Shown here: positions 1 to 64,000 of the stretch, one piece after another
Position numbering within the stretch: the first letter of the stretch is position 1
How the letters are laid out: each line of letters opens with the position of its first letter
Source of the DNA: Chalara sp. BL73
Taxonomy: Eukaryota; Ascomycota; Leotiomycetes; Helotiales
DNA length: 64,000 nt
NCBI GenBank assembly: GCA_918026815.1
Contig: CAKJVC010000124.1
Coordinates: forward strand, 248,001-312,000
Reading direction: 5' to 3'
Notes under the pieces: generated by a model
Seen by the model: the letters and a program-made list of their open reading frames with translations, nothing else
The model's database searches: none
What the model was told of the DNA's origin: nothing
Translations under genes and position numbers: made by a program

Positions 1-1
1 A

Positions 2-1132
2 TACAGCGTCAAGCTTGATGGCACAGATCTTCAGCCCCTTACAGATACCACCAAGGAAGGATATTATTCTATTTCTTTCTCAAGCGGAGCTGCGTACGCC
101 CTTGTTAGTTATGACGGCCCGAATATCCCATCGCAGAAAGTCATCAGTACACCCAGTAATCCTGAGCACTACGAGGATGTAATAGAGACCAATGATGACC
201 TAGCGGAGATGGCCAAAAAACATGAACTTCCCATCGAGATCTACTCCACTGTGAATATCGATGGTTTTGATCTCAATGTTGTGGAGCGCCGTCCACCACA
301 TTTCAATGAGAAAAAGAAGTACCCAGTTTTATTTTACCTCTATGGTGGTCCTGTTTCACAGACAGTGAATAAGCAGTTTACTGTTGATTTTCAGGCTTAC
401 GTTGCTGCTAACCACGGATACATTGTCGTCACAGTTGATGGTCGTGGCACTGGCTTCATAGGTCGAAAGGCTAGAACAATCATTCGAAATAACATTGGGT
501 ATTACGAATCTCGTGATCAGATTGAAACAGCCAAGATATGGGCGAAGAAGAAGTATGTAGATGAAAGCAGGCTTGCCATCTGGGGTTGGTCTTATGGCGG
601 TTTCATGACTTTGAAAACTCTTGAGCAAGATGCTGGTAAAACTTTCTCCTATGGGATGGCAGTAGCACCCGTCACAGACTGGCGATTCTATGATTCCATC
701 TATACGGAGCGATATATGCATACGCCGCAGGAGAATCCCGGTGGATATGACAACACAAGCATCAGCAATATGACAGCCTTGCAACAGAACGTAAGGTTCT
801 TGATCATGCATGGTGTTGCGGACGATAATGTGCACATGCAAAGCACACTTACTTTGCTTGATAAACTCGACATAGCGGGAGTAGAGAATTACGACATGCA
901 TATGTTCCCTGACAGTGATCATGGAATATACTTCCACAATGCCAACAGGATTGTATATGATAGTAAGGCACCTCCTTCCCGTTCCATTCTTCCACTAACA
1001 AATAAATCAGAACTAGATAATTGGCTCATCAACGCATTTAATGGCGAGTGGCTACGAACCGCAAACGCCGTACCAATTAAATTAGGCGAAGCGAAACGAC
1101 GGAAGCGTCAGTCAAGCAAGCTCATAGCATAG
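2..1132 (+). CDS. dapB: Dipeptidyl aminopeptidase, DPP IV / DapB type (3' part)
   Basis: This is the C-terminal 376 residues of a serine dipeptidyl peptidase of family S9B; the frame is open from base 2, so the start lies before the window. The visible part covers the end of the beta-propeller and the complete alpha/beta-hydrolase domain. The nucleophile motif GWSYGG lies near base 590, the acid in HGVADDNVH near 815-840 and the catalytic histidine in DSDHGIYF near 910-930, so the triad is intact. The family removes X-Pro or X-Ala dipeptides from N-termini. The tail ([14 protein letters not shown] followed by a basic stretch) resembles the vacuolar type II membrane enzyme DapB more than secreted DPP4; that choice is inferred, because the N-terminal membrane anchor is not visible. 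No intron is needed in this part. The 193-codon open frame on the other strand is a shadow of this gene. Confidence 0.85.
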
Positions 1133-1899
1133 CGTGTATATTTAAGGTTGTGAGGAGTTACGGAGTTGAAAGGCTGTTTTTTCTGTAAAGGTAGAAGATT
1201 TGGTCTAATATCTACTATTAACTTACCTTAACCTACCCTCTCACACCATAAAACCTATTTTGATATAGGAATCTAAAGTGTTGGTCTACATCGACTTTAG
1301 ATGTGTTGCGGACACAAAGATTTGAACGGACGGATTCATTCCATTTCTTTCTCTTATCCTGATTTTGTTTCCAAATTATGTGCAACAAACTGCCAAGTGG
1401 CTTTTCTTTCAACCTTTCCTGGACTCTGCTCAACGCCCGAAGGAACCCGAACATGCCAAGACTTCGCATCCTACAGACAGGCAATGCATCAACTTTTGGC
1501 ATCAGTTCCCCAAAAAATTTCCTTCTCACCGACGAGATGGAGGTTCCACGGATAACTCCATCGAAACATCAACTCCATAGACAAAGTCGCATATCTCAAC
1601 CTGAGTTATGATATCATCAGCCAGGAAACGCTCTTCAGACAGATGTTTTCCTCCTCACAGACGAGGGTTTTTCAGCTGATGTATCAGAAGCTATGTTCAG
1701 TTGATGCCCCAGCTCTCAGCGGCCCTTTCAGACAAGGGGTATTGTTACTGATGTATCGCTTCGATTTCGGGCAGGGTAATTAGTGTATGGTTGCTTCGAT
1801 CAGCCGCACTTAACTGAGGTGACGACTTGCTCTTTCTTTCTCGCGCCGCCCGTCACCTACTTGCCTCCCAGCGTGGTTCCAATTATCGTTCCTCGCCCT
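1133..1899. other. Intergenic, no gene seen
   Basis: The stretch holds the 3' flank of the peptidase gene. Three short overlapping frames around 1301-1611 have no recognisable composition or start context, and I see no repeat or RNA gene. Confidence 0.5.
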
Positions 1900-2565
1900 C
1901 TAGCGGAAGGCTATCCCGCCCCGTCTCGTACTCGGGGCATTCAGCTGTTGAGGGGCGAGGTACTCATCTACGTCAGGCACAGACCAGCTGTTGTCCTCAC
2001 CAGTACCCTCCCCACTTGTACGGCTTGCCGGGAAGTTGGTCTTCCAAGTATCAACATTGATTTCCTCCAGAGGTTGATCGAGGTAGAGATCTCTGGTTTG
2101 TCGCGCCGCGACAGAGCCTCTATGCGCCGGATGCTGGGTGACGGCGCTACCAACGCGCAGTTGTGCAGGGACGAGCACCCGCGGGTTCTCATAACATCCG
2201 GGGGTTTCCAAGAGTGCTGGATATGCCGTCGAAGCTACATTCTTGGGAGCAGAAATTTTCAGTCTTTTGTTGGAAACTGACCTCTTAGAGCGGGACTTGA
2301 GGCGGCTCACTAAGCTCCGCATAGAACCAGAGGGCTTGTACTTCTTCTTCTTCTTCTTCTCATTTTCTTGGCATCTAAGGCACTTACCCTCGGGTTCGGC
2401 GTCGATTTGCACTCTGCCCTGAAAGCAGAGTGCCAGGTACACGTTCCGAATCTTAGATCCTGGCGGCTCCTTGTTCCAAGCTTCTCGGGCGTGGCACTCG
2501 GCTCGGATGGCGATGTCTTGCAGGGGACAAGGGCAAGTATATATTTTTTGAGTATACTTGCACAT
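1900..2565 (-). CDS. Hypothetical Cys-rich, Lys-rich protein
   Basis: A single-exon frame of 221 codons. I start it at the ATG at 2565-2563, which begins MCKYTQKIYTCPCP, because the sequence upstream of that Met (frame open to 2736) has random-looking composition. The first 65 residues carry seven cysteines (2, 11, 13, 24, 47, 62, 65), ending in CLRC, which could bind a metal. A run of lysines coded by a CTT/AAG-type tandem repeat (about 2341-2360) and a basic, serine-rich stretch follow. The C-terminal third is low in hydrophobic residues. Small proteins that begin with a similar Cys pattern are common in Pezizomycotina, but I cannot name a family. An overlapping plus-strand frame at 1783-2280 is the main competitor and looks less protein-like. 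Confidence 0.5.
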   Translation of the reverse strand: MCKYTQKIYTCPCPLQDIAIRAECHAREAWNKEPPGSKIRNVYLALCFQGRVQIDAEPEGKCLRCQENEKKKKKKYKPSGSMRSLVSRLKSRSKRSVSNKRLKISAPKNVASTAYPALLETPGCYENPRVLVPAQLRVGSAVTQHPAHRGSVAARQTRDLYLDQPLEEINVDTWKTNFPASRTSGEGTGEDNSWSVPDVDEYLAPQQLNAPSTRRGGIAFR

Positions 2566-3242
2566 TTTGATTCTTGTCTTACGATCGACGCCAGATCTAA
2601 TCGCGCTTGAGCCCTGAAAAGCACTTAGTCTTGAAGATAAAAGAAGTAAAATGGCCTGATCAGCTGGGACTTCAGCTGATGGCGGGCATACTTCGATGTG
2701 GACTTGGACGCTTTTATTGATAGAAAGTACTCTCAATTTGGTCTAGCTTAAAGATCTATAATCATTAGTCTTTAAGGTTATTCAAAAGCAATTTTAAAAT
2801 TGTTCTTGGTACTGTAGCTGCTCATAACAAAACTTGTTCTTCAAATGATCGTCACAAAGAAGTCTTTGTATTGACTCTGGTACACCAGTGCCATTAAGTA
2901 TTTGTCAATGAGCTTCCCCATGTTCTTGACCATATGTTGGCGTATTCTTTCAAAGAAAAATAGGCTCATTACAATGACCTTGTCAAGTCAGCAGATGGAC
3001 AATAGCATTATTGGCAATTAACAAAGATAACAATGCTCCTTTCATACTTGTTAAACAAAGAAGTACATCTCTATAAGAATGGGCTCACTTAACGCACAAT
3101 CTACATCGTTGGAATAACCTCAATCGTTATTCACTTAGAACACTGTTATCGTAATTGTCGCTGCAACTTCCACTCTGGGTAGTATCATAGAAAAGCATCG
3201 CATATACGGATCTCCGAGATATATCATAAACTATAATAACCA
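2566..3242. other. Intergenic, no gene seen
   Basis: Moderately AT-rich spacer between two divergently read hypothetical genes. It probably holds both promoters. I found no RNA gene, repeat or open frame of interest. Confidence 0.45.
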
Positions 3243-3803
3243 ATGTATAACGCCCCATTACATTACGACGGTCTCCGTACCGATTATCGCCCGGCTCACA
3301 CCTGGACCCGCGCTGGCGTGAACGCAGCAAAAGCTGACACGGACCGCCTCTTTCGTCGATGGCAATCGTCATATCCGCAGGCCAATGGCCCATCCCATCA
3401 AACAATGCCAGAGTATACTCCTCGATTCATACCGCACGAATGGATCTCTAAATACCCTCCGGTTGCCACAGCCAATCCCCCGCCTATCTCTTCGTCTCAA
3501 GGAGAAAGAGGAATGACCACGTTGCAGCAAGTGTGCATCCTGCTCTCTATGTTGGCTATCTTTGTGGTAGGTCTATTGCTGACATCCCAAGACGGACTAT
3601 GGTTCAATATTATACTCATATTTGGAGTGTTGCTTGCAGAATTGATTCTGTGGGGTTGTTTGCTAAGATTGGAGAGGACAGTACAGGAGGAGGTGCTGCC
3701 CGCTATTAGAGGTGGTGCTACTGGCGCGGTCCCAGTGGTGCATGTGGTGCCTGAGCCGAGGAATTGGGTGCCTAGAAGCCCCGGGGGTACTCTTAGGTGG
3801 TAG
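3243..3803 (+). CDS. Hypothetical two-span membrane protein
   Basis: Single-exon frame of 186 residues. The N-terminal ~85 residues are hydrophilic and rich in Pro, Ser and aromatic residues. Two adjacent hydrophobic segments follow, at roughly residues 96-112 (ILLSMLAIFVVGLLL) and 119-141 (WFNIILIFGVLLAELILWG), with only a few residues between them. That predicts a membrane hairpin. A short C-terminal tail ends in PRSPGGTLRW. There is no signal peptide. I do not recognise the family. Composition and the paired membrane spans make a real gene more likely than chance, but no homology is visible by eye. Confidence 0.5.
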   Translation: MYNAPLHYDGLRTDYRPAHTWTRAGVNAAKADTDRLFRRWQSSYPQANGPSHQTMPEYTPRFIPHEWISKYPPVATANPPPISSSQGERGMTTLQQVCILLSMLAIFVVGLLLTSQDGLWFNIILIFGVLLAELILWGCLLRLERTVQEEVLPAIRGGATGAVPVVHVVPEPRNWVPRSPGGTLRW

Positions 3804-5898
3804 GTAAGTGGAAAGCTTCTAAGGGGTTGGGAACGCCGAAAGAGTCGCGGGCAGTATCTGTCTTTCTTTCTTTGGTAGTAAGTATACTCAGATTTATTTC
3901 AGTGAATAATCTAATCTAGTTGTTAAGTCATCTCCGCATCACAATCAGCATACAAAGCTCTGACCAGGTCCTGCAACTTGTGCCGCTAGCTCATCCTAAA
4001 ATCCGATAATTGATAGATAGTGATTTTATTGTAATCGACTCGACTCTCCATGCTCCTCAACAACTAAATTACTTTTATCCCGCCATTTTAAAAACTGATT
4101 AACTTACTAGAATCTGATTTTCATAAAAGCAGGGGGGTTTTAACCGCGGTCTCACTTTTGTGGGGTTCCGCGGATAGCGCGATTGCTAATCTAGCTACCC
4201 GGAGCCAGAGCGTTACTTGTTGATGTCTTTCTATGCTAAATGCCTTCGTGTGTACTTCTTGTGCGATGCGTTGTTTCTCAAAATCCGATTAATGTGTCTA
4301 AACTGGCAGGAGAGGAATTGAATATTCAGAGAGATATTGAGTATTGAATGACTTTGCATATGAATGCAATAACACAACCACGACGGATCTGTGAGCCCGT
4401 CAGCTAGATGCAAGGTCATTAAGCCTTCCAACCACAGATACATGCTGACGAGCTCTCAAATGATCAAGAAGGCCATGTCAGCATGTTGGAGCCTATTAAA
4501 GGGGGCTTATACAGCTTTGAAGTGTGGAAGGTCTCCTACTAGGCAAACTCTAGGCAGGAGAAGCCTGGCCTCCTGGCAGACACTCTTCTATCAAAGTCCA
4601 ACAGCTCGCCTCGAAATGGCCAATCCGTCAAAAGGATAGAGCTCAATACAGTAGCCAGATCACGAAGACTTTTAAGGTCTGTAGCCTATATTTGTTGGCG
4701 CTAGAGGTTTTATCCATGTCTACTACCGCTTCCCGTGATAATCAGCAGGGAACCTCACGGCTAGCCGAGCCGAACCACTCGACTTTCGGGCTCTTCCCGA
4801 TCTATGAAGTCCGGATGGCTATGCCACCTTGGTTACACGGGTACTCGGCATGGTGTAGTGGGGCTAAATTCTGCACATCAGTTGACCTCTGTCATATCTT
4901 TAGAACTGCGGCCATGGGCTGCTTCTCATGCTGACAACTCAAAGTCTCGCTTAAGCCCCTGCCCCTATCTGTTCTGTATATTTCCTGCCTATTTCCGTGA
5001 CCAGATCAATAGATAACTCAGCAGATGATGAGTTCTTCCCGGGATTTCCCAAAGGCTGCTGCTTACCAGAATTTCGAACGTTGCAATTTCCGAAAATTTG
5101 TCGCAATGTTGTTTTAAGTCTTGTTTACGTGGGCGACTTCGTGTCTCATGGTCTTTATGTTGGTGCCTGGTAAACAGGACAGTCTCGGTTTGTAAGCGAA
5201 TCAAAATGTTCCTTTAGCGAGCTTCCTATTCCGGACGCCGAAGTCCACTTTCGTAGCGCCAACTCCGAATGCCGTCTCGCCGCAACACAAAAGTAGAAGA
5301 AAAAAATAAGCTCCAACTTGCAAGGCGAACATAGTTTGTGGCTGAAATAGTCCCTGACGTAGTAATTTTCGGCGATGCAACAAAGTTGTTGGATGGAACC
5401 GTGACGCCAATTGAGTCATCGGCTAATAAGCCATGAGGTGCAAGGACCATGCAGTACGCGAAATTGGATGCGTATGTTTGGCTAAGGCAGCCAGAAAATG
5501 CACCCTAAAGTACGGGAATGAATCAGATGCGGGGCTTAGGCCAGTCATGATCATACCTTAGGCGAACTTTTTCAATGCATGGCTCAGACTTTGAAGAGTC
5601 AAAGGCGGCTCAGCATGGAGGGACAAAACTAGTTGCCTTGGGAGTCATTACATGGCTTGAGACGCGGACTTGTTCACTGGTAAGCAAAGGTGTGATGTGA
5701 TACCGGACTTCGAATTGCTATATATTCCTGTAAGTGAACCCGAAGGTAAGAGCCTTTTTTTTCTTCATCAGACATCAATCAAATAATCAAGCTTGAGTTC
5801 TCTCAATCACATAATCATCACATCCATTGCGTTGCAACAAGTATCTTGCAATCCCTCAAAGCTTTATATCTCAAATCATCAACAACAGTAACAAGTCA
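3804..5898. other. Long intergenic stretch, no gene seen
   Basis: About 2.1 kb without a convincing gene. The short frames at 4231-5450 overlap on both strands and lack conserved-looking composition. Around 4130-4210 there is a small GC-rich island with two CCGCGG palindromes about 25 bases apart in otherwise AT-leaning DNA; it could be a transposon relic but shows no terminal repeats. Bases 5700-5898 are probably the promoter and leader of the next gene, with CT/CA-rich tracts near 5755-5830. Confidence 0.4.
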
Positions 5899-6451
5899 AT
5901 GCCCGATATGGAAAACCTCAGTTCTGCATCCAGCTCCCTCGGAGACAGATACCTTGCCCGCCAGCTGGCATCAACAAACAATCAGTCCGCCGCAACGGTT
6001 CCCTACGATGCCCACCGCACCTTTACATCCTCGAAATCATCTAAATCCAAGCAGCAACCCATAAGCGACGCGGCATCTACATTCTCCACCTCCACAGCCG
6101 CAACAGAGAAGCCTCTCCTGAAGTCTTCGAGCTCAGATAAGAAGAGCTCCAAGGCTTGGGAGAAGACCAAGAAGTTCCTCTCTACCAGTATGTCTACATC
6201 ATAACCTATCCTCTACTAGGGCTCTTTCCAGTCTTTCTTTTCTCTGAATTAGAGTGGACAGAAAGGCTAATTGATGGTTGGTAGCAAAGACTAATTCTGT
6301 TGCAGTTGGAGAGGATCCCACGCGGATATATATGAAGCAGGAGAATGAGCGGAGGAAAGCACAAGGCTTGCCACCAATGCCAGAACCATGGCCGATGATG
6401 ACCTTTGGGGCCGGATCGTATAACGATCGGCCAATGGCTGGGAGAATATAG
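5899..6451 (+). CDS. Small Ser/Thr/Lys-rich hypothetical protein, two exons
   Basis: The two exons are 5899-6187 and 6306-6451, giving 144 residues. The donor GTATGT follows ...TCTACCA, the acceptor is TTGCAG at 6301-6305, and the phase is kept across the join. The second exon is too short to stand out on its own. The first exon codes a low-complexity Ser/Thr/Ala/Lys-rich region (residues ~35-95) that ends in a basic segment, KAWEKTKKFLST. The second exon codes MKQENERRKAQGLPPMPEPW and a Gly-rich tail. I chose MPDMENLSS as the start over the in-frame Met at 5827 because the residues between look non-coding. No family is recognised; it is probably a soluble, disordered protein. Confidence 0.6.
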
Positions 6452-8284
6452 GATTTAATATTGGTTGATTTCATTGTTTGGATTTGACGTGAAGGCTCCC
6501 TTTTTCGGGAGTCTGTTTGGTAAATACTTTATTGCGGCCGAAGCTTGCAAGGCGTTTGAGGAGTTAAAATGTCTTCGGATTTGGTGAATATTCTGATAGA
6601 TGGCAGAGTTTGAACAATTTTCGACAGGAGAAACATGTACAGATTGTCGACAGAGCTGAAGTTTGCTAAGCAATCTCATAATTTGCTTTTTTACTAGAAC
6701 TTGAACCGAGGAAAATTACTATCTCTGAACTATTTCTTTGCAGTAAGCCATGTCCACTACAATTAGTGCGGGCCATACAAGTTCATTGTTTCTGGAACCT
6801 CTTTCTAAACCTTGTCCTAGAATAAATCTAAAATTAGACCATTTCAGCTTCAAGCACAAAGTGAAAATATAGTACTTGGCAAGCATTTCTTGGCATTAAA
6901 TCTAAGGCTTGCTAGTCTCATTCTCAAGCAATCATAACAGCTTCATGTAAGACACTCCACTTACATGTTAACTCAAGAATTGAAACAAACACAGTTTTCT
7001 TGTCACTTTTGTCTTTTACATTCACCTTCAAGAGTGACGGTGCTGTCACCACAAAACAGTAAATGCTACCAAACTAAGAAAAGAAAGTATGCATCACCTT
7101 CCCATCTGTTTATTCAATCTATATCACTCCAAGTTACAATATTTTTTGCTCTATAAATCCAAGGGGGCAAAATTAAGGAAATGCTTAATTCCGCCAAAGG
7201 ATTCATGGCGCCGGATTACTCAGATTGGTAGGTTTAAGAGAACAAGATCTATCTGAGACCTTAATGATGAAATAGGAAACATAGATTTAAGAGAGGTTTT
7301 GGGTAAGTGTACCGAATTCAATTCTTCTTACTTTTTAACAAGCGAAATATGAATTTCAAAACAACAATAATGTAAGCTAAAGGAAAGTCAAGACTATCGG
7401 TGACTATACTGTCAGCTCTTTCCACGCTGTTTAAGAATTAGCACATTTGCAGGCATTGAAATAACGGCTGAAAGTTGTGGGATTGTATAGCCCCTGATAA
7501 ATGATTGATTGTTACTTCAAAGCTTATAGCTATCTCTAGTTAGATCTTGTACATAGCACAGTCATCGATTTTCTAAAAAATAAAATTATATTGTTGTAAA
7601 AACGCTGCAACTGCTAAAACTGAGTTTCACTACTAAAATGCTAGATCAAAGCTAGGGAGCTAGTCAGGGCATGATGTAATTCTTTTCCAAGAAATAAGTA
7701 CATTCAAGAAGTCATCTTCTCATGTCCGCAGAATAGGTGTCAAGATATTATGCATCAAGGCAATATGAAGCGCATGGTCCGGTGTATGAAGGAACTTGGC
7801 TCCAATTGCTTCCATGAATGAAAGATGTTTGGATAAGGTATGGACTTATGCAGTGTCGGACACTATGGGAAGACTCATGAGGGCTTGTTAACTCTGACTT
7901 TTGTCTTGTGGGAATTTCATCCTCTTGCAAACTCAGTGGATGCCGTTGGAAGACAAAAAATCGCTTAGTCTTAATCCTTACCGTCCATAACTGCCCTTCC
8001 CCTTAACCAATTCAGGGGTTAAGCGAAAATTAAACAAAGCACTCAATACCTCATCGCATATCACAACTCACACGATGGAACGCACCGGAATCCCCACTAC
8101 CCTCACAGGAAAAAGCGGATACCTATTCACCAGCAAAGACAAAAGTACAAACCTCAAGAGTTCGTTCCTCATCTCCTCAACATCTCACATCCTAAGGTGT
8201 GATCCTCAACCACACACACCTTTACACCTGTTCTTTCAAGCACCAAGCATTCGAGAGAAAAAAGAAGCAAGCAACAAAGAAACA
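6452..8284. other. Long intergenic stretch, no gene seen
   Basis: About 1.8 kb, AT-rich, with only short frames on either strand and none with protein-like composition. The last ~250 bases are probably the leader of the next gene. An in-frame upstream Met at 8075 exists, but the segment it would code is low-complexity. Confidence 0.45.
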
Positions 8285-9124
8285 ATGACTCGACATGTCT
8301 CGGGAAGCAGTCAGCATTCGAGCTACTTCCGATTGAAGATGGGCCGTCCTAGCTACACCAACCTCACCCTCCGCCAAATCTCCCATATTCAAGAGGTCTT
8401 CGCACTCCATTCCCACCGCTATGCCGTCAAGCTCGCAGCACGCACCGGCGCAGCCGCTCCCCCAAGCTTCCCTTTCTTCGATAACCCTTCTAATCCTTCA
8501 CTCTCCTCCAGCGCGGCACTCACGCCTTCCGTCGCTCTCACACCCGCATCCAGCACGTCCGGCTCCACAGCTCCCACAACTACCACCGCTGTCAATCCCA
8601 ACCCCAATTCCACGACAAGCGATGAGGCGGTCCTCGCTATTCTCAAAAGGTACTCTACGAAATACGCCAAGATAGACCCTGATGACCCCAACCTGAACCT
8701 GACCTGGGGCTGGGCGGCAATGGTCATCGAAACAATGGTAACGCTTCGGGAACGGCTCACCTGCGTCAACTGCGGTGGCATGCACGCCATGCATCCGTCC
8801 CCGGACCTCACGGCCGCGCAGAAGACCTGGGACTACATCACCCATCTATGGCTTCGGCATGGCTTTCACGGCCTGCGCAGGCACCAGATACTCGCGATGC
8901 GGGAGGAGGACATCTTGGAGCTGGCGGAGAAGTTTCGCGAGGTGGAGAAGCTGTATCTGAGGGGGGTGCAGTATACTGGATGCCGGCGCGAGTATAATCA
9001 ACAGGCGATTGGCTGGTTGCCGTGGTATATTACGGATGGGAGAGACAAGATGAGGTATGATAGTCAGGTTTGGTGGCTTGCCTATACAAAATCGCATGCG
9101 CCTGGATATGGATATCGCGCCTGA
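8285..9124 (+). CDS. Conserved-looking hypothetical protein
   Basis: Single-exon gene. The start at 8285 (ACAATGACT context, MTRHVSGSS) gives 279 residues. The same frame extends to an earlier Met at 8075, which would add 70 residues of leader-like sequence, so the start is uncertain. After a Ser/Thr/Pro/Ala-rich linker (roughly residues 60-110) comes a compact domain with many Trp, Tyr and His residues. It includes CVNCGGMHAMH, a possible metal site, and an amphipathic Arg/Glu-rich helix region (LRRHQILAMREEDILELAEKF is its core). The C-terminus holds several WW and WLPWY-type aromatic clusters. No signal peptide or membrane span is present. I do not recognise the family. Long antisense frames here are GC-composition shadows. 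Confidence 0.65.
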   Translation: MTRHVSGSSQHSSYFRLKMGRPSYTNLTLRQISHIQEVFALHSHRYAVKLAARTGAAAPPSFPFFDNPSNPSLSSSAALTPSVALTPASSTSGSTAPTTTTAVNPNPNSTTSDEAVLAILKRYSTKYAKIDPDDPNLNLTWGWAAMVIETMVTLRERLTCVNCGGMHAMHPSPDLTAAQKTWDYITHLWLRHGFHGLRRHQILAMREEDILELAEKFREVEKLYLRGVQYTGCRREYNQQAIGWLPWYITDGRDKMRYDSQVWWLAYTKSHAPGYGYRA

Positions 9125-9835
9125 GGTGCTTTGGAGGTTTGGCGTGTTTGTGCTTGTACTTGTAGTTAGGGTGGCGTTTAGGAAGGGAGAGCGATGATAC
9201 CCATGTTTTTTGCAGGCGTTTGAGGAAGGTCGGCAACGTAAAAGCAAGGTCGATACGGCCCAGGGTTATGGATGGTCATGGTGGGAAGACGAATATTTGA
9301 GAGGTTAGATAATGGCACCATGACGTCTCTCTACAATTCAGGTATCGTGACCCAAAGCTCATATTTTTGAGATCTCCAAATTGTTGACTACCAGCAATGG
9401 CCAAGGTAATTTCTTGTCCATGGGCGGTATTAACACCTATTCCACACAGGAGATCCCTTGTTTATCTAAGCTATTCTATCCCAACTTTGAGCCCGTATTT
9501 GAGACGAAATTAGATGCTAAGTAGCCAATAGTATCAAGGAAGCCCTCAAGCAATAACGGATAATGCTTAGATATAGTCACAAGAAACGAAAATATTACTT
9601 GTCACGCCTACTATGTTGCATGAACAAGGCTGGAGACCTAAAGAGAATTTATTCTGTGGTTTATAGTACAGGTAAAGCAGTCGCTAATGCAGAGCAGCCG
9701 GCTAGGTTTGGTATTTTTCCAGTATCATACCTATATTTTCCGATTTTCCCACCATCATTCACGCCGTATTTCCAACATTGATTTATAAAACGAATACGTA
9801 AGTCTCCTACCAGTCTGTTTCTGCCGACGAACACC
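9125..9835. other. Intergenic between convergent genes
   Basis: This 0.7-kb stretch separates the 3' ends of two genes read toward each other. A few short frames are present; none is convincing and no RNA gene is seen. Confidence 0.5.
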
Positions 9836-12271
9836 TCATTTAGCAAAATGTAAGTCATAACCAAGCCATTTACGAGCGTTGACTTGTTCGACAGAGAGAC
9901 CAGGATATCCATAAGTCAATGGAAGGAAGTAGTACCACCCTCCGATGACTATGGCAACAATGACTCCCAGTGCTGCCCAAGATGTGAAGAGATTCTGGCC
10001 GGCGAGTTTCTCACGTGCCGGAAGATGCTTCTTTGGTGCCGCAGCACTCTTCTTTCCAGACTTCGCATCAACAACATCATCCACTACTGGCTCGACATTA
10101 AAGACAAACTCAAGAAGAGCGCCAGTCACAAGAGCTGAAGCAAGGTGAGCCGGGAGATAATGGTGAAGGAAGAGTTGACGACCCATGAGGTAGAATGGGA
10201 AATAGTGGGTCGCCCAGGCAAGAAAGAAGAATCCGGTTGAGTTGTAAAGACGGGATCGGGTACCTGTAGAATTAGAATTCGAATCAGCAAATCATATTGG
10301 TGGCACTTACGGGCATCCAATGCATCCACTCCACGACGGAGCGATAATTGATCAGCTGCAATAATGCCTGCATAAACAGCGAGAAGACTACTAGCGATCC
10401 ACCAGCCAAGAGGGTTGCCAAGGAAATATATCTGCTGCTTGGTATCATTCTGGGTCCAAAAGCTGACACCTCTCAAGAGAAAGGGCCACATGAATGGCTG
10501 ACTAGCATATGGATGGCTACTAGTCAGGGCGTTATTGTGGTGGAACATAGCTCTCTGAAGCTCGAACCATTTCTTCAAGAACGGCAGGCTCTTCACCTTT
10601 CGCTCTTTTTTGACCAATCGTAGGTCGCCTTCCGGGATAGAAGGGATGGAGTCAACAAACCAGATGTTGGAGCTTTGACCAAGATTCTTATTGCCGTTAA
10701 TTTCTTGTTGTTTGTATGCCCAGTCCGGAAGAGGCGAGGTGTGTGTCCACATTGCAACCTTACTGGGGTAATGTATAAGCTTGAATTGACCTTGGAGACT
10801 CTTGAACTCTTGGCTGACTTTTCCGTTCTCGATTCTGATTTCAAACAAAGTATCGTTGCGACGTTTTTCGTCAGCATCAGCTATAGATACAGTGGTAAAT
10901 TCTTGGTTAGTTGGATAGTACGGAGAAGCAACATCGTGTGAAAGTAGCATTGTATCGGTAACCACGTGTCTGAGCTGGACAACATCATTGTTCTTGACTG
11001 CACGACCCATAACATGATCATTGTTCGCCGGAATAATTTGCCAATGATTGTTTGCATCAGCGTATGGATAACCTGTGACCTGCTGACCTTGACTGGAGAC
11101 TCTGCCATCATCGTATCTCAGAGGATATCTATCGGGGTGGCTGTGAAGAAATCCGTTCGTCTCTTTGTGCTTAATCTGGATGTTGTCATAATAGTTGATG
11201 GTAACTGCGTTAGCTGCCATGATATTGTCGCTCAAGGTTTCCTGAAATTCTGGAGACATGAAGTCATCTCCAGGACCCGAGCGGTACAAAATGGCGAAGT
11301 GTACCTGGAACCAAAAGAGATAGAAGAAGAATGGGACGATGATGAGACCAAACACCCGAGCAAGAAAATGCTTGCCAAAATCGACTAAGTCCAATGCTCC
11401 TTGACGACGGTTGACATCCAAGAGATCCCATAAATCAATTGCCACTGCGGACCCAATTGTGACGAAAGCGAAGAGGCCAACATACTTGGTGGAGATAACG
11501 CAGCTGAGGGCAAATCCAGTTAGGAGCAGCCACTTCCACCACTTTCGTCCAAAAGGCTCGTGTCGAAGCTTGTAAAACTTGATATAGGCAAGCAGACTGC
11601 ATGCCATAGCGAACACGAGTGTAGCATCGAGGAGAATCAAGCGAGTTTGTCCAATGTGCGCATTATCGAAAAGGATCAAGGAAGCCGAGAGAATGCAAGC
11701 TGGCAGAGTGTATCCAGACTCCCACATAATATCAAAGACAACCGGAACCGTCAACGCACCTAGAAGCGCTGGCATTGCACGGTAAGCCACATATGGTACC
11801 TTGTTGGTGATATACGAGTCGCCAATATTTTCGAAGTGAAAGTTTCCGTCATATCCCACGAACCAGCCCATCAACGCAAAGAGGAGTTTTCCGAATGGAG
11901 GGTGTACATCGAAGAAGTATGTGCGTTCCAGATAATAGGAAGCAAACTACAAGACGTATATTAGCAACGCCCAATAATTTCTGTGCAGAGCTGAATTGTA
12001 CCTTGCCGAAGTGAACTTCATCAAAGACCACCTCATTAGGATGACTGATGCCCCAGAATCTTGTGAGAAAAGCCAAAGCCGTAATGATAGCTAGGGCGAT
12101 TCGAAAGTCCCATTCTACTCCCGCGCCTCGTCTCGCCTGGTTGGCTTTGACTAATTCATCGAGATCTGCACTGCGAGGAGCAACTATGCCAGTCGTTGAG
12201 GCGTCTTTCGACTTTGCGGGGAACACAGCATCTTTATCTTTCCGCTTTCGCACGGAGCCAGTCTGTGACAT
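9836..12271 (-). CDS. pmt4: Dolichyl-phosphate-mannose protein O-mannosyltransferase, PMT4 class
   Basis: Three exons, 12271-12002, 11946-10311 and 10263-9836, give 777 residues, normal for the family. The enzyme transfers mannose from dolichyl phosphate to Ser/Thr of secretory proteins in the ER membrane. The first luminal loop carries FDEVHFGK followed across intron 1 by FASYYLERT; Asp84 and Glu85 are the expected catalytic pair. A multi-span N-terminal region follows, then a central luminal region with the MIR repeats (DGRVSSQGQQVTGY is typical of PMT4 rather than PMT1 or PMT2), and a C-terminal multi-span domain. Intron 2 is bridged in frame (DARTRSRLYNS). All splice sites are canonical. 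The neighbours are unrelated. Class assignment to PMT4 rests on remembered family sequence patterns. Confidence 0.92.
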
Positions 12272-12941
12272 TGCGAAGTATGATCTATGGAAAAGGAAGG
12301 TGTCTGCAGAGCAAGTCAGTACGTAGCCAAGCTCGAATGGGCAAGTCGTGGGAAGCTTCAACAGTTTGCTTGGGCTTGCTGTTAACGCGCAATTGCTGGA
12401 GGACGTACAAATAAAATCAAGAAATCAACAAGAGTCAAAGAAAGAGGCAGTGTGGCATTGATCTATCTGGTTTTGAGATCAAGAGGCGAGACAATTCCAG
12501 TTGGTGGAAGTATTCTCCTTGCTGTGCGTTGGAATTTTGGTGAGGCCGCGAATACAGGTGTTCTTTTCTCGCGGCTGCGCTATTAAAGATGGGACCACAG
12601 GAAGGGAAGGCTGCGGTAGAAAAGGGGTAAATCCCAATCAAGCTTTCTCGACAGAAAATTGAATTGAATTCTTCAGTGAAACATTCGATAGAACAGTAAA
12701 CATTTCAATTGACCGATTGTAGCTATTTTTTTGAATTCAGACGACAGTCAAAATGCTGTTGCTTTCCATCCACCAAGAATGTAGTCATGTGATCACGCCT
12801 GAAAGATTCTTGGCGAGGCTTGGCTCTGTTATCTCATTCAGCCTCGATATCGTTTACTTCAGACATGCAATACAACGTTTATCTTCCATTCAGCACCTGG
12901 GAATCGGACGCCCTTTGATTGGTGTAGTCACCGGACATACA
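12272..12941. other. Divergent intergenic/promoter region
   Basis: The stretch lies between the PMT4 start and the RidA-like gene read the other way, so both promoters are expected here. It is mildly AT-rich. The frame of the RidA-like first exon stays open back to 12753, so that gene could start further upstream than annotated. Confidence 0.4.
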
Positions 12942-13667
12942 ATGTCCAATATCGTTAGATTTGTGCCAATGGCATCAATACGGTGCTATAAAGGCGCATC
13001 AGCACGACTTAGTTCAATTCAGGCCAAGAGAATGTTCACTCGATCTCAAATATGCCTAGGTGAACATCATTCCAATGGAAATCCTACGTGGGGCCCGGTG
13101 TGGAGTGATAAAGCAATGTCCCGTTAGTAGCTAGTCCGTTATTGAGATAAAAAAAAACTAACTAACCCATTTACTAGCCGTTGGGCCATATGTAAGAATT
13201 CAGCATCTGCCAGAACTGATCATCTGCTGAGCGGCAATTTTCAAGTCTCAAGCTTTCAAAACTACGCACGCAATCTACTGTTCAGGCCAACTGCCTGCAG
13301 ATTCTCAAGGAAAGCTCGTAGAAGGAAGCACACAAGAGAAGACAGCTGCCTGTCTCCGAGCCCTGTCCGCAATCCTTACGGCAGCCGGCTCCTCGCTCGA
13401 ACGCATTGTCAAGGTGCAGATCTTCCTGACTGACATGAAAGACTTTTCAGACATGAACGCGGAGTATGGGAAATGGATTAAGCATCGCCCTGCAAGAGTT
13501 AGTCTGTTTCGCGCGCAGTTATTCCTGAGACATCCTTCAACCATTGTGGTTTCCTAACTTTGGAATAGAGTTGCGTTGCAGTTAAGGAGCTTCCAAAAGG
13601 AGTTAATATTGAGATTGAATGTGTTGCTCTTCCTGGGCCAGACCCTACAAACCACGTCAAACAGTAG
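12942..13667 (+). CDS. RidA/YjgF family protein, probably mitochondrial (Mmf1-like)
   Basis: Four exons, 12942-13122, 13178-13191 (only 14 nt), 13246-13497 and 13569-13667, give 181 residues. The family hydrolyses reactive enamine/imine intermediates made by PLP enzymes, releasing ammonia and 2-keto acids. Core motifs are PVGPYSQAFK (split over the first three exons), IYCSGQLPA, the LERIVKVQIFLTDM strand-helix region and KHRPARSCVAVKELPKG, whose Arg after PA is the conserved substrate-binding Arg. The first ~45 residues are rich in Arg, Ser and Ala with almost no acidic residues, as in mitochondrial presequences. The exact Met is uncertain (12942, 12969 and 13032 are all in frame). The 3' introns use an AAG and a TAG acceptor. 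Phases close exactly to the TAG at 13665-13667. Confidence 0.8.
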
Positions 13668-14329
13668 TGCCTGAAGCCTTCTCTTGACTCAGAGGGAAAA
13701 GGCACTTAGAAATGTAAGGCTCCAGTTGGTGACTCTGTCGAAGAGAAGCAACATTTTAGATTTTTGCTAAACATGTTATCTCGAGAGTCTATATTTCTGG
13801 TGCTGCAGTATGGATGCTGGCCTGCACCCACCATAGATGTATCGAGTCTATGCCACAGTTAAGTTTCAGCAAGGCTCCTCATAACTCGCTTTACAAGTCG
13901 ATTCTTCGGAACTATGATTGGGCTTGGATATATTTGCCAGTGCTATCGAAGATATTCGATGATGCAGTCTGTCCAAGTGCCTAAGCAGATAGCCATAGTT
14001 TCCGTGTCTATGAATCCGAGTCATGCCATCCTTTCAATCGCCGTTTGAGTCGTGAAATCAAGCTGTCTCGAGATTAACCGAATGTTCACACCAGAACATA
14101 TATCTAATTTCGATGTGTTGTTTGATTCTTTCATCCTTTTGCGTTCTACCTACAAACTTTATTTTCTTTAGATTTGTCGCATCACTTTTAGCGATATCTT
14201 GATCTATGATTCCCTTCTATGCCTCCCAAACAGTGATACTTACTTTGAGGAACCAGCAACAAACGTCGCTACCAACCGGCTACCAGATCAAACAAATCTA
14301 ACGCAGTTGCGTCTCATCTATCACATCCC
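13668..14329. other. Intergenic between convergent genes
   Basis: The 3' flanks of the RidA-like and galactonate dehydratase-like genes meet here. There is one short plus-strand frame (from 14199) that overlaps the end of the dehydratase and is antisense to it. Nothing else is seen. Confidence 0.5.
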
Positions 14330-15674
14330 TCACCACTCCCTTAACTCGCCTCCAGGTCCCACAAAACTTGGACTAACCCATGGGACCGCACCTTTTGAAG
14401 CCTTCCTAACCCATTCCTCATCAACCTCAATACCCAACCCCGGCCCTTCCATCAACTTGATAAATCCATCCTTCACATTCCACACTTCAGGATTCTTGGA
14501 ATAACTTGTAAGGTCCGCAGCGCCTTCATTATAATGAATCCCCAAGCTCATCTCCTGAACGCCAAAGTTACCTAAAGAAGCATCAACCTGTACACATGCC
14601 GCTAATGCAATAGGGCCCAGTGGACAATGCGGTGCAATTGCCACATCATATGTTTCCGCCATATTCGCTATCCTTTTAAGCTCGGAGATGCCGCCGACAT
14701 GACACACATCCGGCTGCAGGATGTCAACTGCGTTGGCCTCGAGGAAGGGACGAACACCCCAGCGAGAATGTAGACGCTCGCCTAAAGCGATTGGGATCGA
14801 GGTTTGCTGGGACAGAGCGGTTATGCCGCCAATACTCTCAGATAACAGAGGCTCCTCGATAAAGAGCGGTTGATGCGGTTCTAGTAGATGTGCAAGTTGT
14901 TTAGCCATTGGTTTATGAACACGCCCATGAAAATCGATTCCAGCATCCATGCCCAGCGCTTTCACCGTTTTCAATCTCTCTACACAGCTTTGAAGAGCCG
15001 ATGGGGTGTCGAGCCAGCCAATGTCTTCAGTGGCATTCATTTTCACGGCTTTAAAGCCTTGGGCTTGGCGTCCTTTGCTACGCCGATTGAGCCTGAAAAC
15101 CATGTCAGGAGAAGTAGGAAACTTACGCTTGAATCTCAACATCATCAGGTCGGTCGCCGCCTATCCACGCATACACTTTGATCTTATCCCTTACCTTTCC
15201 ACCCAGCAGCTCATAGATCGGCACTCCCAGTTTCCTCGCTTTCAAATCCCACAACGCAATATCTATCTTCTTTCATCAGCACTTTCTACTTCTCCGTTCA
15301 TCAATCAACAGAACTCACCCCAGACAACGCACTCATCAACACCGGTCCACCCCTATAAAATCCTCCTCGGTACAATAACTGCCATACCTGTTCAATCGCG
15401 CTAATTTTCACATGAAATCAGCATTCCCTCCTCATTTTATCTCTTCCCTCCACATGACCCCAACCACCACCGTCCAAAATCCGAAAGAAGCAACATACCC
15501 AGCATCGACCCCCAAAATCCTACCCACAAACGCATCCAACGCCCCCTCAACCGCCTGTGTATGCCCCTCCAAACTCGCCTCGCCCCACCCCACGTTCCCC
15601 TCCTCATCCGTAATCTTCACGAACAGCCATCTCGGCGGGACGCGGAAATACTCCAATTGCTTTATAGGCGCCAT
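14330..15674 (-). CDS. D-galactonate dehydratase-like enolase-superfamily enzyme
   Basis: Four exons, 15674-15499, 15400-15319, 15266-15127 and 15092-14330, give 386 residues, close to the length of bacterial DgoD. Members dehydrate acid sugars to 2-keto-3-deoxy acids. The N-terminal capping domain begins with [13 protein letters not shown] and contains [17 protein letters not shown]. The barrel domain has the metal ligands in the expected order: Asp in [10 protein letters not shown], Glu in FIEEPLL and Glu in [10 protein letters not shown]. The catalytic His residues are in DFHGR and in [10 protein letters not shown]. The C-terminus ends in GGELREW, as in DgoD. All introns are 50-100 nt with GT-AG ends. 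Substrate is not certain: galactonate is inferred from similarity, and related acid sugars are possible. Confidence 0.85.
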
Positions 15675-16235
15675 GCTTTCTCTCTCTCCGTCTAATGTTT
15701 AACGTTCGTATAAAGTACAATCACGCAGAAAAGAGAAAAAATGATAAAGAAAATCCGGTTTCGGAGCGTGAACGGGGGTGCCGGAGGGGATGCTCTGGTG
15801 TTAAACTTTTGTGTGCTCTGTGGAAAATCAAGTTGACGGGGATGTCGGAGTGCGAGGAGGAGTGGGGGATGCGGAGCGGGACGGGATGACGCATCTGGGG
15901 ACTTCGGGGAGAGATGTGCCGAGCCGAGGAAGCGAGAATGTTATGTAGGGCTACTGGGGTAAGAAATGTTTCAATTTTCCTTCTGGCCCAAGTTTTGGGA
16001 AGCCTTCTGGATACGCTTATGACGTTGCTATTACGACAGGTAAAGTCACCTGGAAAATCTTTTGCTGTATTTAAGCTCACGGTAGATTGCTTTGAATGGA
16101 TGTGAACTAGTCTAGATAACTCAGCAGCGTACTCAAGGTTTTGTCCTTGCTCAAAAGTAAAGTAAAATTGATTTCTCAAGTATTCTTGACTTCCCGATAC
16201 AATAGTAGCTATGTTCCCGCTTTCACAGTCGCAGC
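15675..16235. other. Intergenic, no gene seen
   Basis: This short spacer lies upstream of the dehydratase and downstream of the GH5 gene. The minus-strand frame at 15721-16239 is open by chance and has no family features. Confidence 0.5.
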
Positions 16236-17723
16236 TCATAGCGCAAGTGTCTCTTGAACCATAGGCTTAATCACATCTTCGATTCCATCTGGATCTCTCC
16301 ACGCAGACCAATCATGATTTAAAAGACCTGTGCATAATTGTCAATGAGAAGCTCACTTCGAAAAGGGGAAACTTACCCCAGGTTTCATCGCTGTTTACCA
16401 CACCTTCTCTGATGTAGTAGCTACCAGCCAACACCCAAACCATCCAGCCTCCATTGATCTGCCCAAGGTAGTCTTTCAAGCATATCGAGTAGACGCTCGC
16501 ATATGCGGCCGCTAGAAATCCCACAATCAGCTTCCAAACCAATACCCTTCACATTTCCTCTGCCTTTGTAGACAATAAAATATAACTCACCGGTCTGCGC
16601 ATGCCCAAACTCCGTCAACAGAACAGGGAAAACATTCTTCACGGCTGGATCTGTTGCGTTCATGCCATTATAGCCTCCATTATACAAGCTTCCCCTGATA
16701 TTCGCACAGTTCGTGCTCGTCGTTGCGTAATTGTGCAATTCCAATACCAGTTTGTCTGCATAAGCGAACGAGGATTTCGAGAACGTGGTGCCGCTACCTA
16801 GGTTGGCACCAGTAGTGATAGGTGCCAGGGTAGTGTCGAAGCCAAGGCCAGAGAGGTAGATGAGAACGTCCGGATTAGCAGCATTGATACCGTCCATGGC
16901 TGGGACGACGTTCTTGTACCATGTCTCCCAGTTGTACGTGGGGAGGATAGCTGGGTTGTTATCCGGAGAGCGAAGCTCGTTGCGCAAAGCGACGCTCACA
17001 AGACTGCCCCAGTTTTTCCCCTATCTTTTTGTGAGTGTCTTCTTTACCGGCCCCAAAATATTGAACACATACTCTTGCAGCCAGGAAGTTCAAACCTCTC
17101 TTCCATTTCTCTACATCAAAATACCTATCTCCAAACCAGGCGTTCCCGTCCTGGGTATTACAGCACCAGTATGCTTGTGACATGTGGTTATCAAGATGTA
17201 CATAAATCTCTTGCTTCACTGCTTCAGCGGCAATGGCATCAAATACCTACAATGTTTCAGTTCGATTCCCGTTAATATAGAAGCCTAGACCTACTTGTAA
17301 CCTCGTTGTTCCGTCATTGAACTCTGGGTTTTTCGCCACCACTTGATTCCAAAGTGCTGTCCCATTTGCTGCTCCGAAAACATTGGTAAACGCAGTCAAA
17401 ACAGGGACATCCACCTCCCCATTTGCAAAATATTCATCTACCATTTGAGTTGCATACGTAAGGCGGATGGTATTCATGCCTAGCTCCTTGACTTTACCAA
17501 GGATATTCGCGATTGAGGAGTACTGAAGGCCTTCGGGAATCGCAGTATCAGCTGCGCCGGGCCAATTGACTCCTACCAATGTCACTGTTTCTCCTAGGGA
17601 GTTTTTAATCCATCGACCCTCCGTCGTGAATGGCGCATAGGGCCAGGCATTTTGTCTGCGAGGCAGAGCTTGGGATAGAGAAAGGAAGGGAATAAGGCAA
17701 GCAAGAATCCGTATCGAAAGCAT
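16236..17723 (-). CDS. Secreted glycoside hydrolase family 5 enzyme
   Basis: Five exons, 17723-17295, 17246-17073, 17020-16591, 16511-16377 and 16327-16236, give 419 residues. The N-terminus is a signal peptide (MLSIRILACLIPFLSLSQA) followed by PRR, a plausible processing site. The fold begins with VTLVGVNWPG. The general acid is Glu216 in VALRNELR, and the nucleophile is Glu338 in LLTEFGHAQ; both GH5 catalytic glutamates are present. Other family landmarks are the VHLDNHMS loop and WVLAGSYYIREG near the end. The usual NEP is NEL here, which occurs in some fungal subgroups. The enzyme should act outside the cell on a beta-glucan, mannan or similar polymer; the substrate cannot be read from sequence. 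All five joins keep phase. Confidence 0.87.
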
Positions 17724-18381
17724 GATGGCGTATCAAAAATCTTTGGAGGTGCTGCCAAACGTTCTCCATCGGTTTGGCAGGAATAGCAAGTATTCATATA
17801 AGCAGTTACCTCCTCCTCCTGCTCGGACATTGTTTGTTCAAAGCTAATCAACATTGTCCCCCTCATGCACCTCGGCTGACGCACTTAGCCACGCTACTGG
17901 ATGCGTTCCTGAGCCGGATAAGTGAGCTTTGAGCATGACCGTTCTTCGTATATCAGCCGCCGATCTCAGATACCTTCCTGATCGGCCACGAGGGTAGGAT
18001 GGGCCAGCCTTGGGATCCCGTGATATCGACTTCCGCTTCCCCCTATTGCCCCACTTCTTGTCAACCGCACCAATCACTATCTGCCTAACTGCCGGCATAT
18101 AGAATGGGAAAATACATAACCCGAAAGATATTCCGTGTATGTCTGGGCTCATCGCCAGAAAAGAAAACTAAAAAGTAAGCTCAGACTCTTGGAATTCCGG
18201 AGTTGAGTTCCAAGATTGCTGGGCTGTTAAGCTGTGGCACTGAATGATGATAATCCAAGAGCAGGAATAAGCGATAGAAAATTGACAGACGGGTCTTGGA
18301 ACGATCCAGTCCAGCGTAGGTTTATTGAGATTCTTGAATTTTTCTTTCCTAAAAGATATTGCCTTGAGTAGTGCTCATATC
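17724..18381. other. Intergenic, no gene seen
   Basis: This is the upstream region of the GH5 gene and the 3' flank of the transcription-factor relic. Minus-strand frames at 17594-18152 have no convincing features. Confidence 0.45.
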
Positions 18382-19713
18382 TCATCTCTGGTTTGTGTTG
18401 GGTTCGTTTTCAATTCTCTTCTTCCATATATCCTGCAGCCTTCCAGCACAAACGGCTATCTTTATCGCTTGCCATTCTTCCCATCCCATCGCAATCGATG
18501 CATCAATCACACTCTCTATATCAACCTCAAGCTTCCCCTCATTCCCCTTAGCATGGTGTACATCGTTAGGCGGGGCGAAGCACAGAGCGGAGAGTAGCGA
18601 GAGCAATGATCGGATCAGATTGATTACCAGAGTCTTCCATTCCTATGCTCGAAGAAGATTTCGAAAACTCACATTGGCTAGCGATTGAAAAAGCCAATTT
18701 CTGGAGTGCGTGAAAGATATCTGATATAGTTAAACGCAAGCCAGAGCCCGATGGTAGCCCTGGCAATATCTTGGAAGAGACGCCAGAAGGATCGGAAGAT
18801 AGCTGGGTGTACATCCTGGGATGGGAAAACGAACCGCCTTTTGGCAGCCAGATGACAAGAGCCCGAATAATCAAACCTATTTCAATAAGCTGTGATATCG
18901 CCTAAGAAAATTGATGAGATGTACCATGAAACAGTAGAATACCGAGTTGGATTAGATACTTGAAAAGAATGTAATCCGCCATGAATCTTGATCATCGAAG
19001 CAAGGCCACCCATGTGAATATTGAAGTCTTCAGGAGATCCAAACAACAGCTAAAAGAAACGTTAGCTCAACGAGGTTTAGTAGACGCAACGGATGGCCGA
19101 ACCTCATAGCCAATGAAAAGTGCCAGCGCGGCGAGTGTTTCATCGGGTGGTCACTTTTTTGTTCGCACAAGATCCTTTCCCACAAGCTCCATACCTTTCC
19201 GCGGAGCATATCGCATCAGGTGAACATTAGTATCCGTGAAGTGCGGCAATATAATTTGCCGCAGCTGACAGAATAATATGAAAGTGCGAAGTGGAAGACA
19301 ATGCATGGGCAATAGAGAGCGCCTTGACTGGTTGAAAGTTGGCATTCTTATCTCACCTAAACGATTTCGAGATTAGCACATTGGATCCAAAAGAAGTAAT
19401 AACAACCAAACAAACTTCTGGATAGATTGGAAATTACTGCAGAACTTACCTAAAGCTAAGTGGCACAATCCCAAAAAGAACTAGGGTAAACTTCAGTGTC
19501 CTATGTGGCTAAGCTCAGTCGAAGCATATAGTGATCTAATAAAGCCCATGTCCCTGGATCCAAATTAACGGGCATGCTGTCAAACGTATCTGTCCTCCAA
19601 GGTGCAGTAGTAAGATAACGCTCCATGCGCAAAATACTAATTTTACTTGACCCATTCTCGGCAATGCTCCTTAAGTTATTAGAGATATCTAACCAAAGTA
19701 GTTCGCCTCGCAC
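18382..19713 (-). pseudogene. Decayed Fungal_trans_2-type transcription factor
   Basis: Pieces of the C-terminal regulatory domain of a fungal zinc-cluster-type factor appear in order on the minus strand, in different frames. They include DTFDSMPVNLDPGTWALLDHY (19.6 kb), SSTSHFHIILSAAANYIAAL (19.25 kb), PPDETLAALALFIGYE (19.1 kb), FGSPEDFNIHMGGLASMIKI (19.03 kb) and AMGWEEWQAIKIA (18.45 kb). Some gaps still look like introns, for example an acceptor TTTTAG before LLFGSPEDF. However, the frame breaks between the AALHG and DTNVHLM segments, there is a TGA inside the 19.15-kb piece just before PPDETL, and the last join (near 18.65 kb) is out of phase. No Zn2Cys6 motif was found upstream to about 20.1 kb. 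I infer a pseudogene or a truncated relic; sequencing error cannot be excluded. Confidence 0.6.
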
Positions 19714-20648
19714 AGAGTTTTTATTTCGACCAATTTATCCTTAGTCAGGGCCTTGATCTGCATGGCCTTCTCTGCTCTTTCTCTCCTGAAGCCGCGTGTA
19801 GCGTGGGCTCTTGCTCATTTCCAAGCATTTGCATCGCCATGTGTGATCCGCTCAAACGCAGGAGGACTCGTAACGAAAGCTTTTAATGATGGCATTCTAG
19901 CATTGCCATAAGCGTATCCGAAGCTATTAACAGTTTATCAATAATCTATCATATGCTCTAATTTTAGACAGCGAATTAGCAAGCAATCAACCCAACCAAA
20001 TAAGTTAGCCTGAAAAAGGTCGGCTGCATACCTCTCAGTTGATATCCTTCCATCCGTCCATGGAATCTCTCGAAGATTTGCGTTGGAGCATTTCACAATG
20101 GCCAACTTCCAGGATGGGAGAGCAGTCATGTTCTAAATGTTTGTCAACTACTATACTGCTTCGGGTATTTTGTGGGAGATGTAATGACGCAACAGGCTAT
20201 GGGGTACCATGGGAAATGTGGGATGAGGCCGAACGGCGAATGTTCTGTAAGCGCTAGACTTGATCGATGAGCGTACACAATGGTGTTAGTAATCAACTTT
20301 GCAACTGTAACGCCCTTATATTCACCAACTCGAAAGTCCTGTGCAGTGCTTGAGCAGGGTTGAAGCATATCTTTTCAACAGCCCGAGCTATGCCATGGGT
20401 ATAATTTACTGTATAGTGCTGAGACTACGCTACTACGCTGTACCCAGTTAGCCATCCGAGCTTCTTTTAATACAGTGCATTCTTGACTTAAGGCACCAAC
20501 GAGATACCTCGCTGCTTGACGAGAAATCTCTCATGCATAGAATAATTAACTAGTATGATAAAGGCAACAAAGGCATATCATGAAAATTTGAGAATAAGGC
20601 AGTGTTTTCTAATGAAGGAAGAAAGAATCAATTTCGATCTGCTGGTAG
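19714..20648. other. Intergenic or relic DNA
   Basis: The N-terminal half of the adjacent decayed factor would be expected here on the minus strand, but no zinc-cluster Cys pattern is seen. The short frames on both strands are unremarkable. Confidence 0.4.
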
Positions 20649-22274
20649 CTAGAACCAGAACTTCGAGTTCGGATTCGGAGCTCCCGTTTTCTGGCTTGAA
20701 TTATGATCCGCTATACTCTTTGGATACACATATCCAGCATACTTCGCCTTGAAGCCGGCCAATTCCTTTCCGCTCTTTCCAGCTCTAAGCACCCTCCAGC
20801 GAGACGTCAGCACGTCGGTATCAATGTACGTCCCTTTCAACCACCTCTCTCCAGTGCCAGTGTCGAATTGTCTACGGCCATGCAGAACTCGCCGGTTGTT
20901 GAAGATAACACATTCTCCTTCTTGTAACCTATACTCATGAAGATTTACATCCGACTCAACCTCCGTAACAAACTTCCGGAAAGTCTCTAACTTTTTTATG
21001 GCGTCTATTGTTGCTTCTTCGTTCATGTCCATCAAGTACTGATTTTGAAATGGTGGTGAATAGTTGATATAGAAGTCCTCTTGATTTGCGATCGCAGACT
21101 TGCCCTGGAACTTGTGCCTCTCCCGCCTTTCGAGGACGGGCCGAGAACGCGAGTAGTGCTGTCCTGCGTTTTCATAGTGGTATGGAATGTATAGCTCACG
21201 TAAATCCAACCTCTGCTGCCGTGACAAGTTCATTGCTGCTTTGTATGCATCCGAGAAGATTGAATTCCCGCCTTGACATGTGTTTTTGATACAGTGTAAA
21301 AACTGAAACCCAGGGGGATTCTCCATATACAGAAGATCCATATGCAGACCTAGATACTTTGCTGTGTACGCCACATTCTCAGCTTGAGGCTTGGATTTAA
21401 CATCCCAAGTGAGTCCGTAAAATGTATCTCTGATTTTACCAATTCGATTTGCAATGTTCTCTACCGCAGTTTCTGATTCTGGAACACCACGTAAAATTAT
21501 AAGGCCGTGCTTATTGAGCTCCTCCAAGGTTGTGCACAAAGCCTCGTCGGCGGATATGTAGTCCTCATAATTAACAAATCGAAGCTTCTGAGTAATAGCT
21601 CGGTTATCCCATTGAGAATATTTTTCACCAGAGTCCTTAGTTTGAGGAAGTTGATATCCACTTAGCCGTACTGTTGTTGTATGTGTTTCTCCAAAGCCCG
21701 AGACATCATTTAACCATGTGATATGGGCCAAATCTTTCTCCTGGTCAACCTGGAGATGTCGAAGTTGAATATCTACAGGGATGTCTGTGGACTGGAAATT
21801 CTTTTGCTTCGAGTAAGGATCTACACACTCCACACAAGTGCAAGAATCCCTAATGAAAAATGGGTGATATGCCTCCCACCAGTGACCTGCACTCTCACGC
21901 CATGTTGGGTGCAACAGCTCCTTTTTCAAATTTCGCTTCAAGCGCCTATAATAAGGTAGCCTCGTACTCTCACCAGTGATTTTCTCTTTGTCTTTTAGAG
22001 GCAGAAGGTTCGTCGATAAGCGCTGGTTGACATCTTCTGATGAACTACCCTTCTTCACATGCAATATAGGCGAGGTTTCTGTGCTCAGCCTCCGGATAGT
22101 ACACTTCATATTCCTGCTGTGGAATGTGCTTGCCATCTGCCGGGCGACCAAAGCCCACCGGCATTGCGACATTCCCCGTCCCAGTTCTCCCACGACACTG
22201 GAATGATGGATATTATAGGAAGAGGGGAAGCTGCGAGAGAGCCCGGCGGGCGACCGCAGTGATCTTGAGAGCAT
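20649..22274 (-). CDS. Gamma-butyrobetaine hydroxylase-like Fe(II)/2-oxoglutarate dioxygenase
   Basis: Intronless gene of 541 residues. The N-terminus is Arg/Ser-rich with few acidic residues, consistent with mitochondrial import. An N-terminal DUF971/GBBH-like domain follows, with HPFFIRDSCTCVECVDP providing Cys ligands for zinc. The C-terminal TauD-like catalytic domain has the iron ligands in LGLHMDLLY (H-x-D) and in RRVLHGRR (distal His), with the 2-oxoglutarate-binding Arg just beyond. This architecture is shared by gamma-butyrobetaine and trimethyllysine hydroxylases of carnitine biosynthesis; which of the two, or a third substrate, is not resolved. The gene is head-to-head with TPC1, with less than 0.5 kb between starts, so regulatory DNA may be shared. 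Confidence 0.85.
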   Translation of the reverse strand: MLSRSLRSPAGLSRSFPSSYNIHHSSVVGELGRGMSQCRWALVARQMASTFHSRNMKCTIRRLSTETSPILHVKKGSSSEDVNQRLSTNLLPLKDKEKITGESTRLPYYRRLKRNLKKELLHPTWRESAGHWWEAYHPFFIRDSCTCVECVDPYSKQKNFQSTDIPVDIQLRHLQVDQEKDLAHITWLNDVSGFGETHTTTVRLSGYQLPQTKDSGEKYSQWDNRAITQKLRFVNYEDYISADEALCTTLEELNKHGLIILRGVPESETAVENIANRIGKIRDTFYGLTWDVKSKPQAENVAYTAKYLGLHMDLLYMENPPGFQFLHCIKNTCQGGNSIFSDAYKAAMNLSRQQRLDLRELYIPYHYENAGQHYSRSRPVLERRERHKFQGKSAIANQEDFYINYSPPFQNQYLMDMNEEATIDAIKKLETFRKFVTEVESDVNLHEYRLQEGECVIFNNRRVLHGRRQFDTGTGERWLKGTYIDTDVLTSRWRVLRAGKSGKELAGFKAKYAGYVYPKSIADHNSSQKTGAPNPNSKFWF

Positions 22275-22733
22275 CGTGGAACAAAATGTGTGCGGTAAAC
22301 TCAGACCAGATAAATTGACCGAAATATCGTGCCCTGTCCGATGTACCTTACTTCAAGCTCTTATCCTCGGAATCATGGTCAGAAAGGGAGGTTAATAATG
22401 GCATGGAAAGTAAGAAGGATTGCTGAGAAAGAGGTAAGGTAGCCTCCTTACTCGACAAAATATTCTTCAGTGTCTACACCGGCTAAGGATAAAGATATAA
22501 TGTTTTTCTCGCTTTTCATAAACTCAAGGGACACAACTGGCCGAGGTTCAGGATAGGATCACGATCAGGTGTGTGCCCAAAGAAAAATATGGTCTGCCAA
22601 GATGTCGGGCTCCACTTCCACCACGACACCATCACCCGGACCACGAGTTCACGAATTTATTGAACACTCACATCAGGCCCGTCTCGATTGGGATATCTTA
22701 AAGGAATTAGCCCGGCAGTCAGCAGCTAGATGT
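22275..22733. promoter_or_regulatory. Divergent promoter region between dioxygenase and TPC1
   Basis: This 459-bp spacer separates two diverging mitochondrial-type genes. The frame ahead of the TPC1 start stays open back to 22569, but the residues look non-conserved, so I treat it as leader. No specific element could be assigned. Confidence 0.4.
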
Positions 22734-23859
22734 ATGTCTAGCAGCGGGGAGCATCTAAAGGATGAGGTACGAGGCTCAATGTGTTGGTCATTTCGATTTT
22801 CGTTGATAACAAGTACACCAGGGCTCAAAATCTCAAGTGGTGGTCGCCGGAGCCACTGCGGGATTGATTGCGAGGTATAATGTACCATATCATGACAACG
22901 TAATGCTAGCATCTGATATCTAACAGATTTGTTATTGCGCCACTCGATGTTGTCAAAATCCGTCTTCAACTACAGACACATTCTCTGTCAGACCCTTTAT
23001 CTCATCGGAACTTAAAGGGCTCCCCAATATATAAAGGCACGATTCCCACAATCAAGCATATACTGCGAGAAGAAGGTTTTACCGCATTATGGAAGGGAAA
23101 TATTCCGGCGGAGCTGATGTACGTTTCGTACAGCGCGATCCAGTTTACAACATACCGCTCAGTCACTCAAGCTCTGCAAACCATCCTTGGAGAGCATAGG
23201 ATACCTGCTGCAGCCGAGAGCTTCATTGCTGGAGCTAGTGCTGGTGCGGTGGCAACTACTGCTACTTATCCACTGGATCTCCTGCGCACTAGGTTTGCTG
23301 CGCAGGGAATGGAGAAAATATACCCATCATTAAAATCTGCTATACGCGAAATCGCGGTCAACGAAGGGCCGCGAGGGTTCTTTCAGGGCCTGGGAGCCGG
23401 TATAGGTCAGATTATACCATATATGGGACTCTTTTTTGCAACATATGAAACTCTACGATTGCCCATGGCCACACTACAACTTCCATTTGGATCTGGGGAT
23501 GCTACAGCTGGAGTGATGGCTTCGGTAATTGCAAAGACTGGAGTATTCCCCTTAGATCTTATCCGGAAGCGATTGCAGGTTCAAGGCCCTACTAGAGGCA
23601 AATATGTGCACAAGAATATTCCCGTGTACAAGGGTGTTTTCAAGACCATGAAGGACATTCTCAAGGTAGAGGGAACGCGAGGTCTCTACCGAGGATTGAC
23701 GGTGAGGTATGTAGAGTCAAACTTGTTCATTTCCTTCTGGCTAACATCGACAGTCTTTTCAAAGCTGCGCCAGCAAGCGCGGTGACAATGTGGACCTACG
23801 AGCGAGTATTGCGTTTCCTTCTTGAACTAGAAGCAAGACAGAAAGCGGAGCAATCCTAA
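22734..23859 (+). CDS. tpc1: Mitochondrial thiamine pyrophosphate carrier
   Basis: Four exons, 22734-22766, 22822-22874, 22927-23706 and 23754-23859, give 323 residues, the usual length. The carrier brings thiamine pyrophosphate across the inner mitochondrial membrane. Three tandem repeats each carry the carrier signature: [18 protein letters not shown] and PLDLIRKRL. The short first exon codes [11 protein letters not shown], a start typical of fungal Tpc1. The [11 protein letters not shown] segment after repeat-one helix 1 also matches that orthologue group. The last intron was placed at AG|GTATGT...GACAG|T, which restores the [20 protein letters not shown] end. Reading through it instead would give a shorter, wrong C-terminus. 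All sites are GT-AG. Confidence 0.9.
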
Positions 23860-24563
23860 ATAACTCCTGCAAAGCCTTCTTTCCGATGCCTCTGCAGCCT
23901 TTTGTTTTCTTGATAGCCTGATAGAGCTATAGAGCTGGTCAACTCTTCGTTCAGCAGCCTTTTTAATAGAATAATGAGATTTTTTAATATTCAAGCTTTA
24001 AACTTGATAAATATATCTATTCTGCTGTGATTCCATCATCTTCAATACCGAGTCTACATTGCTGATTCTTTATTGAGAAGCATCGACAAGGCTGGAAACG
24101 CAGCCTGGCTTGTGATTCATAGTATTTCTGTTATTGGCGGCATAATTCTCCTAGCTCATGATTCACATGCTTTCAGCCTTGCAAACCCGGGCTTGGCACT
24201 TGGTAGCCTCGCCGGGCAGATGGAAGGTTGACAGACAGACAATCACACCCACCTTCCTCGTGCAAGAACTGTCCTACAGGCATGGATTCAACACCTGCTG
24301 CTTGCTGTACAAATCTTCATACACTTCATATCTTTTGAACGTCCATTTCAACAAATCTGGGAATATTTTTATTTTCTTTTGTTCTTTTAGAATCCCGCCT
24401 ACCAATCTATCAAGCCCAATCTCTGCAACATGATTTCCAAAATGACCGACGTTCTCCCACCAAAAATGTTCGTTGTCTTTCTTCTCCCTGCCTCGCAATT
24501 TCCACCCATCCTCTCAGTATCTTTTGTTTGGCAGGGTGACATTTTAACATCTCTAGTGAGCCG
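23860..24563. other. Intergenic, no gene seen
   Basis: The spacer contains the TPC1 3' flank and the leader of the next gene. A Met-rich frame near 24431-24520 could be a short first exon of the downstream gene, but I could not find a convincing join. Confidence 0.4.
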
Positions 24564-25646
24564 TTGATCGGCCCATTGCTCGGGTGTTTGCTTCCTGCGA
24601 CAGTATCTTCACAGCCACCAGAAGCTCTACTTCCTCTGCTCTCCCCAACCCGTCGACAACGGATACAATACTTATCTGACGACCAAGATAAATCATGGCT
24701 TCTACACATACTACGACAACCTGCGTCTGCCGCTCAAGAAACAAATCTCTTGAATGTGGTCAATAGCAAGCGAGATCTCCTAGAACCACATCCCGTATCG
24801 GGAGAAGTCGAGGTAGACTGGGACAATATTGATGTGAGATATAAGAGGATTGACGTAGAGACATTGCATGCGCAGGTTCTTTTGACGGATTATGATCTGA
24901 TCGTGTGGTTGCTCTGGTGCGAGAATGGCCAGTCGAGTGGAACCCGTTGGACAATCTCTGATGTCTCGGTTCCCGACTCAGCATCGTTATGGGGATATCC
25001 TACCATAGATGCCAGCGAGGAGAATTACAACACCCTCAGTTTAACTGTTGGAGCCAACGATGACAAGGATGATGATGACGACAATGATGATTATTGGAAT
25101 CAATATGACAATATATCCGGCCAACCTACACCAGCGCCTGTCGGCAGTGTATCGTCGTCTGTGCCTCTATCAAACGGGAATGTGGATGAAGATGAGTATT
25201 ATGCGCAGTATGGTACCGTGCAACCGGCTATGGACAATCACGACCCAGATGAACAGCTTCAGCAAGGGGCTGTTCAAAGTAGCCTGGGTGGGGACGAGTT
25301 TACTCACCGGCTACAGCAACAACTATCACGGGACCTCGCGACTGATGCTGCTTCAGTTTCGCGACCAGATTCTGTTCCCCAAGATGATCATATGGATATA
25401 GTACATCCCCGCCCTTCTTCTAGCTCAAGCTCTCATAGCAGCCGTACAGTGGAACGGCTGGAGCGACAAGCAGAAGCGGTGGCGGGTAGAGAGTCGGCGG
25501 AGATTGGCATCAAGCAGCATATTAGCTCAAGCTTTAAAAGTCTGTATCGACTAGCTAAATCGACGGGTATCGATCGAGAGGAATTTGAGAGATTGATACG
25601 GACGGAGCTGGACGTTTTGCCATTATTGGACACGGAAGAGATCTAA
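24564..25646 (+). CDS. Acidic hypothetical protein with C-terminal helical domain
   Basis: A frame of 360 residues, probably a nearly complete gene. The start is unsure: the first ~15 residues could be replaced by an upstream exon. Residues ~15-150 look like a folded domain (PPEALLPLLSPTRRQRIQYLS, then VEVDWDNIDVRYKRIDVETL, then YDLIVWLLWC). A disordered middle follows with an Asp run (DDKDDDDDNDD), many Gln, Ser and Pro residues and a Ser run. A charged helical region near the C-terminus (IGIKQHISSSFKSLYRLAK) ends the protein. There is no signal peptide or membrane span. I do not recognise the family. It ends only 216 bp from the 3' end of the halogenase gene, which is read toward it, and it marks the left edge of the metabolite cluster. 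Confidence 0.7.
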   Translation: MIGPLLGCLLPATVSSQPPEALLPLLSPTRRQRIQYLSDDQDKSWLLHILRQPASAAQETNLLNVVNSKRDLLEPHPVSGEVEVDWDNIDVRYKRIDVETLHAQVLLTDYDLIVWLLWCENGQSSGTRWTISDVSVPDSASLWGYPTIDASEENYNTLSLTVGANDDKDDDDDNDDYWNQYDNISGQPTPAPVGSVSSSVPLSNGNVDEDEYYAQYGTVQPAMDNHDPDEQLQQGAVQSSLGGDEFTHRLQQQLSRDLATDAASVSRPDSVPQDDHMDIVHPRPSSSSSSHSSRTVERLERQAEAVAGRESAEIGIKQHISSSFKSLYRLAKSTGIDREEFERLIRTELDVLPLLDTEEI

Positions 25647-25862
25647 ATCACGTGGTACAATATCAACTTTGGATAGAGTTTGAATCATTAGCGGCGGCGT
25701 CTGGGTGTTATACTGCATAGCATCGGGTAAACTGAATACATTTATTTGATAGTGCATTGTAACCATACTCTTTTATATCACTCTTTAAATACGCATAGCC
25801 TTTTAGGTACTACGCATTGTTTTCTTCGCATCTCTTTGAACATCTGTAAATGCTGGTTGACA

Positions 25863-28541
<2,679 letters not shown>

Positions 28542-29982
28542 ATGGATCTCAAACAGGCTATCGCCATTTCCTCGGTGGTTGAAGAACTACGGGAGCTAAC
28601 CAATTCTCTGACCTCCATCTTAGGTGACAATAGTATTGGCGCTGCACTCCCTAGTTACGATCAATCTTCAGATTTAAAGAATTCATCTCTGGCTTCTGAG
28701 GATAAGCTCACAAAAACGAGATTTCAGATAGCAGATGCTGCCAGGAAGCTCACAACCCTCGCCTTAGGTTCAAGAGAGTCTTTACTTCGGTCAACTTTTA
28801 GTGTGAGAGAGTTTTGATATAAATGAAAACTAGGAAGAATTGAAGTTGACACATTTCCAGTATCATGATAGCCTTAGTTTGGCTATTATCTCTCGTTATT
28901 CAATTGCCAGAGCAGTACCACCTGAAGGCGCAATATCCATCCTCGAACTCAGCAAGAAAGTTGAAATATCGGAATTTCTAACACGTAGCATCCTTCGTCA
29001 CGCCATTGCGAGCGGGATCTTTCAGGAGACTACTCTTGAGCATGTTGAGCACAATGAAATCTCCAGGCTGCTTCTTGAGCCAACAATGGATGCATGGGTA
29101 GCGCATAGCGTCGATGAGGTCTTTCCGGCGTTGCCAGCCGTGCTTGATTCCTGGAGAAAGTTCCCAGCTGCAGATGAGCCGAACGAGAGCGCATTCTCAC
29201 TAACAGTTGGTGAGGGGAAGAATTTGTTTGAGTATTTTGGGGGCAATTCTATTGCTAGGGATCGATTTAGCCTTGCCATGTCAGGATTGACGGCTGGCGG
29301 GGAATACGCTATACAACATCTAGTTAAAGGCTTCCCTTGGTCTACATTGCAGGACAGGTCAGTGGTAGTCGATGTACGTTGCAATATTCCAGAATCTCAT
29401 GTCTTGCTAATGGGGAAAGGTCGGTGGTTCTGATGGTGCAGTTGCTCGTGCAATTGCGAATGAGAACCCTAACATCAGCCTCATTGTGCAAGACCTTGAA
29501 GGCGTTGTTGAACAAGGCAAAGCGTCGCTTCCTGCAAGCCTTAGGGACCAAGTCACGTTCCAAGCGCATAACTTCTTCTCGCCTCAACCATTGAAAGCAG
29601 ATGTTTATATCCTCCGCCATGTTCTGCATGACTGGCCAGACAAGTATTGCATTCAAATACTGCAACTACTGATATCCTCAATAAAGCCATCCTCGAAAAT
29701 CCTGGTCAACGATGCAATCATGATCCAACCGACGGAAACAAGCAAGGAACAGTACTGGATGATGAGGTGATTTTAATTTCCATGATATTACATTGGCAGT
29801 ATTAATGATTTCTCTATAGTGCAATGAATCTGCAGATGATGACTTTGCTAAACGCAAAGGAGCGCACGCTGCAGGATTGGAAGGACTTGTTTGCTAAAGC
29901 AGACCCGCGTTTGAGAATCACGTCAGTTACTACTCCTATAGGAAGTCAGATGAGTATTATTGAGCTTGTTATCTGTGATTAG
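28542..29982 (+). CDS. SAM-dependent O-methyltransferase (plant/fungal class II type)
   Basis: Four exons, 28542-28802, 28861-29373, 29420-29766 and 29820-29982, give 427 residues. The N-terminal ~200 residues form the helical dimerisation/winged-helix part (SRYSIARAVPPEGAISILEL). The catalytic domain has the SAM-binding VVDVGGSDGAVARAI motif, built across intron 2, then LIVQDLEGVVEQGK. The general base His lies in LRHVLHDWPDKY, and a C-terminal LQMMTLLNAKERTLQDW helix is typical of the family. It should methylate a hydroxyl of an aromatic polyketide or related product. Being divergent from a flavin halogenase supports that role. All introns are 46-58 nt, GT-AG, and close in phase to TAG at 29980-29982. 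Confidence 0.88.
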
Positions 29983-30951
29983 TCAAGCTCAGTGCGGTGT
30001 AGATGAGAAGACACCATGCTTGATTGCTACTTACCAAATCTGCTCTCCCGCATCGTTAATCAAAATAAACTTTCAGCCTCGGTCGTTTAATTCCAGTCTT
30101 TGCCTGTCTCCTTCTATCGTGCAGTAAAAGGCTGTACCACGTCATCTGTTCTCCGACCCGATGCAACGGTAATGTAACCCTAACAAATGGTTCCTGTGCT
30201 ACGTGTTCATGATACCCCCACTACCGCGTGATCTACCCTTCCAAATAAACTTGCGGAAAGTCAGATGTTCTGCACGCTTAGATGGCGGAGATTTATCATT
30301 GGCTTATACCTTCAATCCGTTCTAACTGCTTTCCAAGGCCACGGCAGCAAAGAAGTGCCAGCACGACGCCTCCACCCACTACTGGATGGCAAGCAGCAAT
30401 GCGAATACAACCTAAGAACCTCATTACCCCAGAACCGCGTTACTTTCTATGGGTGCTTCCGTACTCGGCAAGCCATGATTCCCCGCTCTTCATGTACGGG
30501 TTTTAAATGCTTATCAATAGCTCCCAGTCGAGAAAGATACGCAGCGCCATAACGTAATTCTTAACGTTCTCACACAATACTGGACGAATCAAGAAACTGT
30601 CCCCTCAATAGCCGGCATAGGGGGTCGTCTAGATAACCATGTTTAATAGCGAAGCAAATGGTCGTCCGCTTTTGGTGAGGAGTAAAAGGAAGGCTCAATC
30701 AGCCAAAACTCCAGGCTGATAGGTTTTCTCTCAGAAGAAGAAGGGACTTGAGCATTGGCTAGTTCGTAACTGAGTGGGACTTCTTGCACTCTGTAGATTC
30801 TTTTCGTTTCACTAGAACCAGAACTGCTTCAAACCGGTAACGAACGCTTCTGGCTTTCCATAGGATCAGACAAAAGTTAAGGAACGTCGCGCGGAGCGAA
30901 AACTCTGATTCAAAAGTCAGCCAGCGCGGGAGTTAGTATTTAACGTGCAAT
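29983..30951. other. Intergenic, no gene seen
   Basis: Nearly 1 kb between the O-methyltransferase stop and the monooxygenase start. Short frames near 30265-30552 overlap in two phases and look random. The last 250 bases presumably contain the promoter of the monooxygenase. Confidence 0.45.
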
Positions 30952-32957
30952 ATGAGAGTAGCAGTTATTGGAGCTGGTCCTGGTGGACTTATCACTCTGA
31001 AATATCTTACCCAAGCGCCGGCATTCCTTGACGCGAAACCTATAGAAGTGCGACTCTTTGAATCAGGTTCGGAAATTGGCGGAACGTTCCGTCAACGAAC
31101 GTACGAAGATGCTGAGGTATTATTACTTTGACCAGCTTCATCTCAATTGAAAAGTTCTGATGAAAATTGCAGCAAGTCTCTTCAAAGTACCTGACAACTT
31201 TCTCTGACTTCCGTCCTTCAAAAGAGGCGCCTGATTTCCTCCCAATCGCAGACTATGTAGTTTATTTGGAGGAGTACTGTACCGCGTTTGGGTTGTGGAA
31301 GTTTATGGAATTCTCTACGACAGTGACAAAACTTCAACGTCGAGGCGCTGGACATACTGTTTCTCTGAGAAGAGAAGATGGGACGACAGAGGATTGGGAA
31401 TGTGACGCCGTTGCTATCTGTACTGGGTTGCACGTCACCCCAAACGTGCCTGATGTGAAGGGGATTAAGAATGTCCCATTGGTTCTACATTCATCGCAGT
31501 TTAAAGAGAGGAAGCAATTTGGCAAGGACACAAATGTGGTTATATTGGGGACTGGCGAAACGGGCATGGATATGGGACATCTGGCTATCACGTCGCCAAC
31601 TCAAACCGTCACTTTATGTCATCGAAATGGATTTTTATGCGCGGCCAAGATAAGCATCATACTCTATGATAATCCTTTTATAAGCTGACGCCAGTTCACA
31701 GAGTTCCTAATCCTGTGCTATTTGGAAGGTTCCGATCAAGCGGGCCAGATCTACCTACAGATGTCAGTACTGCCAGTTTATTCGAATCTATGTATGTACA
31801 CAACATCATGAGAAAATCGCTTATACCATGGCGTTACTATGATGCATTCGTAAAGAATTCATTGTGGTTTATTTCTGGTACAAAGCATGGAATCGATCAG
31901 TGGATTGGTGGTCTTCCTGACAAGACGTATCACACATACGAGCGTAAGTCTCATGATTGCCTCTGAAATTCAAGGCCAGATTTGAAACCATTTAGTATTC
32001 TTCACCAAGTCTAGCCGAGCCATGCCATACATAAGCACGCCTTACAGATCCAAATCTCTCTTGCATCGCATTCGCTCCTTCATTGCACAGATACCGCTTC
32101 CTGAAACAAACAACCGAGTCATCGACCTCGCACCTTGGCCAAGTCATATTGACGACGATGGTATCATCCACTTCACCGAGAATGGGCGGCCCGAAGCCGA
32201 GAGAATGCGAAATGTGAAGCGTAAAGTCGATGTTTTAATCTTTGCCACAGGATACGATCAAACATTCCCATTCTTGGACGAGACATATCCCCGGCCCGAA
32301 GATGCGGACATCCGGCGGGTATGGAAGACGGGAGACGAAACTGTTGGTTACATTGGCTTCTTGAGGCCCAGTTTTGGTATGTCCTCATAAAAAATCTCTC
32401 ATTAGACCTTCGAGTGGGGGGAATTTACTAATTCTACACGAAAGGGGCAATTCCGCCACTTGCAGAATTCCAAGCTCAGCTCTGGGTTCTGGCCCTGCTG
32501 AACAAGCTTCCACATCCTCTCATCAAAGAAGAGCATTATCGGTTGCACATGCCAGAAGACCGAAGGATCCAGTATGGGGTTGATCATGAAAACTACGCAT
32601 ACCAGCTAGCGCTTGATATGGAGTCTGCTCCAAGCGCCGCATACATGCTGACCCGTGGCCCGAAAATGTTCATCACATGGGCTCTAGGCGCTAATTTCAA
32701 CACCAAGTTTCGTTTGGTTGGACCTTGGGCTTTTCAAGAAGCGGAGAACATCATGAAAGGGGAGCTCTGGGAGACAATAACGAGACGAGGAGGCTTTTTC
32801 GGTATGTTCTGTTTCTGATTTCTGAACTTTGAATAACGTCTAATTACTGAATGCAATTCTAGGGCTGATAGTTCTTTCTGCTATCCCTATGTCGGTTTTT
32901 GGTCCCATTAACTTTTTTGTCTGGCTACTTGCCTCGATAGGTTTGCTGCGCGGTTAA
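30952..32957 (+). CDS. Flavin-containing (FAD/NADPH) monooxygenase, one splice donor non-canonical
   Basis: Six exons: 30952-31116, 31173-31649, about 31685-31943, 31996-32376, 32445-32801 and 32863-32957, about 577 residues. The FAD motif is GAGPGG in VAVIGAGPGGL; the NADPH motif is GTGETG at ~31550; LIFATGYDQTFPF is the C-terminal FMO landmark. A hydrophobic C-terminal segment (FFVWLLASIGLL) could anchor it to membrane. Five of the joins are canonical or clean. At intron 2 there is no GT: after CAAK the sequence reads ATAAGC. A frame-keeping join is ATAAGC...TTATAAG (only 35 nt); a 53-nt variant ending CACAG, with a good CTGAC branch site, would need a GA donor. Without splicing, translation stops after ~15 codons. 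The gene may be defective or mis-sequenced here. Role in the cluster: oxidation of a late intermediate (inference). Confidence 0.75.
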
Positions 32958-32987
32958 CGGAATTTTTCCTTCTCACAGGCTATGTTA

Positions 32988-33006
32988 AAAAAAAAAAAAA
33001 AAAAAC
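32988..33006 (+). repeat. Poly(A) run
   Basis: A run of about 19 A residues lies 30 bases after the monooxygenase stop. It could be a simple homopolymer or the tail of an old retro-insertion, but no element body is visible next to it. Confidence 0.6.
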
Positions 33007-33214
33007 TTTCAGGTACAAATTGATATCGGATGTCGATTCCATAGTTCATAAAAATTCAAGTAAAATAAAAATAACGGGCTGCCGCTGTTGCAATATATCA
33101 CATTACAGTGTAGTGCTATCATATTCTCTACCATTGCGGAATAGAAAGTGACCACAACAGGAGGTGATTGCTCTATGTTTCTTATTCTCAGCTACCTGCA
33201 GTAGGCTCCCTCTA

Positions 33215-33622
33215 TCAAGAAATACTGGTCTTTGGAGAGATATCCTCACTATTCCATCGTCTTCTAGTCCCTTTCGTATAGTCTACATCCCGAAACACGA
33301 TTCCGCTAAAGTGATCAATGCGACGGCTCAGGTTTCTGCTCGCAGGTGTCCACAGGCCATTACCGTCATCCCACATCTCCCCGTCTATCTTCACGGCCTT
33401 GCGCAAAGCTCCGGCCTTCTCTACCTTATTGGTGTCGAGAACTCTTTTGGCAATCTCATCTTCATCTATGAATATACCTCGTCCCCGGATCATATCACCA
33501 CACGAAGGATCCCACAGTCCCCAATTCTTCTTAATTGGTTTTTGAGATGTTAGGGTTTTCGTTCGCCGTATGGGACTTTTACCCTCGAACATTAGTATTA
33601 ACTGCTTGACTCGGGAAGACAT
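33215..33622 (-). CDS. Small basic hypothetical protein
   Basis: Single-exon frame of 135 residues beginning MSSRVKQLILMFEGKS. It is rich in Lys, Arg, Asp and Trp with no long hydrophobic segment, so probably soluble. Recognisable local features are only KKNWGLWDPSCGDMIRGRGI and DEDEIAKRVLDTNKVEKAG, which have the charge pattern of real protein. A competing plus-strand frame overlaps it completely (33164-33553) and looks less protein-like. I do not know the family, and its membership of the metabolite cluster is unsupported. Confidence 0.45.
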   Translation of the reverse strand: MSSRVKQLILMFEGKSPIRRTKTLTSQKPIKKNWGLWDPSCGDMIRGRGIFIDEDEIAKRVLDTNKVEKAGALRKAVKIDGEMWDDGNGLWTPASRNLSRRIDHFSGIVFRDVDYTKGTRRRWNSEDISPKTSIS

Positions 33623-34800
33623 ATTGGCTTATTCTATGAAGACTTCTAATCAAGCGGCTATGCAAACTTAATTACCAGATCTCATCTACTACTCAATAGG
33701 ACTAACGGTAGGGGAGAAAAGAGAATTCTAGGGTACAGCCGGAATTTAAGATGAATAAGTATTGTTCAATTATTGATCAATACATGTTCTTGTGACTAAA
33801 TCCAGCATATCATTGGAGGTCACTGTTCAATCATTATCGCTGGTGGATTACGAAGAGCCAATACGAGAAGAAAGAAATTAAATAACATTATTGTCTGTGG
33901 CTTTTGGTATCAAACAATAAGGTCAAAAAGGACAATGGGCAGTCGCGCAAAAATTTAATATTTGTTCTTTATGTCATTACCCCAACACATTCGGGTCCAG
34001 GCGACTTTGTATTGCTATCCTTATTTCCTAGCTTGCCTTTATTCTGTTTACAAGTGGCAAGCGGATGCAGAACAATTAATATATCTAGTCTCATTCGGCT
34101 TAAAACAAACAAAGGAAGCACCAAGAAATCCAATAACTAAGCACAGATAATAAATGCGATTATATTACCTCCAATTACCAATTTCAGATGCGTAGTTTAT
34201 TCCAACTAGACCAATTTTCACGAGTGAACAACCTGCTAAAAAGCTTTCGCTGCGAAAACAGGGATAGGGCGAATGAGTCAAGAAAAGGTTACGTTACCGA
34301 GGAGAACTATAACATATCTCACCTATCGAACATCCTTCTTTGTGTATTCTCCCTGGGCCGTCTAATCGGCTACACTCAAAGCCACATCTACGCCTGGCCT
34401 TGCAGCAGGCGAGGTGCCTAACCCAGCTTTCGTTACAAAGACTGCTGCTAACAATATAAGATATGTGTATCCTTGTGTACATGGAATATCCTACTCACCA
34501 AGTAAATCACCTTCGCCCCGCGCACTTTCAGCGCGCGTCCAGCACAGAATGGAAGTATAACTTTAGAGCACCCCCAGGCGATACCCCTAACGCCGGCTCT
34601 ATTCGTACGAGCAGTCCAGTTTATAATATTGATATGGCTCCAACAGATCCCTCCTGGAGGTGCGCTTCGTGGCTGAAAGTAAAAAGTATCCTATCTCAGG
34701 TAGCACGTTACAAAAGCATCTGAGCGGCCATTGAGCCCTAAACAGTCTATTCATCTATAGTGTATATTCTAGTCTATCCGGCAAAATCAAATGTAGAGCC
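33623..34800. other. Intergenic, no gene seen
   Basis: About 1.2 kb, AT-rich in its first half. Short frames occur but none has sensible composition or splice partners. Confidence 0.45.
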
Positions 34801-35684
34801 TTAATTCTTATTGTTAGCCCCTCTCTTGAAATCCTCTACTCCTTCAGCAGACACTTGTTGTACTGTCTTTGTGCCTGCGTGAATCTCTTTGACCGTAGAT
34901 AAAATTGAGGACCAGTCTTCAAAAAGTGTGAATGGTACGTTTTCCCTCACGCAGTAATCCACGAGATCTATAATTTGTCAGCTGTGTCTCACCAGATATC
35001 ATACTATGAGCATACCATGTCCCTTCTTTGCAAATAGGAGATCTGTTTCCTTGGCTGCAGAAAGGTCAGAGACTCCATCTCCAGCGTAAAACATGACCGG
35101 CCGCTCGGCATCAGGGAGAGCATGGTATGGCGCAATCTCCACTGACTTATCGTGACCAAAGTGACTGTATTTTGTCAGATATTGACAAGCTTCTCACATG
35201 GAGCTTCTCACCTATCATCATGGAATTTGATCTGCCATCCTCCCCGCTCATTGATATCCTTCCCGTCCCGCGGCGCGACATCATTGCTGACAATCTGAAT
35301 ATGCTCCGCGCCATCACCAACAAGATGTTCCAACAGCGCCTTGATAATAGGTTCCATGCCACCACTCAACACCACGACCGGCACATTGTTCGCCCTCGAC
35401 CAGTCGTAAAACTCCTTGAAGTATGGATCCAGCACGATATTATCCACCAAGATCTTCTTGCACTCGTCAAAAGGAAGGGGAATGGAGTCCATCATATCGC
35501 GGAACGAGTCGCGGAATGCTGATTTACCGTGAAGCACATCTTTGTTGCCCTGCACGCGCTTCACCTTCCCGTAACCTAGATTGTCTGTCATGTAGTCGTT
35601 GGAATCGCGAGTTGTTATCGTGCCATCGAAGTCGGTGAAAAAGATGAACTTGGGATTCGTCTTCATGGCCGCAAGAGGTGCCAT
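34801..35684 (-). CDS. HAD-family phosphatase, Pyp1/YNL010W type
   Basis: Three exons, 35684-35212, 35164-35016 and 34967-34801, give 262 residues. The HAD nucleophile motif is FTDFDGTIT near the N-terminus, motif II is in VVVLSGGM, and motif III/IV is FYAGDGVSDLSAAKETDLLF. The order and the segments DSNDYMTDNLGYGK and LVDYCVRENVPF match the fungal group of yeast YNL010W (Pyp1), a phosphatase reported to act on small polyol phosphates. The frame is open 69 codons upstream of the chosen Met; MAPLAAMKTN was chosen because the fold begins directly after it. It is a housekeeping-type gene embedded among cluster genes, so a cluster role is doubtful. Confidence 0.88.
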
Positions 35685-37139
35685 TTTGAAGAGGGATCGA
35701 GGGGGGATAATATCTAGGGACTTTTGAAAACGAAGTAGTTCTGGGAGGTTCGTAGGTATTAGCAACTTGCTTAAATTTTTGGCGCTTTCAACAAGATTTT
35801 CACACACCAGAGAGAGCTTCGCGGGAACAGCTTCGCAATATTCTGCAACAATAAGAATACAACAGGAATTATAAGCAATACAATGCGACAACGCCGCTGT
35901 CTTTCTATAAAGAGCGAAATAAGATTTCTATGGTATAGACAGAGAGGTTGAGGTTGAGATTTGGTAGAGGTGGTGGGGTGAAGCCATTTACCCCACTAAC
36001 ATGCCCGTGCCCCACCAGCTTGTGACGGATTTTTGCATCAGGGGGTGGAAATGACTTCAGGCATATTCCGCCTTGGCATGGGTCTCGCTTCTGAGAAAAG
36101 GGGTCGGAGTCCGAGAAGGCTTCTGGAAAAGGGCAAAAGTCATTTGGTGTCATGCTGCTTAAGATTTCGCGGCTCTGCCGATGCGCTCAAAGTACATATA
36201 AAAGTGCAGGCCGACCTTTCTGGTGTTGTATTAAAAAATGGCAAGGACTTTCTCGTCCTCGAATCTTCCCCAATCAAGCTGTGGACTCTATTCAGTCATC
36301 CATGTTGTGAGTGGCTTCTTGGGTCTCCAACTAAGCTATCATGGCGGCCTCGGCCACTCTGCATCTGGTGAAGTAGCGTAATGAAATAATGTACCATGCT
36401 CTTTATCTGCTGCTAATATACGATTTCGGTGTTATGTATTGATCTCGAATTTGACATGACTTGCTTCTTTAAGAGCGCATGTGATGTGGGGAATAATAGT
36501 TAGCCACCCCAAGATCGGTGAATTCAGCACTTGCCTAAAACATTCACGTCCCACAAGGACTATCTCGTGTCGCTTGGTCCAAATAGTAATCCGCTTGTCC
36601 TACACGAACGATTAGATGTGGAGGTCCCACATCCTTCTGTTGCATCTTATTAGAGACTAAACGACACGAAGACGAGCTGATCTAGGGCTGTCACAATCGC
36701 GGCAGTGTAGTAGAGTTTCGAGTTCATTGTGGTAGAACACTACATCTTCCTTCCATGTACTTCTCTGTCCAAGGTGGCAAGAATTCCAGGCTACATAGTT
36801 TAGTAGCCAATAGAAAGCCTTGTTTTGAGGATATTCATCATTACGAACTAGCTCTTCTTGTATAGTTGATAGTAAAGATCTGCCACACATTCAAGGACAT
36901 TAGAGCAGAGCTGGCCTATCGCAACATCAAATACCACTTCGTATTTTCTCGGTTGTAAAGGTATGCATTTGGAGACATTGGATTCTGTTTTTTTTTTTGT
37001 TTTTTTTTTCAGTAATTTCAAACTGAGCTGCTCTAGAGCTATTTAGACCTCTAAGGGATAAATCGATCATGAAAGGTAGGCATAAATCTATAGGAAAACT
37101 CAAGCAGTATCAAACACTGGATTTATCGATCTATTTCAG
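35685..37139. other. Intergenic, no gene seen
   Basis: About 1.45 kb. A T-rich homopolymer tract lies at about 36988-37010. Frames at 36033-36371 and 36657-36890 have no family features. The region near 37000-37139 is the 3' flank of the next P450. Confidence 0.45.
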
Positions 37140-39182
37140 TTAGACCCGGGGGGCGAATACGACCATAGTCTTTGCTTTGGGTAGCATGCTCGATCTCCAG
37201 GTAAAGTATCGTGGAGCTTCTTTGTCCACGAGCTCTACATCATAGGTTGCAATGATTTGCGCTAGCATAATCTTAATGATGGCCGATGCATAAAAGCGTC
37301 CGGGGCTGCACAGAAGTTAGTGACTATTCTGGAACAACACTTCCTTCGACATACCAAGCCATGCGACCAGTTCCCCAAACGTGCCAACTTCCATCAGCGA
37401 GGTTCACGTCTGTAAAATTAGAGGCTTTGTTTGGCCGGGCAGGACGTGAAGTCTCAGGTAAGTCTACAGCCAGCAGCTCCGGATCCACAAACCGAAATGG
37501 TCTGAATTCATTTGGCTCCGGATAGAGCTCTGGGTTTGTCATCAATGCTCGTACTGGGGTACAGGCCCAGTCACCTACGTGGACTTTGGTGCCATCCGAG
37601 AGCGAAAATGGCTCTAGTGCATACCGCCGAGTGCTCACTGTTAAATTGTTAGACCAAGTAGAAACTGCGATGGATACACTGACTTGATTCTACGGGAGTC
37701 AGCCGAGCAGATTCCTTGATGAAGCTGTCAAGCAGAGGAAGTCCCTTTCCGGTTCTCTCAAACTGAGCATACTCTGGACTGCTGATCTCCCTCCTCAGTG
37801 GCGCAACATACTGTTTATGTATACAAATGTCGTGAATTGCGAAGCTAATAGTGGTAGACAGTGCGTGAACGCTTCCAAACCAGATTGCCATTAGTTCATG
37901 GACGATTCTCTCTGCTGTCCATGGATTTTTTGGCGGAGAAGTTTCCATGATCCATTGGATGCAGTCATGCTTGTCGTGATGTCAGTTCTTCGATATCCGT
38001 CATCAAGTATTTCAGATCTAGACTTAGCGCGACGTACATGTTGCTCAACTTTTTGACCCATCTGTTTCAGCTTTTTCTCTTCAATTCGCTCCTGAGCAAT
38101 TGGGACCAAGGTGTTGAAAAGCACCTTGTGAGACTTTAGTCTTCTAGCAATTCCATTACCTATGGGTCTGACGATACTTGTTAGTCCTTACTACGAAAAG
38201 ACCCTTCAAGTAAACTCACGCTGCCAAAAACTCTGGCAAGAGGCGTACCAGCTCGGCGGTCATCAAAGTATCTTCAATAAAAGCCAAAGCATATTCCAGG
38301 AATTTGCTATCTGTTGCTGGATAGACGTTAGACTTAGATGTTTAGCCGTTGACTAGAGAGGACTCACAAAGCTCTTTACCAAAGAACGCATGACAGTTGG
38401 TTAGTACAGTGAGTTTGACAATCATAGGATATAGTGGAGAGTGCCTGGAACCGTTGACCACAGGATGTGATTCTATAAGCTGGTTGAGGTTCTCGGTGAT
38501 TCCAAATCTCAAGTCAGGAAGGATAGACGGCATGTTGTTAGTCAGGAGGGTGCGTAGTGCCTTGATGAACCCAACTCCTTCAGTGCCTCGGACGTTGAAC
38601 CAGTTGAATCCATGCATTGTGTATTTGGGCTGAAGCATCTATGGGGTAGTTGTCAGCAACATAGTTCTTGCGAAAAGCTAGACACCTATGTACCTGTTTG
38701 GACGCAGCTTGAAGTGACAGAACTGTGTCTGGCGCACTATTTAGCTCGTGTATATGCTTTAGTTGTGAGACGAAAACATAGCGACTGTCAGGGGCAAGAA
38801 TTTCGAAGGGCTTTCCGTTAGCCTATAGAATTTGTTAATGCTGGCTTACGATATAGCTTAGAAAAATGCTACCTTGTCGTAAGCAGTCTGAATGATATCG
38901 GGGCCCCAGAAAAGATATTTCCATGCTTCGATGCGACGGCTGATGGCTTTCGAAAGATCTAAATTTGTGAGCAGATGCGAATCAGAGTTGCTTCGACTAC
39001 CTACAAGCCAACCACTTTCTACTGAGCAATGCAAAAAGAAGAAGCGCGAGGCCAACTACGGATGCATGAACCTTCGTATTAAAAGCCGGAGATTCAGTGA
39101 TCCACTGGATGTAGCTTTTGGGAAGCTTGATCGCTGCCGCCGGGGCATCTGGGGAAACGGAGAAATTCATGACAAGATCCAT
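37140..39182 (-). CDS. Cytochrome P450 monooxygenase A
   Basis: Nine exons (39182-39005, 38958-38873, 38822-38694, 38638-38368, 38316-38220, 38167-38038, 37969-37684, 37637-37355, 37305-37140) give 541 residues. An N-terminal membrane segment (VVGLALLLFALLS) should anchor it in the ER. The K-helix ExxR is in SFIKESARLTP, the PERF-like motif is EFRPFRFVDP, and the heme loop is VWGTGRMACPGRFYA, interrupted by the last intron between the two bases TG and C of the ligand Cys codon. The I-helix lacks the usual AGxDTT and reads FGSVHALSTT, as in ent-kaurene-oxidase-like and many fungal biosynthetic P450s. Likely role: hydroxylation or ring oxidation of the cluster product (inference). Donor of intron 1 (GTAGGT) is the least certain join. 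Confidence 0.88.
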
Positions 39183-41074
39183 AGTTGCGAGGATTTAGGA
39201 CTATGTGCTCGTTCGTAGAATGAGGCTTGTGTATGATGTGTCAACATATGAAGGTCAGAAGAAGGGGATCAGATGGCCCTAATGGAAATCACGGAGGTTC
39301 CGGATTATCCAGGCAAATTTGTAGGACATGAGAAGCACTCATTTGCGCTGATTGCCTCATAGACACATATACTTCTGCAAAGGTACTCAGTTGGTCGCTA
39401 TGCTCAAAGCTATCTTCGAAGTACGTTTCATTCAATCGAATTGGGTAACTAGTATAATTAAGTGCGTTTTAGCTTTAGACGCACAACCAGCCGCCAAACT
39501 TACGGGTAGGGTAGGAATTAGGTTGGAGGCTGTTGGAAAGTGGCTGGGAATGGCACTGAAGACTAAGCTCATGGTTCATGTGCAGCTGCATGACAGCCGC
39601 ACATCAAATGGTGACAACCCTCCATGTTTTCTGCCACATCGGCGCGCCGCTGATCTAAGATCTTACATGCCTTGAGTCATCAAGCTACAATGCACGTATA
39701 GATGGGGCGAATCTGATTTTACGCACCCATCGGTAGATTAATTCGGTAGATTAATTGAGTGCCGATACCAAACTCGTATAGCTGTATCCAATCACAATAA
39801 TGAATCGAAACAACAGAATCCTGGCTACATCTTACACCTCTGCAACTAGTTAGCTTCAAAATGCGTTACTCGGCGATTTTCACATTTGACCTGCTACCGA
39901 TTACACAAAATCGACTTCTTTTTTGGTACTAGCTTAACACTAACACTTTTAATAATAAAGGCCAATAGTTAAATATTTTTTTTTTAAAAAAAGCAACTTA
40001 TATATAAATCCAGGCATCTTAAATATAACGATATATTTAAAATATACTAAGTTAACGAGTAAATATATTAACAATTTTTGTGCTTTTTCAATTATAATAC
40101 AACGAATTATTGTTTGATTACTATAAAAACAACGCTAAATAAAAATAATATATTTGCTTGCTTGTGTTTACTATAAAAACTTTTAATTGTTGTAATTTAA
40201 ATGAAATAAGTCAAAATCAAATTAAAATTTGTCAAAATTAGCTTTTTAACAAACTGCATTTCGAATTAAATATATAGTAAGTTAAACAGCGATTAGACAT
40301 CTGTATATAACAGTTAAATGCAATAATTGTTTAGTTTTAAATGAAATTAAAAATTATACTTTTTCATAAAAACGCATGTCTAAACATATAATATGTTACA
40401 ATATTAAAAATCCTGGTTTTTTTTTAAGTTTAAACAAAGCTACACAATACAGCTTGTAATTGTACAACTTTGTACCATTATTAATCCTTTTGCAAATTAA
40501 TTATTTATATGTCTTATCATTAGTATTTTTAGTTTTCTTTTTCTCTTTTAGTAGTTGTTGCGCAATGTATAAGTCAATTTTGTACAATCTGCAAAATTTT
40601 AAATAAAGATTGACAATTGCTCAAAAACGCGCGTTTTGAAGCTAGTTAGTTGCGGGGGTGTAATCAAAAACAGCCGCAGCTGCATAAAGTTACATCCGAA
40701 GTGATCCCTGTGATGTGGTGTGTTACACTACATCGGTAGCTCTTACTACTTAGGGCACACCACAGTTGGGTTGGTACTTCCGATACTTCGTACTTACCGT
40801 AACATAGAAAATACCGTAAACTCACTACTTTGTATTACCAATCAATCATACGATTTCCAACATGAGAGGTACTCCGCAAAATTTGCTATTCGTTTGGACT
40901 TCAAACCCCAACATCATACTTTCTCCTTCCTTCTTGCCAGGTGCTCTGCAAGGCTAGTGGGACTAGCGAGGAGACATCTGTGGGCACCTCCCGTACTGCG
41001 CAGAGCAGAGTACATCGGACACTAGGGTTTGATATAGTATACACTCTTTTTCTGTTGACTTTCTTTGCTCGATC
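39183..41074. other. Gene-free stretch with a strongly AT-rich core
   Basis: About 1.9 kb. The core, roughly 39890-40640, is extremely AT-rich with frequent TA, homopolymers of A and T and no open frame, as seen in old repeats degraded by repeat-induced point mutation. The remaining parts flank P450 A and the MFS gene; the last few hundred bases should hold the MFS promoter. Confidence 0.6.
39890..40640. repeat. AT-rich block, probable degraded repeat
   Basis: Almost wholly A and T, rich in TpA, with no coding frame. Such blocks in Pezizomycotina usually derive from transposons mutated by RIP, but no terminal repeats or recognisable element proteins remain, so the origin is inferred. Boundaries are approximate. 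Confidence 0.5.
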
Positions 41075-42811
41075 ATGTCTGCAGAAGCATCAGCAACAGC
41101 GAATACCATCGAAAATCCGGGTCACTTGGAAATGGTTGAGAAAGTTGACTCCCCAAATCCTTTCATTCTATCAAAATCAAGCCCAGAAAATGTAACGCCT
41201 TTGCCTCCTACCACCGGCCATCCCCTTCGTTTCTGGATTATCATCGCCGCACTCGGTGTTCTTGCCTTCATATCTGCACTCGATGTGATGGTCATTTCCG
41301 TCGCTCTTCCTCAGATTACCAAAGAGATTGGAGGTGGTGAGCAGTATGTCTGGATCGCCAACTCCTTTGTGTTTGCTTCAGCTGTTCCGCAACCTTTGAT
41401 CGGCCAACTCGCCAATATCCTTGGGCGCAAAACTCCTTTATTGGCTTCAATTGTTCTCTTCATAGTTGGCAGCGCGGTAAACGGAAGTGCACGCAGCCCT
41501 GCAGCACTCATTGCAGGACGGACGGTGCAAGGCATTGGCGCAGGTGGCATCTACGTCTTGATTGATATCGTGTGCTGCGATCTTGTGGCCCTTCGCGAGC
41601 GTGGAAAATACCTCGCTATTGTTAATATGTGGGCAGCTGTCGCCGCAGCACTCGGGCCTGTGATTGGGGGTGTTCTTGCAGACACTAATTGGCGCTGGAT
41701 CTTCTATATGAATCTTCCCATATGCGCAGTGCCTTTGGTCCTTGTCGTCTTGTTTATGCGTGTTAAGACCAGTGCAGGGACGACAACATCAAAGCTTCGC
41801 CATCTAGACTTCCTCGGAATCGGTATATTCACTGTCAGCATGGTTTCGCTTCTCTTCGGACTTGTGGCAGGTGGAGCTCAATACCCCTGGAGCTCGTGGA
41901 GAGTGATTTTACCTCTAGTCCTTGGCACTTTGGGCTGGATAGTTTTTCATCTCCAGCAGCATTACTTTGCCAGCAACCCAAGCGTACCAACACGCCTTTT
42001 CAGCAATCGCACATCGGCAGTTGGGTTTGCCTTAAACTTTCTCGGGGCGGTTATAATCCAGGCTGTAGCTTACTTCCTTCCAGTGTATTTCCAGGCCGTG
42101 CTCGGCACGACAATTCTGAAGTCTGGCGTCAATTTCATCCCCATCACAATTGGAACATTATGCTTTGCCGCAGCTGGTGGAGTCACCCTTAGTAAATTTG
42201 GCGCCTATCGACCTATTCACGCTGTTATGTTTGTCCTCACATCTCTTGGTTTGGGCCTTTGTACGCGCCTCGACCAGAATACACCAACTGTCGCTTGGGC
42301 CTTTTTCGAAATACTGACTTCCGCAGTTGGTATGACGGTTTCTACCGTGCTTCCAGCAATCTTAGTCGCGTTACCAGAATCCGATGTAGCATCCGCAACT
42401 GCAGCCTTTTCTTTCATCAAAACCTTTGGATTTGTTTGGGGTGTGACTATACCTTCGCTCATTTTCAATGCCGCGTTTCGAAATAAACTATACCGCGTGC
42501 AATCACCAGATTTGCGTTCTCAATTGGGTAATGACCAAGCTTACTCGTTTGCAAGTAAAGCCCATATCTTGAAGAACACAGTAGATCCAGAGCGCTGGAG
42601 TGAGGTAATACAGGTCTATGTGACAGCGTTGAAATATATATGGTGGTTCGGACTAGCTGTTGCAATTCTGTCATTCTTCCTGGTTGGTTTGGAAAGAGGC
42701 TTAGAGTTGTCGACGGAGCTGACGACAGAGTATGGGCTTGATCACGACGCAGAGAAAACACCAGATACTGAAGTATCTCCAGTTTTAGAGTCTAATAAAC
42801 CTCAAGATTAG
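41075..42811 (+). CDS. MFS exporter, DHA2 (14-span drug:H+ antiporter) type
   Basis: Intronless gene of 578 residues. After a hydrophilic N-terminus (~45 residues) the first span carries FISALDVMVISVALPQI, the D-x-x-I/V-V-x-VALP motif of DHA pumps. Motif A in the first cytosolic loop is GQLANILGRKTP, the antiporter motif C region is LGPVIGGVLAD, and NWRWIFYMNLPI is typical of the 14-span DHA2 branch that includes AflT-like exporters. About 14 hydrophobic spans can be counted. It should expel the cluster product or give self-resistance (inference from context). It is tail-to-tail with P450 B, 137 bp between stop codons, so the 3' ends may overlap in transcripts. Confidence 0.92.
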   Translation: MSAEASATANTIENPGHLEMVEKVDSPNPFILSKSSPENVTPLPPTTGHPLRFWIIIAALGVLAFISALDVMVISVALPQITKEIGGGEQYVWIANSFVFASAVPQPLIGQLANILGRKTPLLASIVLFIVGSAVNGSARSPAALIAGRTVQGIGAGGIYVLIDIVCCDLVALRERGKYLAIVNMWAAVAAALGPVIGGVLADTNWRWIFYMNLPICAVPLVLVVLFMRVKTSAGTTTSKLRHLDFLGIGIFTVSMVSLLFGLVAGGAQYPWSSWRVILPLVLGTLGWIVFHLQQHYFASNPSVPTRLFSNRTSAVGFALNFLGAVIIQAVAYFLPVYFQAVLGTTILKSGVNFIPITIGTLCFAAAGGVTLSKFGAYRPIHAVMFVLTSLGLGLCTRLDQNTPTVAWAFFEILTSAVGMTVSTVLPAILVALPESDVASATAAFSFIKTFGFVWGVTIPSLIFNAAFRNKLYRVQSPDLRSQLGNDQAYSFASKAHILKNTVDPERWSEVIQVYVTALKYIWWFGLAVAILSFFLVGLERGLELSTELTTEYGLDHDAEKTPDTEVSPVLESNKPQD

Positions 42812-42948
42812 ATCAGAAAGAATGTGATCAAAGATATTCTTCTATTATTCGTGCAGTCACCCTATTTGTGATTCTATCTTAGTATGTCCGAAATTACACC
42901 CACCAGTGAAGCCAGCCATATACCTGACGTTCGCAATGCTGCATCTGC

Positions 42949-44850
42949 TTAAGACCTCCTTCGTACTCGAACCCTACCATCATTGTAAGGCACCTTCAGC
43001 CAGACGACATTGGTGAGCTCAGGTCTACGATCCAGACACTCAACATCATAATTCAGCACCATATAAGCCACAAACAGCTTCATTTCATTCAAGGCAAAGA
43101 ATCGCCCGGGACAAGCATACTTGCCGAAACCAAAACCCAAGAAAGTATCGTCTAGTGTTGCAGCAGACTTGTCCTGGATTGGTGCCAAGGATTTGGTTTC
43201 CTGCTGCGCTTGGTTGGTTGCATCCGTTTTCGGGTGCTCGTCCTTCATTTTGTCGAAAAGACCTTTAACACTATCTGGATTTATGAAACGATATGGATCG
43301 AAACGATATGAGTCAGGATATATGTCGTTATCGTGGTGTATAGCATCCAATGGTGCCGCAATGACAGTTCCCTTTGGAATATTTATTATGCCTTTTGAGC
43401 TCCGGATCGGGATTCCGTGTGGCTGTATAACCTATGAACTCTTTAGTAAACGAGGAAGGCTTGAGAATTAAGAATGACCTACGGTTCTAGGCAAGCCAAC
43501 AGAAGCAAATGAAGTCAGTCTCATTGATTCTCGGATTGTAGAGTCAACCAGTTTGAGTTTGGTAACCGCCTCTCGTGTCCAAGTCCCACCGGCTTCTTCG
43601 AGTACGGCCGCGCACTCCTGGCGTAACGCCTCAACGAGGGCAAGAGATTTGTCGGCATTATATATGTCTAGAATAACATTCTGTATTGTGAAACTCGTCG
43701 AATGCAACGAGATGTCATTGATATAAAGCAACCGGTGAGCAATGCGAGTGGGGTTGAGCTGCTCTGGGTTGTTTTCTTCATAGCATTCGTCGATTATCCA
43801 TTGAAGGCCATCCTTCTATATAAGACACAAAATCAGTCTTGTTTGGGAAATTTATTGCCGCTGGCAACCGAGCCAACCTACCGGAGGGTCAAAGGAAGGA
43901 TCCGAATCAGCCTTGGCCTTCTTTATGGCCGCCAGCCTCTCTTTGATCAATGGCAAACACAACTTCAAGGTTTTTCTAAATTGAAACTCGCATAACAATC
44001 CAATGAATTTCCCTGTAAGAGGTCGAAATAACCTTGGAGTTCCATTGATAAACAGGGCACCCACAAACATTGTCATGGCATGATCGCGAAGACTTTTAAG
44101 GAACTTCTCGTTGCGGCCTGTTCAAGGGACAATTAGCTAAGAATACTTCTCAAGTTCAAAAGTAGAGTGGACCTACACAGAGGCTGACCGCAGAACGCAG
44201 AGTTAGCAGCTCCTGCAATCATTTTTAAGCTTGATTCCCAGATTCGCAGCTCGTTCCACTCTGTGGTATTTCCCCACCAGCGTTTGAATCCCCATTCCAA
44301 CTCCTCTGCGATGATTGGAGTAAGGTACTTGATATTTCTAGGTATCTGCGCACGCACGACATTCAAATGGAATGGATTCCTAATGATGTCTTGATCCCCA
44401 ACCGTGTATTTCGTCTGGATGGTATCCATTTCGGTCCAATACACGTCCAGAACGCTGTCCGGCAAATTATAAATCTCCTTCAGCTGTTTCGGGGGAATCA
44501 CCACCACGTCACCACGCTCAATGTTTGGGATAATGAAGGGTGAGTTGTCTTTCGAATACTACAATATGTAACTTAGACTATCGTAGGTTTCCAAGCAATT
44601 TGATGACAAAGATGCAAGTCAAACTCACCTTCGCATACCCTTCAAACGACCAATTTTTTGATTGGGTGATCGAAGATATCGCAGCTCGTGCCTTTGAAAA
44701 TATTTGGGATTTTTCCCCAACGATAGGGTATTGCAACTTCCAGTTCTTCGCAGCTTTGTCGTCCGCAAACATGTATTTTACGAGCCCCAAAGACACAACT
44801 AAGGCGCAGAAAGCTGCCATACCATAGCTGAAAGGAACAGTATTTTCCAT
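42949..44850 (-). CDS. Cytochrome P450 monooxygenase B
   Basis: Five exons (44850-44629, 44558-44177, 44117-43882, 43815-43483, 43431-42949) give 551 residues. An N-terminal anchor spans residues ~8-28. ExxR is in STIRESMRLTSFA, DPYRFINPD is the PERF region, and the heme loop is GFGFGKYACPGRFFA. The I-helix segment (NDISLHSTSFTIQNV) lacks an AGxxTT motif but keeps HSTS, again as in ent-kaurene-oxidase-like biosynthetic P450s. A charged insert (about 40 residues with KDEHPKTDATNQAQQETK) separates the PERF region from the heme loop; this is longer than usual. All introns are 49-71 nt with GT-AG ends and phase is kept throughout. Pathway role inferred from its neighbours. Confidence 0.9.
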
Positions 44851-46255
44851 TTTCGTATATATTTAAATAGGATCATTCGCCTGAAAAATTGCAGTGGATT
44901 GTGCTAGGAGAGGTCTGGCGACGCAAGCATCCGAGGGACGGTTCAAAAACCCAGACTCTGAGAGATAGTAGTCTAATCAGCCCCTCAAGCTTTCTTGCCA
45001 TGCAGCTTTTTTAGCTGCCAAGGGATCTTTACCTATTTCCTCCAGCAGCGTCACGGGACTGGTGAGCTACTCAGTTTACTGCTATATAGAAGCATACCTG
45101 TATTCAAGTTTATTGGCAGCGTAGCCGAATGGAGGATAGTTTCGTGCCGCATTTATGCTTCATGTTCGCAACCCTCCGCGTATGTTTGCATGTGCGATCT
45201 GAAGACGTAGTATATGTACCGAAGCTTAAGCAGCATTCGGGAAATGCGAGTCCTCTTCTAACAAACGCGCTTTGCAAAGACGACACTGCATGACAACCCT
45301 ACCTCGCTGGCGAGGTATTTGCTGTGCCTCATACTACTTTAAAAAAAACAAAAAAAGTTTGCGTATAATGCTACCAAAGGGACGAAATTGCCTAGTCGAG
45401 CCACGGCACGGATGTACGGGGTAATCACATCATCTCAAAATACGACATGATATTTTCCCAACGGGAACGCCACCACAAAGCTGAACCCGCTCGTGGAAGT
45501 TCTGGGAGTAGGGAAATATGATACGGTGGGTGATGCGCTATATCGTGGAGGGTCATGTACATACCTGGCCAGGGTAGGAGGCATGATGCAGCTAGCGACA
45601 GGACAGGGAATCCTTATGCAGGGTATTGAGATGAAATGATACTGGGATGATAACCACGTTAATAGATGGTATCGAAATTGGAGACCTCGGCATAGTGTAG
45701 ATGTAGTGCTTGAAGCTTGCTAACATGGGGCTCGTCGGGTTAGGAAGTCCAGTACTGTATAGTATGAAACGTTGCTTTTATCATTGCTCACATCCTGGCT
45801 ATATAGTTTGCGGATAGGAGTGTAGCTGCCGCTGGCTAAGTAAGAATATGTTGTGCCAAGAAGTGAGCAGCCAGCAGAGTGACTCAGCTACAAACGCATT
45901 TTTCCTTAGTAAATAGATAAGTGCTTTGCCTTACTTTGCATAAATTGACAATCCCGAGGCATCTCGCTTAACCGTGGCCCTGCTTATTTAGCCGCAACGC
46001 GGTTCATGAAAGGGCTATAATTGCACCCAATGTTTTTGATAATCAGCTCCTGGTCGATTAGTGGAGAGACGGCATAGTTGCTGGCGATCATCTAGTGATC
46101 TGTTCGGCGTGAGTTTCTAGACATGGATCTCGATTTGGCCTTTCCTTCATATTACGTAATTCGAGTACACAAGTATGAGGTAGTAATATACTACAGCCTT
46201 GTCGAACCAAAAGCCTTCGCTTTGGTCGACATTTCATTTTTTGAGTCTCGACAAA
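44851..46255. other. Divergent spacer containing left end of the direct repeat
   Basis: About 1.4 kb between P450 B and the flavin oxidase. The repeat starts at 45823; the 433 bases from there to the oxidase start are identical in copy 2 except for one T-run length, so copy 2 carries the same proximal promoter. A short A-run occurs near 45342-45356. No gene is seen. Confidence 0.6.
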
Positions 46256-47737
46256 ATGAGGCTCCTGTCCCTTATTGCTGTCCTGGGCTGCATGCAGCCA
46301 GCAGTGTCGCTTGGATGGCCTTCCTTTGGTGTTAGTGATGGACAATGGAGCAAAACACTCGAACGGGATGTCTGTATTGTAGGCGGAGGAGCGAGCGGAA
46401 CTCATGCAGCGGTTTCTCTCATAGACTTGAACAAGACGGTGGTATTGATCGAGCGCAACGATTACCTTGGAGGACATACTCACACCTACGTGGACCCTGA
46501 GACCCGAGCCGTCGTAGATATTGGGGTCGTGATATTCCAGCCAGTCCCGGTTGTGTATGACTTTTTCGAAAAGTTCAATGTGTCGCTGCTCAACATGTCG
46601 TCAGTTGAAGTAAATGAGGCAGGGCAGCCCCCAAAGAAAGATGTACCAGCACTCTTGTACAATACCGTACCATACTACTTGGACTTCCGGGACGGGTCTG
46701 AAGTAACTTTAGACCTGCCCACAGATGAAGCGGTCGCTGATGCCTTCCAACGTTTCGCAGAGGTCTTGTCAACTTATTCCTACCTACTTGATGGTTACGT
46801 TCTTCCAGATCCAGTTCCAGAAGATCTCTATACTCCTTTCGGGGTCTTTCTCGAGAAATACAACCTTACTGCGGTAATCCCCATTCTTTGGAAATTCACC
46901 CAAGGAATGGGCAGCCTGCTCAACATATCTACTATTTACGTGATCAAGTATTACAACCTTGATGATCTGATATATGGGACCCAAGGATACCTGACAGAAG
47001 CAAAGGGTAATAACTCAAGGATTTACACCAAAGCTAGAGAATACATTGGCTCGGATAACCTCCTGTTAGAATCCACGGTGATTGCAACAAACCGTCAAAA
47101 CCCGAGCTCAGGCCAGCCGGAGATCCTCGTCGCGACACCCAAGGGCAATGCTTTGCTTTCCTGCAAACAGATCTTGCTTGCAACTTCTCCAGATCTTCCG
47201 AATCTCAGAGGATGGGATCTTACGAAAGAAGAATTTGCGGTCTTCTCGCAATATAGTAAAGCGAATGGATATTGGACAGGTCTGGTGAGAAACGTCGGTC
47301 TAAACCAAACCGTCTCCTATTACAACCGCGCAACGCATTCACCATCCAACATTCCAGCTCTCCCAGGGCTGTACTTTCTGGGGCCAGTCGGAGTTATCGA
47401 CGATGTGTGGTACATCAAATTTGGGGCTGAGAGCCCGGGCATGACTGATGCCCAGGTACAGCTCTACGTAGAGAGTGAGATCAGGACCATCCAACAGGTC
47501 AACAACGCTTCGCTCACCAAGCCGGAATGGCTAATATTTGAATCTCATTCGCCCTTCTTCCTTCAAGTGTCGCCCGGGGCGATTCAAAATCACTTCTTCG
47601 CGAATCTTACAGCCCTCCAAGGTGGACTAGGAGGCACAATGTTTTATACCGGAGGGGCATTTCATACCCAGTATAGCACTCTTCTGTGGCGTTTCAATCG
47701 AGATGTAGTCATTCCCAAAATGCTGCGGTCGGGTTAG
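46256..47737 (+). CDS. Secreted FAD-dependent oxidoreductase, CpaO-like (copy 1)
   Basis: Intronless gene of 493 residues. I start at MRLLSLIAVLGC because this gives a clean signal peptide (about residues 1-19); an in-frame Met at 46199 exists only because of a T6 run that is T4 in copy 2. After the mature N-terminus comes the FAD dinucleotide motif VCIVGGGASG (residues 43-48 for GGGASG), then LIERNDYLGGHTHTY, the second flavin-contact region. FTQGMGSLLN and YGTQGYLTEA are further landmarks. At least eight N-glycosylation sequons fit a secretory route. The closest named family I recognise is amine-oxidase-like beta-cyclopiazonate dehydrogenase (CpaO), which makes C-C bonds by flavin oxidation. 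The substrate here is unknown. Confidence 0.85.
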   Translation: MRLLSLIAVLGCMQPAVSLGWPSFGVSDGQWSKTLERDVCIVGGGASGTHAAVSLIDLNKTVVLIERNDYLGGHTHTYVDPETRAVVDIGVVIFQPVPVVYDFFEKFNVSLLNMSSVEVNEAGQPPKKDVPALLYNTVPYYLDFRDGSEVTLDLPTDEAVADAFQRFAEVLSTYSYLLDGYVLPDPVPEDLYTPFGVFLEKYNLTAVIPILWKFTQGMGSLLNISTIYVIKYYNLDDLIYGTQGYLTEAKGNNSRIYTKAREYIGSDNLLLESTVIATNRQNPSSGQPEILVATPKGNALLSCKQILLATSPDLPNLRGWDLTKEEFAVFSQYSKANGYWTGLVRNVGLNQTVSYYNRATHSPSNIPALPGLYFLGPVGVIDDVWYIKFGAESPGMTDAQVQLYVESEIRTIQQVNNASLTKPEWLIFESHSPFFLQVSPGAIQNHFFANLTALQGGLGGTMFYTGGAFHTQYSTLLWRFNRDVVIPKMLRSG

Positions 47738-48308
47738 AGGCCGTGGCATCAACGTAATTATGTATTTTCATTCCTAGGAATCAAAAGTTGTTGATCTCAA
47801 CGGGAAGATGTTAAGGTCGTTGCCTCAGGTCGCCATAATAGTAGTGCCTCACCTGTATAGATTATTTTTCCCGAAAGGAGAACCTTGGACTATTCAAAAT
47901 ACACAACCTTACCACACACTACAAATACTGGTGGAGACCTGCCATCTCGATAGTGATACGGTGCTTGACAAAAAAGCAGATTAGATTTTTGTTGAAAGAC
48001 CGCAAAGTCAAATATACATTTGCACTTGCAAACAAATGCCTTTTGTTGCGAGGGACATTTAGATCTTGGACAAAAAGCACGATATATTCCGTAGGTCTCC
48101 TACGTTAACTATATACAATGGAGGTCACTAACTACGGGCAGGCGCCTCCGGCGCTCCTGCACCTTGCTGCAAGGCTACAGTACAAACTGTGTGTGAGCAT
48201 TCAGGCTGGAGGAAATTACAACATCTTTCTGGACGATAGCCAACCCTCTGTAACATGGAATGTAACTATTTTCAACTTCGCCCACAGGCGTTGACCTCGC
48301 AGCCTGCC
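47738..48308. other. Intergenic within repeat copy 1
   Basis: The 3' ends of the convergent flavin oxidase and rhodopsin-domain genes lie here. An inverted arrangement GGCGCCTCCGGCGCTCC near 48140 is a small GC-rich hairpin candidate. No gene is seen; the 99-codon frame that appears in copy 2 depends on an A-run length. Confidence 0.45.
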
Positions 48309-49774
48309 CTAGCGTTTAGCTTCGCCAATCTCGGAAGACTGTTGTATGGCAGTGAATCTCCTGATGCCGCTGTGGTCATCCGTGAAAGGGGTAGCTGAGC
48401 GCTCAGAGGTGATGAAAGTGCTGAGCTTGCTTGCGTCACGCTCGTGGAGCTCATAATAATCAGATCGCACCAAGTTAGTATGCGATTCTGGATCCGCGAT
48501 GCGATTCTTGGAGCTCTTGATATTGCTTGAGGAACTCTCTGACACAGTAGATCTTGTGAAAATAGATCTTATTGTTGAAAAGAGAGGTGAGTTTGCCAGG
48601 AACTTGTTCCAAAAGGCTGCAATAGCTGGAGTGCTGCTAACCCAGATGCCGACAGCGCTGTCGACGATACTACTCTTCGAGTTACCTCTCTGAATGCAAA
48701 TAAATTGACTGGGAATTCCAATAGTACTTACGCGCATGCATTGATTTTAGGGCCATTCCAGAACTTATCCGTGCTCGTATAAATATTTACTCTGTAGTAT
48801 AGTGATATAGCTCCGGTTATTATAGTACTTGACGGGATTAGCAGAGATGACAATTCAAAAAAAAAAAAATTGCTTACTCACATTATGCCTACAGAAAAAA
48901 CTAACGCCAATCCAATCTTCTTCTTCATACTCAGGTGGAGAGCGAAAATTACAGGGATAGGGAGAATCAAAAGGGCGATATCCGCGAAAAGAGACATTGC
49001 GCCCTGTACAGGGCCCTCAACAGCCGCCTTAGCGCAACTCGAAAGAACGGCGAAGTCCCATGGCTTTCCCGCACGAGGAGAGCACCAGGCTATACTCAAG
49101 AAGACGCTTTGCCAGTACCCCGGTGTTATGATCGCTAGCAGAATGTAACAGCACCATCGGAACCATTTATTGTTCGCCGCAAATACTCTCAGGTACAGAA
49201 TTGTGACCGCTACTTTACTCGCCCAGATGAAAGGCCCGGTGAGCATCTGCAGAGCGAATTGTTGCTAGCGGCGCAGTTGCGTTAGTTTCAAGAATTAATA
49301 AATTAAAATCTCGAGAACTTGGAATGTAAAGACAAACCTTCACGTATGATGTCGTTATAGCTGACACCGGTATATCCCAAATGTGACGCCCAGTCTCCTT
49401 TGTTCCTTGGAGTATCTTAGCGCTAGAACTATACCTATTGAGTGGGAGCGGGTAGTTACCTATGACCGACATTGCAAAGAACGGAACCAAAGTTACAAAA
49501 CCTAGGATGCAGAAATCTAACCAGTCAATATGGGAAACCCCATTCTTTGCACCATAAGCAACTCACAGTCGTCCAGAAGAAGCTTCCCGTGCATCTTCGA
49601 AGTCATAGAGAGCCGTATAGTGAGAATCATCGAAGTGACTATGATGATGGGAAGTCCTACTTTGAGTACTAAATCCGCGGAATTGGGAGGATCGATGAAA
49701 TTAGGTGGGTCGCCATTTGGATTCGGTGCTAGCGGTATCGTGGACAAGTCAGTACCTGGTGGAATTGCAGCCAT
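48309..49774 (-). CDS. Rhodopsin-domain seven-span membrane protein (copy 1)
   Basis: Six exons (49774-49567, 49516-49460, 49405-49338, 49264-48882, 48827-48732, 48669-48309) give 390 residues. After a Pro/Asn-rich N-terminus the spans begin at VLKVGLPIIIVTSMILTIRL. Family landmarks are GRHIWDIPVSAI, FALQMLTGPFIWASKVAVTILYLRVF, a CysXXAxxxGPVQG-like region (CAKAAVEGPVQGAMSLFADIAL), IPVIFALHLSMKKKIGLALVF and a charged cytosolic tail. This is the fungal rhodopsin-domain family (integral membrane, often receptor-like or of unknown function). Acceptor choices for introns 2, 4 and 5 (AAG, AAG, TAG) are the least certain. Its place between two secreted flavoenzymes in a duplicated block suggests co-inheritance, but no function follows from that. 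Confidence 0.78.
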
Positions 49775-50653
49775 TGCGTAAGCTAGAAATTTCTGTCAGA
49801 GTTCGTGACAGAACTGAGAGGATTGAACAGGCTGTATCAGGCGATCTGCTGGATTTGTAAGATGCAAGAACATGCGACGAAGCAAAATGTAGATAGGGTG
49901 CGTTGTCCCACTTGTTCTTATGTGTTCATTTGCGTGCAGGGAAAATGAGTATGCTTCTCGCCTCCCTGGTCAGATCGGGCTATGGCAACTAGGCTCTAAA
50001 CTGAAGACATCTATTGTCGCAAGATGTTCTGTAGTGTGGTATAAACTTTGCTGGGCGGAATGGGCTGTGATATTCTCACACTCTGACATCGCCTAGTCAA
50101 CTGGCGGCTATCAAACGTACAGTGGCGTACTGCTGACTGAGCCCTAGCCACACAGAATTGAATACAAATAGCACTGAGGGACCTGCCAGTTCCGGCTCAT
50201 AGTTGAGATTGCAGCTTACCAGCGAGCGGTGCAGGGGTTAGCCCGAGCCGGATTTCGGGAGTTGGATTCTGAGATACTTCATGCATGGAGTTGCATTTAA
50301 CGTAAGCTGTAACCACACTCTTTCTGTTGGCTTGCTGCATCCCAACGCATGCAGTTTCATGGGAGCAGGCTTGTGTAGCGACTTTCTACATGGATTCAGT
50401 ACATTGCTAGCAAGTGTTTGAATATCCACCTTGCTAAGGCAAAGCTTTAGCTCTTCCGAGCAAGCAAATGAGTAGCGAGAAAAGACACAGGTGCAGTGAT
50501 TTCTGGAGAATCAAAATTCGAAGCCTCTTCAGCCAATTCCCAGTTGCTAAGGGTATATTTGTAATCAGGCTGCTTGTTTTCTTAAAGTCCATTATTTGAT
50601 AGTCTATCTTACTAATCACCAAATCCCTAAGAAACGAAAGCCACCAAATGCTA
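49775..50653. other. Intergenic within repeat copy 1
   Basis: Promoter side of the rhodopsin-domain gene and 3' flank of the BBE-like oxidase, which is read in the same direction. No gene is seen. One C-run (CCC here, CC in copy 2) near 49965 is the only difference between copies. Confidence 0.5.
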
Positions 50654-52221
50654 TTAAATCTCCACTTCAGAAATTTTGTATCCACCCGGAACCTCTGTCT
50701 GAAAGAAACCGGTTGGGTCGTATTTCTTACTGACTGCCTTCAATTTCGCAACACTGGCAGCTCCGTAGCCTTCCAATATCTTCTGGGTTTTATATCCATA
50801 GTTCATGAATCTATATGGGACGCTCACTCCCTGCGTAACCGCTAATGCATCTACCTTCTGAATCAGATCGAGAACGGTGGATAACACTAATGCATCATCA
50901 GAGGAGTTTGTGTACAGTGGGTTAATAAGGCAGATGACAAAGGGTCCATCTGACTCTTTCAACCCAAGAGAGTTTGGACCATGCGCCAGTGACTGAGCGA
51001 GCACTGCCTTGCTCACTGGTTGAAAGACGAAACTGAACATCAAGCCTTCCACTGCTTGGAGTTTTGCAACAGCTTCTTGCCATATAACACGAATATCAAG
51101 CATGAACTGGACAGTAGGATGGAAACTAGTCGTAAAATACAACTGGCGAGATCCATCTTTATTGAACTCAGCTTGCTCCTGTGCAAATCCCAATTGCGAA
51201 TCAAATCGAATGGTGCTGGGGGCTCCCACCAATTTTGGCTCGATTTCCAGAAACGGTTGCAGCGCGGGAGGATTGGCGACTGGTGCAGTATAATATATGT
51301 TTGAAACACAAACTTCACCGAGGCCCGAGATGTAACTTGTGGCCACGATTATTGATGCATGCACATCGGTAGTTGTGGCGAACTTGTTAAATTCATTGAC
51401 TATTGCTGGGTATGCTGTATTGTTGTAGTATGTGAAGCCTCCCCACATTTGACTATCTGCGAAGGTTTGTGTCTGCCACGACGTCACAATACCGAAATTG
51501 TTGCTGCCTCCTTTAAGTGCCACGAAGAGGTCTGCATTGACGTTCTTGTTTGCTTGGACAATTTTTCCAGATGCGAGGACAACCTCATAATTGACAATGC
51601 TATCACATACAAAGCCTTGGATAGGGGAATAGTATGACAAGCCTCCTGCTCAAGAAGTTAGTTGAAGGATCTACAACCACTTCGAATTTGCTATCAAAAC
51701 GTCGACTCACCACCTAATGATAATCCGCCTACTCCAACCGAAGACACACGACCGCCCACCACGGTTAGTCCTTGTGCCGCCAGCGTCTGGTATACATCGC
51801 CCCATCGTGCTCCCGCACCTATGGTTGCTAGTTTAGTTTTAGGGTCCACGACGACCGCGTTGGCCGTGAGCTTGGAAAGATCGATTGTGATGCCGGCTTC
51901 TATGTTGGCGCTTCCTGCCCAAGTTGTGTGTCCACCACTACGTACTGCGAACTCTGAGCAAGTTAACCGCGCATGTTTGATGATTGCCGCAACTTCCTGG
52001 GCGCTTTGCGGCTGGATGAAACACGCTGGAGAGACTTCGCTTTCAAATTGTGTAAAGTAAGATATCTGATTCGCAGTATATTCGGGGGTTCCAGGAACTA
52101 GAACTCTTCCAGGAAATGCGGCGGAAAGAATTGAACACGCTGCGGCGGCATCCGCAGTAACTGTTAAGTCGGCTGCCATAGTGCGAGACAGGACGTAGAG
52201 GAGGCTGATTAGAAGACGCAT
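50654..52221 (-). CDS. Secreted FAD-linked oxidoreductase, berberine-bridge-enzyme type (copy 1)
   Basis: Two exons, 52221-51711 and 51645-50654, give 500 residues. An N-terminal signal peptide (MRLLISLLYVLSRTMAA) precedes the FAD_binding_4 domain. The covalent FAD-binding His is in VRSGGHTTWAG. GARWGDVYQTLAAQGLTVVGGR and SLGGGLSYYSPIQGFVCD, the latter built across the single intron, are family landmarks. LKGGSNNFGIVTSW follows. The C-terminal BBE domain contains RFMNYGYKTQKILEGYG and KKYDPTGFFQ. The second covalent Cys of classical BBE is not evident, so the cofactor may be bound by His only. Such enzymes oxidise alcohols, sugars or ring systems in fungal metabolite pathways. The start lies 40 bp past the part of the repeat that can be compared in the window. 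Confidence 0.9.
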
Positions 52222-54552
52222 CGTGTGGTGGGAGAGATGTAAAAGGCGAGGGCACGTTTGGCGAAAGGTAAGGACTGCCACGCGAGCGAAAGCAGAATCA
52301 GCCAACTGTAAGCGCCGAGAAGGCAGGCACAGGAGACAAGATACAGTGTGTCCGAGATCACACAGCAGCGGTCCAGCACGACGAAGTTCGCTAATGCAGG
52401 TGCAGATGCAGGATACTGTAAAGCGAGAAGTTGACCATCCTGCAACCACTACCAACAAAAAAAACCTACGGTGATGTTGGGAACTATGTACCCAGGAATT
52501 CCACGTTTTCCGATGTCAGGATTCACATGTAACGCTTTGAAAGATACTCAACCCTGGAAAATCAATAAATCCAACTCCCACGTTCCGGCCCCACCGGAAG
52601 TCCTCCCGATATCCGACCGCCAGCTCTATCCGCAATCCGCTGGCTTGGCGAGGTGAACATGCCAGCCTCCCGCCTCCCTCCCGCAATTAGCCTTACCCCC
52701 CACCCTCCATGTCTTTCCACATGCGCCAGTCTTGGATAGTGTAAGCGAGACTGTACAAGTATATCAAATCAAATAAGCCCTTTTTAACTTCTTGCAGCAT
52801 TTAGCCTGTACTGTATTTGCATTTGATTCGAGGCTGCAGCGGGAAGGCATGGGTTGGTATTGGCAAGTCAGCCTGGACTGTGAGAGACCCGCTTAGAGAA
52901 GGAGGGATGGCCGCGAATACGACTCTACCTTACGCCTTACCCATGCTCCATTGGATTCTACGTACATCGAATCAAATACGCAATTATCACGCCTCCTCCC
53001 TGCATTCAGCCCTGGCCTTCTACCTAGCATCCTCGCAGATACTCGTGCCAACAGTTCTCATCGCCTTGGGTAGAATATCAGGGCAGCTGATTGGAGGCTC
53101 GCCCCGATTTTTGACCCTAAAACCCTGTCGATACGCTTATTGATTATACGAGAGCACAAATCAAATGTATAACATCTTCACACGTGCATGAAATGCACAT
53201 TTTGCATACTGTACAGTTTTACAGGAGCCAGTTGCTGCTATACCCATTCGGGAAGTCTCGTGTATTCTGCCGCTTATCTTACTTTTTAGTACTAGGGGTG
53301 CTAGCAAATAGTATACTGATATTTGAAGCATAAAGTGAATAAACCACTAAGAAAAGACATACTAAATGAACATTTAATCAGTTAAAAAGTTGATTAGTTA
53401 ATTTATTTACAAAAATAAAAAATAAAAATTGTATAAAAACCATATATAAATGCACATTATTATTTTTAGTAGTAATTAATTAATATTTACAATATTATAT
53501 TAACAAGTTGTAGGCTTTGTTTTGCGTTATACAGTTATTTAACTAGTTAAATTCGATTTTTTATAATAATAAATAAAAATATCAAACTTTATATTGCAAT
53601 GTTTGTTAAATACATATTATTATTTAAAACATCTAAAATGAATAAAGTACTCATAAAAGCGTATTAACACGTATATAAGAATATACGATATTTTTGTAGT
53701 AGCTAAATAATACTTTACAACCTAATAATACAATTATTAACTTTATATTAGTCTACTGCAACATGGCATTAGCAAAGTAACTAGGCTGTTTTTTAAGCTG
53801 GATATATAAGTTCCTAATTAAGCGAGGCACATAAAAGGGTATTATATTAGTTATATTTTATTTTAAGAGGGGTAGGCAAAAGTACTCAACCCACTTGTCA
53901 CCACCTTTCTAAATAGGTATAGTCTTACTCGACTATGCAGTACTACATATCGGGTGTAAAAAGCAAGGAGATAAAAGAAAGCAAGCGGATCGGCAAATCA
54001 GAACAGCTACCAGAAGATTGGAGTCGGGCTTAGCATAGGACCCGCGGATCTGTCGGAGGCATGTCTGACTTATTTCTGGACTTTTGCTGTGGCTTACCGG
54101 TCGTGACACATTCAGTAATACATTTACTGGATAGGGTTGGTGGTCGTCAATATGGCGGCACGACTGTAACAAAATATTGCAACATAGATGGTGTGACTTT
54201 AATTTACCTGCAGGCTTAGCAACCGCAGAGAAGATCCGGGTTTCGTTGACTCAGCGTTGTAAAGCCATGCATGTAACTACCGGATGTAAAAGCGAATTGT
54301 CGGCTCACTTCACCAAGTACGGCTCTATCAAAATTGTTTCCATAACGTCATATTTCGATCATTGCTTTTGTACGTAAAATCAAACACTGGCGACCCCACT
54401 TACAGCTGTGGATGATCCGAGGTAAATAGGATTGGATCTTACAGCTTCCATCTTCACGTGTTTGTACAGTGGTCTGAAGTCTGCATCATAGGTGCTTGTG
54501 CCATTCGCATGAACGAGACTCTTGCACGCATGAAAATTTACAAGAGGAAGAA
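52222..54552. other. Gene-free spacer with AT-rich core
   Basis: About 2.3 kb between the BBE-like oxidase and P450 C, read away from each other, so promoters are expected at both ends. The centre (about 53280-53880) is strongly AT-rich and frame-poor. The frame at 52817-53143 is not protein-like. Confidence 0.5.
53280..53880. repeat. AT-rich block, probable degraded repeat
   Basis: Very high A+T, dense TpA and no coding frame. It resembles the 39.9-40.6 kb block in composition but I could not align the two by eye. An old RIP-mutated element is the likely origin (inference). It lies in the unique spacer between the two visible halves of the direct repeat. Confidence 0.45.
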
Positions 54553-56993
54553 ATGTTGCTGAACATCATCTTAACAGCCTTGGGAGGTCTGATTGTGTTA
54601 GTGGTAATATGTTTCCTGAAAGCGTTGAGACAATTGAGCATCAATATCAAAAAGGCGCAGAGTACGGGACTTCAATATGTCGTTGCTCGTGAGTGTCTCA
54701 GTAAATTCCAGTGTGTCCTGTTGCCTGAGTCCGCAATTCTCGTAAAGTTTGATAAGAAACTGGAGTCAGTAGAAAGGTGAATGGAGGCTGATTGTAGATT
54801 GTAGCTTTCATGGCGGTTGGCAGTTGGCAGCTTCTAATCTCAGAATTCCTAACGCCTTGGTTGCTATATTTCCCGATCACAAGGGATTGGGAATGGGTAC
54901 AGTAGGCTTACTTCCCTAAACTTTGTTCCAAACCCTTTTTCTAACCTTCGTAGCTTGCAAAAGCGCAATCTCTCCTGGTTCAATCTCCGAGCTCCGGAGT
55001 CCAAATACGGAGACACATGGATGGTCGTGACACCTTTCACCTGCTCTCTCAAAACTAGCAACGCTGAACTTATCTCGCAAGTATTGTCACGCACTAAAGA
55101 CTTCCACAAACCGATTCAGAGCTATAAGATCTTGAACTTGTTTGGAGAAAATATATTGTCGAGTGAAGGGGAGACATGGAGGAGGCACAAAAAGATTGTA
55201 GGGATCGGTTTTGGAGAGAAGAGTAACCGGTACGTTTTCGAAGAAAGCGTGAAGCAGGGAAGGGGGATGTTGGAGGAGTGGATGAATGAAAGCAAGATTG
55301 GCGCGCAAGAGGATGAAACTAAGGAATTTGTGGTCAAAAATGCGGCCGAGGGGACTGCGGCTCTGAGTTTGCATGTAATCTGTGCGGCTGGATTTGGAGT
55401 GCCACAGCTGTGGCCTCATGAAGGCGAAGAGAAATTGAACGGAATGGGTATTCCTGGGTTCAGCGGACATACACTGATAAAGGATCACCAAATGTCCATG
55501 AAAGCAGGATTGATTCAATTGCTGCATCTCATACTTTGGGTGTTTATTCTGCCACATTGGATGTTGAGTATGACTTCCGTACCTGAGATACTCTCATTCT
55601 TTCTTATTTCCCACTCATGTTGTTTCCAGAGGAGCAAAGTCTATTGGCTAATCTAACCTGTTTAGAGATATCGCCATTTAAGGCACCTAGAGCTGCATTT
55701 GAGGCTTTTATAGAGTGTAAAGCCTACTTCAAGGAATTGATAGAGGCTAAGACAAAAATGGCTCAAGATGATCATGGAATCGCTGAGACGTCGGAAGAGA
55801 AACGTGGGATAGATCTGTTAGGTAAAACCAGCCACTTCTCCGCCACACATATACGCCGAGGCTAGTTTAACCAAACTGACTATTTCATTGAAACAGGTGC
55901 TATGATGAAGGCTTCTGCAGTGCCACCTCCCTCCCAAGCACGTATTGCAGATAATGGCAAGGAAAGTTTCACCCTCAGTGAAAATGAGATCATCGGGAAC
56001 TCTTTTATTTTTCTCCTCGCGGGACATGAGACGACGGCGAATAGTATTTATTTTAGTATGATATATCTTGCTTGTAACCCTGGGGCGCAGAGAGCGATGC
56101 AGGGCGATATCGATCGGATTTTAGACGGGAGAGACGTCAGCGAGCTTGAGTATCATAAAGGTAAGATGCTGTGTCACACCTACTCTTCTTGTTTCCAAAA
56201 TCAGAAAGAAATACAGCTGTTAACTGATATTTAAACTGTGCACAGATATGCCTCGTCTCTACAATAGCTTAGTGGGAGCAGTTTTCAACGAAGAGGTTCG
56301 GCTTATTCCCGCCACTCCGGATGTACCCCGAATTGTCTTTGTAGACCAAACGGTACATATGGACGGTGCCGACCTTGTGATTCCATCCGGGACCTACCTG
56401 CATGTAAATGTAGTTGGTGTCAACCGGAATCCACGGTACTGGGGAGGTGGTAAAATAGGAGACTTAGATGAATTTGTTCCCGCGAGGTGGTTGAGAAGTA
56501 TAGGTGAGGACGAAGGAGAGAAAGGGGACGAGAAGGAAACGAGTTTCGATGGCTTTCAGCCAGGGATTGGGGAACATATCAAAAGTTTATGGAAACCAGA
56601 GAAAGGGGCTTTCATGAGTTTCTCAGAAGGGGCGAGAGTCTGTCCTGGGAAGCGGTTCGCACAGGTTGAGACTACGGCAGTCCTGGCTAGCATTTTCTCC
56701 ACCTGGAGTGTTGAATTAGACACGAGTGAGTGGGCTAGTGATGATGAATTAGAAAGGATGGATGGCGCTGAAAAGGTACGTGATTTCTTTTTTGTTCCGA
56801 GGTTTAGGCTGACGGGTTATTTCGATAGAAAGATATTTATGCAAATGCAGTTCGAAGTGCTCATGAGAAGATACGGAGGAGTGATCAGGTTATCACGTTG
56901 CAGATGACAGGAGAGGACAAGGTGCCTTTGAGATTTATAAAAAGAGGTATGGAGAGGATCAGTGGACGTGAAATTTCGAAAGAAGATTTTTAA
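54553..56993 (+). CDS. Cytochrome P450 monooxygenase C
   Basis: Seven exons (54553-54688, 54844-54901, 54954-55567, 55666-55821, 55897-56160, 56246-56775, 56829-56993) give 640 residues, long for a P450. A membrane anchor (LLNIILTALGGLIVLVVICF) opens it. The C-helix is GETWRRHKKIVG; the I-helix LLAGHETTANS is the classical oxygen-activating motif. ExxR is EEVR in VFNEEVRLIPA, and the heme loop is FMSFSEGARVCPGKRFA. The extra length sits in two hydrophilic insertions (after LIEAKTKMAQDD and between ARWLRS and the heme loop). The last intron (AAG|GTACGT...GATAG|AAA) is needed to reach a normal tail (VPLRFIKRG). This P450 class (classical AGxETT) differs from P450s A and B. The first two joins are the least certain. 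Confidence 0.82.
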
Positions 56994-58079
56994 TATAACG
57001 CTCGGCCAAGGAAAGCCTCAACTTGGAGTGTTTGGCTAATTAGAAGAGTTTATTTTAAAGTTACGCGAGTAACTAGAGTGTCAAGTTTTCCTGTCTCAAC
57101 TTAAGCATTTAGTTGGCTATTATTACTATTAAATTTACATGTTCGAAAGTACAAAATTCTGTTTTGCTAATATTTATTTCAGCTTTTGCTTAATTAATAT
57201 ACATTTATTTATTAAGTTTCAATGTAGCTAAGGCCGATGAGCAGTTTTAGCTTATGCCTGTTGCTAGTATAAGGCCACGAACCACCCTGTACAGACACGC
57301 ATTGGCATGAAACACATGATGGTACCAGGGAAATATTAGTACTAACAAGGCTATGGCACAAATCCCAGGATAGTAGAAATTACTAACTAGCATTCATAAA
57401 CCACAAGCACTAGGAAAGTAATAGTACCACCAGCGGGAAACATCTACATACTCGTTATAATAGTAATATGGCACAAGGTGAAAAGGACCTCCGTTTGGGA
57501 CTTAAGAATCACGCAACGGAGTCTGGAGGTTGTAGACTCTTGCAGATTCAAGAGGTTATATAAGTGGATAGGTTTTCTTAGATAAAAGCGTTGTGATCAA
57601 ATGCTCTAGTTATCTGAATATAAGTTATTTAGCTAGCTTTTGTAACGATAGCTGCCGCTGGCTAAGTAAGAATATGTTGTGCCAAGAAGTGAGCAGCCAG
57701 CAGAGTGACTCAGCTACAAACGCATTTTTCCTTAGTAAATAGATAAGTGCTTTGCCTTACTTTGCATAAATTGACAATCCCGAGGCATCTCGCTTAACCG
57801 TGGCCCTGCTTATTTAGCCGCAACGCGGTTCATGAAAGGGCTATAATTGCACCCAATGTTTTTGATAATCAGCTCCTGGTCGATTAGTGGAGAGACGGCA
57901 TAGTTGCTGGCGATCATCTAGTGATCTGTTCGGCGTGAGTTTCTAGACATGGATCTCGATTTGGCCTTTCCTTCATATTACGTAATTCGAGTACACAAGT
58001 ATGAGGTAGTAATATACTACAGCCTTGTCGAACCAAAAGCCTTCGCTTTGGTCGACATTTCATTTTGAGTCTCGACAAA
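56994..58079. other. Spacer holding the repeat junction
   Basis: AT-rich 3' flank of P450 C (to about 57240), then unique DNA up to 57648, then copy 2 of the repeat starts at 57649 with the promoter-proximal region of the second flavin oxidase. No gene is seen. Confidence 0.6.
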
Positions 58080-59561
58080 ATGAGGCTCCTGTCCCTTATT
58101 GCTGTCCTGGGCTGCATGCAGCCAGCAGTGTCGCTTGGATGGCCTTCCTTTGGTGTTAGTGATGGACAATGGAGCAAAACACTCGAACGGGATGTCTGTA
58201 TTGTAGGCGGAGGAGCGAGCGGAACTCATGCAGCGGTTTCTCTCATAGACTTGAACAAGACGGTGGTATTGATCGAGCGCAACGATTACCTTGGAGGACA
58301 TACTCACACCTACGTGGACCCTGAGACCCGAGCCGTCGTAGATATTGGGGTCGTGATATTCCAGCCAGTCCCGGTTGTGTATGACTTTTTCGAAAAGTTC
58401 AATGTGTCGCTGCTCAACATGTCGTCAGTTGAAGTAAATGAGGCAGGGCAGCCCCCAAAGAAAGATGTACCAGCACTCTTGTACAATACCGTACCATACT
58501 ACTTGGACTTCCGGGACGGGTCTGAAGTAACTTTAGACCTGCCCACAGATGAAGCGGTCGCTGATGCCTTCCAACGTTTCGCAGAGGTCTTGTCAACTTA
58601 TTCCTACCTACTTGATGGTTACGTTCTTCCAGATCCAGTTCCAGAAGATCTCTATACTCCTTTCGGGGTCTTTCTCGAGAAATACAACCTTACTGCGGTA
58701 ATCCCCATTCTTTGGAAATTCACCCAAGGAATGGGCAGCCTGCTCAACATATCTACTATTTACGTGATCAAGTATTACAACCTTGATGATCTGATATATG
58801 GGACCCAAGGATACCTGACAGAAGCAAAGGGTAATAACTCAAGGATTTACACCAAAGCTAGAGAATACATTGGCTCGGATAACCTCCTGTTAGAATCCAC
58901 GGTGATTGCAACAAACCGTCAAAACCCGAGCTCAGGCCAGCCGGAGATCCTCGTCGCGACACCCAAGGGCAATGCTTTGCTTTCCTGCAAACAGATCTTG
59001 CTTGCAACTTCTCCAGATCTTCCGAATCTCAGAGGATGGGATCTTACGAAAGAAGAATTTGCGGTCTTCTCGCAATATAGTAAAGCGAATGGATATTGGA
59101 CAGGTCTGGTGAGAAACGTCGGTCTAAACCAAACCGTCTCCTATTACAACCGCGCAACGCATTCACCATCCAACATTCCAGCTCTCCCAGGGCTGTACTT
59201 TCTGGGGCCAGTCGGAGTTATCGACGATGTGTGGTACATCAAATTTGGGGCTGAGAGCCCGGGCATGACTGATGCCCAGGTACAGCTCTACGTAGAGAGT
59301 GAGATCAGGACCATCCAACAGGTCAACAACGCTTCGCTCACCAAGCCGGAATGGCTAATATTTGAATCTCATTCGCCCTTCTTCCTTCAAGTGTCGCCCG
59401 GGGCGATTCAAAATCACTTCTTCGCGAATCTTACAGCCCTCCAAGGTGGACTAGGAGGCACAATGTTTTATACCGGAGGGGCATTTCATACCCAGTATAG
59501 CACTCTTCTGTGGCGTTTCAATCGAGATGTAGTCATTCCCAAAATGCTGCGGTCGGGTTAG
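58080..59561 (+). CDS. Secreted FAD-dependent oxidoreductase, CpaO-like (copy 2)
   Basis: Its 493-residue protein is identical to the copy at 46256-47737, with the same signal peptide, the GGGASG flavin motif at residues 43-48 and the same sequons. The upstream T-run is T4 instead of T6, so the frame ahead of the Met opens only five codons earlier; this supports the internal MRLLSL start in both copies. The 5' flank matches copy 1 for 431 bases, so both copies should carry the same proximal promoter. Whether two functional genes really exist depends on the duplication being genuine. Confidence 0.85.
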   Translation: MRLLSLIAVLGCMQPAVSLGWPSFGVSDGQWSKTLERDVCIVGGGASGTHAAVSLIDLNKTVVLIERNDYLGGHTHTYVDPETRAVVDIGVVIFQPVPVVYDFFEKFNVSLLNMSSVEVNEAGQPPKKDVPALLYNTVPYYLDFRDGSEVTLDLPTDEAVADAFQRFAEVLSTYSYLLDGYVLPDPVPEDLYTPFGVFLEKYNLTAVIPILWKFTQGMGSLLNISTIYVIKYYNLDDLIYGTQGYLTEAKGNNSRIYTKAREYIGSDNLLLESTVIATNRQNPSSGQPEILVATPKGNALLSCKQILLATSPDLPNLRGWDLTKEEFAVFSQYSKANGYWTGLVRNVGLNQTVSYYNRATHSPSNIPALPGLYFLGPVGVIDDVWYIKFGAESPGMTDAQVQLYVESEIRTIQQVNNASLTKPEWLIFESHSPFFLQVSPGAIQNHFFANLTALQGGLGGTMFYTGGAFHTQYSTLLWRFNRDVVIPKMLRSG

Positions 59562-60131
59562 AGGCCGTGGCATCAACGTAATTATGTATTTTCATTCCTA
59601 GGAATCAAAAGTTGTTGATCTCAACGGGAAGATGTTAAGGTCGTTGCCTCAGGTCGCCATAATAGTAGTGCCTCACCTGTATAGATTATTTTTCCCGAAA
59701 GGAGAACCTTGGACTATTCAAAATACACAACCTTACCACACACTACAAATACTGGTGGAGACCTGCCATCTCGATAGTGATACGGTGCTTGACAAAAAGC
59801 AGATTAGATTTTTGTTGAAAGACCGCAAAGTCAAATATACATTTGCACTTGCAAACAAATGCCTTTTGTTGCGAGGGACATTTAGATCTTGGACAAAAAG
59901 CACGATATATTCCGTAGGTCTCCTACGTTAACTATATACAATGGAGGTCACTAACTACGGGCAGGCGCCTCCGGCGCTCCTGCACCTTGCTGCAAGGCTA
60001 CAGTACAAACTGTGTGTGAGCATTCAGGCTGGAGGAAATTACAACATCTTTCTGGACGATAGCCAACCCTCTGTAACATGGAATGTAACTATTTTCAACT
60101 TCGCCCACAGGCGTTGACCTCGCAGCCTGCC
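59562..60131. other. Intergenic within repeat copy 2
   Basis: Same content as 47738-48308. An A-run of five instead of six near 59795 opens a 99-codon frame (59632-59931) that is closed in copy 1, which argues that it is not a gene. Confidence 0.5.
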
Positions 60132-61594
60132 CTAGCGTTTAGCTTCGCCAATCTCGGAAGACTGTTGTATGGCAGTGAATCTCCTGATGCCGCTGTGGTC
60201 ATCCGTGAAAGGGGTAGCTGAGCGCTCAGAGGTGATGAAAGTGCTGAGCTTGCTTGCGTCACGCTCGTGGAGCTCATAATAATCAGATCGCACCAAGTTA
60301 GTATGCGATTCTGGATCCGCGATGCGATTCTTGGAGCTCTTGATATTGCTTGAGGAACTCTCTGACACAGTAGATCTTGTGAAAATAGATCTTATTGTTG
60401 AAAAGAGAGGTGAGTTTGCCAGGAACTTGTTCCAAAAGGCTGCAATAGCTGGAGTGCTGCTAACCCAGATGCCGACAGCGCTGTCGACGATACTACTCTT
60501 CGAGTTACCTCTCTGAATGCAAATAAATTGACTGGGAATTCCAATAGTACTTACGCGCATGCATTGATTTTAGGGCCATTCCAGAACTTATCCGTGCTCG
60601 TATAAATATTTACTCTGTAGTATAGTGATATAGCTCCGGTTATTATAGTACTTGACGGGATTAGCAGAGATGACAATTCAAAAAAAAAAATTGCTTACTC
60701 ACATTATGCCTACAGAAAAACTAACGCCAATCCAATCTTCTTCTTCATACTCAGGTGGAGAGCGAAAATTACAGGGATAGGGAGAATCAAAAGGGCGATA
60801 TCCGCGAAAAGAGACATTGCGCCCTGTACAGGGCCCTCAACAGCCGCCTTAGCGCAACTCGAAAGAACGGCGAAGTCCCATGGCTTTCCCGCACGAGGAG
60901 AGCACCAGGCTATACTCAAGAAGACGCTTTGCCAGTACCCCGGTGTTATGATCGCTAGCAGAATGTAACAGCACCATCGGAACCATTTATTGTTCGCCGC
61001 AAATACTCTCAGGTACAGAATTGTGACCGCTACTTTACTCGCCCAGATGAAAGGCCCGGTGAGCATCTGCAGAGCGAATTGTTGCTAGCGGCGCAGTTGC
61101 GTTAGTTTCAAGAATTAATAAATTAAAATCTCGAGAACTTGGAATGTAAAGACAAACCTTCACGTATGATGTCGTTATAGCTGACACCGGTATATCCCAA
61201 ATGTGACGCCCAGTCTCCTTTGTTCCTTGGAGTATCTTAGCGCTAGAACTATACCTATTGAGTGGGAGCGGGTAGTTACCTATGACCGACATTGCAAAGA
61301 ACGGAACCAAAGTTACAAAACCTAGGATGCAGAAATCTAACCAGTCAATATGGGAAACCCCATTCTTTGCACCATAAGCAACTCACAGTCGTCCAGAAGA
61401 AGCTTCCCGTGCATCTTCGAAGTCATAGAGAGCCGTATAGTGAGAATCATCGAAGTGACTATGATGATGGGAAGTCCTACTTTGAGTACTAAATCCGCGG
61501 AATTGGGAGGATCGATGAAATTAGGTGGGTCGCCATTTGGATTCGGTGCTAGCGGTATCGTGGACAAGTCAGTACCTGGTGGAATTGCAGCCAT
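60132..61594 (-). pseudogene. Rhodopsin-domain membrane protein, copy 2, frameshifted
   Basis: Same six-exon layout as copy 1 (61594-61387, 61336-61280, 61225-61158, 61084-60703, 60650-60555, 60492-60132). Exon 4 is 382 nt instead of 383, because a run of six A residues (48895 region) is five here (60716-60720). The frame shifts right after the KKKIGLALVF segment and meets a stop two codons later, removing the last spans and the cytosolic tail. If real, this copy encodes a truncated protein of about 240 residues. If it is a homopolymer sequencing error, the gene is intact. The intronic A-run just next to it also differs (A13 versus A11). Confidence 0.6.
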
Positions 61595-62472
61595 TGCGTA
61601 AGCTAGAAATTTCTGTCAGAGTTCGTGACAGAACTGAGAGGATTGAACAGGCTGTATCAGGCGATCTGCTGGATTTGTAAGATGCAAGAACATGCGACGA
61701 AGCAAAATGTAGATAGGGTGCGTTGTCCCACTTGTTCTTATGTGTTCATTTGCGTGCAGGGAAAATGAGTATGCTTCTCGCCTCCTGGTCAGATCGGGCT
61801 ATGGCAACTAGGCTCTAAACTGAAGACATCTATTGTCGCAAGATGTTCTGTAGTGTGGTATAAACTTTGCTGGGCGGAATGGGCTGTGATATTCTCACAC
61901 TCTGACATCGCCTAGTCAACTGGCGGCTATCAAACGTACAGTGGCGTACTGCTGACTGAGCCCTAGCCACACAGAATTGAATACAAATAGCACTGAGGGA
62001 CCTGCCAGTTCCGGCTCATAGTTGAGATTGCAGCTTACCAGCGAGCGGTGCAGGGGTTAGCCCGAGCCGGATTTCGGGAGTTGGATTCTGAGATACTTCA
62101 TGCATGGAGTTGCATTTAACGTAAGCTGTAACCACACTCTTTCTGTTGGCTTGCTGCATCCCAACGCATGCAGTTTCATGGGAGCAGGCTTGTGTAGCGA
62201 CTTTCTACATGGATTCAGTACATTGCTAGCAAGTGTTTGAATATCCACCTTGCTAAGGCAAAGCTTTAGCTCTTCCGAGCAAGCAAATGAGTAGCGAGAA
62301 AAGACACAGGTGCAGTGATTTCTGGAGAATCAAAATTCGAAGCCTCTTCAGCCAATTCCCAGTTGCTAAGGGTATATTTGTAATCAGGCTGCTTGTTTTC
62401 TTAAAGTCCATTATTTGATAGTCTATCTTACTAATCACCAAATCCCTAAGAAACGAAAGCCACCAAATGCTA
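61595..62472. other. Intergenic within repeat copy 2
   Basis: Same as 49775-50653 apart from one missing C near 61784. No gene is seen. Confidence 0.5.
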
Positions 62473-64000
62473 TTAAATCTCCACTTCAGAAATTTTGTAT
62501 CCACCCGGAACCTCTGTCTGAAAGAAACCGGTTGGGTCGTATTTCTTACTGACTGCCTTCAATTTCGCAACACTGGCAGCTCCGTAGCCTTCCAATATCT
62601 TCTGGGTTTTATATCCATAGTTCATGAATCTATATGGGACGCTCACTCCCTGCGTAACCGCTAATGCATCTACCTTCTGAATCAGATCGAGAACGGTGGA
62701 TAACACTAATGCATCATCAGAGGAGTTTGTGTACAGTGGGTTAATAAGGCAGATGACAAAGGGTCCATCTGACTCTTTCAACCCAAGAGAGTTTGGACCA
62801 TGCGCCAGTGACTGAGCGAGCACTGCCTTGCTCACTGGTTGAAAGACGAAACTGAACATCAAGCCTTCCACTGCTTGGAGTTTTGCAACAGCTTCTTGCC
62901 ATATAACACGAATATCAAGCATGAACTGGACAGTAGGATGGAAACTAGTCGTAAAATACAACTGGCGAGATCCATCTTTATTGAACTCAGCTTGCTCCTG
63001 TGCAAATCCCAATTGCGAATCAAATCGAATGGTGCTGGGGGCTCCCACCAATTTTGGCTCGATTTCCAGAAACGGTTGCAGCGCGGGAGGATTGGCGACT
63101 GGTGCAGTATAATATATGTTTGAAACACAAACTTCACCGAGGCCCGAGATGTAACTTGTGGCCACGATTATTGATGCATGCACATCGGTAGTTGTGGCGA
63201 ACTTGTTAAATTCATTGACTATTGCTGGGTATGCTGTATTGTTGTAGTATGTGAAGCCTCCCCACATTTGACTATCTGCGAAGGTTTGTGTCTGCCACGA
63301 CGTCACAATACCGAAATTGTTGCTGCCTCCTTTAAGTGCCACGAAGAGGTCTGCATTGACGTTCTTGTTTGCTTGGACAATTTTTCCAGATGCGAGGACA
63401 ACCTCATAATTGACAATGCTATCACATACAAAGCCTTGGATAGGGGAATAGTATGACAAGCCTCCTGCTCAAGAAGTTAGTTGAAGGATCTACAACCACT
63501 TCGAATTTGCTATCAAAACGTCGACTCACCACCTAATGATAATCCGCCTACTCCAACCGAAGACACACGACCGCCCACCACGGTTAGTCCTTGTGCCGCC
63601 AGCGTCTGGTATACATCGCCCCATCGTGCTCCCGCACCTATGGTTGCTAGTTTAGTTTTAGGGTCCACGACGACCGCGTTGGCCGTGAGCTTGGAAAGAT
63701 CGATTGTGATGCCGGCTTCTATGTTGGCGCTTCCTGCCCAAGTTGTGTGTCCACCACTACGTACTGCGAACTCTGAGCAAGTTAACCGCGCATGTTTGAT
63801 GATTGCCGCAACTTCCTGGGCGCTTTGCGGCTGGATGAAACACGCTGGAGAGACTTCGCTTTCAAATTGTGTAAAGTAAGATATCTGATTCGCAGTATAT
63901 TCGGGGGTTCCAGGAACTAGAACTCTTCCAGGAAATGCGGCGGAAAGAATTGAACACGCTGCGGCGGCATCCGCAGTAACTGTTAAGTCGGCTGCCATAG
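62473..64000 (-). CDS. Secreted FAD-linked oxidoreductase, BBE type (copy 2, 5' end outside window)
   Basis: Exon 2 is 63464-62473 and exon 1 runs from 63530 beyond the window edge; by comparison with copy 1 the start codon would lie 40 bp past base 64000, so only the signal peptide region is missing. All visible codons match the copy at 50654-52221, including VRSGGHTTWAG, the intron with its GAGCAG acceptor and the KKYDPTGFFQ C-terminal region. No frameshift is visible in this copy. Confidence 0.85.

What the first reader, a model, noticed from the sequence alone, without database searches (positions are those of the whole stretch)
45823..64000. Large direct repeat carrying a three-gene flavoenzyme/membrane-protein module
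Bases 45823-52181 recur at 57649-64000 with no base substitution that I can see. The block carries a CpaO-like oxidase, a rhodopsin-domain protein and a BBE-like oxidase. Segmental duplication of tailoring genes inside a metabolite cluster is unusual and would double gene dosage. The left junction is abrupt and has no visible transposon end or target-site duplication.
Basis: seen in the sequence. Interest (0 to 1): 0.75.

Follow-up and report, generated by a model that had tools for sequence, protein, structure and literature searches.

The report
Probable false tandem duplication in assembly
A stretch of four fungal metabolism genes appears twice in a row, but the two copies differ almost only by small length differences of the kind that long-read sequencing makes, so the second copy is more likely an assembly mistake than a real gene duplication.

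Summary
The repeat is in the letters: window 45823-52181 recurs at 57649-64000 with five indels, all in single-base runs, and no substitution. It is the visible part of something larger. On contig C113 the unit is 11,826 bp (45823-57648) and the second copy follows with no spacer, ending at window-equivalent 69479. The unit holds four genes, not three: CpaO-like flavoenzyme, fungal-rhodopsin-domain protein, BBE-like oxidase, P450.

Over 11.8 kb there is no isolated substitution: 16 homopolymer-length indels plus one 77-bp cluster (4 substitutions, 2 indels). The 16 lie in blocks. One clearly, another probably, breaks a gene of copy 2. The junction has no microhomology.

The assembly holds other near-identical stretches: C25/C3, C70/C73, C70/C9, and a direct duplication about 8.1 kb apart on C100. 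Both flanks of the unit have one near-identical place.

Best reading: homotype false duplication (under-collapsed long-read sequence), 0.70. A real, very recent tandem duplication (0.27) is not excluded: no reads are available here.

The parts
45823..57648 (.). Unit, copy 1 (11,826 bp)
   Evidence: Self-alignment of the contig. Four pieces (45823-46400; 45823-46000 as part of a longer query; 52400-54500; 54600-57400) were each found at two places in the assembly; the right end also matches a dispersed element
57649..64000 (.). Unit, copy 2, part inside the window; it goes on to window-equivalent 69479 (C113:317479), 11,831 bp in all
57648..57649 (.). Junction of the two copies: no spacer, no microhomology, no N
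46256..47737 (+). CpaO-like FAD oxidoreductase, 493 aa; second copy starts from the homologous ATG in copy 2 (frame 58065-59561 as listed)
   Evidence: PF13450, PF12831, PF01593; beta-cyclopiazonate dehydrogenase structures 9kp8, 9vex at about 1e-53; start codon; copy 2 frame
48309..49774 (-). Protein with fungal rhodopsin domain, several exons (ends inferred from open frames)
   Evidence: PF20684 on the piece 48878-49246; pieces 49215-49490 and 48309-48737 gave no Pfam match
50654..52221 (-). BBE-like FAD-linked oxidase in two exons
   Evidence: PF01565 on 51694-52458; none on 50654-51640; sub-cut-off NCBIfam matches on both pieces; intron-like boundary and start codon
54553..56907 (+). Cytochrome P450, several exons (start inferred)
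   Evidence: PF00067 on three pieces, one of them below Pfam's cut-off; no match on a fourth piece
53294..53370 (.). The only cluster with substitutions between the copies: 4 substitutions and 2 indels in 77 bp, between genes
57554..57648 (+). Piece of a diverged dispersed element cut by the right breakpoint; the element is whole after copy 2 (about C113:317385-317538)

Best explanation
The second copy is most likely a homotype false duplication: one 11.8-kb stretch of a fungal chromosome was written twice, end to end, because long reads or contig ends carrying the same sequence were not collapsed. Polishing then served one copy better in one block and the other copy better in the next. The true locus would hold each of the four genes once. 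Shown: an exact tandem with no spacer or microhomology, no isolated substitution, block-wise homopolymer indels, and other near-identical redundant stretches in the same assembly. Inferred: that the indels are sequencing errors, and that reads would not support the junction.
For: Zero spacer and zero microhomology. Outside one 77-bp cluster, 16 of 16 differences are homopolymer-length indels and none is a substitution. Their direction is blocked (copy 2 shorter in 5, then copy 1 in 10, then copy 2 in 1; 0.2% of 200,000 shuffles give so few blocks). One indel interrupts the P450 frame in copy 2 within a few codons while copy 1 stays open; another probably shifts the rhodopsin-domain gene of copy 2. 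Other redundancy: C25/C3, C70/C73, C70/C9, a direct duplication on C100 in 2 of 2 sampled pieces. Published descriptions of homotype false duplications (about read length, near contig boundaries, differing consensus quality) fit (passages).
Against: No read data. There is no N gap at the junction, whereas Ko et al. [quoted passage not shown] Both breakpoints look intergenic, around four apparently complete genes. The last 3.5 kb of copy 1, which would be a contig end under this reading, shows no shortfall against copy 2. The comparison C25/C3 is not the same kind of difference: only 2 of its 7 indels lie in single-base runs. The 77-bp cluster with substitutions is unexplained. The other redundant places were not sampled at random and may be real. 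Block-wise errors could also arise in a real identical duplication whose polishing reads cannot be placed (inference).
Confidence: 0.7

Rival explanations
1. A real, very recent head-to-tail tandem duplication of four tailoring genes, formed by blunt end joining or a replication error, so young that hardly a substitution has accumulated. The indels are consensus errors that remain because polishing reads could not be assigned between identical copies.
For: Exact tandem; breakpoints outside the four apparently complete genes; no N at the junction; both flanks single-copy apart from diverged relatives of the left one; copy 1's end is not error-rich.
Against: No microhomology or repeat shared by the breakpoints; other redundant near-identical stretches in the assembly; no substitution outside one cluster, so it would have to be extremely young.
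Confidence: 0.27
2. Two haplotypes or strains of the same locus were placed one after the other (heterotype false duplication).
For: A 77-bp cluster with 4 substitutions and 2 indels could be allelic.
Against: No other substitution in 11.8 kb; two different haplotypes would be expected to differ in more places.
Confidence: 0.02
3. The unit is cargo of a transposon or other mobile element.
For: A dispersed element lies across the right breakpoint.
Against: No terminal repeat or target-site duplication at the breakpoints; the left breakpoint is not dispersed; four pieces of the unit occur only at these two places.
Confidence: 0.01

Closest known systems
Homotype false duplication in long-read assemblies (Rhie et al. 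2021, PMC8081667; Ko et al. 2022, PMC9516828; passages seen)
   Same: Near-identical adjacent copies, about the length of a long read, differing consensus quality between copies, further redundancy in small contigs
   Different: No assembly gap at the junction; read depth and junction reads not available here
Recent tandem segmental duplication
   Same: Head-to-tail, same strand, four apparently complete genes, flanks not duplicated
   Different: No substitutions outside one cluster, no breakpoint homology, homopolymer indels in blocks
CpaO, beta-cyclopiazonate dehydrogenase (PDB 9kp8, 9vex)
   Same: The first gene's product matches over residues 30-487 of 493 (E about 1e-53)
   Different: Substrate unknown; the neighbourhood was not shown to be a cyclopiazonate pathway

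Membership tests
Homotype false duplication | Copies differ in consensus quality | tested here: met
   16 homopolymer indels in direction-blocks; P450 frame broken in copy 2 only, rhodopsin-domain gene probably too. That these are errors is inferred
Homotype false duplication | No haplotype-specific variants | tested here: inconclusive
   No substitution outside a 77-bp cluster with 4; the k-mers of the reads could not be examined
Homotype false duplication | Length about that of a sequencing read | tested here: inconclusive
   11.8 kb here, about 8.1 kb spacing on C100; read lengths of this project unknown
Homotype false duplication | Assembly gap or contig boundary at the junction | tested here: inconclusive
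   No N at the junction; a boundary closed without N cannot be seen
[quoted passage not shown] junction without read support | not testable with these tools
   No reads available
Real recent tandem duplication | Adjacent, same orientation, flanks single-copy | tested here: met
Real recent tandem duplication | Breakpoint homology or microhomology (usual, not required) | tested here: not met
   0 bp on both sides; left breakpoint not dispersed
Real recent tandem duplication | Spanning reads, full depth per copy | not testable with these tools
   No reads available
Transposon-carried cargo | Terminal repeats or target-site duplication at the unit ends, copies elsewhere | tested here: not met
   four pieces only at these two places
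CpaO-like flavoenzyme (first gene) | Full-length similarity to CpaO | tested here: met
   FAD-domain Pfam matches. Activity not tested

The most novel reading that the evidence does not exclude
A genuine, newly formed tandem duplication of four metabolite-cluster tailoring genes in a filamentous ascomycete, without the transitions that repeat-induced point mutation would leave, caught within few generations of its origin; if the C100 duplication is real too, this fungus forms such 8-12-kb tandem duplications repeatedly.
Probability: 0.2. Interest if true: 0.5.

Novelty: not a real feature. Interest (0 to 1): 0.12.

Why it matters
Taken at face value the repeat would be annotated as a gene-dosage gain in a metabolite cluster, with one or two 'pseudogenes' in the second copy. 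The evidence says that the differences are probably consensus errors and that the second copy may not exist. The other near-identical stretches of this assembly (C100, C25/C3, C70/C73, C70/C9) need the same check before any claim about gene gain. If reads do support the junction, it becomes a clean case of a very young tandem duplication.

Tried and rejected
Transposon or cassette mobility: four pieces of the unit were each found at only two places in the assembly; no end signatures. Breakpoint homology: none. The dispersed element at the right breakpoint was aligned with ten other copies and its strand folded; it cannot have mediated an exchange because the left breakpoint lacks it. Repeat-induced point mutation (recalled as a process of this group of fungi; whether this one has it is unknown): no isolated transition. 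Homopolymer-run counts per copy against the rest of the contig: too few runs to tell. A crude codon-usage score for gene finding was uninformative. Organism: the closest named protein is 68% identical (Cudoniella acicularis, where only 7,996 candidates were scored and 120 of 146 hits listed), so a leotiomycete is likely but the species is unknown. A literature search on those names gave 17 papers, 15 listed, none opened. A search on tandem duplication in fungal biosynthetic clusters gave 13 papers; listing only, none opened, no matching case by title or abstract start. Searches were searches of which three papers were read as passages.

Limits: of contig C113 only bases 1-98000 and 188001-394999 were read (305 of 702.6 kb); in them no other near-identical pair of this size was seen. 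The element counts are lower bounds by the tool's own statement. The redundant pairs elsewhere were met through that element and through equal scores in its hit lists, not at random, so they give no rate. On C100 only two pieces (400 and 200 bp) were tested, both duplicated. Identities in the genome search tables are rounded.

Full report
What is there. The window lies at C113:248001-312000 of a 58.66-Mb, 199-contig genome; C113 is 702,575 bp. The genes are those of a filamentous ascomycete; the best named relative of the first gene's product is from Cudoniella acicularis, 68% identical. The finding's repeat is exact in its coordinates: 45823-52181 against 57649-64000, no substitution, five indels. 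With the downstream contig added, the repeat extends to 57648 and 69479: an 11,826-bp unit followed at once by an 11,831-bp second copy. Within the 305 kb of C113 that were read there is no other near-identical pair of this size. Four pieces of the unit were searched in the whole assembly and each was found at two places, these two. The right flank (C113:317599-321599) was found once. The left flank (40500-44800) was found once as itself, plus four diverged matches on C100 at 66-78%.

Genes. The unit holds a 493-aa CpaO-like FAD oxidoreductase (46256-47737 +; Pfam; beta-cyclopiazonate dehydrogenase structures 9kp8 and 9vex at about 1e-53), a protein with the fungal rhodopsin domain (about 48309-49774 -; PF20684 on one of three pieces scanned), a BBE-like oxidase (50654-52221 -; PF01565 on its first piece and none on its second; intron-like boundary) and a P450 (about 54553-56907 +; PF00067 on three pieces, one below cut-off; none on a fourth). 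The ends of the spliced genes are inferred. As far as these frames show, both breakpoints are intergenic: the left one 433 bp before the CpaO-like start codon, the right one 741 bp after the P450's last frame. Neighbours include a tryptophan-halogenase-like piece, an O-methyltransferase piece, FMO-like pieces (one below cut-off), further P450 pieces (one below cut-off), an MFS transporter, a beta-eliminating lyase and a fungal transcription-factor match just below cut-off. Pfam was run on selected open frames only; a 953-aa frame at the window's left edge was not scanned, so a backbone enzyme cannot be excluded. A metabolite cluster is plausible but no product is shown.

The differences between the copies. 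The alignment has 18 indels and 4 substitutions. All 4 substitutions and 2 of the indels sit in one 77-bp intergenic cluster (53294-53370). The other 16 indels are all changes in the length of a single-base run. Along the unit they come in three blocks: five where copy 2 is shorter (46237-49964), ten where copy 1 is shorter (52696-54082), one where copy 2 is shorter (55262); 0.2% of 200,000 shuffles give as few blocks. Ordinary mutation would be expected to bring substitutions as well. Two of the indels lie in coding sequence. In the P450 the frame of copy 1 stays open to the end of the stretch examined, while that of copy 2 meets a stop a few codons after the site. In the rhodopsin-domain gene the site is close to an exon end, and that copy 1 is the intact one is inferred from the Pfam match reaching the end of its frame and a donor-like sequence after it: probable, not certain. 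A nanopore study of a fungus describes homopolymer errors that alter reading frames (passages of PMC7500977); it also reports that over-long runs were more frequent than over-short ones in its polished assemblies, so length alone does not tell which copy is wrong.

The junction. There is no spacer, no N and no microhomology. The left breakpoint sequence is not dispersed. The right breakpoint falls inside a diverged dispersed element: 18 matches, two of them the locus itself, and 39 shorter matches besides the two full-length ones. The element is cut at the end of copy 1 and whole after copy 2, as any tandem duplication or unmerged overlap ending there would give.

The assembly. Following the element led by accident to other redundant stretches. 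Contig C25, exactly 10,000 bp, begins with 1.8 kb that repeat C3 with 7 indels and 1 substitution, all in its first 1.1 kb; only 2 of the 7 indels are in single-base runs, so this is not the same error profile as at C113. C73 and C70 (33.6 and 24.9 kb) share 3.1 kb at a reported 100% with 4 bases' difference in length. Another part of C70 equals a piece of C9 over 300 bp. The far end of C25 resembles three more contigs, C36, C35 and C76, at 96-98%. On C100, two of two sampled pieces 3.3 kb apart recur about 8.1 kb downstream on the same strand at a reported 100%, with 2 and 1 bases' difference in length. These places were not sampled at random and some may be real, but they show that near-identical redundancy is not peculiar to the locus of the finding.

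Interpretation. Papers of the Vertebrate Genomes Project describe homotype false duplications: under-collapsed sequence caused by read errors, often at contig boundaries, about as long as a read, with differing consensus quality (passages of PMC8081667 and PMC9516828). The locus fits part of that description. Against it, those authors found false duplications most often separated by a gap, which is absent here, and the end of copy 1 is not error-rich. What would decide, depth and reads across the junction, cannot be tested here. I put 0.70 on a false duplication and 0.27 on a real, very recent one. In either case the differences between the copies, including the apparent pseudogenes, are most likely technical.

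Noticed in passing
C100:157700-158099 with 165777-166174, and 161000-161199 with 169103-169303: A second direct duplication on another contig, copies about 8.1 kb apart, at a reported 100% with only 1-2 bases' length difference.
   Followed up: partly
C25:1-1824 (L037) and C3:1248803-1250629 (L038): A contig of exactly 10,000 bp begins with a near-copy of part of a 1.9-Mb contig; 7 indels and 1 substitution, all in its first 1.1 kb. Its far end resembles C36, C35 and C76.
   Followed up: partly
C73:5583-8690 / C70:9124-12227; C70:3600-3899 / C9:1450075-1450374: Small contig C70 shares near-identical stretches with C73 (3.1 kb) and with C9 (300 bp).
   Followed up: partly
C100:205743-208308: Diverged relatives (66-78%) of the MFS transporter and neighbouring P450 that lie left of the unit, possibly a paralogous gene pair, on the same contig as the C100 duplication.
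   Followed up: no
window 57554-57648 and C113:317385-317538; L030-L039: A diverged dispersed element of roughly 150-280 bp with many copies in the genome; some hits pair up about 6.4 kb apart with another repeat, which suggests the ends of a larger element.
   Followed up: partly
window 53294-53370 against 65118-65194: The only cluster with substitutions between the two copies: 4 substitutions and 2 indels in 77 bp of intergenic sequence; error or real variation, unexplained.
   Followed up: no
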